Below, piece by piece: positions 1 through 64,000 of a DNA stretch of 64,000 nt. The position numbers and the translations under genes are program-made. Numbering within the stretch: position 1 is the first letter of the stretch; every line of letters begins with the position of its first letter. The notes beneath the pieces were generated by a model. It saw only the letters and a list, made by a program, of their open reading frames with translations. It was not told where the DNA came from and made no database searches. Source of the DNA: Pseudomonas sp. NC02 (GTDB lineage: Bacteria; Pseudomonadota; Gammaproteobacteria; Pseudomonadales; Pseudomonadaceae); NCBI RefSeq assembly GCF_002874965.1, contig NZ_CP025624.1, forward strand, positions 5,518,001 through 5,582,000. Reading direction: 5' to 3'.

Positions 1-43
1 ATCCCAAGTCATTTCAAGTCCAAGCAACCGACAACGGCCTACC

Positions 44-1759
44 ATGCGCACCAGTCAATATTTGCTCGCCACACAGAAAGAAACGCCTTCCGACGCGGTC
101 GTGATCAGCCATCAGCTGATGCTGCGCGCCGGCATGATCCGCAAACTGGCCTCGGGCCTGTACACCTGGCTGCCCATGGGCTTGAAGGTGATGCGCAAGG
201 TCGAAGCCATCGTTCGTGAAGAAATGAACGCTGCCGGCTCTCTGGAAGTGTTGATGCCGAGCACCCAACCGGCTGAGCTGTGGCAGGAATCCGGGCGCTG
301 GGAAGAGTACGGCCCTGAATTGCTGCGCTTCAAGGATCGTCATGGCCGGGACTTCTGCGCCGGCCCGACCCACGAAGAAGTGATCACCGACCTGATGCGC
401 AACGAGTTGAGCAGCTACAAGCAGCTGCCCCTCAACCTGTATCAGATCCAGACCAAGTTCCGTGACGAAATCCGCCCACGCTTCGGTTTGATGCGCGGCC
501 GCGAATTCATCATGAAGGACGCCTATTCGTTCCACGCTGACCAGGCGTCCCTGCAGGTCACCTACGACCGCATGCACACCGCCTACTGCAATGTGTTCAC
601 GCGCCTGGGCCTGAAATTCCGTCCGGTTGAAGCGGACAACGGCTCCATCGGCGGTGCCGGCTCCCACGAGTTCCACGTGCTGGCCGAGTCCGGTGAAGAC
701 GACATCGTGTTCAGCAACGGTTCCGACTACGCGGCAAACATCGAGAAAGCCGAAGCCGTGCCACGGGAAACTTCCCGCCCTGCACCAAGCGAAGAGCTGC
801 GCCTGGTGGACACGCCCGAGACCAAGACCATCGCGGCCCTGGTGGAAAAATTCAATCTGCCGATTGAAAAGACCATCAAGACCCTGATCGTGCGCGCCGA
901 GGAAGAAGGCAAGCTGATCGCCCTGGTAATCCGTGGCGACCACGAGCTCAACGAAATCAAGGCCGCCCAGCAGCCAGGCGTTGCCAGCCCGCTGGTCATG
1001 GCCACCGACGCCGAACTGCGTGACGCCATTGGTGCCGGTGCCGGTTCCCTGGGCCCGCTGAACCTGCCATTGCCGATCATCATCGACCGTTCGGTCGAGC
1101 TGATGAGCGACTTCGGCATCGGTGCCAACATCGATGACAAGCACTACTTTGGCGTGAACTGGGAACGTGACCTGCCGGTTCCGACCGTGGCCGACCTGCG
1201 CAACGTGGTGGCCGGCGACCCAAGCCCGGACGGCAAGGGCACCCTGGAAATCAAGCGCGGCATCGAAGTCGGGCACATCTTCCAGCTGGGCAACAAGTAC
1301 AGCAAGGCGATGAAGTGCGAAGTGCTGGGCGAGAACGGCAAGCCGATCACCCTGGAAATGGGCTGCTACGGCATTGGCGTATCCCGCGTGGTTGCGGCTG
1401 CCATCGAGCAGAACAACGACGAGAAAGGCATCATCTGGAGCGACGCCCTGGCGCCATTCCAGGTTGCCCTGGTACCGCTGCGCTACGAAACCGAGCAAGT
1501 ACGCGAAGCCACCGACAAACTGTATGCCGAACTCACGGCTGCCGGTTTTGAAGTGCTGCTGGATGATCGGGACAAGAAAACCAGCCCGGGCATCAAGTTC
1601 GCCGATATGGAACTGATTGGCATCCCGCACCGGATCGTGGTCAGTGACCGCGGCCTGGCCGATGGCAATCTGGAATACAAGAGCCGGACCGAAGCCGAGG
1701 CCCAACCGTTGCCGGTGGCTGACGTGCTGTCTTTCCTTCAGGCGCGTATTCGTCGCTGA
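44..1759 (+). CDS. proS: Prolyl-tRNA synthetase
   Basis: This gene charges tRNA-Pro with proline in the cytoplasm. The 571-residue product has the bacterial (long) class II ProRS layout. The catalytic core starts near residue 1 and contains the motif-2 stretch [19 protein letters not shown] YbaK-like editing insertion follows at about 225-390. The anticodon-binding domain ends at the C-terminus ([20 protein letters not shown]). The length matches E. coli ProS (572). The ATG at 44 is the first in frame and gives the normal N-terminus [14 protein letters not shown] lipoprotein gene follows after 20 nt and may be cotranscribed. Confidence 0.98.
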
Positions 1760-1779
1760 AAACCAGATCAAGAGTCGTC

Positions 1780-2733
1780 ATGTTCAAGCGAAACACCATA
1801 GCCCTGGGGGGCGCCACGTTATGTGGCGCCCTGCTGGTCAGCGGCTGCGCCAACCAAATGTCGCAACGCAGCGAGCACGAGGAACGCATCGAGCGCAAAT
1901 TGCTCGATCACAGCCTGCAGATCGACGTGGGCGAGCCGAAGGTGCTGGAGCTGCCGCAACGCCGGGTGCGCATTCACGAGCAAAAGACCTTTGAGGTCAC
2001 CGAGTTCGAAGTTACCCGTCGCTACGACCGCTACACGCCCTACCAGCCCTGGCGCAAACTCTATGAGATGCCCCTGGGCGCGGTCGCGCTGGTGGCGGGC
2101 GTCGGCGCCAACGTGGCGAATGTGTTTGCCCTGGGCAACCTGCCTGCCAGCATGACCCGGGATTGGCTCAGCTATGGCGTGGACGGGCTCAACCCGTTCA
2201 TGAACGTGCAATCCAACGGCCGTGCGCAACAGAACCTGGCGGGTATCGATGAAGTCCAGCGCGACAAGCGCGTGGAGTATTCGAGCCTGCCCTGGAGCGA
2301 GCGCCCGGTACAGGTGACTGCCGGCAAGCAAACCCATGAGCTGACCACCGACCGCGATGGCGTGCTGCGCCTGAACCTGTTGGACAGCCCGTTTGCCGAG
2401 CAGGACCTGAACCGCATCAGCACCCTGAAGATCAGTGTTGAAGATGCCCAGGATGACGTGCACTCGGACTCATCCCTGGCCATCAGCGGCACCCTGCGGG
2501 GCAAATTGCTCGAAGCTCACGGTTTGATCTATGACGACCTGGAAGACGACGAGGTCAACGAGTGGGTGCACCGGGTCAAGCGCCTGTCGGAGCTGGGCCT
2601 GGAAGAAGAAGCCAGCGAGCTGGAACAGAGCCTGATCGAACTGACCCGCAATGATCCGGAGTTGCAGCAGGAATTCCTGCAGGCCTTGACCAAGGATGCC
2701 GGACGCCTGGTGGCGGATCCCGGAGCACGCTGA
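1780..2733 (+). CDS. Predicted outer-membrane lipoprotein of unknown function
   Basis: This 317-residue product has a clear lipoprotein signal: a basic start, a hydrophobic run and the lipobox LVSGC with Cys23, so it is probably anchored in a membrane and faces the periplasm. No catalytic motif was recognised. The mature part is acidic and charged. A short hydrophobic Gly/Ala/Val stretch (about residues 92-115, GAVALVAGVGANVANVFALG) could insert in or lie on a membrane. The C-terminal 70 residues are rich in Glu and Leu and probably helical. It starts 20 nt after proS and is followed by a REPIN that separates it from convergent dinB. Confidence 0.8.
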   Translation: MFKRNTIALGGATLCGALLVSGCANQMSQRSEHEERIERKLLDHSLQIDVGEPKVLELPQRRVRIHEQKTFEVTEFEVTRRYDRYTPYQPWRKLYEMPLGAVALVAGVGANVANVFALGNLPASMTRDWLSYGVDGLNPFMNVQSNGRAQQNLAGIDEVQRDKRVEYSSLPWSERPVQVTAGKQTHELTTDRDGVLRLNLLDSPFAEQDLNRISTLKISVEDAQDDVHSDSSLAISGTLRGKLLEAHGLIYDDLEDDEVNEWVHRVKRLSELGLEEEASELEQSLIELTRNDPELQQEFLQALTKDAGRLVADPGAR

Positions 2734-2740
2734 AGCCTTT

Positions 2741-2836
2741 AAATGTGGGAGCGGGCTTGCTCGCGAATGCGGCGTGTCAGCCAGCACATGCGTCAACTGA
2801 CACACAGCATTCGCGAGCAAGCCCGCTCCCACATTT
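2741..2836. repeat. REPIN (inverted pair of REP sequences), copy 1
   Basis: This is a 96-bp element with two REP arms in opposite orientation. Each begins AAATGTGGGAGCGGGCTTGC, and the arms are identical over 30 bp (2741-2770 against the complement of 2807-2836), with a spacer of about 36 bp. It sits between the converging ends of the lipoprotein gene and dinB. It has the same length and outer arms as the copy at 14973-15068. REPINs of this kind are typical of P. fluorescens genomes and are moved by RAYT transposases; none is encoded here. Confidence 0.93.
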
Positions 2837-2848
2837 GGTTTTCGGTTC

Positions 2849-3907
2849 CTACCAGGGGAATTGGAGCTGCTCGTTGCCGTTGCTCAAATCCAGCAAACGC
2901 ACGCCTATTCCCAGCAATCGCACCGGCTTGTCGCCGCGATTGAACGCCTGGGTCAGCAACTGCCGGTAACTCTCCAGGTCCCGCCCTGCCCCCGCCTGCT
3001 CCAGGGTCGTCTGGGTAAAGTCGTGAAACTTCACTTTGACGAACGGCTTGCCCGCCCGATAACTGCTGTCGATGCGCGCCATGCGCCCGGCCAGGGTGTC
3101 CATCAGCTCCGGCAGTTTTTCCAGGCAACTGGGCAAGTCCGGCAGGTCGACATCGTAGGTATTTTCCACGCTGATGGATTGCCGGCGGCTGTCGTTCTGC
3201 ACCACACGGTCATCAATCCCACGCGCCAGGCTCCAAAGCCGCTCGCCAAAACTGCCGAACTCTCGCACCAGCGCCAACTTGTTCCACTCCCGCAGTTGCA
3301 GGCAGTCCTCGATCCCCAGCCGCGCCAGCTTGTCGGCCGTCACCTTGCCCACGCCGTGGAGCTTTTTCACAGGCAGCGCCGAGACAAAGTCTTCCACCTG
3401 GTCGGGGGTGATCACAAACAGTCCGTTGGGCTTTTTCCAGTCGCTGGCGATCTTGGCGAGAAACTTGTTCGGCGCCACGCCCGCGGAAACGGTGATGTGC
3501 AACTGGTTGGAGACCCGCCGGCGAATGTCCTGGGCAATGCGCGTGGCACTGCCGCCGAAATGCGGGCTGTCGGAGACGTCCAGGTAGGCTTCGTCCAGGG
3601 ACAACGGTTCGATCAGGTCGGTGTAGTCGCGAAAGATCGTCTGGATTTCCTTTGATGCTTCTTTATAAGCATCCATGCGCGGCTTGACGATGGTCAGGTC
3701 CGGGCACAGCTTCAGGGCATGGCGGGACGACATGGCCGAACGCACACCATAGGCCCGTGCTTCATAGTTGCAGGTGGCGATCACCCCGCGACGGTCTGCC
3801 GAGCCACCGACAGCCAGGGGCTTTTGCGCCAGGGTCGGGTCGTCGCGCATCTCGATGGCGGCGTAGAAGCAATCACAGTCGACGTGGATGATTTTGCGCT
3901 GCGTCAT
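2849..3907 (-). CDS. dinB: DNA polymerase IV (Y family)
   Basis: This is an error-prone translesion polymerase of 352 residues. The palm motif IHVDCDCFYAAIEMRD, with the first catalytic Asp, starts at residue 6. The catalytic SLDEAYLDV motif lies near residue 103. Helix-hairpin-helix and little-finger regions follow (LHGVGKVTADKLARLGI). The ATG at 3907 was chosen because it gives the standard DinB N-terminus MTQRKIIHVDCD; an upstream in-frame ATG at 3958 would only add 17 unrelated residues. A LexA-like box lies 58-73 bp upstream, so SOS induction is expected. Its 3' end faces the lipoprotein gene across a REPIN. Confidence 0.97.
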   Translation of the reverse strand: MTQRKIIHVDCDCFYAAIEMRDDPTLAQKPLAVGGSADRRGVIATCNYEARAYGVRSAMSSRHALKLCPDLTIVKPRMDAYKEASKEIQTIFRDYTDLIEPLSLDEAYLDVSDSPHFGGSATRIAQDIRRRVSNQLHITVSAGVAPNKFLAKIASDWKKPNGLFVITPDQVEDFVSALPVKKLHGVGKVTADKLARLGIEDCLQLREWNKLALVREFGSFGERLWSLARGIDDRVVQNDSRRQSISVENTYDVDLPDLPSCLEKLPELMDTLAGRMARIDSSYRAGKPFVKVKFHDFTQTTLEQAGAGRDLESYRQLLTQAFNRGDKPVRLLGIGVRLLDLSNGNEQLQFPW

Positions 3908-3964
3908 ATATAAGGCAGTGGTTCTGGGCAGAAAACGGATAGGCCGGCAGTATCTCACTCACAC

Positions 3965-3980
3965 CTGTATATAGCACCAG
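3965..3980. promoter_or_regulatory. Predicted LexA (SOS) box of dinB
   Basis: The sequence CTGTATATAGCACCAG matches the Pseudomonas LexA pattern CTGT-N8-ACAG at every position of the two half sites except one (CCAG for ACAG). It lies 58 bp upstream of the dinB start. DinB is a classical SOS gene, so the position is functionally sensible. Confidence 0.75.
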
Positions 3981-4157
3981 TAGTTTGAATCTTCCGCTTA
4001 AGCGGTAGGAAAATTCGCAGGTGAATTCATTTTCTCAATCGAAACACACCCCCCAATAGAGCTGAAAGCCTCGGCCAGACTGGCCCCGCGACCTATCAAG
4101 GGGCCACCTTGGAGAGCTAACCGATTGAACCACAAGCGCTTTTCTTTGAATCAGCGG

Positions 4158-4185
4158 TTGACACACTCGCGTTCCTCTGTAGAAT
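4158..4185 (+). promoter_or_regulatory. Promoter of first tRNA-fMet gene
   Basis: A perfect -35 TTGACA (4158-4163) and a -10 TAGAAT (4180-4185) are separated by 16 bp. The mature tRNA 5' end is 14 bp beyond the -10, so almost no leader is made. The layout is repeated exactly 283 bp downstream. Confidence 0.88.
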
Positions 4186-4198
4186 GCCGACACACAGA

Positions 4199-4275
<77 letters not shown>

Positions 4276-4281
4276 AACATC

Positions 4282-4313
4282 AAAAAAGGCTACTCGAAAG
4301 AGTGGCCTTTTTT
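4282..4313 (+). terminator. Intrinsic terminator of first tRNA-fMet
   Basis: An 8-bp stem GGCTACTC/GAGTGGCC with a GAAA tetraloop is followed by six T residues. It starts 6 nt after the CCA end. Confidence 0.92.
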
Positions 4314-4440
4314 GTGCCTGTCTGTTTTAGCCCTCGTTTCGATTGTCTGACAAAAAACCTTTCCCAATCGCGCACTTACCGCACCCGCGTGACAATCCGA
4401 CGCTAAATTGCACTTATTTGACCCATCGTTCGATTAACGG

Positions 4441-4468
4441 TTGACACCCCGCCGTTGCTCTGTAGAAT
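4441..4468 (+). promoter_or_regulatory. Promoter of second tRNA-fMet gene
   Basis: TTGACA (4441-4446) and TAGAAT (4463-4468) are spaced by 16 bp, as in the first copy. The spacer differs at a few positions, while the -10 and the sequence up to the tRNA are nearly identical. Confidence 0.88.
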
Positions 4469-4481
4469 GCCGCCACACAGA

Positions 4482-4558
<77 letters not shown>

Positions 4559-4564
4559 AACATC

Positions 4565-4596
4565 AAAAAAGGCTGCTCGAAAGAGTGGCCTTTTTT
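4565..4596 (+). terminator. Intrinsic terminator of second tRNA-fMet
   Basis: The stem GGCTGCTC/GAGTGGCC has a GAAA loop and ends in six T residues. It differs from the first copy by one base and forms G:T wobbles. Confidence 0.92.
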
Positions 4597-4838
4597 GTAT
4601 CTGACGAAAAAGTCCTTTTGAAACAATGGCATGGCATCTTTCATGAAACCGTACACGGTTTGTAGAGTCCATCTCATTGCAAGCTATGCTAAGTCTTCAA
4701 GCACTGTCCTTCTACGACCAATGGGCGCTGTCGCCGCACTTCGCGATACGCGTTAATATTTGTAATTATTTTGTCCATAGGGATTGGTAACTTGGCTGGA
4801 TACCTCCATCCTGTCGCGCACAATCCACGAGGTGATTG

Positions 4839-7481
4839 ATGCGCGCCAACTCGTCTGAACCACAAGACTCTGTCACAGCGACACAACCGATCACTCCCAC
4901 CCGTTTGCGCTGGCTGGATCTGTTGAGCAAATACCGCCAACCCATCGGGCTGGCCGTCACCTTGTTGCTGTTCGCAATCGCCCTTATCGCCTGTCGCCAC
5001 CTGTTGCTTGAACTGGATCTGTACGCGCTCCACGATTCAATCCTTGAAGTACCCAAGCCTGCACTGCTGGGTGCGTTCGGTGCTGCTGTCGCCGGCTTTA
5101 TCATTTTGTTGGGCTATGAATTTTCCGGTGCCCGTTATGCCGGCGTGAAGCTGCCTGCCAAGACTCTGGCCTACGGCGGCTTTACCGCATTCGCCATCGG
5201 TAACGCGATTGGTCTGTCGATGCTCTCGGGCGGCTCGGTACGCTACCGTTTATATGCACGGTATGGCATCGGCGCTTCGGAAGTGGCGCGCATGACCGTG
5301 TTTGCCAGCCTGGCCCTGGGTTGCGCCCTGCCGCCGCTCGCTGCGCTGGCCACCCTGAGCAACCTGCCTGCCGCGTCCAATGCCCTGCATCTACCCGCAA
5401 GCCTGCTCGGCGGTATCGCCGGCGCTGTGTTGCTGTTAACAGCCGCACTGTGCATCGGCATCTACCGCCGCCGCCTGCCGGAACAACCGTATCCGGACAA
5501 CCTGCTGGTCAAGGCTGGGCGTCGCACCTTGCGCCTGCCGGGCCGTCGCCTGACCTTCCTGCAACTGATCATCACTGCCCTCGACGTGGCTGCGGCCGCT
5601 ACCGTGCTGTATATGCTGCTGCCGGAAGCGCCGCCCTTTGGCCCGTTCCTGCTGGTGTACCTGCTGGCCCTGGCCGCCGGTGTGCTCAGCCATGTACCCG
5701 GTGGCGTCGGGGTGTTCGAAGCAATCCTGCTGGCTGCCTTCGCCGACAAGCTCGGTGCCGCGCCACTGGCGGCCGCACTGCTGCTGTACCGGATGATCTA
5801 TGTGGTGCTGCCGCTGTTGATCGCTTGTGTGTTCCTGCTGGTCAATGAAGCCCAGCGCCTGTTCCATACGCAACAAAGCCTGCGCGCGGCCTCGGGCCTT
5901 GCTGCACCGATCCTGGCCGTACTGGTTTTTTTGTCAGGCGTGGTCCTGCTGTTTTCCGGCGCAACCCCGGAAATCGACTCACGCCTGGAAAACATCGGCT
6001 TCCTGATTCCTCATCGCCTGATTGACGCGTCGCACTTTGGTGCCAGCCTGATCGGCGTGCTCTGCCTTCTGTTGGCCCAGGGCCTGCGTCGACGGTTGTC
6101 CGCGGCGTGGATGCTGACCATGGTGCTGCTGCTGACCGGCGCCCTGCTCTCCCTGCTCAAGGGTTTCGACTGGGAAGAAGCCAGCCTGATGACCATGACG
6201 GCAGTGCTGCTGGCGATCTTCCGGCGCTCGTTCTACCGCGCCAGCCGCCTGACCGAACTGCCGTTCTCGCCGCTGTACCTGGTGGCCAGCGTGTGCGTAC
6301 TCGGTGCGTCGATCTGGCTGCTGTTGTTCGCCTACCAGGACGTGCCCTACAGCCATCAGTTGTGGTGGCAGTTCACCCTCGACGCCAACGCCCCGCGGGG
6401 CCTGCGTTCGCTGCTGGGCGCGGCCGTGGTGCTGGTGGTGGTGTCGCTGACCTGGCTGCTGCGTACCGCGCGCCCGATCATCCACTTGCCGACACCGGAT
6501 GAACTGGAGCGCGCCACCAAGATCCTGATGAACTCTGCACAACCCGACGGCGGCCTGGCGCTGACCGGCGACAAGGCCCTGCTGTTTCATCCCAACGACG
6601 AAGCGTTCCTGATGTACGCTCGTCGCGGTCGCAGCCTGGTGGCCTTGTACGATCCGATTGGCCCGACCCTGCAACGGGCCGAGATGATCTGGCAGTTCCG
6701 CGACCTGTGCGACATTCACCACGCCCGCCCGGTGTTCTACCAGGTGCGCGCGGAGAACCTGCCGTACTACATGGACATCGGCCTCACCGCGATCAAACTG
6801 GGTGAAGAAGCCCGGGTCGACCTCAAACGCTTTGACCTGGAAGCCAAGGGCAAAGAGATGAAGGACCTGCGCTACACCTGGAACCGCGGGACCCGTGATG
6901 GCTTGTCCCTGGAGATTCACGAACCCGGCCAGGCCCCGATGGAGGAGTTGAAAGTCATCTCCGACGCATGGCTGACCGGCAAGAACGTGCGGGAAAAAGG
7001 CTTTTCCCTTGGACGATTCAGCGACGATTACCTCAAGCACTTTCGTATTGCGATCATTCGCTTCGAAGGGCGCCCGGTAGCGTTTGCGAACCTGCTTGAG
7101 ACCTACAGCCACGACCTGGCCAGTCTCGACCTGATGCGTGCGCACCCGGACGCGCCGAAACTGACCATGGAATTCATGATGGTCGGCCTGATTCAACATT
7201 ATAAGAACCATGGCTACGCCCGCTTCAGCCTCGGCATGGTGCCGTTGTCGGGCCTGCAACCACGACGTGGCGCCCCGCTGACCCAACGCCTGGGCTCGAT
7301 GGTGTTCCGCCGTGGCGAGCAACTGTATAACTTCCAAGGCTTGCGCCGCTTCAAAGACAAGTTCCAGCCTGACTGGGAACCCCGTTATATGGCCGTGCCC
7401 GCAGGACTTGATCCGCTGGTGGCACTGGCCGACACCGCCGCCCTGATTGCGGGCGGCTTGACTGGATTGGTGAAACGCTGA
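4839..7481 (+). CDS. mprF: Aminoacyl-phosphatidylglycerol synthase/flippase (MprF)
   Basis: This inner-membrane enzyme transfers an amino acid from aminoacyl-tRNA to phosphatidylglycerol and flips the product, lowering sensitivity to cationic peptides. The 880-residue product has an N-terminal multi-span domain (about 30-540, many hydrophobic helices) and a C-terminal soluble DUF2156 transferase domain (about 550-860). The P. aeruginosa homologue makes alanyl-PG; whether this one uses Ala or Lys cannot be read from sequence. The ATG at 4839, preceded by GAGGTG, was preferred over the in-frame TTG at 4836. Its stop overlaps the start of acvB by one base (TGATG), so the two are coupled. Confidence 0.94.
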   Translation: MRANSSEPQDSVTATQPITPTRLRWLDLLSKYRQPIGLAVTLLLFAIALIACRHLLLELDLYALHDSILEVPKPALLGAFGAAVAGFIILLGYEFSGARYAGVKLPAKTLAYGGFTAFAIGNAIGLSMLSGGSVRYRLYARYGIGASEVARMTVFASLALGCALPPLAALATLSNLPAASNALHLPASLLGGIAGAVLLLTAALCIGIYRRRLPEQPYPDNLLVKAGRRTLRLPGRRLTFLQLIITALDVAAAATVLYMLLPEAPPFGPFLLVYLLALAAGVLSHVPGGVGVFEAILLAAFADKLGAAPLAAALLLYRMIYVVLPLLIACVFLLVNEAQRLFHTQQSLRAASGLAAPILAVLVFLSGVVLLFSGATPEIDSRLENIGFLIPHRLIDASHFGASLIGVLCLLLAQGLRRRLSAAWMLTMVLLLTGALLSLLKGFDWEEASLMTMTAVLLAIFRRSFYRASRLTELPFSPLYLVASVCVLGASIWLLLFAYQDVPYSHQLWWQFTLDANAPRGLRSLLGAAVVLVVVSLTWLLRTARPIIHLPTPDELERATKILMNSAQPDGGLALTGDKALLFHPNDEAFLMYARRGRSLVALYDPIGPTLQRAEMIWQFRDLCDIHHARPVFYQVRAENLPYYMDIGLTAIKLGEEARVDLKRFDLEAKGKEMKDLRYTWNRGTRDGLSLEIHEPGQAPMEELKVISDAWLTGKNVREKGFSLGRFSDDYLKHFRIAIIRFEGRPVAFANLLETYSHDLASLDLMRAHPDAPKLTMEFMMVGLIQHYKNHGYARFSLGMVPLSGLQPRRGAPLTQRLGSMVFRRGEQLYNFQGLRRFKDKFQPDWEPRYMAVPAGLDPLVALADTAALIAGGLTGLVKR

Positions 7482-8767
7482 TGATTCGACGCTCCTGGCG
7501 GTATGTATTGGCATTTTTGGTGGTACTGGCACTGATCCTCGGTGGCGGCTACTGGTACTGGAACCGCCCTGCACCGCAACCGACCCTGGAACAACTGCCA
7601 CAGGCCGATGGCACGGTCCTGACCCGCGTTACCCCGGGTACCGCGCCCAACGCCCGCGTGGCCGTGGCCGTGCTGGCCGACGAAACCCTGACCGACAGCC
7701 AACTGATCGCCCTGAGCCAGGGCGGCGCAGCGCAGATCGTCCAGGTGATCCTGCCCAAGGACGACTGCAAGCTGCAGGAACAAGCCCTGCAAACCGCCCT
7801 CGGCCAGCTTGCCGGCCCAGCGACCCTGGTCAGCGGCATCGGCCCTGGCGCAGCCCTGGCCTGGCGCTGGCTGGCCGCGCAGAACGACGACAAGGCCAAT
7901 GCCATCTCCGTCGGCTTCGCGCTGGCGCAGCCAGGCTGCAACGACCCGCTGCCGAAGACTTCGGCCCACGGTAGCTGGCTGGTGGCCTGGAACGATAACC
8001 CTGACGACGATGCTGCCAGCTTCGTACGCGATACACCGCGTGCTACCACCAGCATCAGCGACTACGACGTTCACTACCCGCAAGTGCTGAACAACGAGCT
8101 GCGCAAGCAACTGGTGGGCTCGGACAACGGCGGCCTGGCAATTCCGGTGGTCGAAGTGCCGGCTGGCCAGGCCAAGGACACCGTCACCCTGTTCCTCTCC
8201 GGTGACGGCGGCTGGCGTGACCTGGACCGCGACGTGGCCGGTGAAATGGCCAAGATCGGCTACCCGGTGGTGGGCATCGACACCCTGCGCTACTACTGGC
8301 AGCACAAGACTCCGGAACAAAGCGCCAAGGACCTCGCCGAGCTGATGCAGCACTACCGGCAGAAATGGGGCACCAAGCGCTTCGTGCTGACCGGCTACTC
8401 GTTCGGCGCCGATGTGCTGCCGGCCATCTACAACCGCCTGCCGGAAAACGAGCAACAGCGTGTAGACGCGATCATCCTGCTGGCCTTCGCCCGCACCGGC
8501 AGCTTCGAGATCGAAGTGGAAGGCTGGCTGGGCAACGCCGGCAAGGAAGCTGCGACCGGCCCGGAAATGGCCAAGCTGCCGGCCGACAAGGTGGTGTGCA
8601 TCTACGGTGCCGAAGAAGTCGACGAGAGTGGCTGCACCGACAAGACCGCTGTCGGCGAAGCCGTGAAGCTGCCTGGCGGCCATCACTTCGACGAGAACTA
8701 CCCGGCGCTGGCCAAGCGTCTGGTAGACATCATCGAGAAGCGCCAGGGCAAGACCCCGGCCGAATAA
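7481..8767 (+). CDS. AcvB/VirJ-family serine hydrolase (probable aminoacyl-PG hydrolase)
   Basis: This 428-residue protein has an N-terminal membrane anchor (about residues 9-26, LAFLVVLALILGGGYWYW) and a periplasmic alpha/beta-hydrolase part. The nucleophile motif GYSFGA lies near residue 305, an oxyanion-type LFLSGDGGW near 240, and a candidate catalytic His near the C-terminus (LPGGHHFDENY). In P. aeruginosa the gene next to mprF (PA0919) encodes an alanyl-PG hydrolase of this family, and the one-base overlap with mprF here supports the same job. A bidirectional terminator follows. Confidence 0.88.
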   Translation: MIRRSWRYVLAFLVVLALILGGGYWYWNRPAPQPTLEQLPQADGTVLTRVTPGTAPNARVAVAVLADETLTDSQLIALSQGGAAQIVQVILPKDDCKLQEQALQTALGQLAGPATLVSGIGPGAALAWRWLAAQNDDKANAISVGFALAQPGCNDPLPKTSAHGSWLVAWNDNPDDDAASFVRDTPRATTSISDYDVHYPQVLNNELRKQLVGSDNGGLAIPVVEVPAGQAKDTVTLFLSGDGGWRDLDRDVAGEMAKIGYPVVGIDTLRYYWQHKTPEQSAKDLAELMQHYRQKWGTKRFVLTGYSFGADVLPAIYNRLPENEQQRVDAIILLAFARTGSFEIEVEGWLGNAGKEAATGPEMAKLPADKVVCIYGAEEVDESGCTDKTAVGEAVKLPGGHHFDENYPALAKRLVDIIEKRQGKTPAE

Positions 8768-8775
8768 GCGCCCAC

Positions 8776-8814
8776 AAAAAAGCCCCCGCTGCCGCAAGGC
8801 ACCGGGGGCTTTTT
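8776..8814. terminator. Bidirectional terminator between acvB and kup
   Basis: An AGCCCCCG...CGGGGGCT stem is flanked by an A-run on the left and a T-run on the right, so it can stop transcription from both converging genes. Confidence 0.9.
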
Positions 8815-8821
8815 GTTGGGC

Positions 8822-10723
8822 TTACATTTCTACTTGAGTGCCGAGCTCGATCACCCGGTTAACCGGCAACTTGAAGAAGCGCAGGTTGCCGTTGGCGTTC
8901 TTCAGCATGAACGCGAACAACCCTTCGCGCCAACGCGCCATGCCCTTGATGCGGGACGCGATCACGGTTTCGCGGCTGAGGAAGTAGGTGGTGCGCATCG
9001 GGCTGAAGTCCAGGTCATCCAGATGGCACAGCTTCAGCGCTTCGGGCACGTCCGGTTCATCGGTAAAGCCGAAATGCAGGATCACCCGGAAGAAGCCTTC
9101 GCCGTAGGCATCCACCTCGAAGCGGCGTGCGACCGGCACCCGTGGAATGTCTTCATAGACCACCGTCAACAGCACCACCTGCTCGTGCAGTACCTGGTTA
9201 TGCAGCAGGTTGTGCAACAGCGCATGAGGCACGGCGTCTGGCCGCGCCGTCAGGAACACCGCGGTGCCCTGCACGCGATGAGGCGGTTGTACGCGGATAC
9301 TGCTGATAAAGATCGGCAACGGCAGGCCGCCCTCGTCGAGACGGTCCACCAGCAATTGCTTGCCGCGCTTCCACGTGGTCATGAGTACGAACAGCACAAT
9401 CCCCGCGAGTACCGGGAAAGCACCGCCCTGGACGATCTTCGGCACGTTGGCCGCGAAGTACAGGCCGTCCACCAGCAGGCAGCAGACCAATACCGGCACC
9501 GCCAATATCGGTGGCCATTTCCACAGCAGCAGCATCACTGCCGACACCAGGATAGTGGTCATCAGCATCGTGCCGGTCACCGCCACGCCGTAGGCCGATG
9601 CCAGTGCGTTGGAGGACTCAAAGCCCAGCACCAACAGGATCACACCGACCATCAGCGACCAGTTCACCGCACCGATGTAGATCTGGCCCTGCTCGGCACT
9701 GGAGGTGTGCTGGATATGCATGCGCGGGATATAACCGAGCTGGATGGCCTGGCGCGTCAGGGAGAACGCACCGGAGATGACGGCCTGGGACGCGATCACT
9801 GTGGCCAGCGTGGACAACACCACCAGCGGGATCAGGGCCCAACTCGGCGCCAGCAGGTAGAACGGGTTTCGCGCGGCCTCAGGATCGCCGAGCAACAAGG
9901 CACCCTGGCCGAAATAATTCAGCACCAGCGCCGGCAACACCAGCATGAACCAGGCGCGGGCAATGGGTTTGCGGCCGAAGTGGCCCATGTCGGCGTACAG
10001 CGCCTCGGCACCGGTCAACGCCAGCACTACGGCACCGAGGATGGCCACGCCAATGCCCGGGTGAGCCTCGAAGAAACGCACGCCCCACATCGGGTTCATG
10101 GCGTTGAGTACTTCCGGATGCTGGGTGATGCCGTAGGCGCCGAGGCCGCCCAGCACCAGGAACCAGGTCACCATCACCGGCCCGAACAACTTGCCGATGC
10201 GGTCGGTACCGTGTTTCTGAATCAGGAACAGGGCCACCAGCACAATCAGGGCGATCGGCACCACCCATTTTTCGAGGCCATCGAAGGCCAGTTCCAGACC
10301 TTCCACCGCCGATAACACGGAAATCGCCGGGGTGATCATGCTGTCGCCGTAGAACAGCGCCGCGCCGCACAAGCCACAGACCACCAGGAAACTGCGCAGC
10401 CGCTTGCGCTCACCCGCTGCTCGTCGCGCCAACGCGGTCAAGGCCATGATGCCGCCTTCGCCCTGGTTATCGGCGCGCAACACGAACAGCATGTACTTGA
10501 TCGAGACCACCCAGATCAGCGACCAAAAGATCAGCGCCAGGATCCCCAGCACACCGTCATGGTTGACCTGAACCCCATAACCACCGGTAAACACCTCTTT
10601 AAGGGTGTAGAGCGGGCTGGTGCCGATATCGCCGTAAACCACCCCCACTGCCGCCACCAGCATGCCGATCGGCTTTGCGTTGGACTGCTCGGCACCTGCT
10701 GCCTGACTACTTGCCTGACCCAT
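8822..10723 (-). CDS. kup: Low-affinity potassium transporter Kup
   Basis: This is a K+/H+ symporter of the inner membrane with 633 residues. It has about twelve hydrophobic spans in the first 440 residues and a hydrophilic C-terminal domain. The family signature [14 protein letters not shown] lies near residue 24, with further conserved blocks ([26 protein letters not shown]). The ATG at 10723 was chosen because a good AGGAG lies 7 nt upstream; the longer in-frame start at 10795 would add 24 residues not seen in the family. The gene is divergent from rimO and converges on acvB. Confidence 0.96.
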
Positions 10724-11024
10724 CAACCACTCCTGCCCTTTGACCTGCGGTCTTTTATAAACAGCGCGCCTGCTGCGGGCGCCTATGCTGTCCACAGCAT
10801 GCGCTGTTTTACTTCTCGTTACAGACGATTTATTGACCGAGGAAATTCACTCAGGTGCAACGGCGCGAAGCATAGCGCAGCACTCGTCGTATTTCCCTGC
10901 ATAAAGCTGGTCAAGAGCGATTCCCGTCGCTAGAATTGCGCACTTTTTGATCAGAGGCACACCAAGTGCCCATCCGCCACCTTTCGTGCACGACGGGCGG
11001 CGTCATTCAATACCGAGGTTAGAC
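10724..11024. other. Intergenic region between divergent kup and rimO
   Basis: These 301 bp must hold the promoters of both genes. A TAGAAT hexamer at 10931-10936 is a possible rimO -10, but no convincing -35 was found. No ORF with a plausible ribosome site and no strong hairpin was seen. Confidence 0.6.
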
Positions 11025-12365
11025 ATGTCCACCACCATCGCAAAAGCCAACCCCAAGGTCGGCTTTGTATCCCTGGGTTGCCCAAAGGCTCTGGTCGACT
11101 CCGAACGCATCCTTACGCAACTGCGCATGGAAGGCTATGACGTCGTGTCCACCTACCAGGACGCGGACGTGGTGGTGGTCAACACCTGTGGCTTCATCGA
11201 CTCGGCCAAGGCCGAGTCCCTGGAAGTGATCGGCGAAGCCATCAAGGAAAACGGCAAGGTGATCGTCACCGGCTGCATGGGCGTGGAAGAAGGCGCCATC
11301 CGCAACGTGCACCCAAGCGTGCTGGCCGTGACCGGCCCGCAGCAGTACGAGCAAGTGGTCAACGCCGTGCACGACGTAGTGCCGCCGCGCCAGGACCACA
11401 ACCCGCTGATCGACCTGGTGCCGCCGCAGGGCATCAAGCTGACGCCGCGCCACTACGCCTACCTGAAGATTTCCGAAGGCTGCAACCACAGCTGCAGCTT
11501 CTGCATCATCCCGTCGATGCGCGGCAAACTGGTGAGCCGCCCGGTAGGCGACGTGCTGGACGAGGCCCAGCGCCTGGTCAAATCCGGCGTGAAAGAGCTG
11601 CTGGTGATCTCCCAGGACACCAGCGCCTACGGCGTCGACGTCAAATACCGCACTGGCTTCTGGAACGGCGCGCCGGTGAAAACCCGCATGACCGAACTCT
11701 GCGAAGCCCTGAGCAGCCTCGGCGTATGGGTGCGCCTGCACTACGTTTACCCGTACCCGCACGTTGACGAGTTGATCCCGCTGATGGCCGCCGGCAAGAT
11801 CCTGCCGTACCTGGACATCCCGTTCCAGCACGCCAGCCCGAAAATCCTCAAGGCCATGAAACGCCCGGCCTTCGAAGACAAGACCCTGGCGCGCATCAAG
11901 AACTGGCGCGAGATCTGCCCGGACCTGATCATCCGCTCCACCTTCATCGTCGGCTTCCCCGGCGAAACCGAAGAAGACTTCCAGTACCTGCTGGACTGGC
12001 TGACCGAGGCCCAGCTGGACCGCGTCGGCTGCTTCCAGTACTCGCCGGTGGAAGGTGCTCCGGCCAACCTGCTGGACGCTGCCATCGTGCCGGACGACGT
12101 CAAGCAGGACCGTTGGGAGCGCTTCATGGCGCACCAGCAGGCCATCAGCTCGGCGCGCCTGCAACTGCGCATCGGCCGTGAGATCGAAGTACTGATCGAC
12201 GAAGTCGACGAGCAAGGCGCTGTAGGCCGCTGCTTCTTCGATGCACCGGAAATCGACGGTAACGTGTTCATCGACGATGCCAGCGGCCTGAAGCCGGGCG
12301 ACAAGGTCTGGTGCACCGTGACCGACGCCGACGAGTACGACCTGTGGGCTGAAAAACGCGCATAA
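11025..12365 (+). CDS. rimO: Ribosomal protein S12 methylthiotransferase RimO
   Basis: This radical-SAM enzyme adds a methylthio group to an Asp of ribosomal protein S12. The 446-residue product shows the three domains in order. The N-terminal MTTase domain has conserved Cys ([24 protein letters not shown]). The radical-SAM core has CNHSCSFC, whose three Cys bind the 4Fe-4S cluster. A C-terminal TRAM domain follows (about 375-440). The ATG at 11025 follows GAGGTT at good spacing; the upstream in-frame ATG at 10947 would add an unrelated Pro/His-rich extension. A terminator follows directly. Confidence 0.97.
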
Positions 12366-12379
12366 GGTGTAAAGAATTG

Positions 12380-12417
12380 AAAAAGCCCTGCCTCTGGACA
12401 AGATGCGGGGCTTTTTT
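12380..12417 (+). terminator. Intrinsic terminator of rimO
   Basis: An AAAGCCCTGC...GCGGGGCTTTTTT hairpin with a T6 tail, 14 nt after the rimO stop. Confidence 0.88.
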
Positions 12418-12468
12418 AGGTCTATCGTTTTGCCCATCGGCGCCAATCATCGGCAAGGGGCAGCGGGC

Positions 12469-12942
12469 ATGCGTCAGCATTCGGTTATCCATACACCCAA
12501 ATCCAGCGACTATCAGGAACTGACCCGCATCTGGGAGGCTTCGGTGCGGGCCACCCATGACTTCCTGCCGGACAGTTACATCGAGTTGCTGAAAAACCTG
12601 GTGCTGACCCGCTACCTCGACGCGGTGATGCTGATCTGCACCAAGGACTCGCGCCAGCGCATCACCGGGTTTGCCGGGGTGGCCGCGGGCAAGGTCGAGA
12701 TGCTGTTTATCGACCCCGAGCACCGTGGCCAGGGCCTGGGCCGGCAATTGCTGCGCTATACCATCGAGTCGATGAATGCCGATCAACTGGACGTCAACGA
12801 ACAGAACCCGCAGGCCCTGGGCTTTTACTTCAAGCAGGGCTTTGAGGTGATCGGACGCACGGACCATGACGGCATGGGCCAGCCTTATCCGTTGCTGCAC
12901 ATGCGTTTGCGCCAGGCCCAGCCACAGGCGCGTCGCGGCTAA
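12469..12942 (+). CDS. GNAT-family N-acetyltransferase, YjaB-like
   Basis: This 157-residue protein has the acetyl-CoA binding motif of GNAT enzymes (MLFIDPEHRGQGLGRQLL, about residues 77-94) and the family C-terminus (VNEQNPQALGFYFKQGF). The pattern WEASVRATHDFL near the start and PYPLLHMRL at the end resemble E. coli YjaB. The substrate is not known. The ATG at 12469 was chosen, since an upstream in-frame ATG at 12403 lies inside the rimO terminator; AAGGGG precedes the chosen start. It stands alone between rimO and the pseudouridine-synthase-like gene. Confidence 0.85.
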   Translation: MRQHSVIHTPKSSDYQELTRIWEASVRATHDFLPDSYIELLKNLVLTRYLDAVMLICTKDSRQRITGFAGVAAGKVEMLFIDPEHRGQGLGRQLLRYTIESMNADQLDVNEQNPQALGFYFKQGFEVIGRTDHDGMGQPYPLLHMRLRQAQPQARRG

Positions 12943-13013
12943 ATGAAATGGAGCCGGGATTAACCGGCGCCACACAGGTACAATAGCCGCCCCCTTTTGT
13001 TTCGGCCCTTGTC

Positions 13014-13724
13014 ATGACTGAACCCCTACGCCTCTCCAAACGCCTCATCGAACTGGTCGGTTGCTCCCGTCGGGAGGCTGAGCTGTTCATCGAAGGCGGC
13101 TGGGTCACGGTGGACGGCGAAGTGATCGACGAGCCGCAGTTCAAGGTCACCACCCAGAAGGTCGAGCTTGACCCTGAGGCCAAGGCCACAGCGCCGGAGC
13201 CGGTGACCATCCTGTTCCACGCCCCCGCCGGCGTGGATGCCGAGACAGCCATGGCGTCGATCAACGCCGAGACCCTGTCGGAAGAACACCGCTTCAGCAA
13301 GCGCCCGCTCAAGGGCCACTTCCTGCGCCTGACCGCCAGCAGTGACCTGCAAGCCAAGGCCAGCGGCCTGCTGGTGTTCACCCAGGACTGGAAGATTTTG
13401 CGCAAGCTGACCGCTGACGCGAACAAGATCGAACAGGAATACGTGGTGGAGGTGTCCGGCGACATGGTCGCCCACGGCCTGAACCGCCTCAACCATGGCC
13501 TGACCTACAAAGGTAAGGAATTGCCGGCGGTGAAAGCCAGCTGGCAGAACGAGAACCGCCTGCGCTTTGCGCTGAAAAACCCGCAACCGGGTGTGATTGC
13601 CTTGTTCTGCGAAGCCGTCGGCCTGAAAGTCGTCGCCATTCGACGCATCCGCATTGGCGGAGTCTCCATCGGCAAAGTGCCGGTAGGCCAATGGCGCTAT
13701 CTGTCCGGCAAAGAAAAGTTCTAA
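13014..13724 (+). CDS. S4-domain pseudouridine-synthase family protein with altered active site
   Basis: The 236-residue product has an N-terminal S4 RNA-binding domain (about 6-48, RLSKRLIELVGCSRREAELF) followed by an RsuA/RluB/E/F-type fold (KIEQEYVVEVSGD, VGQWRYLSGKEKF). These enzymes isomerise uridine in rRNA using the Asp of a GRLDxxxxGLL motif. The matching stretch here reads SSDLQAKASGLLVFTQD, so Gln stands where the catalytic Asp should be and Asp where the Arg should be. It may be inactive as a synthase, or the true homologue may have a shifted catalytic residue. The fold assignment is firm; the activity is uncertain. Confidence 0.8.
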   Translation: MTEPLRLSKRLIELVGCSRREAELFIEGGWVTVDGEVIDEPQFKVTTQKVELDPEAKATAPEPVTILFHAPAGVDAETAMASINAETLSEEHRFSKRPLKGHFLRLTASSDLQAKASGLLVFTQDWKILRKLTADANKIEQEYVVEVSGDMVAHGLNRLNHGLTYKGKELPAVKASWQNENRLRFALKNPQPGVIALFCEAVGLKVVAIRRIRIGGVSIGKVPVGQWRYLSGKEKF

Positions 13725-13801
13725 GACTTTTTTCGCCGCCGAATCTCTCGATACCGCCTGCCTGGGCGGTGTCCACAGTTGAATGACCAGGATTGCCCAC
13801 C

Positions 13802-14263
13802 ATGATTCACAATGACGTACTGCGCAGCGTGCGCTACATGCTCGACATCAGCGACAACAAGATGGTCGAGATCATCAAGCTCGGCGGCATGGAAGTCACC
13901 AAGGACGACCTGCTGACCTACCTCAAGAAAGACGAGGAAGAAGGCTTCGTGTTCTGCCCGGACGAAGTCATGGCGCATTTCCTCGATGGCCTGGTGATCT
14001 TCAAGCGCGGCAAGGACGAGAGCCGTCCACCGCAGCCGATCGAACTGCCGGTGACCAACAACATCGTCCTGAAGAAACTGCGCGTGGCCTTCGAACTGAA
14101 GGAAGACGACATGCACGCAATCCTCAAGGCCTCCGAGTTCCCGGTGTCCAAGCCTGAGCTGAGCGCACTGTTCCGCAAGTTCGGCCACACCAACTACCGC
14201 ACCTGTGGTGACCAGCTGTTGCGCAACTTCCTCAAGGGCTTGACCCTGCGCGTTCGCGCCTAA
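13802..14263 (+). CDS. DUF1456 (YehS-like) protein
   Basis: This 153-residue protein resembles E. coli YehS (MIHNDVLRSVRYMLDISDNKMVEI). It is built of two similar halves, about residues 1-72 and 78-150, each containing a helical repeat (VRYMLDIS...MVEI; LRVAFELK...MHAI). The biochemical role is not known. The ATG at 13802 gives the family N-terminus; a TTG three codons earlier is in frame but less likely. trmO starts 4 nt after its stop, so the two are probably one operon. Confidence 0.85.
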   Translation: MIHNDVLRSVRYMLDISDNKMVEIIKLGGMEVTKDDLLTYLKKDEEEGFVFCPDEVMAHFLDGLVIFKRGKDESRPPQPIELPVTNNIVLKKLRVAFELKEDDMHAILKASEFPVSKPELSALFRKFGHTNYRTCGDQLLRNFLKGLTLRVRA

Positions 14264-14267
14264 ACCC

Positions 14268-14963
14268 GTGAACTACAGCGTCTCGCCCATCGGCTTTGTC
14301 CGCTCCTGCTTCAAGGAGAAGTTCGCCATCCCGCGCCAGCCACAACTGGCGCCTGCCGCCCGGGGCGTGCTGGAGTTGGTGGCGCCATTCGACCAGGGTG
14401 AGGCGGTGCAGGGTTTGGAACAGGTCAGCCATGTGTGGCTGCTGTTCCTGTTCCACCAGGCGCTGGAAGACAAGCCCCGCCTGAAAGTGCGCCCGCCTCG
14501 CCTGGGTGGCAACACGTCCATGGGCGTGTTCGCCACCCGCGCGACGCACAGGCCCAACGGCATCGGCCAGTCAGTGGTCAAGCTGGACAAGGTGGAAGAT
14601 GGGCGCCTGTGGATATCCGGGATCGACCTGCTGGATGGCACACCGATTCTCGACATCAAGCCGTACGTGCCGTACGCAGACATAGTTGACACTGCGACCA
14701 ACAGCATCGCCAGCGCTGCGCCACCGCTGATTCCCGTGCAGTGGCTGAAGACTGCGCTGCAACAGGCAGAAGGCCACGCTCAGCGCCTTGGCGAGCCATT
14801 GGTGGCGTTGATCGAGCAGTGCCTGGCGCAGGATCCACGGCCGGCGTACCAGACGCCGGGGCCGGAGCGGGAATACGGGGCGCAGTTCTGGGATGTTGAT
14901 GTGCGCTGGCACTATCCCGAAGCCGGGATGATTTGTGTGCTGGAAGTCGTGTCGGCCGGGTAA
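14268..14963 (+). CDS. trmO: tRNA (N6-threonylcarbamoyladenosine37-N6)-methyltransferase TrmO
   Basis: This is the TrmO/TsaA (YaeB) family: a SAM-dependent enzyme that N6-methylates t6A37 in tRNA-Thr. The 231-residue product has the expected beta-barrel N-terminal domain (SPIGFVRSCFKEKFAIPRQP; VSHVWLLFLFH; ATRATHRPNGIGQSVVKL) and a C-terminal domain ending DVRWHYPEAGMICVLEV. It starts with GTG at 14268, 4 nt after the stop of the DUF1456 gene; no ATG in frame would preserve the conserved N-terminus. Its 3' end faces fpr across a REPIN. Confidence 0.92.
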   Translation: MNYSVSPIGFVRSCFKEKFAIPRQPQLAPAARGVLELVAPFDQGEAVQGLEQVSHVWLLFLFHQALEDKPRLKVRPPRLGGNTSMGVFATRATHRPNGIGQSVVKLDKVEDGRLWISGIDLLDGTPILDIKPYVPYADIVDTATNSIASAAPPLIPVQWLKTALQQAEGHAQRLGEPLVALIEQCLAQDPRPAYQTPGPEREYGAQFWDVDVRWHYPEAGMICVLEVVSAG

Positions 14964-14972
14964 ACCGGAAAC

Positions 14973-15068
14973 AAATGTGGGAGCGGGCTTGCTCGCGAAA
15001 GCGGTGGATCAGTCAATACATCTGGTGACTGTTACACCGCTTTCGCGAGCAAGCCCGCTCCCACATTT
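14973..15068. repeat. REPIN (inverted pair of REP sequences), copy 2
   Basis: This 96-bp element has arms identical over 34 bp (from 14973 inward and from 15068 inward on the other strand). It shares its outer 27 bp, AAATGTGGGAGCGGGCTTGC onward, with the copy at 2741-2836. It lies between converging trmO and fpr and could fold into a very stable hairpin in either transcript. Confidence 0.93.
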
Positions 15069-15081
15069 TTTTGCGTCGCGC

Positions 15082-15861
15082 TTATTTCTCGACGAACGCA
15101 CGCTCGATCAGGTAGTCGCCCGGCTCACGCATACGCGGGGAAACCTTCAAACCGAAGCTGTTGAGCACTTCGCTGGTTTCATCCAGCATGCTTGGGCTGC
15201 CGCACAGCATGGCGCGGTCGTCTTCAGGATTGATCGGCGGCAGCCCGATATCGCTGAACAGCTTGCCGCTGCGCATCAGGTCGGTCAGGCGGCCCTCGTT
15301 TTCGAACGGCTCGCGGGTCACGGTCGGGTAGTAGATCAACTTGTCACGCAGGGCCTCGCCGAAGAACTCGTTCTGCGGCAGGTGCTCGGTGATGAATTCA
15401 CGGTAGGCGACTTCGTTGACGTAACGCACGCCGTGGCACAGGATCACTTTTTCGAAACGCTCGTAGGTTTCCGGGTCCTGGATCACGCTCATGAACGGCG
15501 CCAGGCCAGTGCCGGTGCTGAGCAGGTACAGGTGTTTGCCCGGCTTCAAATCGTCAAGCACCAGGGTGCCCGTCGGTTTTTTGCTGATGATGATCTCGTC
15601 GCCTTCCTTCAAGTGCTGCAATTGGGAAGTCAGCGGGCCATCAGGCACCTTGATGCTGAAGAACTCCAGATGCTCTTCCCAGTTCGGGCTGGCAATCGAG
15701 TAAGCGCGCATGAGCGGGCGGCCGTTGGGCTGTTGCAGGCCGATCATCACGAACTGACCGTTCTCGAAGCGCAGGCCCGGATCGCGGGTGCACTTGAAGC
15801 TGAACAGAGTGTCGTTCCAGTGATGAACACTGAGGACACGCTCGTGGTTCATGTTGCTCAT
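15082..15861 (-). CDS. fpr: Ferredoxin/flavodoxin-NADP+ reductase
   Basis: This FAD enzyme moves electrons between NADPH and ferredoxin or flavodoxin and takes part in oxidative-stress defence. The 259-residue product has the FAD motif RAYSIASP (about 54-61), the NADP-binding LLSTGTGLAPF (about 112) and the bacterial C-terminus ending YLIERAFVEK. The ATG at 15861 gives MSNMNHERVLSVHHWND, as in other pseudomonads, with AGGAG about 10 nt upstream. It is divergent from finR, whose product activates fpr in P. putida and P. aeruginosa. Confidence 0.97.
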   Translation of the reverse strand: MSNMNHERVLSVHHWNDTLFSFKCTRDPGLRFENGQFVMIGLQQPNGRPLMRAYSIASPNWEEHLEFFSIKVPDGPLTSQLQHLKEGDEIIISKKPTGTLVLDDLKPGKHLYLLSTGTGLAPFMSVIQDPETYERFEKVILCHGVRYVNEVAYREFITEHLPQNEFFGEALRDKLIYYPTVTREPFENEGRLTDLMRSGKLFSDIGLPPINPEDDRAMLCGSPSMLDETSEVLNSFGLKVSPRMREPGDYLIERAFVEK

Positions 15862-15985
15862 GTACGGGGGACTCCTGGAAATGGGTCTGCGCCAAATGAT
15901 GGATGCGCAATTGCACAGCATTCTAATGGCGGCGACAATATCTGTTAACTGGATTATTAAGATAAGGGTTATCGGTTATATCGAT
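15862..15985. promoter_or_regulatory. fpr/finR shared control region
   Basis: These 124 bp between divergent starts are AT-rich towards finR. They end in GGTTATCGGTTATATCGATA, which includes the palindrome ATATCGATAT (15978-15987) running into the finR start codon. LysR-type regulators usually bind T-N11-A sites in such gaps; no single site could be fixed by eye. Confidence 0.55.
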
Positions 15986-16912
15986 ATGCGATTTACTCTA
16001 CGTCAACTGCAAGTCTTCGTCGCCGTCGCCCAGCAGGAAAGCGTCTCGCGCGCTGCTGGCCTTCTGGCCTTATCTCAATCCGCCGCCAGCACGTCGATTA
16101 CCGAGCTGGAGCGTCAATCCAGCTGCCAGTTGTTCGACCGCGCGGGCAAACGCCTGAGCCTCAACGCCCTCGGTCACCAGCTATTGCCCCAGGCGGTGGC
16201 ACTGCTGGACCAGGCCAAGGAGATTGAGGACCTGCTCAACGGCAAGTCGGGCTTCGGCTCCCTGGCGGTCGGGGCCACGCTGACCATCGGCAACTACCTG
16301 GCCACGCTGCTGATCGGCAGCTTCATGCAGCAGCATCCCGAGAGCCAGGTGAAGCTGCATGTGCAGAACACTGCGCATATCGTGCATCAGGTGGCGCACT
16401 ACGAAATTGATCTGGGTCTAATCGAAGGCGACTGCAGCCACCCGGACATCGAGGTGCAAACCTGGGTGGAAGATGAACTGGTGGTGTTCTGCGCACCCCA
16501 GCATCACTTGGCCAAGCGCGGCCAGGCGACCATGGAAGAGCTGACCCATGAAGCCTGGATCCTGCGGGAACAAGGCTCTGGAACACGCCTGACCTTTGAC
16601 CAGGCCATGCGGCATCACCGCAGCGCGCTGAATATCCGCCTGGAGCTGGAACACACCGAGGCAATCAAACGCGCGGTGGAATCAGGCTTGGGGATTGGCT
16701 GCATTTCCCGGCTGGCGCTGCGCGACGCCTTCCGGCGTGGCAGCCTGGTACCGGTGGAAACCCCGGACCTGGACCTGGCCCGGCAGTTCTACTTCATCTG
16801 GCACAAGCAGAAGTACCAGACCTCGGCGATGCGCGAATTCCTCGAGCTGTGCCGGTCGTTCACCGCCGGGGTGCAGCGCAGCGACGAGATCGTACTGCCG
16901 ACCATTGCCTAG
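15986..16912 (+). CDS. finR: LysR-family regulator FinR
   Basis: This 308-residue regulator has an N-terminal winged helix-turn-helix (MRFTLRQLQVFVAVAQQESV, then SRAAGLLALSQSAASTSITE) and a type 2 periplasmic-binding effector domain (about 90-300). FinR activates fpr under superoxide stress and when reduced sulfur is limiting in other pseudomonads; the divergent arrangement here is the same. The ATG at 15986 was chosen over earlier in-frame starts (from 15851), which would overlap the fpr 5' end. Its stop overlaps the dgkA stop on the other strand by 4 nt. Confidence 0.94.
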   Translation: MRFTLRQLQVFVAVAQQESVSRAAGLLALSQSAASTSITELERQSSCQLFDRAGKRLSLNALGHQLLPQAVALLDQAKEIEDLLNGKSGFGSLAVGATLTIGNYLATLLIGSFMQQHPESQVKLHVQNTAHIVHQVAHYEIDLGLIEGDCSHPDIEVQTWVEDELVVFCAPQHHLAKRGQATMEELTHEAWILREQGSGTRLTFDQAMRHHRSALNIRLELEHTEAIKRAVESGLGIGCISRLALRDAFRRGSLVPVETPDLDLARQFYFIWHKQKYQTSAMREFLELCRSFTAGVQRSDEIVLPTIA

Positions 16913-17271
16913 ATCAGGATCACGGCCCACACCAGGGTAATCATGGTCAGCGCTACGAACTGCGCGGCGCTGCCCATGTCCTTGGCATTTTTCGACAAGG
17001 GGTGCAGGTCCAGGGAAATCCGGTCGATCGCCGCTTCGACGGCGGAGTTGAGCAACTCGACGATCAATGCCAGCAGGCACACGGCGATCAGCAGCGCCCG
17101 CTCTACCCGGCTGACGTTAAGGAAGAAACTCAGCGGGATCAGGATGACATTGAGCAACACCAGCTGACGAAACGCCGCCTCGCCGGTGAAAGCCGCACGC
17201 AGGCCATCCAGGGAATATCCGCCTGCGTTGAAAATACGTTTGATACCGGTTTGACCCTTGAAAGGCGACAT
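16909..17271 (-). CDS. dgkA: Diacylglycerol kinase
   Basis: This small inner-membrane enzyme of 120 residues phosphorylates diacylglycerol to phosphatidate. It has three predicted transmembrane helices and the signature ELLNSAVEAAIDRIS (about 72-86) that holds the catalytic Glu and the metal-binding residues. The length matches E. coli DgkA (122). It lies downstream of erdR on the same strand with a gap of 75 bp, as in P. aeruginosa (PA3603-PA3604), and converges on finR with overlapping stop codons. Confidence 0.96.
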   Translation of the reverse strand: MSPFKGQTGIKRIFNAGGYSLDGLRAAFTGEAAFRQLVLLNVILIPLSFFLNVSRVERALLIAVCLLALIVELLNSAVEAAIDRISLDLHPLSKNAKDMGSAAQFVALTMITLVWAVILI

Positions 17272-17346
17272 AGAGTAGGCAACTGAGCAAAAAGGTGTGG
17301 GGAAACTAGAGCAAGCAAAGTCAAAAAAACGTGAATGAACAGCGTC

Positions 17347-17997
17347 TTAATGCTGTGAAATTGACTCAAGTTGTTGCAAGAGCAGCGCCGCCTGGGTTCG
17401 CGTACGTACGCCGAGCTTGCGGAAGATCGCCGTGACGTGAGCCTTGATGGTCGCTTCCGACACGCTCAACTCATAGGCAATCTGCTTGTTCAGCAGGCCT
17501 TCGCAGACCATGGTCAGCACGCGGAACTGCTGGGGCGTGAGGCTGGCCAGGCCATCACGCGCGGCCTTGGCTTCGTCGGAGACGTTGATCTCTTCAAAGG
17601 CCTGCGGCGGCCAGGAGACATCGCCATCCAGCACCGTGCGCACGGCTTTCTGGATGTCTTCCATGGAGCTGGACTTGGGAATGAAACCACTGGCACCGAA
17701 CTCCTTGGAGCGCACCACCACCGACGCCTCTTCCTGGGCCGACACCATCACCACCGGTATCTGCGGGTATTGCCCACGCAGCAGCACCAGCCCGGAAAAA
17801 CCGTAGGCACCCGGCATGTTCAGGTCCAGCAGGACCAGGTCCCAGTCGGACTTTTCGGTAAGGCGGGTTTCCAGCTCGGCAATGCTGGCGACTTCGACGA
17901 GGCGTACATCCGGCCCCAGGCCCAGCGTGACCGCCTGGTGCAGCGCACTGCGAAACAGCGGGTGGTCATCGGCAATCAGGATTTCGTATGTGGCCAT
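17347..17997 (-). CDS. erdR: NarL-family response regulator ErdR
   Basis: The 216-residue product has a receiver domain (ADDHPLFRSAL with acidic pocket; LVLLDLNMPGAYGF with phospho-acceptor Asp near residue 54; Lys in FIPKSSS) and a LuxR-type DNA-binding domain (LTPQQFRVLTMVCEGLLNKQ, then the recognition helix SEATIKAHVTAIFRKLGV). ErdR (PA3604) controls ethanol and acetate metabolism in P. aeruginosa and other pseudomonads, and the dgkA neighbour is the same there. No sensor kinase gene is adjacent. Confidence 0.9.
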   Translation of the reverse strand: MATYEILIADDHPLFRSALHQAVTLGLGPDVRLVEVASIAELETRLTEKSDWDLVLLDLNMPGAYGFSGLVLLRGQYPQIPVVMVSAQEEASVVVRSKEFGASGFIPKSSSMEDIQKAVRTVLDGDVSWPPQAFEEINVSDEAKAARDGLASLTPQQFRVLTMVCEGLLNKQIAYELSVSEATIKAHVTAIFRKLGVRTRTQAALLLQQLESISQH

Positions 17998-18251
17998 TTA
18001 TTAAATGATCCTGTTTTTTAGGGCGGCACTGATGGGTTCAGTGCTCGCCAACGCGCAAGGTGGCTGCCAGGCCAGCAGTCACCAAAGGGCGCGCTCAACG
18101 TCAAAAAGCGACGTATCCAATCTGTGACAGCGCCCCAATCGGCGCCAAGCATGCCCAGCGTAGCCTGGGTGGTCAAGCGCTACGCCCGTGGCTATTTTAG
18201 CGGGCTGCGCGTTTGCGCGGCCATCATGCAAAGGTCGGCTGGCCATGACAC

Positions 18252-18962
18252 CTATAGATAAGGTGCAAGGCGAGTATGGACGACATCGGCCGGGTCCAGC
18301 GCCAGTTGAAACTTGGCGGCCAGGTAGTGAGTGCTGAATACGTCCAGATAGGCATCCAGGACTTCACTGGCTGCGGCATCTTCAGCCAGCTCCAGGCACA
18401 GCGCGGCGACTTCGGCGGTGCAGAAGTGGTCATCACGCTTGGAGCGACGCAGCTTGTAGCGCGACAGTTGCTCGGGCGCCAGGCTCAGCACCGGCAAGTG
18501 CTCCAGGTACGGGCTCTTGCGGAACATCTTGCGCGCCTCGCTCCAGGTGCCGTCCAGCAAAATGAACAGCGGGCGCTTGCCCTCCTCCAGCCTGACCTGA
18601 TGGACCACCCGCTCCGGGGCCACGAATTCGCCGGGAAAGACGATGTATGGCTGCCATTGCGGGTCGGCCAGCAAGGTCAGCAACTCCGGCTCAACCTCAG
18701 TGCGCGACCAGGGGAACGCGGTCGTGTCGTTGATCACATCGGCAATCAGCCAGCCGGTGTTGCTGGGTTTCATCGGCTCTACGTCGTGCATCAGCAGGCA
18801 CATGCCGGATCTGGCCTGGACCTTGGGCCGCCAGGCGCACAGGCAGTACTCGGGAATCACCCGGCAGCCGGGGCAGCGTTCGGCCCGCGAGCCTCGCGCT
18901 ACAAACGGTTTTACGGCACGGGCCAGGCGCTGCGTGCGCAAACGGGAGACGGCATGGCTCAT
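18252..18962 (-). CDS. tapT: DTW-domain tRNA-uridine aminocarboxypropyltransferase
   Basis: The 236-residue protein belongs to the DTW/TapT (YfiP) family, which installs acp3U in tRNA using SAM. An N-terminal Cys cluster (CPGCRVIPEYCLCAW, about 30-44) probably binds zinc. The family DxTW motif appears as DGTW (about 137-140), followed by RKMFRKSPYL. The start at 18962 is the first ATG. It is alone on its strand, separated from erdR by 254 bp. Confidence 0.88.
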   Translation of the reverse strand: MSHAVSRLRTQRLARAVKPFVARGSRAERCPGCRVIPEYCLCAWRPKVQARSGMCLLMHDVEPMKPSNTGWLIADVINDTTAFPWSRTEVEPELLTLLADPQWQPYIVFPGEFVAPERVVHQVRLEEGKRPLFILLDGTWSEARKMFRKSPYLEHLPVLSLAPEQLSRYKLRRSKRDDHFCTAEVAALCLELAEDAAASEVLDAYLDVFSTHYLAAKFQLALDPADVVHTRLAPYL

Positions 18963-19167
18963 CGGGTGCGCCGCAGGGAAGTGGAAATCGACACGGATAG
19001 AACTCGGAAGGCAAAAGTTACCGCAGTCTACCAGAGCCGCCCCCGGCCACCTGCACTTCCCGGCAATAGGCTGGCCCTAGGGGCAAGCGGTCACCTATAA
19101 TCCCGCGCCACTGAACGCACAGCGCAGTGGCTGGTCTATGCACCAGTAACCGAATCAGGAGAGTTTC

Positions 19168-19608
19168 ATGCTGCGTCTTATGCCACGCCTTGTAGTTCCG
19201 TCCGTCGCCCTCGCGCTGGTGTTGCCTCTGGGTGCCCAAGCGGCCTCGTTGCTGGAGGCTCAACTGAACAGGAAGCTGCAAAGCGTCGCAGAGGAAACCA
19301 ACAAAGAACTGCCACGGGAAATTGACGAAAAGACCCTGGAAGTTGCCTACACCGTTGAAGGCTTGCAGCTGATTGACCATTTGAGCGTACTGCCCGACCG
19401 CGCCGAGCAAATGCGCGCCAACCCCAAGGCTGTGTACTTCCAGCTCGGCCAAAGTGTGTGCCTGAACAAGGGTTACCGCGAGCTGATGGCCAAGGGCGCG
19501 ATCATGCGCTATGAAATCACCGAGAACAAAACCAACCGCCCGGTAGCCTCGGTGAAGTTCCAGGAAGCAGATTGCCCGGCACCGGCTGCCGCGAAGAAGA
19601 AAAAGTAA
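19168..19608 (+). CDS. Secreted small protein, QSregVF (PA3611)-like
   Basis: The 146-residue product has a clear Sec signal peptide (residues 1-24, cleavage expected after AQA). The mature part contains two Cys (SVCLNKG and EADCPAP) that could form a disulfide, and a Lys-rich tail ending KKKK. The body (KELPREIDEKTLEVAYTVEG; LIDHLSVLPDRAEQMRANP) recalls the putative quorum-sensing-regulated virulence factor family represented by P. aeruginosa PA3611. The match is from memory and the function is unproven. AGGAGA precedes the ATG. Confidence 0.7.
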   Translation: MLRLMPRLVVPSVALALVLPLGAQAASLLEAQLNRKLQSVAEETNKELPREIDEKTLEVAYTVEGLQLIDHLSVLPDRAEQMRANPKAVYFQLGQSVCLNKGYRELMAKGAIMRYEITENKTNRPVASVKFQEADCPAPAAAKKKK

Positions 19609-19983
19609 GCGATAACTCCTGTCGCGCGCCGCTGACCAGCGGCGCGCAATATACCCCTCTGCACTCTCCGCCATTGCCCGCCCGCGGCAGCGTCTAAACT
19701 CCCTCAGAAGTGATCAATAAGCGGTTGCCAGCCAAGACTTTATAGGCTCATGATCAATTCATCCTGAACGCCTGGAACATCGGGTTTTCACACCGTCCTG
19801 TAACATTTTCAGGGCAAAAGAGGGTTGCCCTCCTGAGCGTGCAATGCAAAGGTTTTTAATCATAAGGAATATACAGAACCGGTTTCGCCCACCTCGTTAA
19901 TCAGAGGCAACGACACATGCAGTGTCGTGGTCCCGACGAATTTCTCGCCGGCACCCAGGGTTCTGTGAAGAAGGAGAAGTTGA
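19609..19983 (+). other. 375-bp non-coding region upstream of the LOG gene
   Basis: No ORF of note is present. Three inverted repeats were seen: GCGCGCCGCT/AGCGGCGCGC at about 19624-19647, which may end the preceding gene although no T-run follows; AGGGCAA/TTGCCCT at 19811-19831; and CGACAC/GTGTCG at 19911-19927. The gene start at 19984 has a strong GGAGAAG, so part of the region may be a structured leader. Confidence 0.5.
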
Positions 19984-21093
19984 ATGCCTTACGAACCGAA
20001 TGAACTCCTGATCCGTCAATTTGAAGAAAACGGCACCGACCTCACGCAGCAGGTCGACGCGCAACTCCACTTGATTGCGCCCAACAGTCCAAATATCCCC
20101 CTTTATCGCGACATGATCTTCACCGTGTTGCGCATGGCCCAGGACGACCGCAGCCGCTGGAATGCCAAGATAACCTTGCAGGCGATCCGGGAACTGGACC
20201 ACGCCTTCCGCGTGCTCGAACAGTTCAAGGGGCGGCGCAAAGTCACGGTGTTCGGCTCGGCGCGCACGCCGGTGGAAAGCCCGTTGTACGCACTGGCCCG
20301 GGAAGTGGGCGCGGTCCTGGCCCGTTCGGATCTGATGGTGATCACCGGCGGTGGCGGCGGCATCATGGCGGCGGCCCACGAGGGTGCCGGCCTGGAGCAC
20401 AGCCTGGGGTTCAACATCACCCTGCCTTTTGAACAGCACGCCAACCCGACCATCGATGGCACCGAGAACCTGCTGTCCTTCCACTTCTTCTTTACCCGCA
20501 AGCTGTTCTTCGTCAAGGAAGCCGACGCCTTGATCCTGTGCCCGGGCGGTTTCGGTACCCTGGATGAAGCGCTGGAGGTGCTGACCCTGATCCAGACCGG
20601 CAAAAGCCCGCTGGTACCGGTGGTACTGCTGGATGCACCGGGCGGTAGCTTCTGGCAAGGCGCACTGGACTTTATCCGCAGCCAGCTTGAGGCCAATCGC
20701 TACATCCTGCCCACCGACCTCAAGCTGGTCCGCCTGGTGTACAGCGCCGAAGAGGCGGTGGACGAAATCAACCAGTTCTACGCCAACTTTCACTCCACCC
20801 GCTGGCTGAAGCGCCAGTTTGTGATTCGCATGAATCATCCGTTGAGTGACCGCGCACTGGCCCATCTGCAGGAGGCATTTGCCAGTCTTCGCCTCAGTGA
20901 CGACTTCCAACAAATCGCGTACACCGGCGAAGAGCATGACGAGCCAAGCTTCAGCCATCTGACGCGGCTGGTGTTCAACTTCAACGGGCGTGATCAGGGA
21001 CGGTTGCGGGAATTGGTGGATTACATCAACTTGCCGGAAAACTGGGCCCAGGCTCAGGGGAAAACGCAGCAGCGGGTGACGGAGACGGCGTGA
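19984..21093 (+). CDS. LOG-family nucleotide 5'-monophosphate nucleosidase-like protein
   Basis: The 369-residue protein carries the Rossmann fold and the signature of the LOG/PpnN family, which cleaves nucleotide monophosphates to base and ribose phosphate: VFGSARTP (about 90), GGGGGIMAAAHEGA (about 121) and PGGFGTLDEALE (about 181). The length and N-terminal extension are longer than plant LOG (about 215). Which nucleotide it uses is not known. The ATG at 19984 is preceded by AGGAGAAG. A terminator follows. Confidence 0.85.
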   Translation: MPYEPNELLIRQFEENGTDLTQQVDAQLHLIAPNSPNIPLYRDMIFTVLRMAQDDRSRWNAKITLQAIRELDHAFRVLEQFKGRRKVTVFGSARTPVESPLYALAREVGAVLARSDLMVITGGGGGIMAAAHEGAGLEHSLGFNITLPFEQHANPTIDGTENLLSFHFFFTRKLFFVKEADALILCPGGFGTLDEALEVLTLIQTGKSPLVPVVLLDAPGGSFWQGALDFIRSQLEANRYILPTDLKLVRLVYSAEEAVDEINQFYANFHSTRWLKRQFVIRMNHPLSDRALAHLQEAFASLRLSDDFQQIAYTGEEHDEPSFSHLTRLVFNFNGRDQGRLRELVDYINLPENWAQAQGKTQQRVTETA

Positions 21094-21108
21094 CCTGACA
21101 CTGAAACG

Positions 21109-21143
21109 AAAAAAGGCCCGCTATTTTCATAGCGGGCCTTTTG
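21109..21143 (+). terminator. Terminator of the LOG gene
   Basis: A GGCCCGCTA/TAGCGGGCC stem is flanked by A and T runs. Confidence 0.88.
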
Positions 21144-21189
21144 GGTTGTGTCAGGTAGAACGATGCGCAGGTTAGGGCCGCTGCGCAGC

Positions 21190-21216
21190 CCAGCGGGAGC
21201 AAGCTCCCTCGCCACA
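21190..21216. repeat. Single REP sequence
   Basis: Read on the minus strand it is TGTGGCGAGGGAGCTTGCTC followed by CCGCTGG, a common Pseudomonas REP type different from the two REPINs. It lies between the converging LOG and recX genes and appears only once here, without an inverted partner. Confidence 0.75.
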
Positions 21217-21261
21217 CCAAGCCCCGTAGTGATCAGAGCAACCATTTACCAGGCGCAGCCT

Positions 21262-21729
21262 TCAGTCATCCATATCCCGACCGCTCAACAGGCGACTGAT
21301 CATCTCCATCGAAAACCCGCGATAACTCAGGAAGCGACCTTGCTTAGCCCGCTCACGCGCATCAATAGGCAGATGACCGGCAAACTTGCGCCGCCAGGTT
21401 TCTTCCAGTTGTGCCTGCCAACTGATGCCGCACTCACGCAACGCGAGTTCGATATCAGCACGCTGCAGGCCACGCTGGCTCAGCTCTTCACGAATTCGTG
21501 CAGGGCCATAGCCGGATCGGGCTCGGTAGGAGACGAAACTTTCGAGGTAACGGGACTCCGACAGCAGCCCTTCTTCCGTCAAACGGTCAAGGGCTGCGTC
21601 GATCATCTCGGGATCTGCGCCACGCTGACGCAGCTTACGCGTCAGCTCGACTCGACCATGCTCGCGCCGTGCGAGCAGGTCCATTGCAGTGCGCCTTACG
21701 GCGACGGGTGTATCCAGGACAACGCTCAT
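21262..21729 (-). CDS. recX: RecA regulatory protein RecX
   Basis: This 155-residue helical protein binds RecA filaments and restrains RecA activity. It is recognised by tandem three-helix repeats ([54 protein letters not shown]) and by position. It starts 8 nt after the recA stop and is probably expressed with recA by read-through. Confidence 0.95.
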
Positions 21730-21737
21730 CGTTTGCT

Positions 21738-22796
21738 TCAGATGTCAGTGTCGACTTCTTCTACTTCTTCAACCGGCTCGCGGTTGGCGGCAGCCTTGAC
21801 GTCAGGTGCCGGGGTCAGCAACTTGTCGCGGATCTGCTTCTCGAGCGTAGCGGCAACATCCGGGTTATCCGCAAGGAACTTGGCCGAGTTGGCCTTGCCC
21901 TGGCCGATCTTGCTGCCGTTGTAGGCATACCAGGCACCGGATTTCTCGACGAAACCGTGCAGCACGCCCAGGTCGATCATCTCGCCGTTCAGGTAGATAC
22001 CCTTGCCGTAGAGAATCTGGAACTCGGCCTGACGGAACGGCGGGGCCACCTTGTTCTTCACGACTTTAACGCGGGTTTCGCTACCAACAACCTCGTCACC
22101 TTCCTTCACCGCGCCAGTACGACGGATGTCCAGACGGACCGAAGCGTAGAACTTCAGCGCGTTACCACCGGTGGTGGTTTCCGGGCTGCCGAACATCACG
22201 CCGATCTTCATCCGGATCTGGTTGATGAAGATCACCAAGCAGTTGGCGTTCTTGATGTTACCGGTGATTTTACGCAGGGCCTGGGACATCAAGCGGGCTT
22301 GAAGGCCCACGTGCATGTCGCCCATTTCGCCTTCGATTTCAGCCTTGGGTACCAGGGCTGCCACGGAGTCGACCACGATCACGTCGATGGCGTTGGAGCG
22401 CACCAGCATGTCGGTGATTTCCAGCGCTTGCTCACCGGTGTCCGGTTGCGAAACCAGCAGGTCGTCAACGTTGACGCCCAGCTTGCCGGCGTATTCAGGA
22501 TCCAGGGCGTGCTCGGCATCGACGAACGCACAGGTGGCGCCCATTTTTTGTGCCTGGGCAATCACCGACAGGGTCAGGGTGGTTTTACCGGAAGATTCAG
22601 GACCGTAGATCTCAACGATACGGCCTTTTGGCAGGCCGCCAATGCCGAGCGCGATGTCCAGACCCAGAGAGCCAGTGGAGATAGCCGGGATCGCCTGACG
22701 GTCGTGATCGCCCATACGCATTACGGCACCCTTGCCGAATTGACGTTCGATCTGACCCAGGGCCGCAGCCAAGGCTTTCTTCTTGTTGTCGTCCAT
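21738..22796 (-). CDS. recA: Recombinase RecA
   Basis: This 352-residue strand-exchange and LexA co-protease protein shows Walker [10 protein letters not shown] (about 67-75), Walker [11 protein letters not shown], the L1 and L2 regions ([37 protein letters not shown]) and an acidic C-terminus. The ATG at 22796 gives the conserved [17 protein letters not shown]; the longer in-frame ATG at 22865 would overlap the SOS box. It has its own promoter region with a LexA site, and recX follows. Confidence 0.99.
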
Positions 22797-22836
22797 TAAA
22801 GTCCTCACGTAATCAATAAGGCCTGGCGGCCAACAC

Positions 22837-22852
22837 CTGTATAAGTAGACAG
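22837..22852. promoter_or_regulatory. LexA (SOS) box of recA
   Basis: The sequence CTGTATAAGTAGACAG fits CTGT-N8-ACAG perfectly and lies 40 bp upstream of the recA start, between pncC and recA. Confidence 0.92.
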
Positions 22853-22879
22853 TATTGTTCCACAAAGATCCGTGATCGC

Positions 22880-23386
22880 CTACCCCTGTTTTTCTATTTC
22901 TGCTGCAGCTCGTCGCAACAAGCCCTCTAGTGCGGCCTTTACCGTTTGTCGGCGGACCTCGTCACGGTTCCCAGGGAAGTGTTCGAGCTCGGCGGTAACC
23001 TCATCGCCCACGCCCCAGGCCAGCCATACGGTGCCCACCGGCTTGTCCGGCGAACCGCCATCGGGCCCGGCCACACCGCTGACTGCCACGGCAAAACGCG
23101 CCAGGCTTTTCTCCTGGGCGCCTCGCACCATCGCCTCCACCACTTCGCGACTGACGGCACCGACCTTGGGGAACAGGGCCTCCGGCACATTCAGCTGCCG
23201 GGTCTTCTGGCGATTGGAATACGTGACATAGCCCGCCTCGAACCAGGCCGAACTCCCGGGAATCCGCGTGATTGCCTCGGCGATACCGCCGCCGGTGCAC
23301 GACTCGGCCGTCGTGACGTGGGCATTGAGAACCTGCAAGCGTCGGCCAAGTTCAGCGGCGAGTTGAGTAATTTCCTTCACGGTCAT
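22880..23386 (-). CDS. pncC: Nicotinamide-nucleotide amidohydrolase (CinA C-terminal type)
   Basis: This 168-residue enzyme deamidates NMN to NaMN. It is the stand-alone C-terminal CinA domain with [15 protein letters not shown] (about 26-40), SNRQKTRQL and [11 protein letters not shown]. The ATG at 23386 touches AGGAG with no spacer, while a GTG two codons later has the same AGGAG at ideal distance, so translation may begin at 23380. The tailocin block ends 65 bp upstream of this gene; the recA/cinA-mutS interval is a known tailocin site in the P. fluorescens group. Confidence 0.94.
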
Positions 23387-23451
23387 CTCCTGGAGTGGAC
23401 GGGCATTCGCCTACCCTACAGGAGCCCATGGGCCATGCAAGTTACAAGAGA

Positions 23452-23943
23452 CTAACGCGCGACAGCCCGGACATACGCCTGGCAGGCGCGCAAGGCGATC
23501 ATTGCGTTGTCGCCGTCGTCGGTGATGCCGATAATTCGTTGAGCATGCGCCGGGTCAAGTCGGGCTCGCGGGGCGCCATGAACCAGGCTGCCGGAGGGGG
23601 CGGTGGCTGGCATTGCACAGCCGCTGCCTGAATCGCTGGCGTCGAGAAGGACTGACAACCGCACATCAGCAGTGGCCAGGCGATCCCGCAGGTGAGCCTG
23701 AGCGCGTTGTGCATCGGAAAGCTCCCGGGTGTGTTGTTGGTCGCTGGCGCTGAGTTGTTGCTCCAGTGCCAGCCGTTTGTCCTGTTCGGCCTGTTGTTGC
23801 TGGCTGAGTGCTGCGGCATGCAGAGCCTGCAGGTGCTCGAGTTGTGCGCCATATCGCCAAGCCTGTACCTGCCAGGCAACACCCGCCGAAACTGCGAACA
23901 ACAGGCAAAAGCCAAGCAGGCGATATGACGTCAGGAAGCCCAT
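23452..23943 (-). CDS. Rz-like i-spanin
   Basis: The 163-residue product has one N-terminal membrane helix (LLGFCLLFAVSAGVAW) followed by a long Gln/Glu/Arg-rich coiled coil (about 35-105). This is the usual form of the inner-membrane spanin that works with Rz1 to fuse inner and outer membranes at lysis. The ATG at 23943 was preferred over an earlier in-frame start at 23967; it overlaps the end of the endolysin gene by 13 nt. The o-spanin gene is embedded in it in another frame. Confidence 0.85.
   Translation of the reverse strand: MGFLTSYRLLGFCLLFAVSAGVAWQVQAWRYGAQLEHLQALHAAALSQQQQAEQDKRLALEQQLSASDQQHTRELSDAQRAQAHLRDRLATADVRLSVLLDASDSGSGCAMPATAPSGSLVHGAPRARLDPAHAQRIIGITDDGDNAMIALRACQAYVRAVAR
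23499..23714 (-). CDS. Rz1-like o-spanin lipoprotein, embedded in the Rz gene
   Basis: A 71-codon ORF lies wholly inside the Rz gene in another frame. It starts with ATG at 23714 preceded by GGGAG. Its product has a short signal peptide (LRLTCGIAWPLLMCGC, lipidated Cys about residue 14 or 16) and a proline run PPPPP. Both are hallmarks of Rz1 outer-membrane lipoproteins, and the nested Rz/Rz1 arrangement is the lambda and P2 one. Confidence 0.83.
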   Translation of the reverse strand: MHNALRLTCGIAWPLLMCGCQSFSTPAIQAAAVQCQPPPPPAAWFMAPREPDLTRRMLNELSASPTTATTQ

Positions 23944-24488
23944 GACACCGCCTTCGCCCGCGCCCACAGTTGCATACGGTTCTCCAGACCGTTGAGGCCA
24001 CCATTGATGCGCCGGGTGATCGTGGTGAACTGGTCCTGGTCAGCCAGTTCGTTCAAGCCATTGCGCTGCCAGAACCACGCGGCAGATTCGCACGCCCATT
24101 GCGGCGTCTCCAGCAACTCCGGTTGGTGCAACAAACGCTCATCGCCGAACAGTGCCTGACTGCACGCCAGGTAGTTGCGCCGGCCGGTGATCTGGATCAG
24201 GCCGCGGCCGCGATACTTCTGGCCATCGCCGTCGGCTTCCGGGGAGTTGCCCAGGCGGGCGGCCAAGGTACCGGTGTCGTATTTGCTCAGGTATTGATCG
24301 CTGCCCAGTTCACGTACGTAGCGCAGTTCGCCGGATTCGTGGCCGATTTGGGCGAGGAAGGCGGCGATGCGTTTGGGTGTGGTGATTTGGCGGTTGGACA
24401 TGGCTGTGTTCAGCGCAGATACGAAAACGCCCGCTTGGGCGCGGGCGTTGGGCATGATTTGCACAAGATCATTCTGGGTTATCGGCAT
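23931..24488 (-). CDS. Glycoside hydrolase family 19 endolysin
   Basis: This 185-residue protein is a chitinase-like family 19 lysozyme that cuts cell-wall glycan to release the particles. Diagnostic segments are FLAQIGHESGELRYVREL (catalytic Glu near residue 51), KYRGRGLIQITGRRNY (about 91-106) and FTTITRRINGG (about 155). It has no signal peptide, so it needs the holin encoded at 47422-47760. It is the only endolysin in the block and so serves both tail modules. The spanin genes follow with overlap. Confidence 0.92.
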   Translation of the reverse strand: MPITQNDLVQIMPNARAQAGVFVSALNTAMSNRQITTPKRIAAFLAQIGHESGELRYVRELGSDQYLSKYDTGTLAARLGNSPEADGDGQKYRGRGLIQITGRRNYLACSQALFGDERLLHQPELLETPQWACESAAWFWQRNGLNELADQDQFTTITRRINGGLNGLENRMQLWARAKAVSWAS

Positions 24489-24518
24489 GAAAAAACCTCC
24501 GAACTCACGAGCACCACA

Positions 24519-25118
24519 CTATTGTACAAGGCCAACCATCCAGTCCGGTTTAACCGGCCGAAATTCGGAGGCTGGAAACTTCGAGTTCTGCGGCCAATCA
24601 CGCAGCAGTTGGAAATAAGCCAGCAGTTGCGCAAATTGTCCTTCTGTCAGCGTGGTATCTCGCTTCAGATCGGACTCATCCCGATGGCGCTCGCGAAGCC
24701 ACTTGATACTGTCGATTTCCGAATCCCGCCAGAGTCGTTCGGATTCACATTCGTTCGTGTTCCTCAGCTTTTCATCGAGATGCCAGGACGAGCCATCCCA
24801 AACGTGATCTGACCCGGGGCGTTTCAGCGAGGTAAGCTCCAACGGCAACTCACCTAACTGCTGCCATTGGATCTCCTCGCCGGTATCCGTTCGATACACA
24901 AGGCCGCGCAGGTCCGGAACCAGGTTCCAGATAGCTTGAGCATCTTTAACGTGAACCGCAGCAAAGCCGGGCTCGGTTACAGGCGGGGCTTCACTGAAAG
25001 CCATGGAGGGGATAAGCCAGGCCCCCTCGACAAGTGGATCGGGGTCAGCAAAAGCCGTTCCGATGTATTCGCCCGTCACCGGGTGTGCCTGATAAACAAC
25101 AGGGGCAGAAGCAGTCAT
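24519..25118 (-). CDS. Tail fibre assembly chaperone, Mu-like module
   Basis: This 199-residue protein resembles the caudoviral tail-fibre assembly family. It has an N-terminal part with VYQAHPVTGEYIGTAFADPDP and a C-terminal helical part, ERLWRDSEIDSIKWLRERHR. It lies immediately downstream of its fibre gene, the usual position for a dedicated chaperone. The ATG at 25118 is favoured over the earlier in-frame start at 25142, which overlaps the fibre gene. Confidence 0.83.
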   Translation of the reverse strand: MTASAPVVYQAHPVTGEYIGTAFADPDPLVEGAWLIPSMAFSEAPPVTEPGFAAVHVKDAQAIWNLVPDLRGLVYRTDTGEEIQWQQLGELPLELTSLKRPGSDHVWDGSSWHLDEKLRNTNECESERLWRDSEIDSIKWLRERHRDESDLKRDTTLTEGQFAQLLAYFQLLRDWPQNSKFPASEFRPVKPDWMVGLVQ

Positions 25119-25126
25119 GATTGACC

Positions 25127-26452
25127 TCAGTACTTGATGCACATAAGACGGGAAGTGTTGCGCGGACGCGTTTCGTTGGCGGTGCGTGGAACACCATTGA
25201 CGCCGTTGGTTACGGGGTCACCGGTGCTGCCAATGTTGAACGATGCGTTGGAACCACCGCCCACGCCGTTCCAGTTGCCTGGGCTCCCGTTCAGGGTGGT
25301 GCCAGGACGAGGGCCGTGCCAATGGCCTTGCATCGCATCCAGTTGCAACGACCCCAGCCCGCGTTGCGGGTCCACGCCGCGTCCATCGTCAAAGCCACGG
25401 ATGAACTCACCACGGCTGTCCGGCAGGTTAAACGTAGTGCTTCCGTCACCAGCGCCAAACGTCGTCCCTATCACGTCAAACAGCTTTGAATAGGCTGTAC
25501 GAGAAACCGCAGCACCGTTCTCTTTCAAAAACCCAGCCGGTGCCGAGGCACCGCAATACTGAATCGTCGTCCCGACCGGAACCCCCATCGACGCTGGGTC
25601 GAGATTTCCAGAGTGCCAGAGCCTTCGTGTTGGGCTCCAGACCTTAGCCTGAGAGCAGCCTCGGATGTAGACATCCGGTTCTGTGTTCCCCTGCTGAAAA
25701 CCAATCTGCCCCGCGTAATTTCCGTCGCCGTAAGGGATATTCACCAATCCGACGTAGTTGGCGAAACTGGTATTCCCGGCACTGTAATAGTAAAACCCGC
25801 CGGGTAGCCCAACGGTATCAATCGCGGCAGCAGGTGCAACATTGCCACCCAGTCCGTATTGACCAATGCTCAGCGCATCTGTCACACCATAGCCCGCAAG
25901 GGTCGTAGCCTTATCCGCTTTGGTTGAAGGGTTGAAGTTGATCTCAGACCAAATTTTCTTCGAACTCCAGAGCAACTCACCGTCCGCGTTCATCGCGAGT
26001 GCTCGAGCAATTATCTTGCCCCAATGGAACATGATTCGTGGTGCATAGTTGAAATCTCGTGTGGAATCAGAAACTTCTTGCGCTTCACGAATTTCCAGTG
26101 CGCCCCCCTGTCCATTGCCGATCTCACCCAATATGCTGGAAGAAAGACTTGGGCGCTGCTGGGACGTACGGCCTACCACCAGAGCATCCGTAATCCCATA
26201 CCCCGCCAACGTCGTCGGCTTATTCCTCAACTTCAACCAATCACTCAACACACTCAACGCTTGCGCCAGCTGATCGGTCTTCGTCTCATCCGGCGCAATC
26301 CCCGCCGCCGCCAGCACATTCAAAATCTCCTGCGTAATCCCATTCCCCCAAGCCGCCGGAATCAAACTCCCCGGCGTCCCGGTCACCGGGTTTTCATCCA
26401 CAAACTTGCCATTCACCAGCCCAACGCTGGGCACACTCTTTGGATAATCCAC
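25127..26452 (-). CDS. Tail fibre (receptor-binding) protein, Mu-like module
   Basis: This 441-residue fibre has two copies of a TTLAGYGxTDAL repeat (about residues 80 and 180), common in phage fibre shafts. Its C-terminal half holds a tail-collar domain (GTTIQYCGASAPAGFLKENG; FNLPDSRGEFIRGFDDGRG), then a Gly/Asn-rich tip ending TSRLMCIKY. It should attach to the gp48-like baseplate protein upstream and decide which strains are killed. Translation starts with GTG at 26452 behind GAGGA. The middle of the gene is AT-richer than the baseplate genes beside it. Confidence 0.9.
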   Translation of the reverse strand: MDYPKSVPSVGLVNGKFVDENPVTGTPGSLIPAAWGNGITQEILNVLAAAGIAPDETKTDQLAQALSVLSDWLKLRNKPTTLAGYGITDALVVGRTSQQRPSLSSSILGEIGNGQGGALEIREAQEVSDSTRDFNYAPRIMFHWGKIIARALAMNADGELLWSSKKIWSEINFNPSTKADKATTLAGYGVTDALSIGQYGLGGNVAPAAAIDTVGLPGGFYYYSAGNTSFANYVGLVNIPYGDGNYAGQIGFQQGNTEPDVYIRGCSQAKVWSPTRRLWHSGNLDPASMGVPVGTTIQYCGASAPAGFLKENGAAVSRTAYSKLFDVIGTTFGAGDGSTTFNLPDSRGEFIRGFDDGRGVDPQRGLGSLQLDAMQGHWHGPRPGTTLNGSPGNWNGVGGGSNASFNIGSTGDPVTNGVNGVPRTANETRPRNTSRLMCIKY

Positions 26453-26463
26453 GCTTCTATCCT

Positions 26464-27063
26464 CTAGTCATAATTGATGTGCACCTGCGTATGAGCAGGT
26501 GCGCTGCGATGAATCAGGCACTCCAGGGCATTGCCCGGGTTGACGCCAAACCGCTCTCCCCAATAACTCGCCCCAAACCGCCGCCCCAAGTGCTGGCGGC
26601 CGCCGGTATTGAGCGTCCACATGAAGTGCGCCTGCCAGGTGCCAAAATGCGCCGCGCCAAACCGTGAGCGGCCCATGCGCGGGGCGCGATGTTCAGTGAC
26701 ACTGGCGTCGGGATAACCCTGGCTGCGGGCGATTTCGATGTAGTACGCGGCGCGCTGGCTGCCCACCGCCAACAGACGTCGACGCACCGCCAGGCGACGG
26801 TCGTCGTACAGCGGGCTCAAGCCCAGGCAAGGGTCGGGCAGTTGCATCACCCTTTCCCACTCCGGCACCAGTTCGCTGACGGTCACGGGGTCCATTTCGT
26901 TTTGCAGGTCGCAGGCGCGGGCGTCGATGCGCGTAAGTTCTTCGGCGATGCCTTTGAGCACCGTCTGCAACTGCGGCATGGTCTCCAGGTCCCAGGCCGG
27001 CCCGCTGGGCAACAGGGCGATCAGTTGCTCCTCGTACTGGCCAGCCGTCCTTATCCCAGCCAT
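26464..27063 (-). CDS. Mu gp48-like baseplate protein (YmfQ/DUF2313)
   Basis: The 199-residue product begins TAGQYEEQLIALLPSGPAWD, typical of the YmfQ/DUF2313 family that joins baseplate wedges to the fibre in Mu-like tails. It overlaps the gp47-like gene upstream by 13 nt and is followed 11 nt later by the fibre gene, as in Mu. Confidence 0.9.
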   Translation of the reverse strand: MAGIRTAGQYEEQLIALLPSGPAWDLETMPQLQTVLKGIAEELTRIDARACDLQNEMDPVTVSELVPEWERVMQLPDPCLGLSPLYDDRRLAVRRRLLAVGSQRAAYYIEIARSQGYPDASVTEHRAPRMGRSRFGAAHFGTWQAHFMWTLNTGGRQHLGRRFGASYWGERFGVNPGNALECLIHRSAPAHTQVHINYD

Positions 27064-28091
27064 GTGATACCTCCAAACACCAGTAACTGGTTTGTCGCCG
27101 CCGTAACGTCCGCCAGCGGGCTTGTCAGTTTGTGATCGGTCTCACCGGTGGCGGTGCTGATGGCTTCGGCGATGTGGGTCAGCAACAAGCTGTCGCCCAG
27201 CCCCGCCTCGCGATTGTGCAAATCTCGCAGTTGGGCCTCGACGGCCGCGCGCACGGCGCTGGTGTCGGGGGTCAAGCGCAGTTGATAAACCACTGGCTTC
27301 ATCACCGGCGCCAACACATACACATCAGCGGTCACTGGCCGCAGCGGTTCGATATGGGCTTGAACCTGCGCCAGCTGCGCTGCATTGGGGATCGGCTGCG
27401 GGTCGTCGTCACGCATCACGAACACCCCCACCGTCCCCGGCCCCAGGTAATTGCCGCGACACCATGCGCGGGTAATGCCGGGCACTTCGAGGGACCAGGT
27501 CTCGTAATCCTGTGCCGAACCGCCCTGGGGAATAACGCGATAGGAACGAATCACCCGCGCCCGCAGCGACTCCAGGGTTTCTCGTGCCACACCGCCGGTC
27601 AACCCCGGCGCCAGCACGGTAAACGTCGAACCAATACCTTGCAGCGGCTGGACCGCGATCAGGCTCAGCCCGGCATCAGCGTTGCCCAGCGTGCCGGCAT
27701 CAATCGCCTGCACCGTGGCGGTGTTGAGGCCTGCATGGGTGGTACCGGCAGCGGTGACTTTGAAGCTGCGACCATCACTGGCTTGCAGCACCGTGTCCAC
27801 ATCCAGCACCGCGCCCGCCGCTGCGGTAAAACTCACGCTGCCACTGGCGGCCACCGCCGCCTTGCGAGCCTGGTTCAAACGCAGCGCGGCGATGCGCTCC
27901 AGGGTGGATTCATCCGCGGTATCCGGCAGGATCTGCTCAGCGATCCAATCGAGATAACCGTACAGGCCGAACGCAGCGCCACTCAGTGTGCGCGCCAGGA
28001 CCTGGGCATCGGACTGGCGCAGCGAATCGCTGGCCAGGTCGCTTTGGGTGCGTTTGATCAGCACCGGCAGCGAAGGGGTTTCAAACGGCAT
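27051..28091 (-). CDS. Mu gp47-like baseplate J protein
   Basis: This 346-residue baseplate wedge protein belongs to the baseplate J family. Recognisable parts are the start PFETPSLPVLIKRTQSDLAS, the middle ESLRARVIRSYRVIPQGGSA and VPGITRAWC. It overlaps the gp46-like gene upstream by 11 nt and the gp48-like gene downstream by 13 nt, giving the gp46-gp47-gp48 order of Mu. Confidence 0.93.
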   Translation of the reverse strand: MPFETPSLPVLIKRTQSDLASDSLRQSDAQVLARTLSGAAFGLYGYLDWIAEQILPDTADESTLERIAALRLNQARKAAVAASGSVSFTAAAGAVLDVDTVLQASDGRSFKVTAAGTTHAGLNTATVQAIDAGTLGNADAGLSLIAVQPLQGIGSTFTVLAPGLTGGVARETLESLRARVIRSYRVIPQGGSAQDYETWSLEVPGITRAWCRGNYLGPGTVGVFVMRDDDPQPIPNAAQLAQVQAHIEPLRPVTADVYVLAPVMKPVVYQLRLTPDTSAVRAAVEAQLRDLHNREAGLGDSLLLTHIAEAISTATGETDHKLTSPLADVTAATNQLLVFGGITWLG

Positions 28092-28479
28092 AGATCACCT
28101 GCCAACTGTTATCAGGGTTGATGTCCAGGCGCTCGCCATCGGCCAGGGTCAGCTGCGTGCGCAGGTTGAGCCGCTGGGCGTCGAGGCGCTCACTGAGGAC
28201 TTCGATGGCGCTGCAATGCCCGTCGTCGATCAGCCATTGCAAGGCTTCGCGGGCATAGAATTCGGCGTCCAGTTGCGTCTGGCGGGTCAGCTTGACCCGG
28301 CGCAGCAACCACAACCTTGAGCCGATACGGTCGTCGGCCACGCTGGGAAAACTGTCGCCCCACCAGCCGAAGCGCTCGTCATCGTCAACAGGGTCATCCG
28401 GCGCGGCACGGCGCCAGGTGAACAGGCTGATCAGCACCGAGCGGGTCAGGGCCTTTTTCAGGTTGTCGGAGACAAACAT
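28081..28479 (-). CDS. Mu gp46-like baseplate wedge protein
   Basis: The 132-residue protein matches the GP46 family: RFGWWGDSFP, then LDAEFYAREALQWLIDDG. This is a gp25-like component of the wedge. The ATG at 28479 overlaps the stop of the spike gene (TGATG); a GTG one codon earlier is also in frame. Confidence 0.9.
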   Translation of the reverse strand: MFVSDNLKKALTRSVLISLFTWRRAAPDDPVDDDERFGWWGDSFPSVADDRIGSRLWLLRRVKLTRQTQLDAEFYAREALQWLIDDGHCSAIEVLSERLDAQRLNLRTQLTLADGERLDINPDNSWQVIYAV

Positions 28480-28988
28480 CACTGGCCTCCCGCCGGCGCA
28501 CCGGTCTGACCGCTGCCGGGCTGGACGCCCACATGCACGTGCCGGATCTGGCTGATGCCGCCGGCAATCTGGTCGCCCTGGGAGATGATCTTGCCGCTCT
28601 GCGTCAGGGTCGGCGTATCAATGTTCACCGCCTGGCTGGCGCGGATATTCAAGGTGCCGGTTTCAATGTCGATTACCCGCCCGCGCTTGAAATGAACTTT
28701 GTCGCCTTCGTCGGTATAGATCGCCACTTCACCCGGCGCCAGGGACTGCAAGCGATAGCGACGGTCGGCCACCACCAGCACGATGGCATGGGAGCGGTCA
28801 CCGCCCAGGAAGGTGGCGATGCCTTCAGCACCCGCCAGAGGGTTGCTGGTAAAACCGTAGGGTTCGAAGTGCTCCATGTCGTCGTTCACTTCGCCTGCCG
28901 TCAGGCGCATTTGCAGCGATTGCAGCTTGGTGGCCGAGTGGGCGAGCACGACAGTGCCGCGCGCCAGCAGGCGAGTCAGTAAGCTCAT
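28479..28988 (-). CDS. Mu gp45-like baseplate spike protein
   Basis: The 169-residue product is the central spike that pierces the target envelope. It has an N-terminal OB-like region (about 30-90) and a C-terminal beta-helix (GTLNIRASQAVNIDTPTLTQ). Near its end HVHVG gives the HxH motif that binds iron at the spike tip of Mu and P2. The ATG at 28988 has AAGGAA upstream; in-frame starts from 29033 overlap the hub gene. Confidence 0.9.
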   Translation of the reverse strand: MSLLTRLLARGTVVLAHSATKLQSLQMRLTAGEVNDDMEHFEPYGFTSNPLAGAEGIATFLGGDRSHAIVLVVADRRYRLQSLAPGEVAIYTDEGDKVHFKRGRVIDIETGTLNIRASQAVNIDTPTLTQSGKIISQGDQIAGGISQIRHVHVGVQPGSGQTGAPAGGQ

Positions 28989-29004
28989 GGAAATTCCTTG
29001 GTGG

Positions 29005-30042
29005 TTAAGCGGATGGCAACGGATTGGCATCAAAGGTGGACGGCGGCGCCACCTGTAGGGTGGTGATCGAACCTTGGTCGGAGAGCGACCAGGTGACCTT
29101 GGAGATCAGCATGTCCTGGTCAAAGCCCAGCACCGGATCGATCACCCGCACCAACAGGTTGTGGCGCCACAAATCGCCGTTGGACTGCCGCCAGCCTTGC
29201 ACGGTGTAGGTGGTGGTCAGGGCTTTTCCGGTACGGGTGGCGCGTTCCCAGTCGGCGCGTTGCTGGGCCAGCTCGGGGGTCAACTGCGTCGGTTCGCTGA
29301 TCACCGTGACGCGTTTTCGCGTGGCTTTTTCATCCCGGGAAATCCCTGAAACCTCACTGACCGCCGCTGCGTTTTTTTGATCATCGCCCTTGTGCTGGCC
29401 GATGACGCGGTACTCGGAAAATACCGAGTCGAAGTCCATCGGTGCGTTAGCCGAAAGGATGTTCTGGCCCAGCTCCAGGCTGTCATTCGCACGCCCTGCA
29501 CTACCGGGCGATGCCAATACCAGGCGCCCATCCGCATCGTCGGTGGAGAACACCCGATACAACGTCAGCAAGCGGTCGATGGATTGAAATACCGTCTCCC
29601 CGGGCACGATGCTGTGGGTATGCAGGCGCGCGGTTTCGGCAATCTCGCTGTGCACCTCCACGCCATAGGTGGCCGTCAGCGCCCGGACGATGCTCAGCAC
29701 ACTTTGCCCGCGCCACTGGCCGGGCTGGTTTATCGCTGCGCAGTCCACAAGGTCCTGGGTCACTGAACCGCCCTGAATACTCAGGCTGATCTGTCGGCCG
29801 TCGTAACTGATGGGCGCCTTGAACACAAAGCCGGTGAGCACCAGGTCGCAACCGATGCGTACCTGGCAACGGGCACCGGGCTTGATCGGCGCCGCCAGGG
29901 TTTGCCCGGGCCATTGCCAGGTGATGTTGAGGGTGAAGGTGCGAAATTGACGCTCCAGGTCGGCGCTGATTTCCACGCTTTTCCAGCCGCCATAATCCAG
30001 GCCGTCCACGGTCAGGGTGACGGCATTGTCCAACTCGTTCAT
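29005..30042 (-). CDS. Mu gp44-like baseplate hub protein
   Basis: This 345-residue hub protein (Mu gpP, T4 gp27-like) begins NAVTLTVDGLDYGGWKSVEI and contains SIVRALTATYGVEV and RVIGQHKGDD. It should form the trimeric hub that holds the spike below the tube. It starts 3 nt after the stop of the gp43-like gene. Confidence 0.92.
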   Translation of the reverse strand: MNELDNAVTLTVDGLDYGGWKSVEISADLERQFRTFTLNITWQWPGQTLAAPIKPGARCQVRIGCDLVLTGFVFKAPISYDGRQISLSIQGGSVTQDLVDCAAINQPGQWRGQSVLSIVRALTATYGVEVHSEIAETARLHTHSIVPGETVFQSIDRLLTLYRVFSTDDADGRLVLASPGSAGRANDSLELGQNILSANAPMDFDSVFSEYRVIGQHKGDDQKNAAAVSEVSGISRDEKATRKRVTVISEPTQLTPELAQQRADWERATRTGKALTTTYTVQGWRQSNGDLWRHNLLVRVIDPVLGFDQDMLISKVTWSLSDQGSITTLQVAPPSTFDANPLPSA

Positions 30043-30045
30043 GGG

Positions 30046-31284
30046 TTACTCCCTGACCACTTGCAGGTCCGCCGGTGGCAGGAAGCCCGGATGGGCCACC
30101 CGATTGCGCTGCACCACCTCGCCCACTCGCGTCGCGTCACCGAACCGCTGATAGGCCAACAGCAAGGCGGGCATGCTGCGCATCGGCGTCAGATTGACCA
30201 GCCGGACACCGGACGAAGCCACCGCCGTCAGATGCGCGAACATCTGTTGGCGCAGGTCGTTCAGCGCAACATAGTGCCCGGCGTCGGCCTTCAATGCGGC
30301 TTGCCACATGGCTTCGTTCAGAAGGTCACGCAGCATCAGCACATCGTCGGCCACCGGCACTTCGCGGCGCTGCACCGGCTGTGCCGCCTGTTGCGCCAGG
30401 GATGGCGTGGTACTGAGGGTCACCGCTTTTGTCGCCACCGGTACGTCCGCCAGCCAATGGGCGATCTTCACCCACAACGCATCCTGTACCAGGTTGGCAG
30501 TGGCTTGCACCGTCGCCACGCTGTCCTTGCCGGTGGTCAGCTTCGGCACGTCGATAGTGCGAGCCGCTTCCACCTGCTGCGAGAGGTTGGCCAGCATGCC
30601 GCGATAGCCGTTGCGGGCAAATGCCTTCAACTCTTTCAAATCGCCGAGCAAGCCCTTGAACTCGGCGCTCAATTCCTTGGGCACTTCCTTGATGGCTTTG
30701 ACCAAGGCATTCAGGTCGCCATACAACTGAATCAGTGGGGCAAATTGCTGCTCAATTACCTGGTAAACCTCTGCCAGGCCATTGCGCAACGCCTGGATGC
30801 CCACCCGCGCCTGCTTCACCAGTGCGACGGCCTGCTCAAAGCGCAGCACCGCCGAACCCAGCAAACTGTCGGCCGACACCAGCAACAGCTGGCGGGTATT
30901 GACCGCCGTAGTGGGAAACTTCAAAGGTTCGTCGGGATAGAACTTCAGGGCAAAGGTCACCAGCCCGCCGTCCTGGCGGGTTTGGGTCATCTCGCATTCG
31001 CCGACCTTGACCTGCAACCGTCCAAGCCATGGGTGCACCAGCTCGCCGGCGCCCTCCTCCAGGGCCTTGAGCAACTTGTCGCGTTGCTCCAGGCAATCCT
31101 CGCCCACTACAAATGCCGTCAGCTCATGCACCCTGGACTGTTGGCCCAGCCCTTCAAAAAAAGGCAGGTCGCGCTGAGGGTATTCGTGCAACTGGCCCTT
31201 CTTGCCGACCGGGACTTTCGCCTGGTCAACCCAAAACCCGACGCCACGAAACGACGCCGGCAACAAACGATCACGCCAGCTCAT
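30046..31284 (-). CDS. Mu gp43-like DNA circularisation/tail protein
   Basis: The 412-residue product begins SWRDRLLPASFRGVGFWVDQ, typical of the DNA-circularisation N-terminal family (Mu gpN, gp43), which in tails is a structural protein near the hub. It lies between tape measure and hub as in Mu. The ATG at 31284 has GGAGG upstream; an earlier in-frame start at 31320 would sit deeper inside the tape-measure gene. It overlaps that gene by 14 nt. Confidence 0.88.
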   Translation of the reverse strand: MSWRDRLLPASFRGVGFWVDQAKVPVGKKGQLHEYPQRDLPFFEGLGQQSRVHELTAFVVGEDCLEQRDKLLKALEEGAGELVHPWLGRLQVKVGECEMTQTRQDGGLVTFALKFYPDEPLKFPTTAVNTRQLLLVSADSLLGSAVLRFEQAVALVKQARVGIQALRNGLAEVYQVIEQQFAPLIQLYGDLNALVKAIKEVPKELSAEFKGLLGDLKELKAFARNGYRGMLANLSQQVEAARTIDVPKLTTGKDSVATVQATANLVQDALWVKIAHWLADVPVATKAVTLSTTPSLAQQAAQPVQRREVPVADDVLMLRDLLNEAMWQAALKADAGHYVALNDLRQQMFAHLTAVASSGVRLVNLTPMRSMPALLLAYQRFGDATRVGEVVQRNRVAHPGFLPPADLQVVRE

Positions 31285-32887
31285 TGGAGCCTCCAAGGGA
31301 CAGGGAACGGTAGCCGACACGTGGGGTGACGCTCAGGCCGGGCTGGTTGGTTCTGGGCTGGTCCACCCGCAGGCCCGCCGGTGCATTGTCGAAGCTCACC
31401 CGCAAATCGCCGTTGAGCTGCGTGCGGTTGTTGGCAGCGGTTTGTTGCAGCAGCGAACTGGAGCTGGACGCCAGCGGTGATACCAAGCCAGGCCCCTTGC
31501 GGAACCAGGATGGGTTACGCGCGCTTTCGGCATTACGTTCCTGTTGCTCGGTGGTCAACTCCAGCACACTGCCGGTCGCCTGGTTGATCACTTCACCCAG
31601 CCCACCGTTGAACAGCTTGCGAATCGGTGCGGTGATCACCGCAAGCTTCTCCGACAGCGCGGTGAACCAACTCAGCACCGGTGCCCACATGGCTTCAAGT
31701 TGCTCCATCGGATGCCAGTCGTCGAACAGGCCACTCAACACTACAAAGGCGTCCTGGGCCTGCAATTTGATATCGCCCCAGATCGAGGCGAATGCACCGC
31801 TGACGCTACCCCAGACGGCAGAAACCTTGTCCAGGGGCGACCAATCGAAGTAACTGCTGACGATGGTAAAAGCCGCCAGCGCGGTGAGTTTGAAGTCACT
31901 CCAGATCGCCGCAAACATCTCACTGATCACGCCCCAGTTGGCAATGATTTGCCCTTGGGGTGACCAACTGAACAGGCTTTTCATGAACTCGACCACCGGC
32001 ACACTCAGTGCCTTGAGCAAGTCCCAGAGGGCCGCAAAAAAGCCGCTCAACGGCGTCCAGTTGTTGACGATCAAACCCATTGGCGACCAGGAAAACAGTG
32101 TGGTGAAAAAGCCGACCAAGGGCTGCGCCATCACTTTCAGCGACGTCCACAACCCGGCAAAAAAGCCTGTGATCGGCCCCCACAAGCGCATCACCTGTTC
32201 CAGCGGACGAAACGCAAAGACGGTCTGGAAAAACTCGCCCAAGGTTCCAATCGCCGCCATCACCCGTTCGCCAAGCCCGACAAAAAATGCCGAAATCGGC
32301 TTCCAGTTGGCAACGATCAAGCCTGCCGCCACGGCAATGCCTACAGCCACCAAAACTATCGGATTGGCGCTGAGCACCAGCTGCATCAAGCCCAGTGCCT
32401 GAGACACGCCGGTGACGGCCGCCTGCATCGCGGTAAACGCTACTGCGCCGGCAGCCAGGCCCTGCACCAGTTGCGGATTTTCGGTGAGCACCTGGGCCAA
32501 CGTCGTCAGCAACGGCTCCAACCCGACCACCACCGCCGTGACGGCCGGCAACAGCGCAGTACCAAACGCCACCGACACCTTGTCCAGCGACGCGTTGAAA
32601 TCCTTCAGCCCTTGCGCCGCCGTTTCGGTAACGCCCTGCCCCACGGCGGCATTGACCTCGCCGACCTCAGCCTTGAACGCCAGCGCCGATTTGATACCGC
32701 TGATAAACGGTGCCGCCAGCCCACCGCCCTTTACCAAACCGGCGATATCCAGCTTGCCGAGACCGGTCTGTTCCAGGTTCTGCCTGAAGCGCCCGACCAT
32801 GGCCTGCAGCGCAGCAAGCTTGGGCGACAGCTGGTCGATGCCGGTCAGGCGCACGGCGGTACTTTCTACTTTCTGAGCTTCTGCCAT
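31271..32887 (-). CDS. Tape measure protein, Mu-like module
   Basis: The 538-residue protein sets the tail length. The N-terminal third is helical with hydrophobic stretches (IVLVAVGIAVAAGLIVANW). Residues 195-401 consist of five tandem repeats with a period of 41 residues (the last 42), each ending with W and containing FF/FA, LF, W and SP at fixed positions (for example FSWSPMGLIVNNW). The ATG at 32887 overlaps the stop of the frameshifted chaperone form (TGATG). It is shorter than the 730-residue tape measure of the P2-like module, which predicts a shorter tail. Confidence 0.9.
   Translation of the reverse strand: MAEAQKVESTAVRLTGIDQLSPKLAALQAMVGRFRQNLEQTGLGKLDIAGLVKGGGLAAPFISGIKSALAFKAEVGEVNAAVGQGVTETAAQGLKDFNASLDKVSVAFGTALLPAVTAVVVGLEPLLTTLAQVLTENPQLVQGLAAGAVAFTAMQAAVTGVSQALGLMQLVLSANPIVLVAVGIAVAAGLIVANWKPISAFFVGLGERVMAAIGTLGEFFQTVFAFRPLEQVMRLWGPITGFFAGLWTSLKVMAQPLVGFFTTLFSWSPMGLIVNNWTPLSGFFAALWDLLKALSVPVVEFMKSLFSWSPQGQIIANWGVISEMFAAIWSDFKLTALAAFTIVSSYFDWSPLDKVSAVWGSVSGAFASIWGDIKLQAQDAFVVLSGLFDDWHPMEQLEAMWAPVLSWFTALSEKLAVITAPIRKLFNGGLGEVINQATGSVLELTTEQQERNAESARNPSWFRKGPGLVSPLASSSSSLLQQTAANNRTQLNGDLRVSFDNAPAGLRVDQPRTNQPGLSVTPRVGYRSLSLGGSNELA
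31685..32305 (-). repeat. Five 41-codon repeats in the tape measure gene
   Basis: Trp codons at residues 195, 236, 277, 318, 359 and 401 mark five units of about 123 bp. The encoded units share the pattern W-x-P-[IL]-S-x-F-F, then L-F-x-W-S-P, although the DNA has diverged. Confidence 0.85.
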
Positions 32888-33314
32888 CACTGCACCTGCT
32901 GCATCGCATTGATCCGTTGCGCATGCTCCAGGGATTCCCGGAGCGTATCCAAAGGCCTGGCCAGCATCTGTTCGGGATCAACCTTCCAGAACCAGGCCAG
33001 GTCATAGGCCACCGCAATCAGCTCGGCGACGGAGCCTGCGCCGCACTCATGAAAAAACCAGCGACGGCCCAGCTCAGCGCGTTGAAGTCCATCAGGTCGA
33101 GCTGGTTGACCGACGACGGCGGGATACCCGCGCACACGGCGATGTACTTGGCGGCGACGTCAAGGTCCAGACTCACGTCTTCGCCCTTGTCGATCTTGTA
33201 CGGCAGCGCCTTGATTGCCCGCACCTCCTGCACCGTCGGGCGGCGCAGGGTGAGTTCGGTCAATGACTCGCCGTGGGCCTCGATGGCCGCTTGCAGCTTC
33301 ACCGTATCGGTCAT
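32887..33314 (-). CDS. Tape-measure chaperone, long form by -1 frameshift (Mu gp41/42-like)
   Basis: Ribosomes that slip back one base at 33051-33057 (T TTT TTC in frame, residues 87-88) read on for 54 more codons to a stop at 32887-32889, giving 142 residues. The extension contains AVAYDLAWFWKVDPEQM and reads like real protein. Its stop overlaps the tape-measure start. Many contractile and siphophage tails make such G and GT or E and E+E' pairs, and position and overlap here are exactly as expected. Confidence 0.8.
33018..33314 (-). CDS. Tail assembly chaperone, short form (Mu gp41-like)
   Basis: The zero-frame product has 98 residues (LQAAIEAHGESLTELTLRRP; RAIKALPYKIDKGEDVSLDL) and fits the Mu gp41/phage tail assembly chaperone family that coats the tape measure before tube assembly. 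It starts with an ATGA overlap with the tube gene. The slippery site lies ten codons before its stop. Confidence 0.88.
   Translation of the reverse strand: MTDTVKLQAAIEAHGESLTELTLRRPTVQEVRAIKALPYKIDKGEDVSLDLDVAAKYIAVCAGIPPSSVNQLDLMDFNALSWAVAGFFMSAAQAPSPS
33051..33057 (-). promoter_or_regulatory. Predicted -1 ribosomal frameshift site (T TTT TTC), Mu-like module
   Basis: In the zero frame the codons are GGT TTT TTC ATG, giving the heptamer T TTT TTC. Slipping back by one joins the short chaperone frame to an open frame of 54 codons that otherwise has no good start. Confidence 0.8.
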
Positions 33315-33658
33315 TGCCAGGTCCCCTTGATGCCTTCGAATTTCAGCTCGATCACGGCATCATCGCCCTTGGCCACCGGCTCTTCCACCAGGTAGGCACC
33401 GGCCAGCACGTAGACCTTGCCGTTGTTGAATTCGCAGGTGACGGTCATGTCGGTGCCGGCGATCAGTTGCTTCAATGGAAAGTCCGGCGTGTGCAGCGCG
33501 GTAACTTTGAAAGACGGGGTGATGTCGGTTTCCTTATAGAAACCCGGCACCACGGTTTCCCGCTTGACGGCCATCAACGGTGCTTCGCAGCCGCCGTTGA
33601 TGGTCAGTTGAGCGCCGTCCACTTTGACGTAGCAGGTGCCCGCAATCAGTTGACCCAT
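33311..33658 (-). CDS. Tail tube protein, Mu-like module
   Basis: The 115-residue product resembles Mu gpM (tail tube family, GQLIAGTCYVKVDGAQLTI; VPGFYKETDITPSFKVTALH). It forms the inner tube that is driven through the target envelope. A hairpin separates it from the sheath gene upstream, and it overlaps the chaperone gene by 4 nt. Confidence 0.92.
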   Translation of the reverse strand: MGQLIAGTCYVKVDGAQLTINGGCEAPLMAVKRETVVPGFYKETDITPSFKVTALHTPDFPLKQLIAGTDMTVTCEFNNGKVYVLAGAYLVEEPVAKGDDAVIELKFEGIKGTWQ

Positions 33659-33670
33659 GATGTTTCTCCC

Positions 33671-33696
33671 AAAAATAAGCCCGCACTCGGCGGGCT
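33671..33696 (-). terminator. Terminator-like hairpin between sheath and tube genes (Mu-like module)
   Basis: On the minus strand a 7-bp stem AGCCCGC/GCGGGCT is followed by TTATTTTT. It stands between two genes that must both be highly expressed, so it is probably leaky, used for RNA processing, or passed by antitermination. Confidence 0.7.
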
Positions 33697-33722
33697 GGAA
33701 TCAGTTGCGAAAAGCGCGGGGC

Positions 33723-35219
33723 CTACACCGCCGCGTCGTACTGCAAACGGAACTGGTTGAGCAGCGCGAACACCCGCAGCCCGTTGACGTAATCCGGCGG
33801 GAACAGCACGTTGACCCGGCTCGGGTCCTGGCTGTCGCGCTCGACGATCAGGTGCTCGGCGAACAGCTCGGCGTTCTCCACATGGCCTTCCAGTTCGAGC
33901 TTGGCGTACTGGGCAATCAGCTCACCGCGGATGGTGCTCGGGGTGACGATCGGCTGGCCGGCGCCAAAGCGCGTGCCGTCAGCAGCGAGTTTGTGGCGCC
34001 CGTACTTGCTGGTGATCACGCTCTGCAGGCGGCGCACGATAAAGGCCGACTGGTGCAGGGTTTCGCTGTCCAGATAGGAATTGTCCGCCTGGCCGAACGC
34101 GTTCTTCTGGTAAGTGGTGATCGCCCGCTGAATGCGCACGTAACCGCCTTCGTAGTAAGCGGTGGCGATGCCGTAGTTGAGCAGCGATTGGCGCTCGGTC
34201 AGAGTGAAGCGCTCGCTCGCGTCGGCCGGATCGAGGCCCGGCAAGCTACCGCTTTGGGTCGGACGACTGGCATCGGCAGAGATGAACACCGCCGTGCGTG
34301 CAGCCAATGCTGCGGCCTGGACCCAGAACGGTTGCGGCACGCCCGGCTCCATGGCCTGGATGGTCACGTGCTGGTCATTTCGCCCTTGCCCGGCCGCCAC
34401 CAGGGTGCCGATAGTGCCGCGCTTGGCGGTGTAGACGTGGCCGAACAGTTGCTTGGCCCACGACCAACGACCGCTGTTGTCATCCATCACCGCTTGCCAG
34501 GCGTTGAGGCTGGTGGTGTCGGCCCAGGGCATGCAGATGAACTCGAACGGCTCGTCGCCCAGCGCAGCCAATGCCGCGAGCTGGTCCGGCACACCGGCGC
34601 CCGCCGCCATTTTGCCGAGCACGGCGGTCAGGCCGTCGGGGGTTTGTTCGCCGTTGCTCTGGCCCAGGCGGTTGAGCTGCAGGCTGATGTCGTTGCCACT
34701 CTCACCGGTCCACTTGGCGGTCAGGGTGACGGTGCCATCGGCGGCTACCGCACTGACCGGCAGGTCGGCACTGGCGTTGATTTTCAGCGCCAGGGCGGTG
34801 GCAGCCACGGCAGCCGTCGCACCATTGATCACGGTCGCTTGAACCCGGGTGCCGCCGACGTACAGGCTGAGAATGCCACCTTGGGTCGCGGCGCCGGTCA
34901 GCTTGAGCTCGGCCTTGGCCGCGCTGCCTTCGGTGCTGTGCAGCGGCAGGCACCAGATCTCGCCCACCGGGTCACTCTTGCGGAACGTCTCGTACATCGA
35001 CGCCAGCATCGAACCCTGGCCACCGATACGCTTGGCCATGGCCGCGCTCGATACCAGCACCAGGCTGCCGATTTCCGGGCTGGTGACGTTGTCGTTGACC
35101 TGGGCCACGATCAGCCGGCGCAGGGCCGACGACGCACTATTGGCCGCCGAATTGTCCATCTCGGCGTAGAACAGCGGCACACGAATGTCCGCCGGAATAT
35201 GACTGAATCCGATCGCCAT
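33723..35219 (-). CDS. Contractile tail sheath protein, Mu-like module
   Basis: The 498-residue product matches Mu gpL in length and pattern: N-terminal SHIPADIRVPLFYAEMDNSA and C-terminal PDYVNGLRVFALLNQFRLQY. It forms the outer sheath whose contraction drives the tube. The ATG at 35219 overlaps the DUF2635 stop by one base (TAATG); an in-frame start at 35294 would duplicate that coding region and was rejected. Confidence 0.94.
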   Translation of the reverse strand: MAIGFSHIPADIRVPLFYAEMDNSAANSASSALRRLIVAQVNDNVTSPEIGSLVLVSSAAMAKRIGGQGSMLASMYETFRKSDPVGEIWCLPLHSTEGSAAKAELKLTGAATQGGILSLYVGGTRVQATVINGATAAVAATALALKINASADLPVSAVAADGTVTLTAKWTGESGNDISLQLNRLGQSNGEQTPDGLTAVLGKMAAGAGVPDQLAALAALGDEPFEFICMPWADTTSLNAWQAVMDDNSGRWSWAKQLFGHVYTAKRGTIGTLVAAGQGRNDQHVTIQAMEPGVPQPFWVQAAALAARTAVFISADASRPTQSGSLPGLDPADASERFTLTERQSLLNYGIATAYYEGGYVRIQRAITTYQKNAFGQADNSYLDSETLHQSAFIVRRLQSVITSKYGRHKLAADGTRFGAGQPIVTPSTIRGELIAQYAKLELEGHVENAELFAEHLIVERDSQDPSRVNVLFPPDYVNGLRVFALLNQFRLQYDAAV

Positions 35220-35401
35220 TACTTGGCTCCCTGTGTTTTTGCCGCCTTGACGGCTTTGGTTGTGATGTCGCCATCGGCCAGACGTCGACGCCACCAGGCG
35301 TTGTCCGGGACTTCGCGGCCTTCGGCGGGCAACAGATCGCCCGCCTCCGGGTCAGGTACGGCACGGCCGGAAACCGGCAGTACGGTGATGCGTTTGCTCA
35401 T
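35219..35401 (-). CDS. DUF2635 (Mu gp38-like) small tail protein
   Basis: The 60-residue product has the family core VPDPEAGDLLPAEGREVPDN, then AWWRRRLADGD. It always lies just upstream of the sheath gene in Mu-like tails; its role is unknown. It overlaps gp37-like by 4 nt (ATGA) and the sheath gene by 1 nt. Confidence 0.92.
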   Translation of the reverse strand: MSKRITVLPVSGRAVPDPEAGDLLPAEGREVPDNAWWRRRLADGDITTKAVKAAKTQGAK

Positions 35402-35988
35402 GGTTTTACCTCGGCAGAAAACGTCATTTCCAGGCGCCCGTCGGGGCCTGGGCGTTGCAGGTTGGGGTCGGCTGGGTCGATGGCATCGACCCGCACCGTC
35501 ACCCCGTTGAAGGACGGCAAAGCGTCCAGTTCAAGCTCGAGCCAGGTTTCCGCCGGCTGCGTGCTGAGGTTGCGTCCCAACTGGCTCTCGAGAAAAAACC
35601 GCAGCCGGTACAACCCGCGAACCTTGCTGAGCAACAGCCATTCGCCAGCGTCGTACTGGATGGGCTCGTAGAACCCCTCGGGCCTGTAGCCCACCAGCGC
35701 CCGCCAGACCTCGGCGCGCAAGGCATGCAGCTGGTCCATCGCCTGGGCTTGCTGGCCCTCCGGCAAATCCAGCACCAGCACCACGCCAAAATGTTCGCGC
35801 AGGGGTTGGCGACTGCTGTTTTGCGCAGCGTTAGGGCTGGCCTTGTCATTGATCGGCGTCACGACCGCCTGGGGTGAGTCGAGCACTGGCAGGTTTTGCA
35901 GCGCGTCGAGGTCGAGGCCGGCGCGGATGTGTTGGTTGAACGATGGGCAGTGATCCCGAAGATGACTGACCAGGGAGGTGATCTTCAT
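35398..35988 (-). CDS. Mu gp37-like tail terminator protein
   Basis: The 196-residue product fits the DUF1834/gp37 family that caps the tail. Typical parts are LREHFGVVLVLDLPEGQQAQ and YRPEGFYEPIQYDAGEWLLL. It is the first gene of the Mu-like module and begins only 17 nt after the terminator that closes the P2-like module, leaving no obvious room for a separate promoter. Confidence 0.9.
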   Translation of the reverse strand: MKITSLVSHLRDHCPSFNQHIRAGLDLDALQNLPVLDSPQAVVTPINDKASPNAAQNSSRQPLREHFGVVLVLDLPEGQQAQAMDQLHALRAEVWRALVGYRPEGFYEPIQYDAGEWLLLSKVRGLYRLRFFLESQLGRNLSTQPAETWLELELDALPSFNGVTVRVDAIDPADPNLQRPGPDGRLEMTFSAEVKP

Positions 35989-36004
35989 GGCATCTCACCG
36001 GGCA

Positions 36005-36027
36005 ATAAAAAACCCGCAACGGCGGGT
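36005..36027 (-). terminator. Terminator between the two tail modules
   Basis: On the minus strand the hairpin ACCCGCCGTTGCGGGT is followed by six T residues. It lies after the gpD stop and directly before the gp37-like start. Confidence 0.87.
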
Positions 36028-36052
36028 GGGTGAATGGGGATTATTGGAGGTG

Positions 36053-37060
36053 TCATTCAGGTGCGGACAACCCGCTCGCCTTGACTGTGCAGCGGTAGCT
36101 CTCTTTGCGCTTGCCGCTGGCCGTCACCGTATCGATCGACCAGCGCCCTTGCATGAAGCCGGGCCAGGTCTCATCCAGCAGTAACAGCCCTTCAGCCCCC
36201 AGCGCCGGATCGCCCGGGCAGACCACATTGATGACCAGACCTTCACGGCCAACCCTGCGCATCTCGCCTTCAGCCGCAGCCCGGGCTTCTTCTTCGCTTT
36301 GATAACGCTGCGACAGAATTTTGAACGGCGCGAAACCGACCTCTACTTCACGTTTTTTACCGGCAGATGCATCCCACCAGGACGCCTGACCACCATTGAA
36401 TTTAGCGCGGCTTGTCTCGGTAAAGCTGGCACTGATGAACGCATGGTCGCCGGGGCGATTATCGCGGGTTACCGACAGCGGCACGTCTGGCAACACCTTG
36501 CCCGACAATGTGGTGATCTGGCCTTTGCGGCCCAGTACGTACAGCTCGTCAACCGGCTTGGCCACTGCATCAAAACGCCGGGCAAGCCGGGTCAGGAAGC
36601 TCATGTCGCTTTCATTGGTCTGGTCGATATGGCTGATCATCTGACCGTCCAGGTCCGGCGCCACGCGCGGTGAAAATCCATAGCGTGTCGTCAGTTGGCG
36701 AAACAGTGCGCCCAATGTGATCGGTCCATGGCTGGCGGTGCGACGCTGTTTGAATTCGTGCTCGTCAAACGGCGCCGCGGTGGCGACCAGTACCAGGCGC
36801 ATGGGAAACAGGTATGGCGTGCGCTGAGTAATCTTGAACAGGCCTTTATCTACCAGGCCCGACTCGAGATACCCGACACGCAAACCGATCCTGCCGCCCA
36901 GATCGGGCAAGCCCTCAAGCCCTTCAATGTCGAGGGTCAGCTTGAGCTGGTCAGACACGAAACCCGCAGTGTCGGTATGTTCCCACTCCAGCAGTCGCTC
37001 GTTGAGCAACACGGCATTGGCCCCGTAAATCTCCACTACCGGTGTGAATCCTAGTGCCAT
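36053..37060 (-). CDS. P2 gpD-like tail hub protein
   Basis: The 335-residue protein is the P2 gpD family (late control protein D), equivalent to PA0628 of R2 pyocin. It contains PVVEIYGANAVLLNERLLEW, SPRVAPDLDGQMISHIDQTN and ESDMSFLTRLARRFDAVAKP. It forms the hub on which the spike sits. It is the last gene of the P2-like module. Confidence 0.94.
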   Translation of the reverse strand: MALGFTPVVEIYGANAVLLNERLLEWEHTDTAGFVSDQLKLTLDIEGLEGLPDLGGRIGLRVGYLESGLVDKGLFKITQRTPYLFPMRLVLVATAAPFDEHEFKQRRTASHGPITLGALFRQLTTRYGFSPRVAPDLDGQMISHIDQTNESDMSFLTRLARRFDAVAKPVDELYVLGRKGQITTLSGKVLPDVPLSVTRDNRPGDHAFISASFTETSRAKFNGGQASWWDASAGKKREVEVGFAPFKILSQRYQSEEEARAAAEGEMRRVGREGLVINVVCPGDPALGAEGLLLLDETWPGFMQGRWSIDTVTASGKRKESYRCTVKASGLSAPE

Positions 37061-37069
37061 GAATCCTCC

Positions 37070-37282
37070 TTAATCCCACGCCGAAACCGGACTTTTCGCC
37101 ACAGGGCGCACGCTCAGTTCCGGCACGATCACGCCAATGCCGGCAGGCAATACCGCGCCATGCTCCGCAAGCTCGGGATTCAGGCTCCACAGTGCTTCCT
37201 CCGCCGCATCATCGCTGCGGCCCAGTTCACGGTAGAGCAGCAAGTTCACCGAGTCACCGGCAATACTTCGAACTTTACGCAT
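37070..37282 (-). CDS. P2 gpX-like tail protein (LysM type)
   Basis: This 70-residue LysM-like tail protein has GDSVNLLLYRELGRSDDAAE, LNPELAEHG and GIGVIVPEL. P2 gpX and PA0627 of R2 pyocin hold the same place. It overlaps gpU by 8 nt and precedes gpD. Confidence 0.93.
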   Translation of the reverse strand: MRKVRSIAGDSVNLLLYRELGRSDDAAEEALWSLNPELAEHGAVLPAGIGVIVPELSVRPVAKSPVSAWD

Positions 37283-37658
37283 TGACGAACTCCTCCAATG
37301 TCAGCGTCCAATTGATCAGCATCGCCGTGCCGTCGTCGATCACGTTAGCCTGCTTCTCGTCCACCGACTTGATCGTCCACAACCCCCAGTTACGACCTAT
37401 GCCATCTACCAGCGGCAACGGCGTACGCATGGCTTGCAACGCACGAAGTTCATCCAGCCGCGCCATCCCTGTCGCCCGCGCCGCCTTGCCACCGAAGGTC
37501 AATGTCTCCAGGGCCTGGCCGGTCTGGCTGGATTTGGGTTTGCCGGCAATAATCTCCAGACTCACCCAACCACCACTGCTCACACGACCAAGCGTGTCGT
37601 AGGCAAACCCGCGCGACAGCCCGAAAATAAAACTACCCAACACCATTTGTTGTCGCAT
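37275..37658 (-). CDS. P2 gpU-like tail protein
   Basis: The 127-residue product fits P2 gpU/PA0626 (VLGSFIFGLSRGFAYDTLGR; LETLTFGGKAA; RNWGLWTIKSVDE). The ATG at 37658 overlaps the stop of the tape-measure gene (TGATG); a GTG one codon earlier is also in frame. Confidence 0.92.
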   Translation of the reverse strand: MRQQMVLGSFIFGLSRGFAYDTLGRVSSGGWVSLEIIAGKPKSSQTGQALETLTFGGKAARATGMARLDELRALQAMRTPLPLVDGIGRNWGLWTIKSVDEKQANVIDDGTAMLINWTLTLEEFVNA

Positions 37659-39850
37659 CACACCATTCCATCGGTCAGTGCTGCGTCGCGTCGCGTCGCC
37701 AGCAGGTTGTCCATCGATAACGGCCTGAACTGCGCCTCGATCTGCTGCACCACGATTGCCGCCAGCTGTTGATAGTTGGCCTGCTCGGGCGCGGTGATGG
37801 TGATCTGCGGGGCGAAGTTGATTTGCCGATTATCGGCTTGAGCATTGGAGAGGTTTTTGCTGACATCTGTGGGTGGAGGGAGGCGGTCGGCAGGGCTCGA
37901 AAACTTTTCACCTAACCACGCGCTGATGTTGCTGCCGATGTCGCTGCCGATGACAGTGCCCAAGGCACCACCGACATACCTACCGACTGCACCGCCCACA
38001 ACCAACCCCACCCCATTGCCGATAACGGGTACAACGGTACCCAGCAACCCCCCGGCGGCTGCACCCACGACCTGGCCAATAGCCGCGCCGGCGAACTGGC
38101 CTGCAATCCCACCTGCCGCAGAACCGGCGGCGGAGCCCATCAGCTGTTTATCTCCCGTCACAGCACCCTTGACGAAATCGAAGCCGGCGTCTGCCATGAC
38201 CATCGCAGGACCTGCCCATTTGGCGAGCTTGGCGGTTTTGCCGGACAAGCCCCACGTCGGGCCGGCAGAAGGCTTGGCATTTTTGGACGTGCCCTTGCCT
38301 TTTTGGCGGTTCTTGTTTGTGGAGTTGCCTTTCTTCCTGGAGCCGCTGCCGGGACTTGTATCGCCTTCGCGCAAAATCTTCCCGGCCACCTTGTCGAAAA
38401 CCTTGTCCTTCACGGCATCGAACACGCCGCTTAAAAGCGGCCCCATTACCGCGGCAGCCACCGTGACAGTGGCAGTCGTCTTGGGCAAAGCTTCAGCCAA
38501 CCAACCCACGCCGTTGACCAACGCGGTCATCGCCGTCAGCGTGGTATTCACGATCGGTGCCATCGCCGTATCGCTGGCAGTGTCCAGCCGTGTGGTGCTT
38601 GCGTCGAAGGCCTGCCGGCGCGCTTGTGTGGAGTCGGCACGAAGCTCCGCCGAACGCACGACTGAACCCTGCGCGCCCACGGCCGAGGTGGCATACGTCG
38701 ACTTGTCCGCCACCAGCGAGAAGGCCTGCTTCACACTGTCGACTGCCGGCATCAGGCTCAGGATCGACTGGTTGCCGTCGAACAGCTGTGTGGCCAACGC
38801 CGCCTGTCGTTGCGCAGGCTGCGCCTTGAGCGCTTCAAGTACCGTCACCAACGTTTGCGGTGCGTCTTGCTTCATCTCGCCCGCGAGTACTTTGGGGTCA
38901 AGCTTGAGTTCTGCCCAAGCACTGCGCTGGGCCTCTGAGGCGTTTTCACCTTTTGCCAGGGCGGCGCTGATTTTTTCCACCCCAACACCCGTGGCACCTT
39001 TGCTGTTGCCAGCGTTGAGTAACGCTGCCGAGAGTGCCGCTATCTGTTCAGGGCGCATGCCAGCCGCCATCGCGGCGGCACCCTGGCCTTGTACAACGCT
39101 ACCGATATCTGCAGCCTCAGCGTTCAGCGAGACGCTGGTGCCCAACACGTTTGTCGCGTCTGCCAGATCCAGAGCTTGCCCACGGTCGAGCTTCATCGAC
39201 GCGCGCCACCCGCCGATGATTTCGCCAGCATTTTTAACGTCGATCTTGAAAGCCGTGGCCATGATCGCGGAGTCACGGGCGAACTGTGTCAGGTCAACCT
39301 GGCGCGCCGCGCGATCGATGTTCCCCGAAGCGTCGACGCGCTCACTGCCGATACCGGACTTTGCCGCCACATACTCGACCTTGGCCAGATCGACCGCACT
39401 TGCACCACTCGCCGCCACCACCGGCTTTGTCGCCATGGCAAGGTTAGTTTCGCGCAGATGTTTGCGCTCACGCCCTGCAAACCCCAGCAACTGATCCAGG
39501 TCGGTCATCGCCGCGTCCAACATCTGCGACCGCGTCCCCGAATCAGGAACTTCGGAGGCCTTGGCACCGCTCGCCGCGTTGCCAGATTCGATTTGTCGGG
39601 CGTCCATCAGGTTCAGCAGCGAGGCGTTGAACAACTCCAGCGTGTCAATAAGTCGAGCCTGCCCTGCAACCAGTTGGCTGATCTGCTGGCCGGCCGAGTC
39701 GCCCGGGACCGTATCCAGAAAGGAGGGTGTCACAAGCGTTGGCGCAATAGCGTTGATACTGGCGTAGGACTCTGCTCGATCAAGTGAGCCAAAAGGCGCC
39801 CCGCCATCCTTGGCGATGGCCGACCTCAGTCCATATTCACTGTTTGCCAT
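37658..39850 (-). CDS. Tape measure protein, P2-like module
   Basis: The 730-residue tail-length ruler has a conserved phage TMP region in the middle (SIVQGQGAAAMAAGMRPEQI; LSAALLNAGNSKGATGVGVE) and a C-terminal quarter that is extremely rich in Gly, Ala and Val with many GxxxG steps (AGGIAGQFAGAAIGQVVGAA). That quarter could line or cross the target membrane once ejected. The ATG at 39850 has AGGAG upstream, and that ribosome site overlaps the stop of the frameshifted chaperone. It is 192 residues longer than the other tape measure. Confidence 0.92.
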   Translation of the reverse strand: MANSEYGLRSAIAKDGGAPFGSLDRAESYASINAIAPTLVTPSFLDTVPGDSAGQQISQLVAGQARLIDTLELFNASLLNLMDARQIESGNAASGAKASEVPDSGTRSQMLDAAMTDLDQLLGFAGRERKHLRETNLAMATKPVVAASGASAVDLAKVEYVAAKSGIGSERVDASGNIDRAARQVDLTQFARDSAIMATAFKIDVKNAGEIIGGWRASMKLDRGQALDLADATNVLGTSVSLNAEAADIGSVVQGQGAAAMAAGMRPEQIAALSAALLNAGNSKGATGVGVEKISAALAKGENASEAQRSAWAELKLDPKVLAGEMKQDAPQTLVTVLEALKAQPAQRQAALATQLFDGNQSILSLMPAVDSVKQAFSLVADKSTYATSAVGAQGSVVRSAELRADSTQARRQAFDASTTRLDTASDTAMAPIVNTTLTAMTALVNGVGWLAEALPKTTATVTVAAAVMGPLLSGVFDAVKDKVFDKVAGKILREGDTSPGSGSRKKGNSTNKNRQKGKGTSKNAKPSAGPTWGLSGKTAKLAKWAGPAMVMADAGFDFVKGAVTGDKQLMGSAAGSAAGGIAGQFAGAAIGQVVGAAAGGLLGTVVPVIGNGVGLVVGGAVGRYVGGALGTVIGSDIGSNISAWLGEKFSSPADRLPPPTDVSKNLSNAQADNRQINFAPQITITAPEQANYQQLAAIVVQQIEAQFRPLSMDNLLATRRDAALTDGMV

Positions 39851-39855
39851 CCGCT

Positions 39856-40559
39856 CTACTCCTGTTTGACGCCAAGGCGAGTGATCGCGATGTCGTAGCG
39901 GCGCAATGCTTTTCCAGCGTCCCAATCGAGGATCTCCGCTTCATTTACCGAGTAAATGAGCGGAACGATATCGAGGATTACTTCGATATCGCGCTCCGAA
40001 AGAAGTCCGCCGGCTTGTTTAAAAAATCGTCGATGCGCTCCTGCAGTTCCGTCCAGTCAGGCACGGTCAGGCCGGCGAGATCGGGAATCATCAAGCCAGT
40101 GCAGTGGGCGGTGATGAACTCGGCGCGCTCTTTGTTGGTGGCGAGTTTTTTCATCACTTTGGTGGCACGCAATGCAGGCATTTCCAGGGTGACGGCGGTG
40201 AGGCTGCGACCGGCCGTATCGAGTGGCAGCAGCAGCGAGACGTGCTCGCTGGTTTGCGACTCCCGTGGCTGATCGTTAGCGTTGAGGAAAAACGAGGCCG
40301 GGCGGGTCGACATCTCGTGCACGTACTGCGCGATGCTGACGTAGTCCGGACGCTTGAGCTGGTCGAGCTCATGTTCAGAAAGGCCGGTGGCGAGTTTTGC
40401 GAGTTCGAAAAATTGGTCGTCTTCGTCGTCGCCAGCGCGAGCCAGGGCTTCTTTCTGTGGCGCGTAGAACAGCGGCTTGAGTTGGATCTTCTCGATCGTC
40501 TCACCGGTATCGGCGGTGATCGGGGACAGCAGGATGTGCAGCGGAGGCATCCAGGCCAT
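39856..40559 (-). CDS. Tape-measure chaperone, long form by -1 frameshift (gpE+E' type)
   Basis: After residue 181 (Asn, codon AAC) a -1 slip on the heptamer T TTA AAC leads into a frame open for 53 codons and ending at 39856-39858, 5 nt before the tape-measure start. The predicted long form has 234 residues and its extension (LSERDIEVILDIVPLIYSVN, then EAEILDWDAGKALRRYDIAI) looks like a folded domain. P2 makes its gpE+E' the same way. No good start codon would express the second frame alone. Confidence 0.82.
39978..40559 (-). CDS. Tail assembly chaperone, short form (gpE-like, duplicated domain)
   Basis: The zero-frame product has 193 residues. It seems to contain two related units, about residues 10-85 (LHILLSPITADTGETIEKIQ) and 108-190 (LLLPLDTAGRSLTAVTLEMP). 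Each has a strand-rich start, a helical middle (FFELAKLATGLSEHELDQLK; EFITAHCTGLMIPDLAGL) and a DxxxI/L end. The short chaperone of most phages has a single unit. A hairpin lies just upstream. Confidence 0.87.
   Translation of the reverse strand: MAWMPPLHILLSPITADTGETIEKIQLKPLFYAPQKEALARAGDDEDDQFFELAKLATGLSEHELDQLKRPDYVSIAQYVHEMSTRPASFFLNANDQPRESQTSEHVSLLLPLDTAGRSLTAVTLEMPALRATKVMKKLATNKERAEFITAHCTGLMIPDLAGLTVPDWTELQERIDDFLNKPADFFRSAISK
40017..40026 (-). promoter_or_regulatory. Predicted -1 ribosomal frameshift site (TTTTTTAAAC), P2-like module
   Basis: Zero-frame codons are GAT TTT TTA AAC AAG. Two overlapping slippery heptamers are in register, T TTT TTA (40020-40026) and T TTA AAC (40017-40023); the latter is one of the most efficient -1 sites known, used by coronaviruses. 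Confidence 0.82.
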
Positions 40560-40582
40560 GGGACAATTCCTTGGTGAAGTAT

Positions 40583-40604
40583 GGGAGCGAGCACACTCGC
40601 TCCC
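40583..40604 (-). terminator. Hairpin between tube and chaperone genes (P2-like module)
   Basis: A perfect 9-bp inverted repeat, GGGAGCGAG/CTCGCTCCC with a 4-nt loop, lacks a T-run. It may protect or process the mRNA and lower expression of the chaperone relative to sheath and tube. Confidence 0.6.
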
Positions 40605-40610
40605 AGGGGC

Positions 40611-41117
40611 TTACGGCATCAGTACCGCGCGGCGGGCGTCGCCCAGGATGTCGACGCCATTGAGCACGAACTTCTGCGTTCGCACATCGATGTCGATCAC
40701 CGGGATGCCGTTTTCGAGGCGGTTGTAGGTGCGGCAGGTCAGGATCAGCGTGGTGGTGACCTTATCGCCCATCTTCAGCTTGGATTCGGTCAGGGTTTTC
40801 AGCTTGCCGCCCACCGTGTGGTAGATGAAGTAGGTCTTGCCGTCCTGATCCTGGCCGGCTTCACGTACGTTCAGCAGGATGTCATCGCCTAGCTTCACAC
40901 CCAACGCCAGCATGATTTCGGGCCCCACGCCCTGCAGCGCCAGGGTCGCGTTCAACACCTTGCCGCTCTTGGCCATTTCTTCGGCAATGAAGCGGCCACC
41001 GGTCATGGGTTCCATATCAAAATCAATCACCGGCGGGGTGAACTCTTCCACGGTTGCGGACAACGGCAGGCCTTGAAGGGTGGCCGCCATGGCCTGTCTG
41101 ATTCGGTTGGTAAACAT
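40611..41117 (-). CDS. Tail tube protein FII, P2-like module
   Basis: The 168-residue product is the P2 FII/PA0623 tube family (EEFTPPVIDFDMEPMTGGRF; LALQGVGPEIMLALGVKLGD). Its start overlaps the sheath stop by one base (TAATG), so sheath and tube are made together. Confidence 0.95.
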   Translation of the reverse strand: MFTNRIRQAMAATLQGLPLSATVEEFTPPVIDFDMEPMTGGRFIAEEMAKSGKVLNATLALQGVGPEIMLALGVKLGDDILLNVREAGQDQDGKTYFIYHTVGGKLKTLTESKLKMGDKVTTTLILTCRTYNRLENGIPVIDIDVRTQKFVLNGVDILGDARRAVLMP

Positions 41118-42283
41118 TAGAGAACGTCCTCCAGGAACTGCTCGATGATTTCATCGCGGGCGTTGAGTTGATAAATCATGTGTTCGTTCGGCGCGTAGCG
41201 GCCGTAGTCGATGACGATGAACCAGGTGCCGTTCTTGTACTTCTCGACACTGTTCAATTCCGGGTGCAGGTACACGCTGCCGCCGGGAATGGTCTCGTCG
41301 GCCACCAGGGTTTGCAGCCAGTCGTTGATGCGCTTGACCTCCTGGTCCATGAACGACTTGGTGAGGTTCTTGGCCATGGCTTTCTGCCCGGCCTTGACCA
41401 GCTTGCGGCTGATCGCATCTTCCAGGCCTACGTAGCTGATGAACTTGCCGGTGATGGAGCGGTTACCCAGCAGCGAGAAACCGCCGAGGATGGTGCGGGC
41501 GTAGTAGCTCACGCCGTAGCGGTTGAGCAGGTCGCCTTCGGTGGAGGTGTCAAGGATGTTGTACTCAACCACGCGGGACACGTCTTCGGCGAAGGTCACC
41601 TGATTGCCCGGGCTTTCCCATTGCTTGACCTTGGCCAGCGCGGCGATGGCCAGGGACGACGGCGCCAGGAACACGTTTTTCTTCGCGGCCTTGGAGTACA
41701 CCGACGGCATGTTGTGCACCAGCAGGCAACGGTCGAAACCGAGATCGGCACCGCCCAGTTCGCCGCTGTAGGTCACCTGGTCGGCGACGGTTGCGTCCTT
41801 GCCGTCCAGCACCACACGGGCCTTGATGCGCTTGCCGAAGGAGGCGAATTCGCCGGCCACGGCCTTGGTGCCGGTGAAGCCCGGGGCGCCGATGATGGTC
41901 AGGTCTTCGGGGACGCTGGCCAGGGCGGCGAGGCCCAGTTTGCGGCCGGTGACCGGCTCTTCACCGCCGATTACGTTATTGATGGTGTCGGCCGGGGTGG
42001 TGCCCTCGTCGACGATCACTACGTAGACCGGCACCTTGACCACTTTGAGGATCTGGTACACGGCGTGGAACAGCGTGCCGGTTTCAGCGCCGGTAGGGTC
42101 CAGCAGCGCCTGGGTAGTGAAGCTGTTGATGCGGAACGGGGCGTTTTTCGGAATCGACGCATGGGCGTTGGGGGCGGTGCCCACCAGGCCGATGACGTTA
42201 TCGCCCAGGCCACCCATGGCCTCGGGGGATTCAGTGGCATTCACGGTGATGCCGTTATGTTCGAAGTTCAAAACCTCAGCCAT
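41117..42283 (-). CDS. Contractile tail sheath protein FI, P2-like module
   Basis: The 388-residue protein matches P2 FI/PA0622 in length and content (HNGITVNATESPEAMGGLGD; VVIVDEGTTPADTINNVIGG; MDQEVKRINDWLQTLVADET). It is shorter than the Mu-type sheath of the other module and not obviously similar to it, so the two modules have separate origins. It begins 2 nt after the stop of a 57-codon gene. Confidence 0.96.
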   Translation of the reverse strand: MAEVLNFEHNGITVNATESPEAMGGLGDNVIGLVGTAPNAHASIPKNAPFRINSFTTQALLDPTGAETGTLFHAVYQILKVVKVPVYVVIVDEGTTPADTINNVIGGEEPVTGRKLGLAALASVPEDLTIIGAPGFTGTKAVAGEFASFGKRIKARVVLDGKDATVADQVTYSGELGGADLGFDRCLLVHNMPSVYSKAAKKNVFLAPSSLAIAALAKVKQWESPGNQVTFAEDVSRVVEYNILDTSTEGDLLNRYGVSYYARTILGGFSLLGNRSITGKFISYVGLEDAISRKLVKAGQKAMAKNLTKSFMDQEVKRINDWLQTLVADETIPGGSVYLHPELNSVEKYKNGTWFIVIDYGRYAPNEHMIYQLNARDEIIEQFLEDVL

Positions 42284-42285
42284 GA

Positions 42286-42459
42286 TCAGTCAGCCTTCTT
42301 CGGGGTGGAGTTGAGGACGCTGGTGAGTTCCAGGCGGCCAGCGGTGCGCAGGGCGGATGCTTCGACGTCCAGCAGTTCCAGTTCCTCGCCGGCGGTAGAC
42401 CAGTGGCCGTTGCCGGTGGGGAATGGAATGAGGACGGTGTAGGTTTGGCGGTTAAACAT
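42286..42459 (-). CDS. Small protein preceding the sheath gene, unknown function
   Basis: A 57-codon ORF (MFNRQTYTVLIPFPTGNGHW start) lies 2 nt ahead of the sheath gene, with GGAG 9 nt upstream of its ATG. It occupies the place that DUF2635 holds in the Mu-like module but has no visible similarity to it. Tight spacing suggests that it is translated and coupled to the sheath. Confidence 0.65.
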   Translation of the reverse strand: MFNRQTYTVLIPFPTGNGHWSTAGEELELLDVEASALRTAGRLELTSVLNSTPKKAD

Positions 42460-42487
42460 GAGTGGAATTCTCCGGGTGGAAAACGCC

Positions 42488-42510
42488 AAAGCCCCTGCGA
42501 GAGGGGCTTT
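42488..42510 (-). terminator. Second hairpin upstream of the sheath gene
   Basis: AAAGCCCC/GGGGCTTT forms an 8-bp stem with a short loop. It lies 20 nt after a stronger terminator and just before the small gene that leads the sheath operon. Confidence 0.65.
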
Positions 42511-42519
42511 GGGCGGGCG

Positions 42520-42540
42520 AAAAAAAACCGCTTTCGCGGT
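42520..42540 (-). terminator. Intrinsic terminator after the fibre cassette (P2-like module)
   Basis: On the minus strand ACCGCGAAAGCGGT is followed by eight T residues. It begins 6 nt after the tail chaperone stop and splits the P2-like module into a baseplate-fibre part and a sheath-tube part. Confidence 0.85.
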
Positions 42541-42545
42541 AGGGT

Positions 42546-42854
42546 TCAGTCGCGGTCAGGCAAGGGATAAAGCGCCTTAATTTCGGCTACTTTGTCGCGC
42601 CAAGCCTTTTCCTTTTCAGGAGTTTCGTCGTATTGCCACTCGAGAAACAGCGGGTCAGCTTGAGTTTCATAAAGCGTGCGACGCGCAGCGATGGTGCTTT
42701 CCAACTTTTCAGCTCGTATCGTTTCTTCGCAGAGTTCGTCGGCGCGGGCTTCGCTGAACCCCAGTGAGATAAGTGTAGGGCGATCAGCCGGAACATTGAT
42801 GAGCGTTTCGCCAGAGTCGAGCAGTAGTGTTTTAATAGACCCAACCATATTCAT
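42546..42854 (-). CDS. Fibre-associated tail assembly chaperone, P2-like module
   Basis: The 102-residue acidic helical protein (ADELCEETIRAEKLESTIAA; EWQYDETPEKEKAWRDKVAE) resembles small phage tail assembly chaperones encoded after fibre genes. It overlaps the fibre-tip gene by 4 nt (ATGA), so it is probably its dedicated folding factor. Confidence 0.75.
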   Translation of the reverse strand: MNMVGSIKTLLLDSGETLINVPADRPTLISLGFSEARADELCEETIRAEKLESTIAARRTLYETQADPLFLEWQYDETPEKEKAWRDKVAEIKALYPLPDRD

Positions 42855-43633
42855 ACTCCTTTAACTGCATAGCGCTGATCGTTATCCAACGTATACGCCA
42901 TCCTACTTTCAGGGTAAGTAGCTCCCAGCTCTGACGCTGTGATTGCGAAAGGCTTGACCTTCCACGAAATTTCATACTCAGCTGTAACGGCTTGGCTCAA
43001 TTCGACCTCGGCGTCTGAACGACTAAATTTAACAGGGGCTTCAAAGCTTTTGGTAATGATGTAACTCAACCCGCCCCGCAAGTAGCATCCCGACTCTTGT
43101 GGAGAACCAACCAAAGTGCCCACAGCCTGATTCAACCAAATAGGCTTCAGCCCAGTGACAGGACGAACATAAGAAAGCATCCCAAACTGCGCGCACCGAA
43201 CAGTTTCTCGGTATGTTTGGGATATACGCTTGATTGTCAAAAAGTTCGCATCACCATTCCACGGAATCCCACACCCTTCCATTTGCAGGTTTAGGCCCGC
43301 AACGTGCGGTTCAAAATTATTATTGAACGGATTAAGCTCGGCATTCGTGGCGTAGTTTCTAGAAATCACGATCTCAGACATGCCTTGCTCGTTACCCGGC
43401 ATGCGCCACCATACGGGATAAAAGATGTTGGTGGACAGCCCAGTCAGATCAATAGTCTGGGAGTAAGAGGCACGCCCGTTAATATCCTTGGCCTGTACAC
43501 TGCCGCGCCACGCGTTGAACTGACCCAAGGCAACATCCATTCGAGAATCTATTTTGCCAACCTGATTCGTCACCGTATCCGTCAGTTTGTTACATGCGTC
43601 CACAACTTTTGTGATCGTCGTTTCAATCCCCAT
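42851..43633 (-). CDS. Separate fibre-tip (receptor-binding) subunit, P2-like module
   Basis: The 260-residue product begins with a short helical segment (MGIETTITKVVDACNKLTDT) that could trimerise, followed by a beta-rich domain with many aromatic and Asn residues. No family was recognised. It has its own AGGGAG 6 nt before ATG 43633, and the gene is AT-richer than its neighbours. It follows a 177-residue fibre N-terminal protein, so the fibre seems to be made of two polypeptides. Confidence 0.72.
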   Translation of the reverse strand: MGIETTITKVVDACNKLTDTVTNQVGKIDSRMDVALGQFNAWRGSVQAKDINGRASYSQTIDLTGLSTNIFYPVWWRMPGNEQGMSEIVISRNYATNAELNPFNNNFEPHVAGLNLQMEGCGIPWNGDANFLTIKRISQTYRETVRCAQFGMLSYVRPVTGLKPIWLNQAVGTLVGSPQESGCYLRGGLSYIITKSFEAPVKFSRSDAEVELSQAVTAEYEISWKVKPFAITASELGATYPESRMAYTLDNDQRYAVKGV

Positions 43634-43679
43634 AATCAACTCCCTAGTAAAAATTATCTTTTCAGCACTTTTGCAAGCG

Positions 43680-44213
43680 CTATTGCTTAGCTTCTAATTG
43701 CATAACCCGAAACATCAAATCAACATGCCTCGACATATTGCCAACCGAAGCCGCCGCCATGATTGCGATTTCTTCAGCCATCAATACATTCAAATTCTCG
43801 CTCCCCACCACAATCGTCACGCTATCCGCCGGCAACGGCGAAATATCCAACGTGAACTTCTGCAGTACCCGAGCCGCCGCCGCTTTATACGTGAGCAGCT
43901 TCCCCTCCACGGAATACACCGCCAACAACGTGCCACTGGCGAGGTAAAAACCAAACTCGCCGATCTCATACTCGGCCTCGCCATCAAACAGCGCGGCCAT
44001 CCGGAGTTGCCGGTCGCCCAGATCCTCGTAGTCCACAATGGCGACCCGTTGGCGCTCGTCACGCAGGGCCACTTCGGTGCCGTCGGGGTTGTAGCGGCCA
44101 GTACCGGCGCCAATGTGGGTGATCTCGCCTTTCAAGCCCTGGTTCTTTGCCTGCAGCACTTCATCCAATCCCTTGGAGGTGAAGCGCACCAGGCGTGTAA
44201 TTTCATCTGTCAT
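43680..44213 (-). CDS. Tail fibre N-terminal (baseplate-attaching) protein, P2-like module
   Basis: The 177-residue protein matches the phage tail-collar fibre N-terminal family (LVRFTSKGLDEVLQAKNQGL; THIGAGTGRYNPDGTEVALR). In R-pyocins this segment is only the start of a fibre of about 690 residues; here it stops after a helical end (DLMFRVMQLEAKQ). No frameshift remnant was seen between it and the tip gene. It overlaps gpI by 4 nt. Confidence 0.83.
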   Translation of the reverse strand: MTDEITRLVRFTSKGLDEVLQAKNQGLKGEITHIGAGTGRYNPDGTEVALRDERQRVAIVDYEDLGDRQLRMAALFDGEAEYEIGEFGFYLASGTLLAVYSVEGKLLTYKAAAARVLQKFTLDISPLPADSVTIVVGSENLNVLMAEEIAIMAAASVGNMSRHVDLMFRVMQLEAKQ

Positions 44214-44938
44214 GGCTGCGCCCTGAGGTCGTAGTCGTTAATGGTGTAGTGCCGGGCAACCCCGGCACTGTTTAGCCGGGCCGCCAGCCCGAGTTCAGGC
44301 AGTACGCCGCACAACTGCAACTCGCCATCGCTGAGCGGTGTGTGCGCCACGCTGCTGCAAGCAAGTACCCCGTGCAGCTTCACTTCGGGCAACGCCCCGG
44401 GCGGGCCCTCATCGCCGATGCTCAACCCTGGATCAGCGGCTGCAGCAACACGTAAACCCTGGGAGGTCTCGTGCACGATGGTGATGGTGGCCAGGTCCCG
44501 CTCGCTCTTGGCCGCGTTGATGCGGCGGATCAAACGGTTGTGATCGCCACTGGACCAACTGCGACCGATGATTGCCTGCACATCAAAGGTGTAAGGCAGA
44601 CCGGTTGGCCGCTGTTGATACCAGGCACTGATATTGGGGGTGAATCCCAGGGATTCGACGGCGTAGCTCAGCGCCTTGGGCGTACCGGCCTGACGCTGGA
44701 TTTGCCAGGACAAGGCCACGGTGAGGCGCTTCTCCGACTCGCTGGCAGCGGCGTCCCATTCACTGACGCCGCGATCAGCGGCAAGGTAGGGAAGGAATTC
44801 AGCCGGCGTCTGCAGCGGATTCATCAAGGCGGGAAAGGGTGGCGTCACCCGATCGAGCAATTGCCCAAAACCCAGGTCCAGCGCCTTCTCCAACGGCGAA
44901 CTGTTGGCGGGCAGCAAGCTGCCTTTTGGCTCACTCAT
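44210..44938 (-). CDS. P2 gpI-like baseplate/tail protein
   Basis: The 242-residue product fits P2 gpI/PA0619 (SSPLEKALDLGFGQLLDRVT; LPYLAADRGVSEWDAAASES; RQAGTPKALSYAVESLGF). It connects the wedge to the fibre. The ATG at 44938 overlaps the gpJ stop by 4 nt; an in-frame start at 44971 lies further inside gpJ. A Gly/Pro-rich tail may be the fibre interface. Confidence 0.92.
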   Translation of the reverse strand: MSEPKGSLLPANSSPLEKALDLGFGQLLDRVTPPFPALMNPLQTPAEFLPYLAADRGVSEWDAAASESEKRLTVALSWQIQRQAGTPKALSYAVESLGFTPNISAWYQQRPTGLPYTFDVQAIIGRSWSSGDHNRLIRRINAAKSERDLATITIVHETSQGLRVAAAADPGLSIGDEGPPGALPEVKLHGVLACSSVAHTPLSDGELQLCGVLPELGLAARLNSAGVARHYTINDYDLRAQP

Positions 44939-45930
44939 AGCGTGCGCACCTCCACCTCGACACCCGTGCAATACGGAGCCTGGAACGCGGTGGTGACGAT
45001 CGGCTCCAGCGGTTCAAGGATTTGCAGTTGTGCAGCTCCCGCCGAGTGGATGGCGTAGTCGATCCAGCTCGGGTCCACCCGCCCTTCCAGGCGATGACAA
45101 GACTCGGCGTAGGTTTGCAGCAGTCGCTGCGCGGCTACCTGGGTCAATCCGGAATCCGGACCGGCGTTGATCTTGGCCACCACCCGAATTTTGTAGCGCA
45201 GGATCTGCGCCCCCTGCACCGTGACGAGATCCGTTTCCGGTCGCACGTCAGGCCGGGCGAAATGCCGACGTACACCGTCAAGCAGATCAGCAGAAGGTGT
45301 GCCATCCCCGTCTCTGGACAGGACCGTGACCATCACTTCGCCGGGCGCGGTTCGACGGCCATTACCATCCTTGACCCGTGCCGCGTAGCCGTCCGGGTCG
45401 AAGGTATAAGTGACCGTCACCACACCCGGCGTAGCACTTTGCACTTTCACCGATGGACGCTCACCGAGGGTGAAAACCTCCCGGCGATACTGCATCCGCG
45501 AACCCGCCGCCGGAGCGTGAGGCGCGAGGTAATAACGCAACCGGGCGTCATCGTCGCTCTCCAATGTTGGCGGTACCGGCGGGAAAGCCGCCGGGTCACC
45601 AGGGTCGAGCACCTGGCGCTCAAGGCCCATGTCCGCCAGGCGCGCATCGAGGTTGCTGCCGGTGGCCCACCACGCCAGCATCTGCTTGATGCGGGCGTTG
45701 TATTTGCGCTCGTGGGTTTGCAGGCGAACGCAAAAAGCTTCCAGCGCCAACGTCAGCAACTCGCTCTCGTTCTCCAGGCTGACCTTCAGCTTGGCGGCAT
45801 TTTCAGGCGCACGAGTAGCGACGTAATCAACGACAAACGCCTTGAACTCCGCCAACAGTGGCTCGAACTCATCGACCGCAATGATCGCTGGCTCAGCCAA
45901 CTGGTTCTGGCCGGGTATCAGCATGCTCAT
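44935..45930 (-). CDS. P2 gpJ-like baseplate assembly protein
   Basis: The 331-residue wedge protein belongs to the baseplate J family, P2 gpJ/PA0618 type (EFKAFVVDYVATRAPENAAK; RYYLAPHAPAAGSRMQYRRE). It overlaps gpW by 4 nt (ATGA) and gpI by 4 nt. Confidence 0.94.
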   Translation of the reverse strand: MSMLIPGQNQLAEPAIIAVDEFEPLLAEFKAFVVDYVATRAPENAAKLKVSLENESELLTLALEAFCVRLQTHERKYNARIKQMLAWWATGSNLDARLADMGLERQVLDPGDPAAFPPVPPTLESDDDARLRYYLAPHAPAAGSRMQYRREVFTLGERPSVKVQSATPGVVTVTYTFDPDGYAARVKDGNGRRTAPGEVMVTVLSRDGDGTPSADLLDGVRRHFARPDVRPETDLVTVQGAQILRYKIRVVAKINAGPDSGLTQVAAQRLLQTYAESCHRLEGRVDPSWIDYAIHSAGAAQLQILEPLEPIVTTAFQAPYCTGVEVEVRTL

Positions 45931-46259
45931 GTCACCACCTCGAAGGATTGCTTGCGGTTTTTCCAGGTGCCAGCGAAGCGCAGCAACAGGCCGGCGCCCT
46001 GGCGGTTGGCGACGATGACTTGCGGCTCGAAGTCGGCGATGCCGTTCTGCGGGTTGTAGAACGCCTGGGCGGCATGGCTCTGGGCGAGAATCAGCAGGTC
46101 ATCGCCGAGGTTTTGCCCGAGCAGCTGCGGGATCATCGAGCCGTACAGCGGGCGCTTCTGGCGAGTGCCCAAGGGCGTGGTCAGCGCTCGGGTAGCGCGC
46201 TGCACAAATTGCAGCCAGTCATCGACCGCCGCCCCGGTGTTTCTATCGATTCCGATCAT
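45927..46259 (-). CDS. P2 gpW-like baseplate wedge protein
   Basis: The 110-residue protein is the gp25-like wedge component, P2 gpW/PA0617 (MIGIDRNTGAAVDDWLQFVQ; PLGTRQKRPLYGSMIPQLLG). AAGGA precedes its ATG. Confidence 0.95.
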   Translation of the reverse strand: MIGIDRNTGAAVDDWLQFVQRATRALTTPLGTRQKRPLYGSMIPQLLGQNLGDDLLILAQSHAAQAFYNPQNGIADFEPQVIVANRQGAGLLLRFAGTWKNRKQSFEVVT

Positions 46260-46271
46260 GGGATGTCCTTG

Positions 46272-46880
46272 TCAGGGGCTGATGACTCGACCCTGGTGGT
46301 CCACCACCGGGCCGCTGAAGTGCGCGCCGCCGGCGTCCAGCAACAGGCTGGTGCCGCCGACTTGCAGCGTGACGCCCTGGGCGCTCATCGTGAGGCTGGC
46401 GGCGCCGACCTTGATGTCGACCTGTTCGCGGGAACCTGTGAACGTGGTGGGGCCATTGACCCAGTTGAAGGTATGGCTGGCGTCGTCGTAGTCGCTCTGG
46501 GTGCCGTCCTGATGGCGGCGCCGGGTCAGTGTCGAAGCGCTGGAGACCGGTGGAAAACGGTCACTGTTCAAGCCGAACAAGGCCACCGATTGCGCCCCGC
46601 CCTCCCCGGCGCCGTAGTTGAGCAGCAAACATTGCTCGCCTACTGACGGGATGCGGGTTTCCGTCTGCGCTCCGGCGCTGGGGTTGAAAAAGCGGATCGC
46701 CGGGGTGAGCAGTTCGCCGTGGCTGACCTTGCAGGTATTGCTGGCGGCGTCGACCTCCTGGCACACGCCGATTCGGCAGAAACTTTCGGCGCGTCGATAC
46801 AGGTCTTCGAGCTGGCTTTCCATTTCCGCCAGGCGCTCCACGATCGGCCCCAGCTGCATGCGTAACAGCGCGTCGAACAT
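46272..46880 (-). CDS. P2 gpV-like baseplate spike protein
   Basis: The 202-residue spike resembles P2 gpV/PA0616: an N-terminal helix (LLRMQLGPIVERLAEMESQL), an OB domain (SPSVGEQ-type region IPSVGEQCLLLNYGAGEG) and a C-terminal beta-helix (VDIKVGAASLTMSAQGVTLQ). No HxH iron motif is evident at its tip, unlike the spike of the Mu-like module. It starts 3 nt after the preceding gene. Confidence 0.93.
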   Translation of the reverse strand: MFDALLRMQLGPIVERLAEMESQLEDLYRRAESFCRIGVCQEVDAASNTCKVSHGELLTPAIRFFNPSAGAQTETRIPSVGEQCLLLNYGAGEGGAQSVALFGLNSDRFPPVSSASTLTRRRHQDGTQSDYDDASHTFNWVNGPTTFTGSREQVDIKVGAASLTMSAQGVTLQVGGTSLLLDAGGAHFSGPVVDHQGRVISP

Positions 46881-46883
46881 GGG

Positions 46884-47399
46884 CTACTCCGCCAGCGGCT
46901 TGTATTGGTCGGGGTCGTCGATGTTCGACACGTCCCAGGTGCAGGCAAAAAGCGGCTTGCCTGTGGGATCGTTGAGCAACGGCGGCCCGATATAGAGGGT
47001 TTGGATGAAGGTGACGGTCCAGGTGTCGTAGTCCGTCTCTGCGCTGGTGCGTATTGAAGGCGCAGCGACGATGCTGGTCGGCAGGTCGCACTGCGCCTGC
47101 GACAGGTTCCAGCGGTTATCCAGCACCAGGTCCATCAGTTGGCTGGCCAGGTCGCAGGCATCAAAGGGCAAGGCACCCGGGGCCACCATGGCCTTGAGTG
47201 AAATCCCCAGGGCATGGGCCTTGCGCCCCTCGCGGGAGCGAAGGCCCGGCCCATTGCCTTCGACCGTTATCAACACGCCGGTGTCGTTCGCGGCGCCCTG
47301 AAAGTCCTGATGAGTGCCGACCTTAAGTTCCGGAAACGCCCTGCGCAGTGCCTCGCTGATGGCCTGGGGCAGTTGGGAGGGTTTTTCGATAAGTGTCAT
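46884..47399 (-). CDS. PA0615-like tail protein
   Basis: The 171-residue protein lies between holin and spike genes, the position of PA0615 in the R2 pyocin cluster. The sequence (LPQAISEALRRAFPELKVGT; IRTSAETDYDTWTVTFIQTL) shows no catalytic motif and may be a tail completion protein. AAGGA precedes its ATG. Confidence 0.72.
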   Translation of the reverse strand: MTLIEKPSQLPQAISEALRRAFPELKVGTHQDFQGAANDTGVLITVEGNGPGLRSREGRKAHALGISLKAMVAPGALPFDACDLASQLMDLVLDNRWNLSQAQCDLPTSIVAAPSIRTSAETDYDTWTVTFIQTLYIGPPLLNDPTGKPLFACTWDVSNIDDPDQYKPLAE

Positions 47400-47421
47400 T
47401 TAAGTAGCGTCCTTGCAACGG

Positions 47422-47760
47422 TTACTGCGGGTCCCGGCCAGGGCCTTCGTTGACGCCGATGCGCTTGGCCGCCCAGCGTTCATAAAGGCCGATGGCCACG
47501 TCGGCGCCGGCCATGGCGGTCAGGCACCCAATGGCGCCGGCCGTCCAGATCGACATGCCGGCGGCGTAGCACAGCATCAGGGCTGATACCCCGCACACCA
47601 TGCAGGCCCCCGAACGCAGGGCCAGGCGCCGCATAAGCGACCAACCGCGGGCGCCTTCCTTGTCGGCGCGCCACATTTCTCCGGAAACCCCGCCAATCAC
47701 CGCCAATACGATGACCAGCCAGATAGGCATTTCCGCCAACGCTTGCTGCTCGTTTGTCAT
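47422..47760 (-). CDS. Holin (LydA/phage holin family)
   Basis: The 112-residue protein has three predicted membrane helices (about residues 12-28, 52-70 and 73-92: LVIVLAVIGGVSG; CMVCGVSALMLCYAAG; IWTAGAIGCLTAMAGADVAI) and a charged C-terminus, as in LydA-like holins and PA0614. It releases the endolysin for lysis. It is the first gene of the structural operon although the endolysin gene is 23 kb downstream. The ATG at 47760 has AGGAGG upstream. Confidence 0.88.
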   Translation of the reverse strand: MTNEQQALAEMPIWLVIVLAVIGGVSGEMWRADKEGARGWSLMRRLALRSGACMVCGVSALMLCYAAGMSIWTAGAIGCLTAMAGADVAIGLYERWAAKRIGVNEGPGRDPQ

Positions 47761-47848
47761 GTCACGCCTCCTGGAATGAGTGATACCGGCAGGTCGCCGG
47801 TTGTAGGTGTTTGTTTCAATTTGAATGGGTTCTCTAGGTAGGCATTCC

Positions 47849-47873
47849 AAAAAGCCCGGTTGCCCGGGCTTTT
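47849..47873 (-). terminator. Terminator in the tailocin leader, upstream of the holin
   Basis: A perfect 10-bp stem AAAAGCCCGG/CCGGGCTTTT with a 4-base loop ends in T5 on the minus strand. It stands between the promoter and the first gene. Confidence 0.83.
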
Positions 47874-48075
47874 CAGTAATGATGTCCTCGAACTTTCGGC
47901 GCTACTGGCGCGGTACGGTTCTTTCCTCAATGTTTTTCCGACCACGATCCCTGTCTGCCGGATAACTGCTTCTGGTGCTTTACGCTGCACACCCGGGCCA
48001 GTTGCCAACCCTCTGAACCGTTAAGGCCGGTTCATCGCTGCCTGTTCTTGAAGCGGTTTGAAACTAAAGAGCGTC

Positions 48076-48175
48076 GGCATCCTTGCCGGTATTGCCTGGC
48101 ATCCTTGCCATCGCTTCGATGGCGTCCTTGCCGGTGTTGCGTAACGTCCTTGTCTTCCTTGGCAGCATCCTTGCC
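48076..48175 (-). repeat. Five spaced repeats of GGCAAGGAYGC in the tailocin leader
   Basis: On the minus strand the cores GGCAAGGATGC, GACAAGGACGT, GGCAAGGACGC, GGCAAGGATGC and GGCAAGGATGC begin 22, 22, 23 and 22 bp apart. In plus-strand coordinates the copies start at 48076, 48098, 48121, 48143 and 48165. The period is not a multiple of three, so they are not simply a coding repeat. A period of about two helical turns fits protein binding on one DNA face. Confidence 0.8.
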
Positions 48176-48210
48176 GCCTCCACCAGGCCTTCTTGGCTGG
48201 CTTGAGATGA

Positions 48211-48239
48211 AGAATATGCATGTATGCATATACAGTCAA
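48211..48239 (-). promoter_or_regulatory. Predicted promoter of the tailocin structural operon
   Basis: On the minus strand TTGACT (48234-48239) and TATTCT (48211-48216) are spaced by 17 bp. Two operator-like palindromes overlap it, so repressor binding would block RNA polymerase. Confidence 0.83.
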
Positions 48240-48285
48240 TGCACAAACGCATTTATTTTTGCGCAAGAAATGCACAGGTGCATTT
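48217..48285. promoter_or_regulatory. Three operator-like inverted repeats (probable repressor sites)
   Basis: The sites are TGCAT-GT-ATGCA (48217-48228, in the promoter spacer), AATGC-ACAAAC-GCATT (48238-48253, over the -35) and AAATGCAC-AG-GTGCATTT (48268-48285, a perfect 8+2+8 palindrome). All share ATGC/GCAT half sites, and similar half sites recur at 49142-49166 upstream of the repressor gene. Confidence 0.72.
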
Positions 48286-48326
48286 ATAGCCCCGCAGGCA
48301 AAGGGTTTGGTGGTTTTACGCAGACG

Positions 48327-48354
48327 AAAAAAAGCCCGCTCACTGGCGGGCTTT
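48327..48354 (-). terminator. Terminator of the repressor gene
   Basis: On the minus strand AAAGCCCGCCAGTGAGCGGG is followed by CTTTTTTT. Confidence 0.87.
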
Positions 48355-48370
48355 GTCTTACACAGAAGGG

Positions 48371-49105
48371 TTAGCGGGCGTACATGCCCCACCAGAAAAC
48401 GTGACCAAGGATGCTGATCTGTTCATCCTGGATTTCCTGGAAGCTGTAGTCCTCGTCCGGATGTTCATCGCGGTTGAAGCTACGCAGGCGAATCCCGGAA
48501 GGCAGGCGATAGAGCTGTTTCACCCGTAGCTGGCCGTTGTGATTGATGGCGTAAAGATCGCCATCGACGATGTCACCAATCCCGCATTTGCCCGCATTGA
48601 CACCTACGGTGGCGCCGTCGCGCAGCACCGGCAACATACTGTTGCCGCGCACCGTCACGCACTTGGCCTGGTCGAACTGCACACCGTTATGCCGCAGGCT
48701 GCGCTTGCCGAATCGCAGGCTGGCCTTCTCGCTTTCCTCGATGACGAATCTTCCTGATCCAGCAGCCAATTCAACCTCGCGCAGAAAGGGGATCGACACC
48801 TCGTCATCATTAACGGGTGTTTCGTCGTCCCACAGGCTTATGTCCTTGAGTTCCGAATGCATCGGGTCACGCTCGTCCGACCGCACCGGCACCAGCCCTG
48901 CGCGCCCGCGCAGCTGATCGGTGCTGACCTGGAAGTAATCGGCGATGCGCGAGATGTGCTTGTCCGACGGATCCACGATCTTGCCGCTGAGGATCCGGGA
49001 CAGTGTGGATTGAGGCACGCCGGTACGCCGGTGAAGCTCCGTGGGGGAGATCCGGTCGCGGTCCAGCAGCTCTCTTAAGACGATAGAAACGTTGCGTTTT
49101 TGCAT
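48371..49105 (-). CDS. LexA/CI-type autocleavable repressor (PrtR-like)
   Basis: The 244-residue protein has an N-terminal helix-turn-helix (SPTELHRRTGVPQSTLSRIL, about 15-35) and a C-terminal S24 peptidase domain. The likely Ala-Gly cleavage site is in VELAAGSGRF, the catalytic Ser in VRGNSMLPVL and the Lys in GQLRVKQLYR. RecA-stimulated self-cleavage should switch on the tailocin, as with PrtR of P. aeruginosa. The ATG at 49105 was chosen over a TTG at 49141. No PrtN-type activator gene lies in the window. Confidence 0.9.
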   Translation of the reverse strand: MQKRNVSIVLRELLDRDRISPTELHRRTGVPQSTLSRILSGKIVDPSDKHISRIADYFQVSTDQLRGRAGLVPVRSDERDPMHSELKDISLWDDETPVNDDEVSIPFLREVELAAGSGRFVIEESEKASLRFGKRSLRHNGVQFDQAKCVTVRGNSMLPVLRDGATVGVNAGKCGIGDIVDGDLYAINHNGQLRVKQLYRLPSGIRLRSFNRDEHPDEDYSFQEIQDEQISILGHVFWWGMYAR

Positions 49106-49139
49106 AACGCGGATAGTGCAGGCAGTTTTGATGCTTGGC

Positions 49140-49166
49140 AAATGCTAATTTGCATATTTAATGCAT
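49140..49166. promoter_or_regulatory. Operator-like repeats upstream of the repressor gene
   Basis: ATGC-TAATTT-GCAT (49142-49155) and a further TGCA at 49162-49165 use the same half sites as the repeats over the tailocin promoter. They suggest that the repressor controls its own gene. Confidence 0.6.
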
Positions 49167-49303
49167 GGAGCAGCGAATTTGACCTGACCGTTTGTGCACT
49201 GCGAAGCCCCGACCGCGCGTGTTAACCTTGCGCCCATTGCAAAAAATGCTGGGCCAAGCGCCCCCTTTGCCCCATCACTTTCAACGAATTTGCCAACTAT
49301 CCA

Positions 49304-51895
49304 ATGAGTAAAAACACTTCCGATCTGTCCTCCCACACCCCGATGATGCAGCAGTACTGGCGCCTGAAAAACCAGCACCCTGATCAGTTGATGTTCTACC
49401 GCATGGGCGATTTCTACGAGATCTTCTATGAAGACGCGAAGAAGGCGGCCAAGTTGCTGGACATCACCCTGACCGCGCGCGGGCAGTCGGCCGGGCAGTC
49501 AATTCCGATGTGCGGGATTCCATATCATTCGTTGGAAGGTTACCTGGTCAAGCTGGTGAAGCTGGGCGAGTCGGTGGTGATCTGTGAGCAGATCGGCGAC
49601 CCGGCCACCAGCAAGGGCCCGGTGGAACGCCAGGTGGTGCGCATCATCACGCCGGGTACGGTGAGTGATGAGGCGCTGCTGGATGAGCGTCGCGACAACC
49701 TGATCGCGGCAGTACTGGGGGACGAACGCCTGTTCGGCCTGGCAGTCCTGGATATCACAAGTGGCAACTTCACGGTGCTGGAGATCAAGGGCTGGGAGAA
49801 TCTGCTGGCGGAGCTTGAGCGCGTCAACCCGGTGGAGTTGATGATCCCGGACGACTGGCCAAAGGACCTGCCGGCGGAACGTCGCCGTGGGACCAAGCGT
49901 CGTGCGCCGTGGGATTTCGAGCGTGATTCGGCGCTGAAAAGCCTGTGCCAGCAATTCTCCGTGCAAGACCTCAAGGGCTTCGGTTGCGAAACCCTGACCC
50001 TGGCCATCGGCGCCGCCGGTTGCCTGCTCAGCTATGCCAAGGAAACCCAGCGCACTGCCCTGCCGCATTTGCGCAGCCTGCGTCATGAACGCCTGGACGA
50101 CACCGTGGTGCTGGATGGCGCCAGCCGTCGCAACCTGGAACTGGACACCAACCTCGCCGGCGGGCGCGACAACACCCTGCAATCGGTGGTCGACCGTTGC
50201 CAGACCGCCATGGGCAGCCGCTTGCTAACCCGCTGGTTGAACCGCCCGCTGCGGGATTTGACCGTGCTGCAAGCCCGCCAGACCTCTATTACCTGCCTGC
50301 TCGACCGCTACCGCTTTGAAAAGCTGCAACCGCAGCTCAAGGAAATCGGCGATATCGAGCGGATCCTGGCGCGGATCGGCCTGCGTAATGCGCGGCCCCG
50401 CGACCTGGCACGCCTGCGCGATGCCCTCGGCGCCCTGCCGCAACTGCAAGCGGCGATGACCGAACTGGAAGCACCGCACCTGCAGCAGCTGGCAGTCACC
50501 ACCGGCACCTACCCGGAACTGGCGGCGCTGCTGGAAAAAGCCATCATCGACAACCCGCCCGCGATCATCCGTGACGGTGGCGTGTTGAAGACCGGTTACG
50601 ACACCGAGCTGGATGAGCTGCAATCCCTGAGCGAGAACGCCGGGCAGTTCCTGATTGACCTGGAAGCCCGTGAAAAAGCCCGCACCGGCCTGGCCAACCT
50701 GAAAGTCGGCTACAACCGCGTGCACGGCTACTTTATCGAGTTGCCAAGCAAGCAGGCCGAGCAGGCGCCGATCGATTACCAGCGCCGCCAGACCCTCAAG
50801 GGTGCCGAGCGCTTTATCACTCCGGAGCTTAAAGAATTCGAAGACAAGGCGCTGTCGGCCAAAAGCCGCGCCCTGGCCCGGGAGAAAATGCTCTACGAAG
50901 CCTTGCTCGAAAGCCTGATCGACAAGCTGGCGCCGTTGCAGGACACCGCAGCCGCCCTGGCCGAGCTGGATGTACTGAGCAACCTGGCCGAGCGTGCCCT
51001 GAACCTTGACCTGAACTGCCCGCGCTTTGTCAGCGAGCCGTGCATGCGCATCGTGCAAGGTCGCCACCCGGTGGTGGAGCAGGTGTTGACCACGCCGTTC
51101 GTCGCCAACGACCTGTCGCTGGACGACGACACCCGCATGCTGGTGATCACCGGTCCGAACATGGGCGGTAAATCCACCTACATGCGTCAGACCGCGTTGA
51201 TCGTGCTGCTTGCGCATATCGGCAGCTTCGTGCCGGCGGCAAGCTGCGAATTGTCACTGGTGGACCGCATCTTCACCCGGATCGGTTCCAGCGATGACCT
51301 GGCCGGCGGCCGTTCGACCTTTATGGTGGAAATGAGCGAAACCGCCAACATCCTGCACAACGCCACCGAACGCAGCCTGGTGCTGATGGACGAAGTGGGC
51401 CGCGGCACCAGCACCTTCGACGGGCTGTCCCTGGCGTGGGCGGCGGCCGAACGTTTGGCGCACCTGCGGGCATATACGCTGTTCGCGACGCACTACTTCG
51501 AACTGACCGTGCTGCCGGAAAACGAGCCGTTGGTAGCCAACGTGCACCTCAATGCCACCGAGCACAACGAGCGCATCGTGTTCCTGCACCACGTGCTGCC
51601 CGGCCCGGCAAGCCAGAGTTACGGCCTGGCCGTGGCGCAACTGGCGGGGGTGCCGGCCGAGGTGATTACCCGTGCTCGCGAGCACCTGAGCCGCCTGGAA
51701 GAAACAGCGCTGCCCCATGAGATTCCCGTGGCCAGCCCGGCCAAGGCCAGCAACAAACCCAGCGCGCCGCACCAGAGCGACATGTTCGCCAGCCTGCCTC
51801 ATCCGGTACTGGATGAGTTGGCTAAGCTTGACCTGGATGACGTGACGCCGCGAAAAGCGCTCGAAATGTTATATGCACTGAAGACTCGGATATAA
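49304..51895 (+). CDS. mutS: DNA mismatch repair protein MutS
   Basis: This 863-residue mismatch-recognition ATPase has the mismatch-reading FYE motif in [13 protein letters not shown] (about 35-47), Walker [10 protein letters not shown] (about 621-629), [16 protein letters not shown] (Walker B) and the helix-turn-helix near [12 protein letters not shown]. It is complete, so the neighbouring tailocin has not damaged it. It is divergent from the repressor gene; the 198-bp gap must carry both promoters. Confidence 0.98.
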
Positions 51896-52037
51896 CGCAG
51901 ACGCTTGCAAGCTGGTAGACTCTCGCGCGGTTTGGGATGCTGCGGGCTTTTAGCCTGGCCTGCAGACTATCGCTCCCGAACCTCGCGAGCCCTGCTACAA
52001 AGGGTTTCGCTGCCGCCGCCTGAGGAGAAAATTAGAA

Positions 52038-52361
52038 ATGACCTTCGTCGTCACCGACAACTGCATCAAGTGCAAGTACACCGACTGCGTAGAAGTGTGT
52101 CCGGTGGACTGCTTCTACGAAGGCCCGAATTTCCTGGTCATCCACCCGGACGAGTGCATTGACTGCGCCCTGTGTGAACCAGAATGCCCGGCCGTCGCTA
52201 TTTTCTCCGAGGACGAAGTCCCGGCAGAGATGCAGGAATTTATTCAGTTGAACGTTGAGCTGGCGGAAATCTGGCCGAATATCACTGAGCGCAAAGACCC
52301 GATGCCGGATGCGGCAGAGTGGGATGGCAAAAAAGGCAAGATTGCCGACCTCGAACGCTGA
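52038..52361 (+). CDS. fdxA: Ferredoxin FdxA (7Fe-8S type)
   Basis: This 107-residue ferredoxin has [20 protein letters not shown] and [12 protein letters not shown]. Together they supply the Cys set for one 3Fe-4S and one 4Fe-4S cluster, as in Azotobacter-type ferredoxin I. GAGGAGA precedes the start. It follows mutS by 142 bp, the usual Pseudomonas order, and ends in a terminator. Confidence 0.97.
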
Positions 52362-52378
52362 TAGCGTCGATGCCCTCC

Positions 52379-52402
52379 AAAAGGCCCCTTGCGGGCCTTT
52401 TT
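52379..52402 (+). terminator. Terminator of fdxA
   Basis: AAAGGCCC/GGGCCTTTTT hairpin, 17 nt after the stop. Confidence 0.9.
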
Positions 52403-52440
52403 GCATTTCTGCGGGGCGGGTTTCACTGTTCTACAGGCAA

Positions 52441-52571
52441 AAAAAAGGGGCGGTATGACCCGCCCACATTTTTTCCCTAGTCCCTGTGTTCCTTTTCATC
52501 GTCCTGATGAATCGCATCCTGCGAGGTTCCCTGAATCATCGTTCCTTGATGACTGTGTCAATCCGTGGACA
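52441..52571 (-). ncRNA. rsmZ: RsmZ small regulatory RNA
   Basis: On the minus strand a roughly 130-nt RNA starts TGTCCACGGATTGACACAG and ends in a GGGCGG/CCGCCC terminator with a T-run. It carries at least seven GGA motifs in hairpin-loop contexts (ACGGATT, AAGGAAC, AGGGAAC, CAGGATG, CAGGACG, AAGGAAC, AGGGAC). This is the signature of RsmZ, which sequesters the translational repressors RsmA and RsmE. Sequence and position next to fdxA agree with RsmZ of P. fluorescens. A good promoter and a GacA box lie upstream. Confidence 0.93.
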
Positions 52572-52579
52572 CAGGGCTG

Positions 52580-52607
52580 ATCTTAGAGAGTTCACGGGGA
52601 AGTTCAA
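52580..52607 (-). promoter_or_regulatory. rsmZ promoter
   Basis: TTGAAC (52602-52607) and TAAGAT (52580-52585) are spaced by 16 bp on the minus strand, and the predicted RNA start lies 8-9 nt downstream of the -10. Confidence 0.82.
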
Positions 52608-52743
52608 CGGGATCCAACCCGCCGGGTTTTCGATTCACGCGCTCAAACGCTAATAAATAATCGTTATATTTCAATAAGATAGAAATATAGGCAATCAATT
52701 CAAGACGCCCCCGCCGATGAAAAAACCCAAACGCTTACGAAAA

Positions 52744-52761
52744 AGTAAGTGAATGCTTACA
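52744..52761. promoter_or_regulatory. GacA upstream activating sequence of rsmZ
   Basis: Read on the minus strand it is TGTAAG-CATTCA-CTTACT, differing from the palindrome TGTAAG-N6-CTTACA by one base. Its centre is about 180 bp upstream of the predicted rsmZ start, where the GacA box of rsmZ lies in other fluorescent pseudomonads. Confidence 0.88.
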
Positions 52762-52813
52762 CCAGCAATTACGTAAAAGAGTAAAAAACGCCTCGTTGGT
52801 GTTCACCAGGCAA

Positions 52814-52846
52814 GAAAAAGCCCCGACAAGGTCGAGGCTTTTTTCC
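52814..52846. terminator. Terminator of apbC (possibly bidirectional)
   Basis: AGCCTCGAC/GTCGGGGCT-type stem with T-rich ends on both sides, 12 nt beyond the apbC stop. Confidence 0.87.
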
Positions 52847-52857
52847 CATCCGGTGGA

Positions 52858-53952
52858 TCAGTCGTCGCTGACAGTAATCGTCGGCATTGCCTGGGCCTCG
52901 GCTTCCTGCAGGACGATTCGCGCGCCTACGTGGCGCGCCAGCTCCTGGTAGACCATGGCAATCTGGCCATCGGGCTCGGCAACCACCGTCGGCTTGCCGC
53001 CATCAGCCTGCTCTCGAATCCCCATGGACAGCGGCAATGACGCCAGCAGTTCAACGCCGTACTGGGTCGCGAGCTTCTCGCCGCCGCCTTCACCGAACAG
53101 ATGCTCGGCGTGGCCGCAGTTGGAGCAGATGTGCACCGCCATGTTTTCCACGACGCCCAGCACCGGGATGTTGACCTTGCGGAACATCTCCACACCCTTG
53201 CGGGCATCCAGCAGCGCGAGGTCCTGCGGTGTGGTGACGATCACCGCGCCGGCCACCGGCACTTTCTGCGCCAGGGTCAGCTGGATATCGCCGGTGCCGG
53301 GCGGCATATCGATCACCAGGTAGTCCAGGTTGCCCCAGTCGGTCTGCGTGACCAGTTGCAGCAACGCACCGGATACCATCGGGCCGCGCCAGACCATCGG
53401 TGTGTTGTCGTCGGTCAGGAAGGCCATGGACATGACTTCCACGCCATGGGACTCGATCGGCACGAACCATTTCTGGTCCTTGATCTTCGGCCGGGTGCCT
53501 TCCGGGATGCCAAACATCACGCCCTGGCTCGGGCCATAGATGTCGGCGTCGAGAATCCCGACCCGCGCGCCTTCCCGGGCCAGGGCCAGGGCCAGGTTGG
53601 CGGCGGTGGTGGATTTGCCCACGCCGCCCTTGCCGGAAGCCACGGCCACCACGTTCTTGACGTTGGCCAGGCCCGGAATCTGCGCCTGGGCCTTGTGCGG
53701 GGCGATCACGCACTGGATGTCGACCCTGGCCGCGCTGACGCCGTCCAGGCCTTCGATGGCCATTTGCAGCATCTGCGCCCAGCCGCTCTTGAACAGGCCT
53801 GCGGCGTAGCCCAGCTCAAGCTGGACCGAAACCTTGTCACCCTGCACGTCGATGGCGCGTACGCACCCGGCGCTGACCGGGTCCTGGTTCAGGTAGGGGT
53901 CGGTGTACTGGCGAAGAACGGCTTCCACCGCTGCGCGATTGACGGCGCTCAT
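52858..53952 (-). CDS. apbC: Iron-sulfur cluster carrier protein ApbC (Mrp/NBP35 family)
   Basis: This 364-residue P-loop ATPase carries Fe-S clusters to target proteins. It has an N-terminal DUF59/MIP18-like domain (about 1-85), a deviant Walker A ASGKGGVGKST (about 105-115), Walker B YLVIDMPPGTGD, and the CxxC cluster-binding pair in HICSNCGH (about 274-281). It is divergent from metG, as in P. aeruginosa (PA3481-PA3482). Confidence 0.96.
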   Translation of the reverse strand: MSAVNRAAVEAVLRQYTDPYLNQDPVSAGCVRAIDVQGDKVSVQLELGYAAGLFKSGWAQMLQMAIEGLDGVSAARVDIQCVIAPHKAQAQIPGLANVKNVVAVASGKGGVGKSTTAANLALALAREGARVGILDADIYGPSQGVMFGIPEGTRPKIKDQKWFVPIESHGVEVMSMAFLTDDNTPMVWRGPMVSGALLQLVTQTDWGNLDYLVIDMPPGTGDIQLTLAQKVPVAGAVIVTTPQDLALLDARKGVEMFRKVNIPVLGVVENMAVHICSNCGHAEHLFGEGGGEKLATQYGVELLASLPLSMGIREQADGGKPTVVAEPDGQIAMVYQELARHVGARIVLQEAEAQAMPTITVSDD

Positions 53953-54124
53953 GGGCTACTCCCGAAAAAAGACTGACTAAAACAGGCGGCTATCCTAACC
54001 GTTCCAGCGCCCCAGCGGCACGCTTTCGGCCTGCGGGAAAATCCGGAAACAGCCGCACGGGGTGAAATAAATTTCCCGGCGCTTTATAGTGGCCGACCTC
54101 CGTTTCATCAAGTAGCCGAGCCCC

Positions 54125-56176
54125 ATGTCCGAGCCACGCAAGATCCTCGTCACCAGCGCCCTGCCCTATGCCAATGGTTCTATCCACCTTGGCCATATGC
54201 TTGAGTACATCCAGACCGATATGTGGGTGCGCTTCCAGAAGCATCGCGGCAATCAATGCATTTATGTCTGCGCGGACGACGCCCACGGTTCGGCCATCAT
54301 GTTGCGCGCCGAGAAGGAAGGCATCACCCCGGAACAACTGATCGCCAATGTCCAGGCTGAACACAGCGCCGACTTTGCCGAGTTCCTGGTGGATTTCGAT
54401 AACTTCCACTCGACCCACTCCGACGAAAACCGCGAGCTGTCGAGCCAGATCTACCTGCGCCTCAAGGACGCCGGGCACATTGCCACGCGTTCGATCACCC
54501 AGTATTTCGACCCGGAAAAGAAAATGTTCCTGGCCGACCGCTTCATCAAGGGCACCTGCCCGAAATGCGGCACTGAGGACCAGTACGGCGACAACTGCGA
54601 GAAATGCGGCGCCACTTACGCGCCCACCGACCTGAAGGATCCGAAGTCGGCCATCTCCGGCGCCACCCCGGTACTCAAGGATTCCCAGCACTTCTTCTTC
54701 AAGCTCCCGGATTTCCAGCAGATGCTGCAAACCTGGACCCGCAGCGGCACCCTGCAGGACGCCGTGGCGAACAAGATCGCCGAATGGCTGGACGCCGGCC
54801 TGCAACAGTGGGACATCTCCCGCGATGCGCCGTACTTCGGCTTTGAGATCCCGGGCGAGCCAGGCAAGTACTTCTACGTGTGGCTGGACGCGCCGATCGG
54901 CTACATGGCCAGCTTCAAGAACCTGTGCGACCGCACGCCGGAGCTGGACTTCGACGCGTTCTGGAACAAGGACTCCACGGCCGAGCTGTACCACTTCATC
55001 GGCAAGGACATCGTCAACTTCCACGCGCTGTTCTGGCCTGCAATGCTTGAAGGCTCGGGCTATCGCAAGCCAACCGGCATTGCCGTGCACGGTTACCTGA
55101 CGGTCAATGGCCAGAAGATGTCCAAGTCCCGCGGCACCTTTATCAAGGCGCGCACCTACCTGGACCACCTGTCGCCGGAATACCTGCGCTACTACTACGC
55201 CTCCAAGCTGGGCCGTGGTGTCGACGACCTGGACCTGAACCTGGAAGACTTCGTACAGAAGGTCAACTCGGACCTGGTGGGCAAGGTGGTCAACATCGCC
55301 AGCCGTTGCGCCGGGTTTATCCACAAGGGCAACGCCGGGGTGCTGGTGGCTGAAAATGCCGCACCTGAGCTGACCGATGCGTTCCTGGCCGCGGCGCCAA
55401 GCATCGCCGATGCCTATGAAGCCCGCGACTTTGCCCGGGCCATGCGCGAAATCATGGGCCTGGCCGACCGCGCCAACGCCTGGATCGCCGACAAGGCGCC
55501 GTGGTCGCTGAACAAGCAGGAAGGCAAGCAGGCTGAAGTCCAGGCGATCTGCGCCACGGGCGTCAACCTGTTCCGTCAGTTGGTGATCTTCCTCAAGCCG
55601 GTGTTGCCATTGCTGGCAGCCGACGCCGAGGCGTTCCTCAATGTGCCGCCGCTGACCTGGAATGACCACGCGACACTGCTCGGCAACCATCAGTTGAATG
55701 AGTTCAAGCCGCTGATGACCCGTATCGACCCGGTAAAAGTGCAGGCCATGACCGACGCATCGAAAGAAGACCTCGAGGCCAGCAAGACCGATACCGGCGA
55801 CGCTGCACCTGCGGGCAATGGCGAACTGGCGAAAGATCCGTTGTCGCCGGAAATCGACTTCGACGCCTTCGCTGCGGTGGACTTGCGGGTGGCCCTGATC
55901 CTCAAGGCCGAAGCCGTGGAAGGCGCCGACAAGCTGCTGCGCCTGACCCTGGACATCGGTGATGAACAACGCAACGTGTTCTCGGGGATCAAGAGCGCCT
56001 ATCCGGACCCATCCAAGCTCGATGGTCGCCTGACCATGATGATCGCCAACCTCAAGCCGCGGAAAATGAAGTTCGGTATCTCCGAAGGCATGGTGATGGC
56101 GGCCGGCCCTGGCGGTGAAGAGATCTACCTGTTGAGCCCGGACAGCGGCGCCAAGCCGGGTCAGCGCATCAAGTAA
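54125..56176 (+). CDS. metG: Methionyl-tRNA synthetase
   Basis: This 683-residue class I enzyme has HIGH-like SIHLGHM (about 20), a zinc knuckle [18 protein letters not shown] (about 145-162) and KMSKS in [11 protein letters not shown] (about 330). A C-terminal tRNA-binding/dimerisation domain covers about 580-683 ([20 protein letters not shown]). The length matches E. coli MetG (677). The start at 54125 is the only ATG giving the standard [18 protein letters not shown]. Confidence 0.98.
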
Positions 56177-56318
56177 CAATGGCTAACTGCCTCATGGTCT
56201 CGGCCATGGGGCGGTTTCAGCTAGTACCCCCTCCTCGCTTGCCGGATAGTCGGATTCTGTTTGCTGTCGGCCCGCTGTTGGCTGTGGCTTTTCCGGGTTC
56301 CAACGCAATGATCAAACC

Positions 56319-57143
56319 ATGAGCCTGATTCAACGTATCGACGCCCTGCTGCCGCAAACCCAGTGTGGCAAATGTGGGCATCCTGGCTGCAAGCCCTACG
56401 CAGAAGGCATTGCCCAAGGCGAGGCGATCAACAAGTGCCCTCCGGGCGGCCAGGAAACCATTACAGCCCTGGCGCAGCTGTTGAAGCTCCCGGTGCTGGA
56501 GTTGGACACATCTCGAGGGGAAGCGCCCGCACAGATCGCGTTTATCCGTGAAGCGGAGTGCATCGGCTGTACCAAATGCATCCAGGCCTGCCCGGTGGAC
56601 GCTATCGTCGGTGCTGCCAAATTGATGCACACGGTGATTGTCGACGAGTGCACGGGTTGCGACCTGTGTGTAGCACCCTGCCCGGTTGATTGCATCGAAA
56701 TGCGTCCGTTGAGCACCGTGGTACCGATTGTCGGCGGGCTGGCCTCCAATGATCATGAACGCGAGGCACGCAGCCTCAAGCGCGACCGGGCCCGGCGACG
56801 GTTTGAACAGCGCAACGCGCGGCTGCAACGCGAAGAGGAACAGAAACTTGCCGAACGCCAGGCACGCTCCAAGCGCGCCGCCCCGGTAGCTGCGGCCACG
56901 GTCAACCCGGTCCAGGCGGCCATTGAGCGGGTTCGTGCACAAAAAGCCGCGGCCATGGACGCCGCCTTGAAGAAGGCCAAGATCAACCTGGCCATGAGCC
57001 GCGCCCAATTGCACAAATCCCTGAAAGCTTTCGGCCACCCGCCGACCTTTGAACAGCAGTCGCAGTTGATCATTCTGCAACAGCACTTCGAAACGGCAGA
57101 GCAGGCGCTTGCGGCACTGGTGGTGGCTGATGCCCGCACCTGA
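56319..57143 (+). CDS. Soluble RnfB/RsxB-like ferredoxin, orphan
   Basis: The 274-residue protein starts directly with the 4Fe-4S domain of RnfB ([19 protein letters not shown], then CPPGG). It has two 4Fe-4S ferredoxin motifs ([30 protein letters not shown]) and a long charged, probably coiled, C-terminal half (about 145-240). It lacks the N-terminal membrane helix of RnfB, and no other rnf genes are present between metG and nth, where P. aeruginosa has the complete rnf operon. Its electron partner is unknown. Confidence 0.88.
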
Positions 57144-57273
57144 ACCCCTTGAGCACCGGCCGCACCTGATGAAGCGTGTACTGCCGGTGCACGCCGCGTT
57201 TATCCTGCTCGGGTTATTGGGCCCGTTTTTCGTAACCACACTGACTGTTTGCAAGGAACCGCTCGCCCCATGA
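57130..57273 (+). CDS. 47-residue predicted membrane protein between rnfB and nth
   Basis: A short ORF starts with ATG inside the end of rnfB (14-nt overlap) and stops in an ATGA overlap with the nth start. The product has one hydrophobic segment ([20 protein letters not shown]) preceded by basic residues. The two overlaps suggest translational coupling. It could be a small membrane protein or the remnant of a lost rnf gene. No family was recognised. Confidence 0.55.
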
Positions 57274-57908
57274 ACGCCGCAAAACGCCTGGAAATTTTCC
57301 GCCGGCTTCACGAAGACAACCCGGAACCGAAAACCGAACTGGCCTACTCCTCGCCGTTCGAGTTGCTGATCGCCGTGATTCTCTCGGCCCAGTCCACAGA
57401 CGTCGGCGTCAACAAGGCCACCGCCAAGTTGTATCCGGTGGCGAACACCCCGGAGGCGATCTACGCGCTGGGGGTTGAGGGGTTGTCCGAATACATCAAG
57501 ACCATCGGCCTGTACAACAGCAAGGCGAAGAATGTCATCGAGACATGCCGGCTGCTGGTGGAACTGCACGGCAGCGAAGTGCCGCAAACGCGCGAAGCCC
57601 TGGAAGCCCTTCCGGGTGTTGGCCGAAAAACCGCCAATGTGGTGCTCAATACAGCATTTCGCCAGTTGACCATGGCGGTGGACACGCACATCTTTCGGGT
57701 CAGCAACCGAACCGGTATTGCCCGCGGAAAAAATGTGGTGGAGGTGGAAAAACAGCTGATGAAGTTCGTGCCCAAGCCGTATCTGCTGGACTCGCATCAC
57801 TGGTTGATCCTTCACGGACGCTATGTCTGCCAGGCCCGCAAGCCGCGCTGTGGCAGCTGCCGCATCGAAGACCTGTGCGAATACAAGGAAAAGACTTCCG
57901 ACGATTGA
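57270..57908 (+). CDS. nth: Endonuclease III
   Basis: This 212-residue DNA glycosylase/AP lyase removes oxidised pyrimidines. Evidence is the helix-hairpin-helix LPGVGRKTANVVLN (about 114-127) with catalytic Lys, the catalytic Asp in VDTHIFRVSNR, and the C-terminal 4Fe-4S loop C-x6-C-x2-C-x5-C (CQARKPRCGSCRIEDLC). The ATG at 57270 overlaps the preceding small ORF; an in-frame start at 57249 would add seven residues absent from the family. Confidence 0.97.
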   Translation: MNAAKRLEIFRRLHEDNPEPKTELAYSSPFELLIAVILSAQSTDVGVNKATAKLYPVANTPEAIYALGVEGLSEYIKTIGLYNSKAKNVIETCRLLVELHGSEVPQTREALEALPGVGRKTANVVLNTAFRQLTMAVDTHIFRVSNRTGIARGKNVVEVEKQLMKFVPKPYLLDSHHWLILHGRYVCQARKPRCGSCRIEDLCEYKEKTSDD

Positions 57909-58015
57909 GCCATCATTGCTTTTATCGATGAGTCGATTGAAAAAATCTTTTTTACCAGGCCCGAGATTATCGTTATAAGGAGCGCCAACGGCAGTCTTAG
58001 CCTGGAGTTAACCTT

Positions 58016-58201
58016 ATGAGCACTGGCAAAGAACAACTGGATGTAGAAGACGACGTTGTTGGCGCTGAATCCGACGATGATGCAGCAGAAGCACCGGTAG
58101 AGGTGGCCAAGACCAATTTGAGCAAACGCCGCACCATCGACAACCTTCTGGAAGAGCGGCGCTTGCAAAAACAGTTGGCCGATTACGACTTCGATCTCTA
58201 A
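58016..58201 (+). CDS. PA3496-type small acidic protein
   Basis: This 61-residue protein is highly acidic in its first half and ends in a basic and acidic helix (LSKRRTIDNLLEERRLQKQL, then ADYDFDL). It resembles the PA3496 family, annotated as a putative envelope-integrity protein; PA3495 (nth) is its neighbour in P. aeruginosa too. Function is unproven. GGAG lies 8 nt before the ATG. Confidence 0.8.
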   Translation: MSTGKEQLDVEDDVVGAESDDDAAEAPVEVAKTNLSKRRTIDNLLEERRLQKQLADYDFDL

Positions 58202-58220
58202 TCGATCCAACGATAAACAG

Positions 58221-58246
58221 AAGCCTCCCTTGCGGAGGCTTTTTTC
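58221..58246. terminator. Terminator of the PA3496-type gene
   Basis: AAGCCTCC/GGAGGCTT hairpin with T6, between converging genes. Confidence 0.88.
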
Positions 58247-58272
58247 TGACTGGATGTAAATGTGAGGCCGGC

Positions 58273-58905
58273 CTACACCAGGCCGTTTCGCTGGGCCAGC
58301 TCGATCAAGTCCACCAGCGAGCGTGCGTTGAGCTTGAGCAGCAAGCGGGTCTTGTAGGTGCTCACAGTCTTGTTGCTCAGGAACATGCCATCGGCGATCT
58401 CCTTGTTGGTCTTGCCGCGGGCCAACTGCTGCAACACCATCATCTCCCGGCCGGACAGGCGCTCGACCATGTCCGCTTCGCTGGCGTTACCCATTGTGGA
58501 GCGCACCGAGTTCAACGCCTGGTTGGGGAAGTAGCTGTACCCGCACAGCACCGCCTTGACCGCGCTCAACAGCTCGGTGAGATCCTGTTGCTTGCACACG
58601 TAGCCGGCAGCACCCGCCTGCATACACCGCATCGAGAAATGCCCGGGCGCCTGGGACGTCAGCACCAGCACCTTGAAGGGATGTGCCTGTTTGGTTGATG
58701 ACAGCCGGCATATAACTTCCAGGCCATCGAGTTTGGGAATTCCAATATCCAGTATGACAATGTCCGGCATATGCTCGCGCGCAAGTTGCAAGGCATCGAC
58801 ACCGTTATCGGTCTCGGCAACGACCTCATAACTATGACGTTCCATTAGCATACGTACAGCAAGACGAATGACGGGATGATCATCCACGATCAGCACTTTA
58901 TTCAT
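58273..58905 (-). CDS. NarL/BvgA-type response regulator (RocA1-like)
   Basis: The 210-residue protein has a receiver domain (VLIVDDHPVIRLAVRMLMER; phospho-acceptor Asp in DIVILDIGIPKLDGLEV; Lys in GYVCKQQDL) and a LuxR-type helix-turn-helix (LSGREMMVLQQLARGKTNKE; FLSNKTVSTYKTRLLLKLNA). It resembles BvgA/EvgA/RocA1 regulators, which act with hybrid sensors. No sensor gene is in the window. The ATG at 58905 gives the standard receiver start; an upstream in-frame start at 59001 would add 32 unrelated residues. Confidence 0.88.
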   Translation of the reverse strand: MNKVLIVDDHPVIRLAVRMLMERHSYEVVAETDNGVDALQLAREHMPDIVILDIGIPKLDGLEVICRLSSTKQAHPFKVLVLTSQAPGHFSMRCMQAGAAGYVCKQQDLTELLSAVKAVLCGYSYFPNQALNSVRSTMGNASEADMVERLSGREMMVLQQLARGKTNKEIADGMFLSNKTVSTYKTRLLLKLNARSLVDLIELAQRNGLV

Positions 58906-59203
58906 GGGCAAGTCCAATTTCGCTGTTCGAATTATTAAGAGTAAGCACAATAGCCTAGTCGTTTCTCGCTTGGCATAGCGCTCCCCCCCAAGCAACAGCA
59001 AGCAGAGACCTAACCCACAAAGACATAGGATTTAACCTACAAAAAAACGCCAGATCGGAGCTATCCAGTTTTGTTGGGGCTTTCAGAACTTTCCGAGCAC
59101 AAACATATTTTGAGTGAAAATTCCCAGGATTACGCGGGCCCGGGTAAACGCGCCGTACACAAGTTTCAGGAAATGCCCCTTGTGCGCTGTCAGAAGACCT
59201 GTG

Positions 59204-59227
59204 AACCCGGAGGGAAACCGGGTTTTT
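59204..59227 (+). terminator. Orphan plus-strand terminator
   Basis: AACCCGG-AGGGAAA-CCGGGTT followed by TTT. No plus-strand gene precedes it within 950 bp except the PA3496-type gene, which has its own terminator. Confidence 0.75.
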
Positions 59228-59512
59228 AAAAGTTCCATTCGACATAATTACTAACGCTCCATAAATCCTACAGGCATGTCAGCATCTGACATATTCGCGG
59301 TACATTTCTGAGTGAATTTTCTGTAGTACATAGTTCCTGCCTACAAGAAAAAATCTCACTTTCAACAATGCATCACTTATCGAGCGAAATTAATAAACAT
59401 TGCCCCCGTAAAAATATAAACACTCCAGATCATCTCCTGGAGCACCTGAACTTTTTCGAAGCGAACAATAAACACAGGCGCGCGCCCGATGATTCCGGAT
59501 GTATTTTCAACC

Positions 59513-59543
59513 AAAAAAAATGGCCCCTTGAGGGGCCATTTTT
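59513..59543 (-). terminator. Terminator of argG
   Basis: On the minus strand TGGCCCC/GGGGCCA with a T8 tail, about 20 nt after the argG stop. Confidence 0.92.
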
Positions 59544-59561
59544 CATTGCAACTTACAACAC

Positions 59562-60779
<1,218 letters not shown>

Positions 60780-60908
60780 GCCATCACTCCACGGGGTTGT
60801 ACGGAAAGGCGTCGATTCTACCGACCAAAACCGTGAAATTACAGAGGCGCGACAGCAAATGAAGATAAAGCGACAGATTATGTCGAGCGGGCGACGAAAC
60901 GCCGCACC

Positions 60909-61817
60909 TTATGAGGTGGCGGCAGCGTTGCCTGGCGCCTTGGCCTGGGGCGCCGGTTTCTCGGGGGCTGCCACCCGTTCGAGCTGAATATTCACCCGGC
61001 GGTTTTTCGCCCGGTTGGCCGCGTTGGTGTTCGGCGCCAGCGGATAGCTTTCGCCATGAAAGCGCAGGGTAATCTGCGATTCCTGGATGCCATTGGCCTT
61101 GAAGTAGTCCATTACCGCCAATGCACGACGCCGCGAAACGTCGCGATTGGTCAGGCGATTGCCGCTGTTGTCGGAGTGGCCATTCAACTCGACGTGGTTA
61201 ACCGTCGGGTCGGCTTTCATGAATTCGAGAATCACCGAGAGCTTTTTCCTGGCCGCCGCGTCCAGTTCGATGCCGCCACCCGGGAAACCCACCTCGGTCT
61301 GTCTGACCTGCTCGAAATTCATCGGCAGCAGCTTGGTGGTGCAGAGTTGGTAGTCGTTGTAGGCCTTGCTGAATTTCGCCGGCAGCAGGCGGATCTCGGA
61401 GTAACCGCCGTCGCGGCTATAGTGGCGCACCGTCGGGCTGCGCCCTTCGAGCAGGCCGGTAAACAAACGCCCGGCCTGGGCCTGGGAGCTGTTGAACAGC
61501 ACATCGCCACTGCCGACACGCACCGCCCCCAGGTTGATATCGCCACGCCCCGGCTGCCACGGCGCAGCCGCCGCCAACAGGGTTGCGGAACCGGCACCCA
61601 ACGAGCCGTTAAAGGCTTTCAGGCGAAACGTCGCCTGCTCGCCGGCCCGGCGCACGAACTCGCCCGAGCCGAAATAGGTGATCGGCTGGGTCAAGCGGCA
61701 CTCGAATTTATCGCCCTCCACTTTCCACTCAATATTCTCCAGACGTGTCTGGAACGTGAGGGCCATCGCGGGCAGGCTGGCGAACACACTGAGCAGGGCT
61801 AGATAATGCTGGCGCAC
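60909..61817 (-). CDS. motY: OmpA-family flagellar motor protein MotY
   Basis: The 302-residue protein has a signal peptide (about 1-19), an N-terminal T-ring domain (LTFQTRLENIEWKVEGDKFE, then CRLTQPI) and a C-terminal OmpA-like peptidoglycan-binding domain (VELNGHSDNSGNRLTNRDVS; NRAKNRRVNIQLE). This matches P. aeruginosa PA3526, identified as MotY, needed for stator function. It starts with GTG at 61817, where GGAG lies 6 nt upstream; the longer GTG start at 61829 has no ribosome site. An Ala/Pro-rich tail follows the OmpA domain. Confidence 0.9.
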   Translation of the reverse strand: MRQHYLALLSVFASLPAMALTFQTRLENIEWKVEGDKFECRLTQPITYFGSGEFVRRAGEQATFRLKAFNGSLGAGSATLLAAAAPWQPGRGDINLGAVRVGSGDVLFNSSQAQAGRLFTGLLEGRSPTVRHYSRDGGYSEIRLLPAKFSKAYNDYQLCTTKLLPMNFEQVRQTEVGFPGGGIELDAAARKKLSVILEFMKADPTVNHVELNGHSDNSGNRLTNRDVSRRRALAVMDYFKANGIQESQITLRFHGESYPLAPNTNAANRAKNRRVNIQLERVAAPEKPAPQAKAPGNAAATS

Positions 61818-61973
61818 GGGAGGCTCCACTGGTTTCTACAACACATCAAGGCGTCATACATCGTTAAGGCATACCCAGGGATATCGGTCGCATCCTGCAA
61901 AACTTGATAGCGAGTGCCTGCAAGAGTCTTTTCCGGTAGCATTCCCACCAGATTGACCCGCCTGGAATCCCCA

Positions 61974-63020
61974 ATGTCCGACCGCCTGACCCTGCTGCGT
62001 CCCGACGACTGGCATATTCATCTTCGCGATGGTGCTGCGTTGCCCCAAACCGTGGCCGATGTAGCGCGCACGTTTGGCCGCGCCATCATCATGCCTAACC
62101 TGGTACCTCCGGTGCGTAACGCCGCGGAAGCCGACGCCTATCGCCAGCGCATTCTCGCTGCACGACCGGCCGGCAGCCGCTTCGAACCGTTGATGGTGCT
62201 GTACCTGACCGACCGCACCCAGCCCGAAGAAATCCGCCAGGCCAAGGCCAGTGGTTTCGTGCACGCCGCCAAGCTGTACCCGGCCGGCGCGACCACCAAC
62301 TCCGATTCCGGCGTCACCAGTATCGACAAGATCCTGCCGGCCATCGAAGCCATGGCCGAAGTGGGCATGCCGTTGCTGATCCACGGTGAAGTCACCCGTG
62401 GCGATGTCGATGTGTTCGATCGTGAAAAGATCTTCATCGACGAGCACATGCGCCGAGTTGTCGAGCTGTTCCCGACCCTCAAGGTGGTGTTCGAGCACAT
62501 CACCACCGCCGATGCCGTGCAGTTCGTCACCGAGGCTTCGGCCAACGTCGGCGCGACCATCACCGCGCATCACCTGCTGTACAACCGCAACCACATGCTG
62601 GTGGGCGGGATTCGGCCGCACTTCTATTGCCTGCCGATTCTCAAGCGCAACACGCACCAGGTAGCGCTGCTCGATGCCGCCACCAGTGGCAGCGAGAAAT
62701 TTTTCCTCGGTACCGACTCTGCACCTCACGCCCAACACGCCAAGGAAGCCGCGTGTGGTTGTGCCGGTTGCTATACCGCCTATGCGGCAATCGAGTTGTA
62801 TGCCGAAGCGTTCGAACAACGCAACGCGCTGGACAAGCTTGAAGGGTTCGCCAGCCTCAACGGCCCACGTTTCTATGGCCTGCCGGCGAATACCGACCGC
62901 ATTACCCTGGTCCGTGAAGACTGGACCGCCCCCACCAGCCTGCCGTTTGGCGAGCTGACCGTTATCCCGCTGCGCGCCGGTGAAACACTGCGCTGGCGCC
63001 TGCTGGAGGAACACCCGTGA
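61974..63020 (+). CDS. pyrC: Dihydroorotase
   Basis: This 348-residue zinc enzyme of pyrimidine synthesis is of the E. coli PyrC type. Metal-binding His are in [10 protein letters not shown] (about 14), the carbamylated Lys in [20 protein letters not shown] (about 100), HGE and HITT His ligands follow, and [12 protein letters not shown] holds the catalytic Asp. The ATG at 61974 gives [17 protein letters not shown]; an in-frame ATG at 61914 would add 20 unrelated residues. It overlaps rnt by 4 nt. Confidence 0.97.
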
Positions 63021-63694
63021 GTGAAGACCATTACGACGACGACCAGGAACACGGCGGCGGTGGTGGCGGTTCCCGTCACCCGATGGCCGAGCGTTTCCGT
63101 GGCTACCTGCCGGTTGTCATCGACGTAGAAACCGGCGGCTTCAATTGCGCCACTGACGCGCTGCTGGAAATCGCCGCCACGACCATCGGCATGGATGAAC
63201 AGGGTTTCGTGTTCCCGGAACACACCCACTTCTTCCGCGTCGAGCCGTTCGAAGGCGCCAACATCGAAGCGGCGGCCCTGGAATTCACCGGGATCAAGCT
63301 TGATCACCCACTGCGCATGGCCGTCAGTGAAGAAGCGGCGCTGACCGACATCTTCCGTGGCGTACGCAAGGCCCTGAAGGCCAATGGCTGCAAACGCGCG
63401 ATCCTGGTGGGCCACAACAGCAGCTTCGACCTGGGCTTCCTCAATGCCGCCGTGGCGCGCCTGGACATGAAGCGCAACCCGTTTCACCCGTTCTCCAGCT
63501 TCGACACCGCGACCCTTGCCGGCTTGGCCTATGGTCAGACCGTGCTGGCGAAGGCCTGCCAGGCTGCCGGTATCGACTTCGACGGTCGTGAGGCCCACTC
63601 GGCCCGCTACGACACCGAGAAGACCGCCGAGCTGTTCTGCGGCATCGTCAACCGTTGGAAACAGATGGGCGGCTGGGAAGACTTCGGCGACTGA
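63017..63694 (+). CDS. rnt: Ribonuclease T
   Basis: This 225-residue DEDDh exonuclease trims tRNA and other stable RNA 3' ends. Catalytic residues are seen in VIDVETGGF (Asp, Glu), [10 protein letters not shown] (Asp) and [14 protein letters not shown] (His, Asp). It starts with GTG in a GTGA overlap with the pyrC stop, so the two are coupled. The N-terminus carries a six-Gly run and acidic residues not present in E. coli RNase T. Confidence 0.97.
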
Positions 63695-63711
63695 AGCCAA
63701 ATCCCGCACAT

Positions 63712-63744
63712 AAAAAAACCGGCCTTCTCAGGCCGGTTTTTTTT
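63712..63744. terminator. Bidirectional terminator between rnt and the peroxiredoxin gene
   Basis: AAAAAACCGGCC/GGCCGGTTTTTT with a 6-nt loop; strong in both directions. Confidence 0.94.
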
Positions 63745-63758
63745 GCTTCGAACGTGGC

Positions 63759-64000
63759 TTACAGCTTGCCAGCGTTCTCGGTCAGGTAAGCCGCAACGCC
63801 TTCTGGCGAAGCGTTCATGCCCTTGTCGCCTTTTTTCCAGTTGGCAGGGCAAACTTCACCGTGCTCTTCGTGGAATTGCAGAGCGTCGACCAGACGGATC
63901 AGCTCTTCCATGTTACGGCCCAGCGGCAGGTCGTTGATGATCTGCGAGCGTACAACGCCCTTGTCGTCGATCAGGAACGCGCCACGGAATGCCACGCCGC
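63759..64000 (-). CDS. 2-Cys peroxiredoxin (AhpC/TSA family), C-terminal part, cut by window end
   Basis: About 80 C-terminal residues of a typical 2-Cys peroxiredoxin are visible: [39 protein letters not shown] with the resolving Cys, and [14 protein letters not shown]. The N-terminal half with the peroxidatic Cys lies beyond the window. In P. aeruginosa the gene after rnt is PA3529, a peroxiredoxin, so the order agrees. Confidence 0.95.

Follow-up and report, generated by a model that had tools for sequence, protein, structure and literature searches.

A candidate antitermination RNA in the composite control leader of a Pseudomonas tailocin operon

The window, by which we mean the whole 64,000-nt stretch of DNA analysed here, is a piece of Pseudomonas chromosome that contains the mutS...cinA-recX tailocin locus. 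All control parts described below, the leader, promoter and holin gene among them, lie on the minus strand, where the gene of a PrtR-like S24 repressor, which has a terminator of its own, precedes a palindrome-bearing promoter, the ~444-nt leader and the holin gene, in that order. The repressor (48371..49105), upstream of the leader, combines an HTH with a Peptidase_S24 domain (Pfam PF00717, 2.6e-18; HTH_26 and HTH_3). The promoter claimed in the original prediction is present at 48211-48239 as a sigma70-type TTGACT-17-TATTCT, overlapping ATGCAT-type palindromes (48216-48228, 48238-48254 and 48268-48285). A bare consensus match of this kind is not above chance (3 promoter-like sites in 32-50 kb of the window vs 4.7 expected); a related block, matching the promoter with at most two substitutions, was found upstream of the structured element E2 (described below) in all 62 of the related leaders examined. 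From the inferred start near 48204 the leader extends ~444 nt to the holin ATG at 47760, in agreement with the ~440 nt originally proposed. The holin gene (47422..47760; Pfam PF16085, 2.3e-53), the first gene past the leader, is preceded by the Shine-Dalgarno sequence AGGAGG at 47767-47772. For the comparisons throughout, we used the loci of the best 80 among 430 confirmed holin relatives, a set in which close relatives are over-represented. A search for PrtN gave no match in the source genome and was also silent in control genomes. As described in the available sections of PMC8544851, the SBW25 prophage 1 locus is a tailocin with a reported upstream LexA site, and its holin, PFLU1169, is harmful when expressed.

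A strong terminator had also been claimed ahead of the first gene, and we found there (47849..47873) an intrinsic terminator with a stem of AAAAGCCCGG/CCGGGCUUUU (-21.6 kcal/mol) and a U-tract. By our own count, a counterpart is recognisable ahead of the holin gene in about 70 of the 80 loci. Between E2 and this terminator lies a small hairpin, GCGC-CAGTA-GCGC (47899..47911), which is conserved in tailocin leaders, and a standard terminator tail within 130 nt of E2 was detected in only 9/15 and 22/30 tailocin-leader copies in two sets. The five further terminators or hairpins predicted inside the operon held up in part: three are hairpins followed by U-tracts (42527..42540, 36012..36027 and 33678..33696), whereas two have no adjacent U-tract, namely 42488-42510, a strong hairpin whose U-run is displaced by a few nt, and 40583-40604, a strong hairpin without a U-tract that we rejected as an intrinsic terminator. 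Terminator-like sites in 32-50 kb were not commoner than in shuffled sequence (23 vs 18.7, sd 4.5). The tailocin operons L209, L210 and L212-L216 carry a strong, sequence-conserved internal terminator, GGCCC(A/G)CTATGAAA(A)TAG(T/C)GGGCC with a U-run, of which L206 has a weaker form.

We then considered the repeat array, which had been placed at 48076-48175 and proved to be real. This array, E1 (48078..48173), consists of six CAAGGA[TCA]G sites on the transcribed strand (plus-strand first bases 48078, 48100, 48123, 48145, 48154 and 48166), and thus holds six CANGGANG in 96 nt (Poisson P ~2e-12, the chance of six sites in a 96-nt stretch at the window-wide rate); across the window, both strands taken together, CANGGANG is found 45 times vs 42.7 expected. 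This motif is the CsrA/RsmA/RsmE binding consensus, and five of the six sites can form a predicted hairpin in which a stem of at least 3 bp closes an AAGGAN hexaloop. Four CsrA-family genes are present in the genome. Clusters of at least four sites were identified in 59 of the 80 holin-linked loci (six sites in 44, five in 14 and eight in one). The leaders of the other 21 loci lack E1 and all of these loci keep E2, either within 800 nt of the holin (six loci: L054, L062, L063, L066, L072 and L073) or further upstream (15 loci, with E1 in 0/15 and boxA in 15/15). Because these 21 of 80 loci keep E2 without E1, the array appears to be an Rsm-type add-on and not a part of the antitermination apparatus, and the role in antitermination that the original prediction implied for it is not supported: it is a cluster of Rsm-consensus sites, and the 21 loci without it retain boxA as well as E2. 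On the same grounds, we rejected E1 as a set of nut- or put-like repeats. E1 was likewise rejected as a coding repeat, since spacings of 22 and 23 nt predominate. It is best read as an inserted module that would bind Rsm proteins.

An RsmZ RNA gene (117.9 bits) lies at 52440-52573 of the window, ~4 kb from E1, with a GacA-box match at 52744-52761. That match, by rsmZ, is the sole one in the window (at most two mismatches), and no GacA box was found near E1. The segment 48064-48196 aligns with the RsmZ model over its full length, at a weak score (20.6 bits, E 0.014; gathering score 44). A derivation of E1 from the nearby rsmZ gene was unconvincing, as the alignment score was reached by 15/500 plain and 22/500 spacer shuffles. 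A possible Rsm target, CAAGGACG (47408..47415), stands directly ahead of the start codon (ATG at 47399) of the operon's second gene (46884-47399) and overlaps the ribosome-binding region of that gene; CANGGANG occurs within the corresponding 62-nt stretch before the second gene in 55 of the 80 loci. In the P. karstica leader (L060, 2600-2950), a 9-nt tandem repeat expands the array to eight sites, and E2 and the terminator are lost.

Downstream of E1, the leader contains the nonamer CGCTCTTTA (48065..48073), hereafter boxA, which occurs once in the window (0.21 expected). Five 16S genes were found in the genome, and each has the identical 9-mer 161 nt upstream. boxA is where NusB/S10 binds in rRNA and lambda antitermination. 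Allowing one mismatch, we detected boxA ahead of E2 in 61 of 62 tailocin leaders, 56 of them with an exact match. Outside the 80-locus set, 11 of 36 E2 copies have it, vs 10 of 1080 control windows, a ~30-fold enrichment for these outside copies; the 36 include L190, L193, L196 and L201, none of which scores (11/32 without them). The other 25 of these 36 copies, including all three plasmid copies, have no boxA within 110 nt. Among the features of the leader, boxA is the most specific pointer to antitermination.

Between the array and the leader terminator lies E2 (47936..48042), a predicted 107-nt structured RNA composed of a closing helix, the hairpins P1, P2 and P3, and a short distal 2-bp helix. 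In 62 of the 80 loci, E2 lies no more than 800 nt ahead of the holin gene, and a slightly longer stretch around it comes in 49 distinct sequences; of the other 18, 16 have a copy in the genome (degenerate in L045) and two, L056 and L060, have none. In L070 and L076, E2 stands ~0.9 kb before the holin gene with other sequence in between, and a leader-type terminator directly precedes the holin gene. Mean pairwise identity of E2 was 97.2% (56 loci), compared with 72.6% at third codon positions of the holin gene and 81.6% in the adjacent spacer. BLAST searches with the leader gave matches in the E2 part in 27 plasmid records and 10 phage records, the latter including the Q8r1-96 tailocin and one phage counted twice. 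Using a covariance model of E2, we obtained matches in 225 of the 398 genomes sampled from the genus, in 91 of 348 genomes at the family level (4/19 genera with a match), in 6 of 293 genomes of the order draw (all from the same genus) and in 1 of 369 genomes of the class draw, which is the source genome itself. The genus survey gives best matches. To look for weaker or second copies, we took 26 of the 225 positive genomes, selected because their matches were weak or multiple; of the 43 places that this search listed, 20 were examined with longer flanks. Plasmid NZ_LT963394.1 has extra, weaker E2 matches at 88902-88989 and 90149-90221 (46.9 and 45 bits) beside a full one. E2 matched no Rfam 15 family above the gathering score, and in the literature covered, which took in few subscription journals, we recognised no paper on the E2 RNA or on Rsm sites in tailocin leaders. 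Neither E2 nor the array is mentioned in the accessible portions of PMC9378689, PMC2647930, PMC8544851, PMC7815802, PMC10305613, PMC4353343 and PMC7366521.

The fold of E2 was evaluated in two alignments. For a MAFFT alignment we selected 18 diverse sequences among the available ones; it recovered the closing helix and the three hairpins, with double-sided changes in 8 of 27 pairs. A model-fitted alignment of 50 copies (44 distinct rows), which leans towards the model, gave double-sided changes in 12 of 27 pairs (67 cells vs 11.9 in shuffles; 0/500), and 97.1% of E2 paired cells were consistent with pairing, compared with 28-44% when the partners were slid. Because five single E2 sequences fold no more stably than their shuffles (z -1.2 to +0.5), the case that E2 acts as an RNA, as its sequence variation indicates, rests on covariation and not on stability.

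We further compared the surroundings of E2 in phages, plasmids and prophages. E2 is directly 3' of cI in phage PseuP_224, cI lies one or two genes upstream of E2 in phages Aurca01 and Medea1, and a divergent repressor-like gene is upstream in phage Orimi01; recombination genes (ERF, YqaJ) are found in the operons after E2 of Orimi01 and Medea1. A small annotated hypothetical protein of PseuP_224 overlaps E2 (L088, 6009-6134) and is probably a misannotation. In plasmids L092 and L093, E2 follows a LexA-like/Cro pair, and in L093, one of three plasmids examined, a lytic transglycosylase gene and VirB genes come after E2; in plasmid L091, E2 adjoins an HTH regulator, with an IS element next to it. 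For the whole-genome and IMG/VR copies outside the 80-locus set, S24 repressors accounted for 13 of the 15 same-strand upstream ORFs scanned, which were chosen by size from 22 loci (L163, L186, L188, L190, L192-L194 and L197-L204; L164, L185, L189, L191, L195 and L196 were omitted); the upstream ORFs of L194 and L188 matched no Pfam family, and in L187 the opposite-strand ORF alone was scanned, with no family found. Downstream of E2 copies we observed RecT-like, YqaJ, Gp157, AAA_24 and tail genes together with many family-less ORFs. This outside set itself includes tail loci, as L190 has a tailocin-type leader terminator (placed as in L154) and E2 is followed by tail genes in L193 and L196.

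Of 30 such outside copies of E2, 17 have a sigma70 match of 9/12 or better in the preceding 160 nt, compared with 2.3% of 600 control windows (the 30 include L190, L193, L196 and L201, none of which scores; 17/26 without them). In 8 of the 17 promoter-positive copies, 28 to 48 nt separate the end of the -10 box from E2. E2 copies are kin, and these enrichments do not count independent events. No second E2 copy per phage record was found at E 0.1, and none was detected for the right operon. Taken together, these data make it most likely that operons under repressor control carry E2 in their nascent leader.

The original prediction held that the operon needs antitermination and that the factor may act as RNA. 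Strong, if indirect, support for this comes from boxA and the ultraconserved, covarying E2 between promoter and terminator, and from the comparable position of E2 in phage, plasmid and tail operons, but the carrier is not the array; the idea was most likely right in kind, with boxA and E2 as the carrier. We consider it probable that E2 is a put/nut-like cis-acting antitermination RNA within a composite control leader. In the mechanism that we propose, DNA damage would remove the PrtR-type repressor, as its PrtR/S24 family suggests, and polymerase would start at ~48204, transcribe the Rsm-site array E1, then boxA and then E2. By way of host NusB/S10 at boxA (a Nus dependence suggested by the motif) and of E2 acting as nascent RNA on the polymerase, the enzyme would be converted to a termination-resistant form that passes 47849-47873 and the internal terminators and reads the ~24-kb tail operon, if this is one transcript. 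No dedicated antiterminator protein was recognised in the locus, and E2 would work like HK022 put or lambda nut. E1, an add-on of some lineages, would probably bind RsmA/RsmE on the nascent leader and thereby couple output to Gac/Rsm; alternatively, should transcription end at the leader terminator, it may serve as a decoy.

Evidence from decay and from terminator counts bears on this proposal in both directions. In L060, E2 and the terminator are lost and boxA is changed; in L056, E2 is likewise lost and the terminator is the weakest of those measured (-10.3); and L045, with a degenerate E2 and a changed boxA, has the next weakest (-12.9), against a median of -18.4 for the list, from which loci without a recognisable hairpin were set aside. 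This co-decay of E2 and terminator is partial, resting on three loci with boxA altered in two. L145 is a counter-example, with a degenerate E2 but intact boxA and terminator, and the P. karstica operon (L060, L206) lacks E2 yet keeps strong internal terminators, in a comparison for which the E2-positive loci were hand-chosen and not random. Moreover, intrinsic terminators were not enriched after 25 phage, plasmid and prophage E2 copies, a test that leaves out L190, L193, L196 and L201: 11 were counted along the operon strand, compared with 12 along the opposite strand and 29 in the upstream sequence.

These data were weighed against other readings of the leader. Rather than work as a self-sufficient RNA, E2 could, together with boxA, be a nut-like site that recruits an antiterminator protein of N-like or NusG/RfaH-like type from a gene elsewhere. 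The presence of boxA agrees with this, as does the position of the phage E2 copies, which presumably is that of nutL, but tailocin, phage and plasmid copies share no recognised neighbouring protein. In addition, no antitermination family was found among 20 ORFs of the locus, which make up part of the operon (PHROGs), a result with which a host-wide protein would be compatible, and overall we regard such a protein partner as unlikely. It is quite unlikely that E2 is a leader RNA with some other job, such as a 5' stabiliser, a processed small RNA, a ligand-sensing attenuator or an element of translation control. A discrete fold with a tailocin terminator nearby could indeed yield a stable short RNA, and the lack of terminator enrichment after the phage and plasmid copies would fit this, but the association with boxA would be unexpected and the downstream genes vary. 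Across the 25 copies, the nearest operon-strand terminator is at least 559 nt off or absent within 2.5 kb, and therefore simple attenuation does not fit.

The leader as a whole, down to 47849, might instead be mainly an SOS-induced Rsm decoy of the RsmX/Y/Z type with incidental read-through, a role that is compatible with antitermination and that we hold to be decidedly improbable as the main one. Its attractions are the six CANGGANG in 96 nt, the full-length but weak resemblance of 48064-48196 to the RsmZ model (20.6 bits vs a gathering score of 44), the four CsrA-family genes and the CANGGANG ahead of the second gene in 55/80 loci; it is contradicted by the 21/80 loci that keep E2 without E1, by the lack of a GacA box near E1 (the window's one match being by rsmZ) and by the fact that E1 is not demonstrably RsmZ-derived. 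Far less probable still is that the conserved block is a DNA element, a recombination hot spot between tail clusters, rather than an RNA. The available part of PMC2647930 proposes a hot spot of recombination, with the conserved prtR-hol segment on one side and the endolysin gene on the other, but the compensatory changes in the E2 helices and the placement of E2 just past promoters argue against this.

Returning to antitermination by boxA and E2, we suggest more tentatively, and short of calling it probable, that the two make up a new, protein-free class of processive antitermination RNA that does the job of lambda N. It may be common to temperate phages, conjugative plasmids and domesticated tails of Pseudomonas, in which it would head long repressed operons, and in part of the P. 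fluorescens group an Rsm array would have been inserted that adds Gac/Rsm control. If true, a widespread RNA unrelated to put would show this strategy to be a common one, in use by phages, plasmids and tailocins alike, and it would explain how a ~24-kb tailocin operon is transcribed from one promoter despite internal terminators. The Rsm array suggests that control by DNA damage is linked to Gac/Rsm control of a suicidal weapon. E2 also offers a compact element for direct tests of action on RNA polymerase.

The leader resembles several known systems in its parts. E1 shares with the RsmX/Y/Z decoy RNAs the repeated GGA sites in small predicted hairpins, but it lies within a repressor-controlled leader, has no GacA box and scores below the RsmZ gathering score. 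With the rRNA (rrn) leader, the tailocin leader shares its nine-nt boxA, with no difference from the one ahead of the host 16S genes; it differs in heading an mRNA operon and in having a structured RNA 3' of boxA. In lambda nut, as in the E2 leader, boxA is followed by RNA structure in an operon leader, but nut has N as its partner, whereas no N-like gene was recognised among the 20 ORFs scanned here (PHROGs). E2 is far larger than lambda boxB, which is a short element by comparison, and its loops are almost invariant.

To our knowledge, long-distance control of termination by cis-acting RNAs has few known examples, and among those that need no protein HK022 put is the best studied. Like E2, for which this is read from sequence, put is a folded RNA soon after a regulated promoter, in its case a phage early one; it binds the zinc-binding domain of RNA polymerase. 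Put makes polymerase ignore terminators without a dedicated protein, as we propose for E2. The sections of PMC9378689 available describe put as ~70 nt long with two stem-loops and acting on polymerase without proteins, whereas E2 has 107 nt, a closing helix with three hairpins and, in many copies, boxA. No relationship to put by sequence or profile was found: at E 0.1 the E2 model matched nowhere in the complete HK022 record, in which the positions of putL and putR were not located, and in an unfiltered search of HK022 26000-40750, the best hit (17.2 bits, E 0.005; 26209-26334, minus strand) fell in a coding-like stretch and well below the weakest listed E2 copy (35.6 bits). Thus, E2 is, as judged by these comparisons, a separate RNA family and not a member of the put family, one that is proposed to work in the manner of put and nut.
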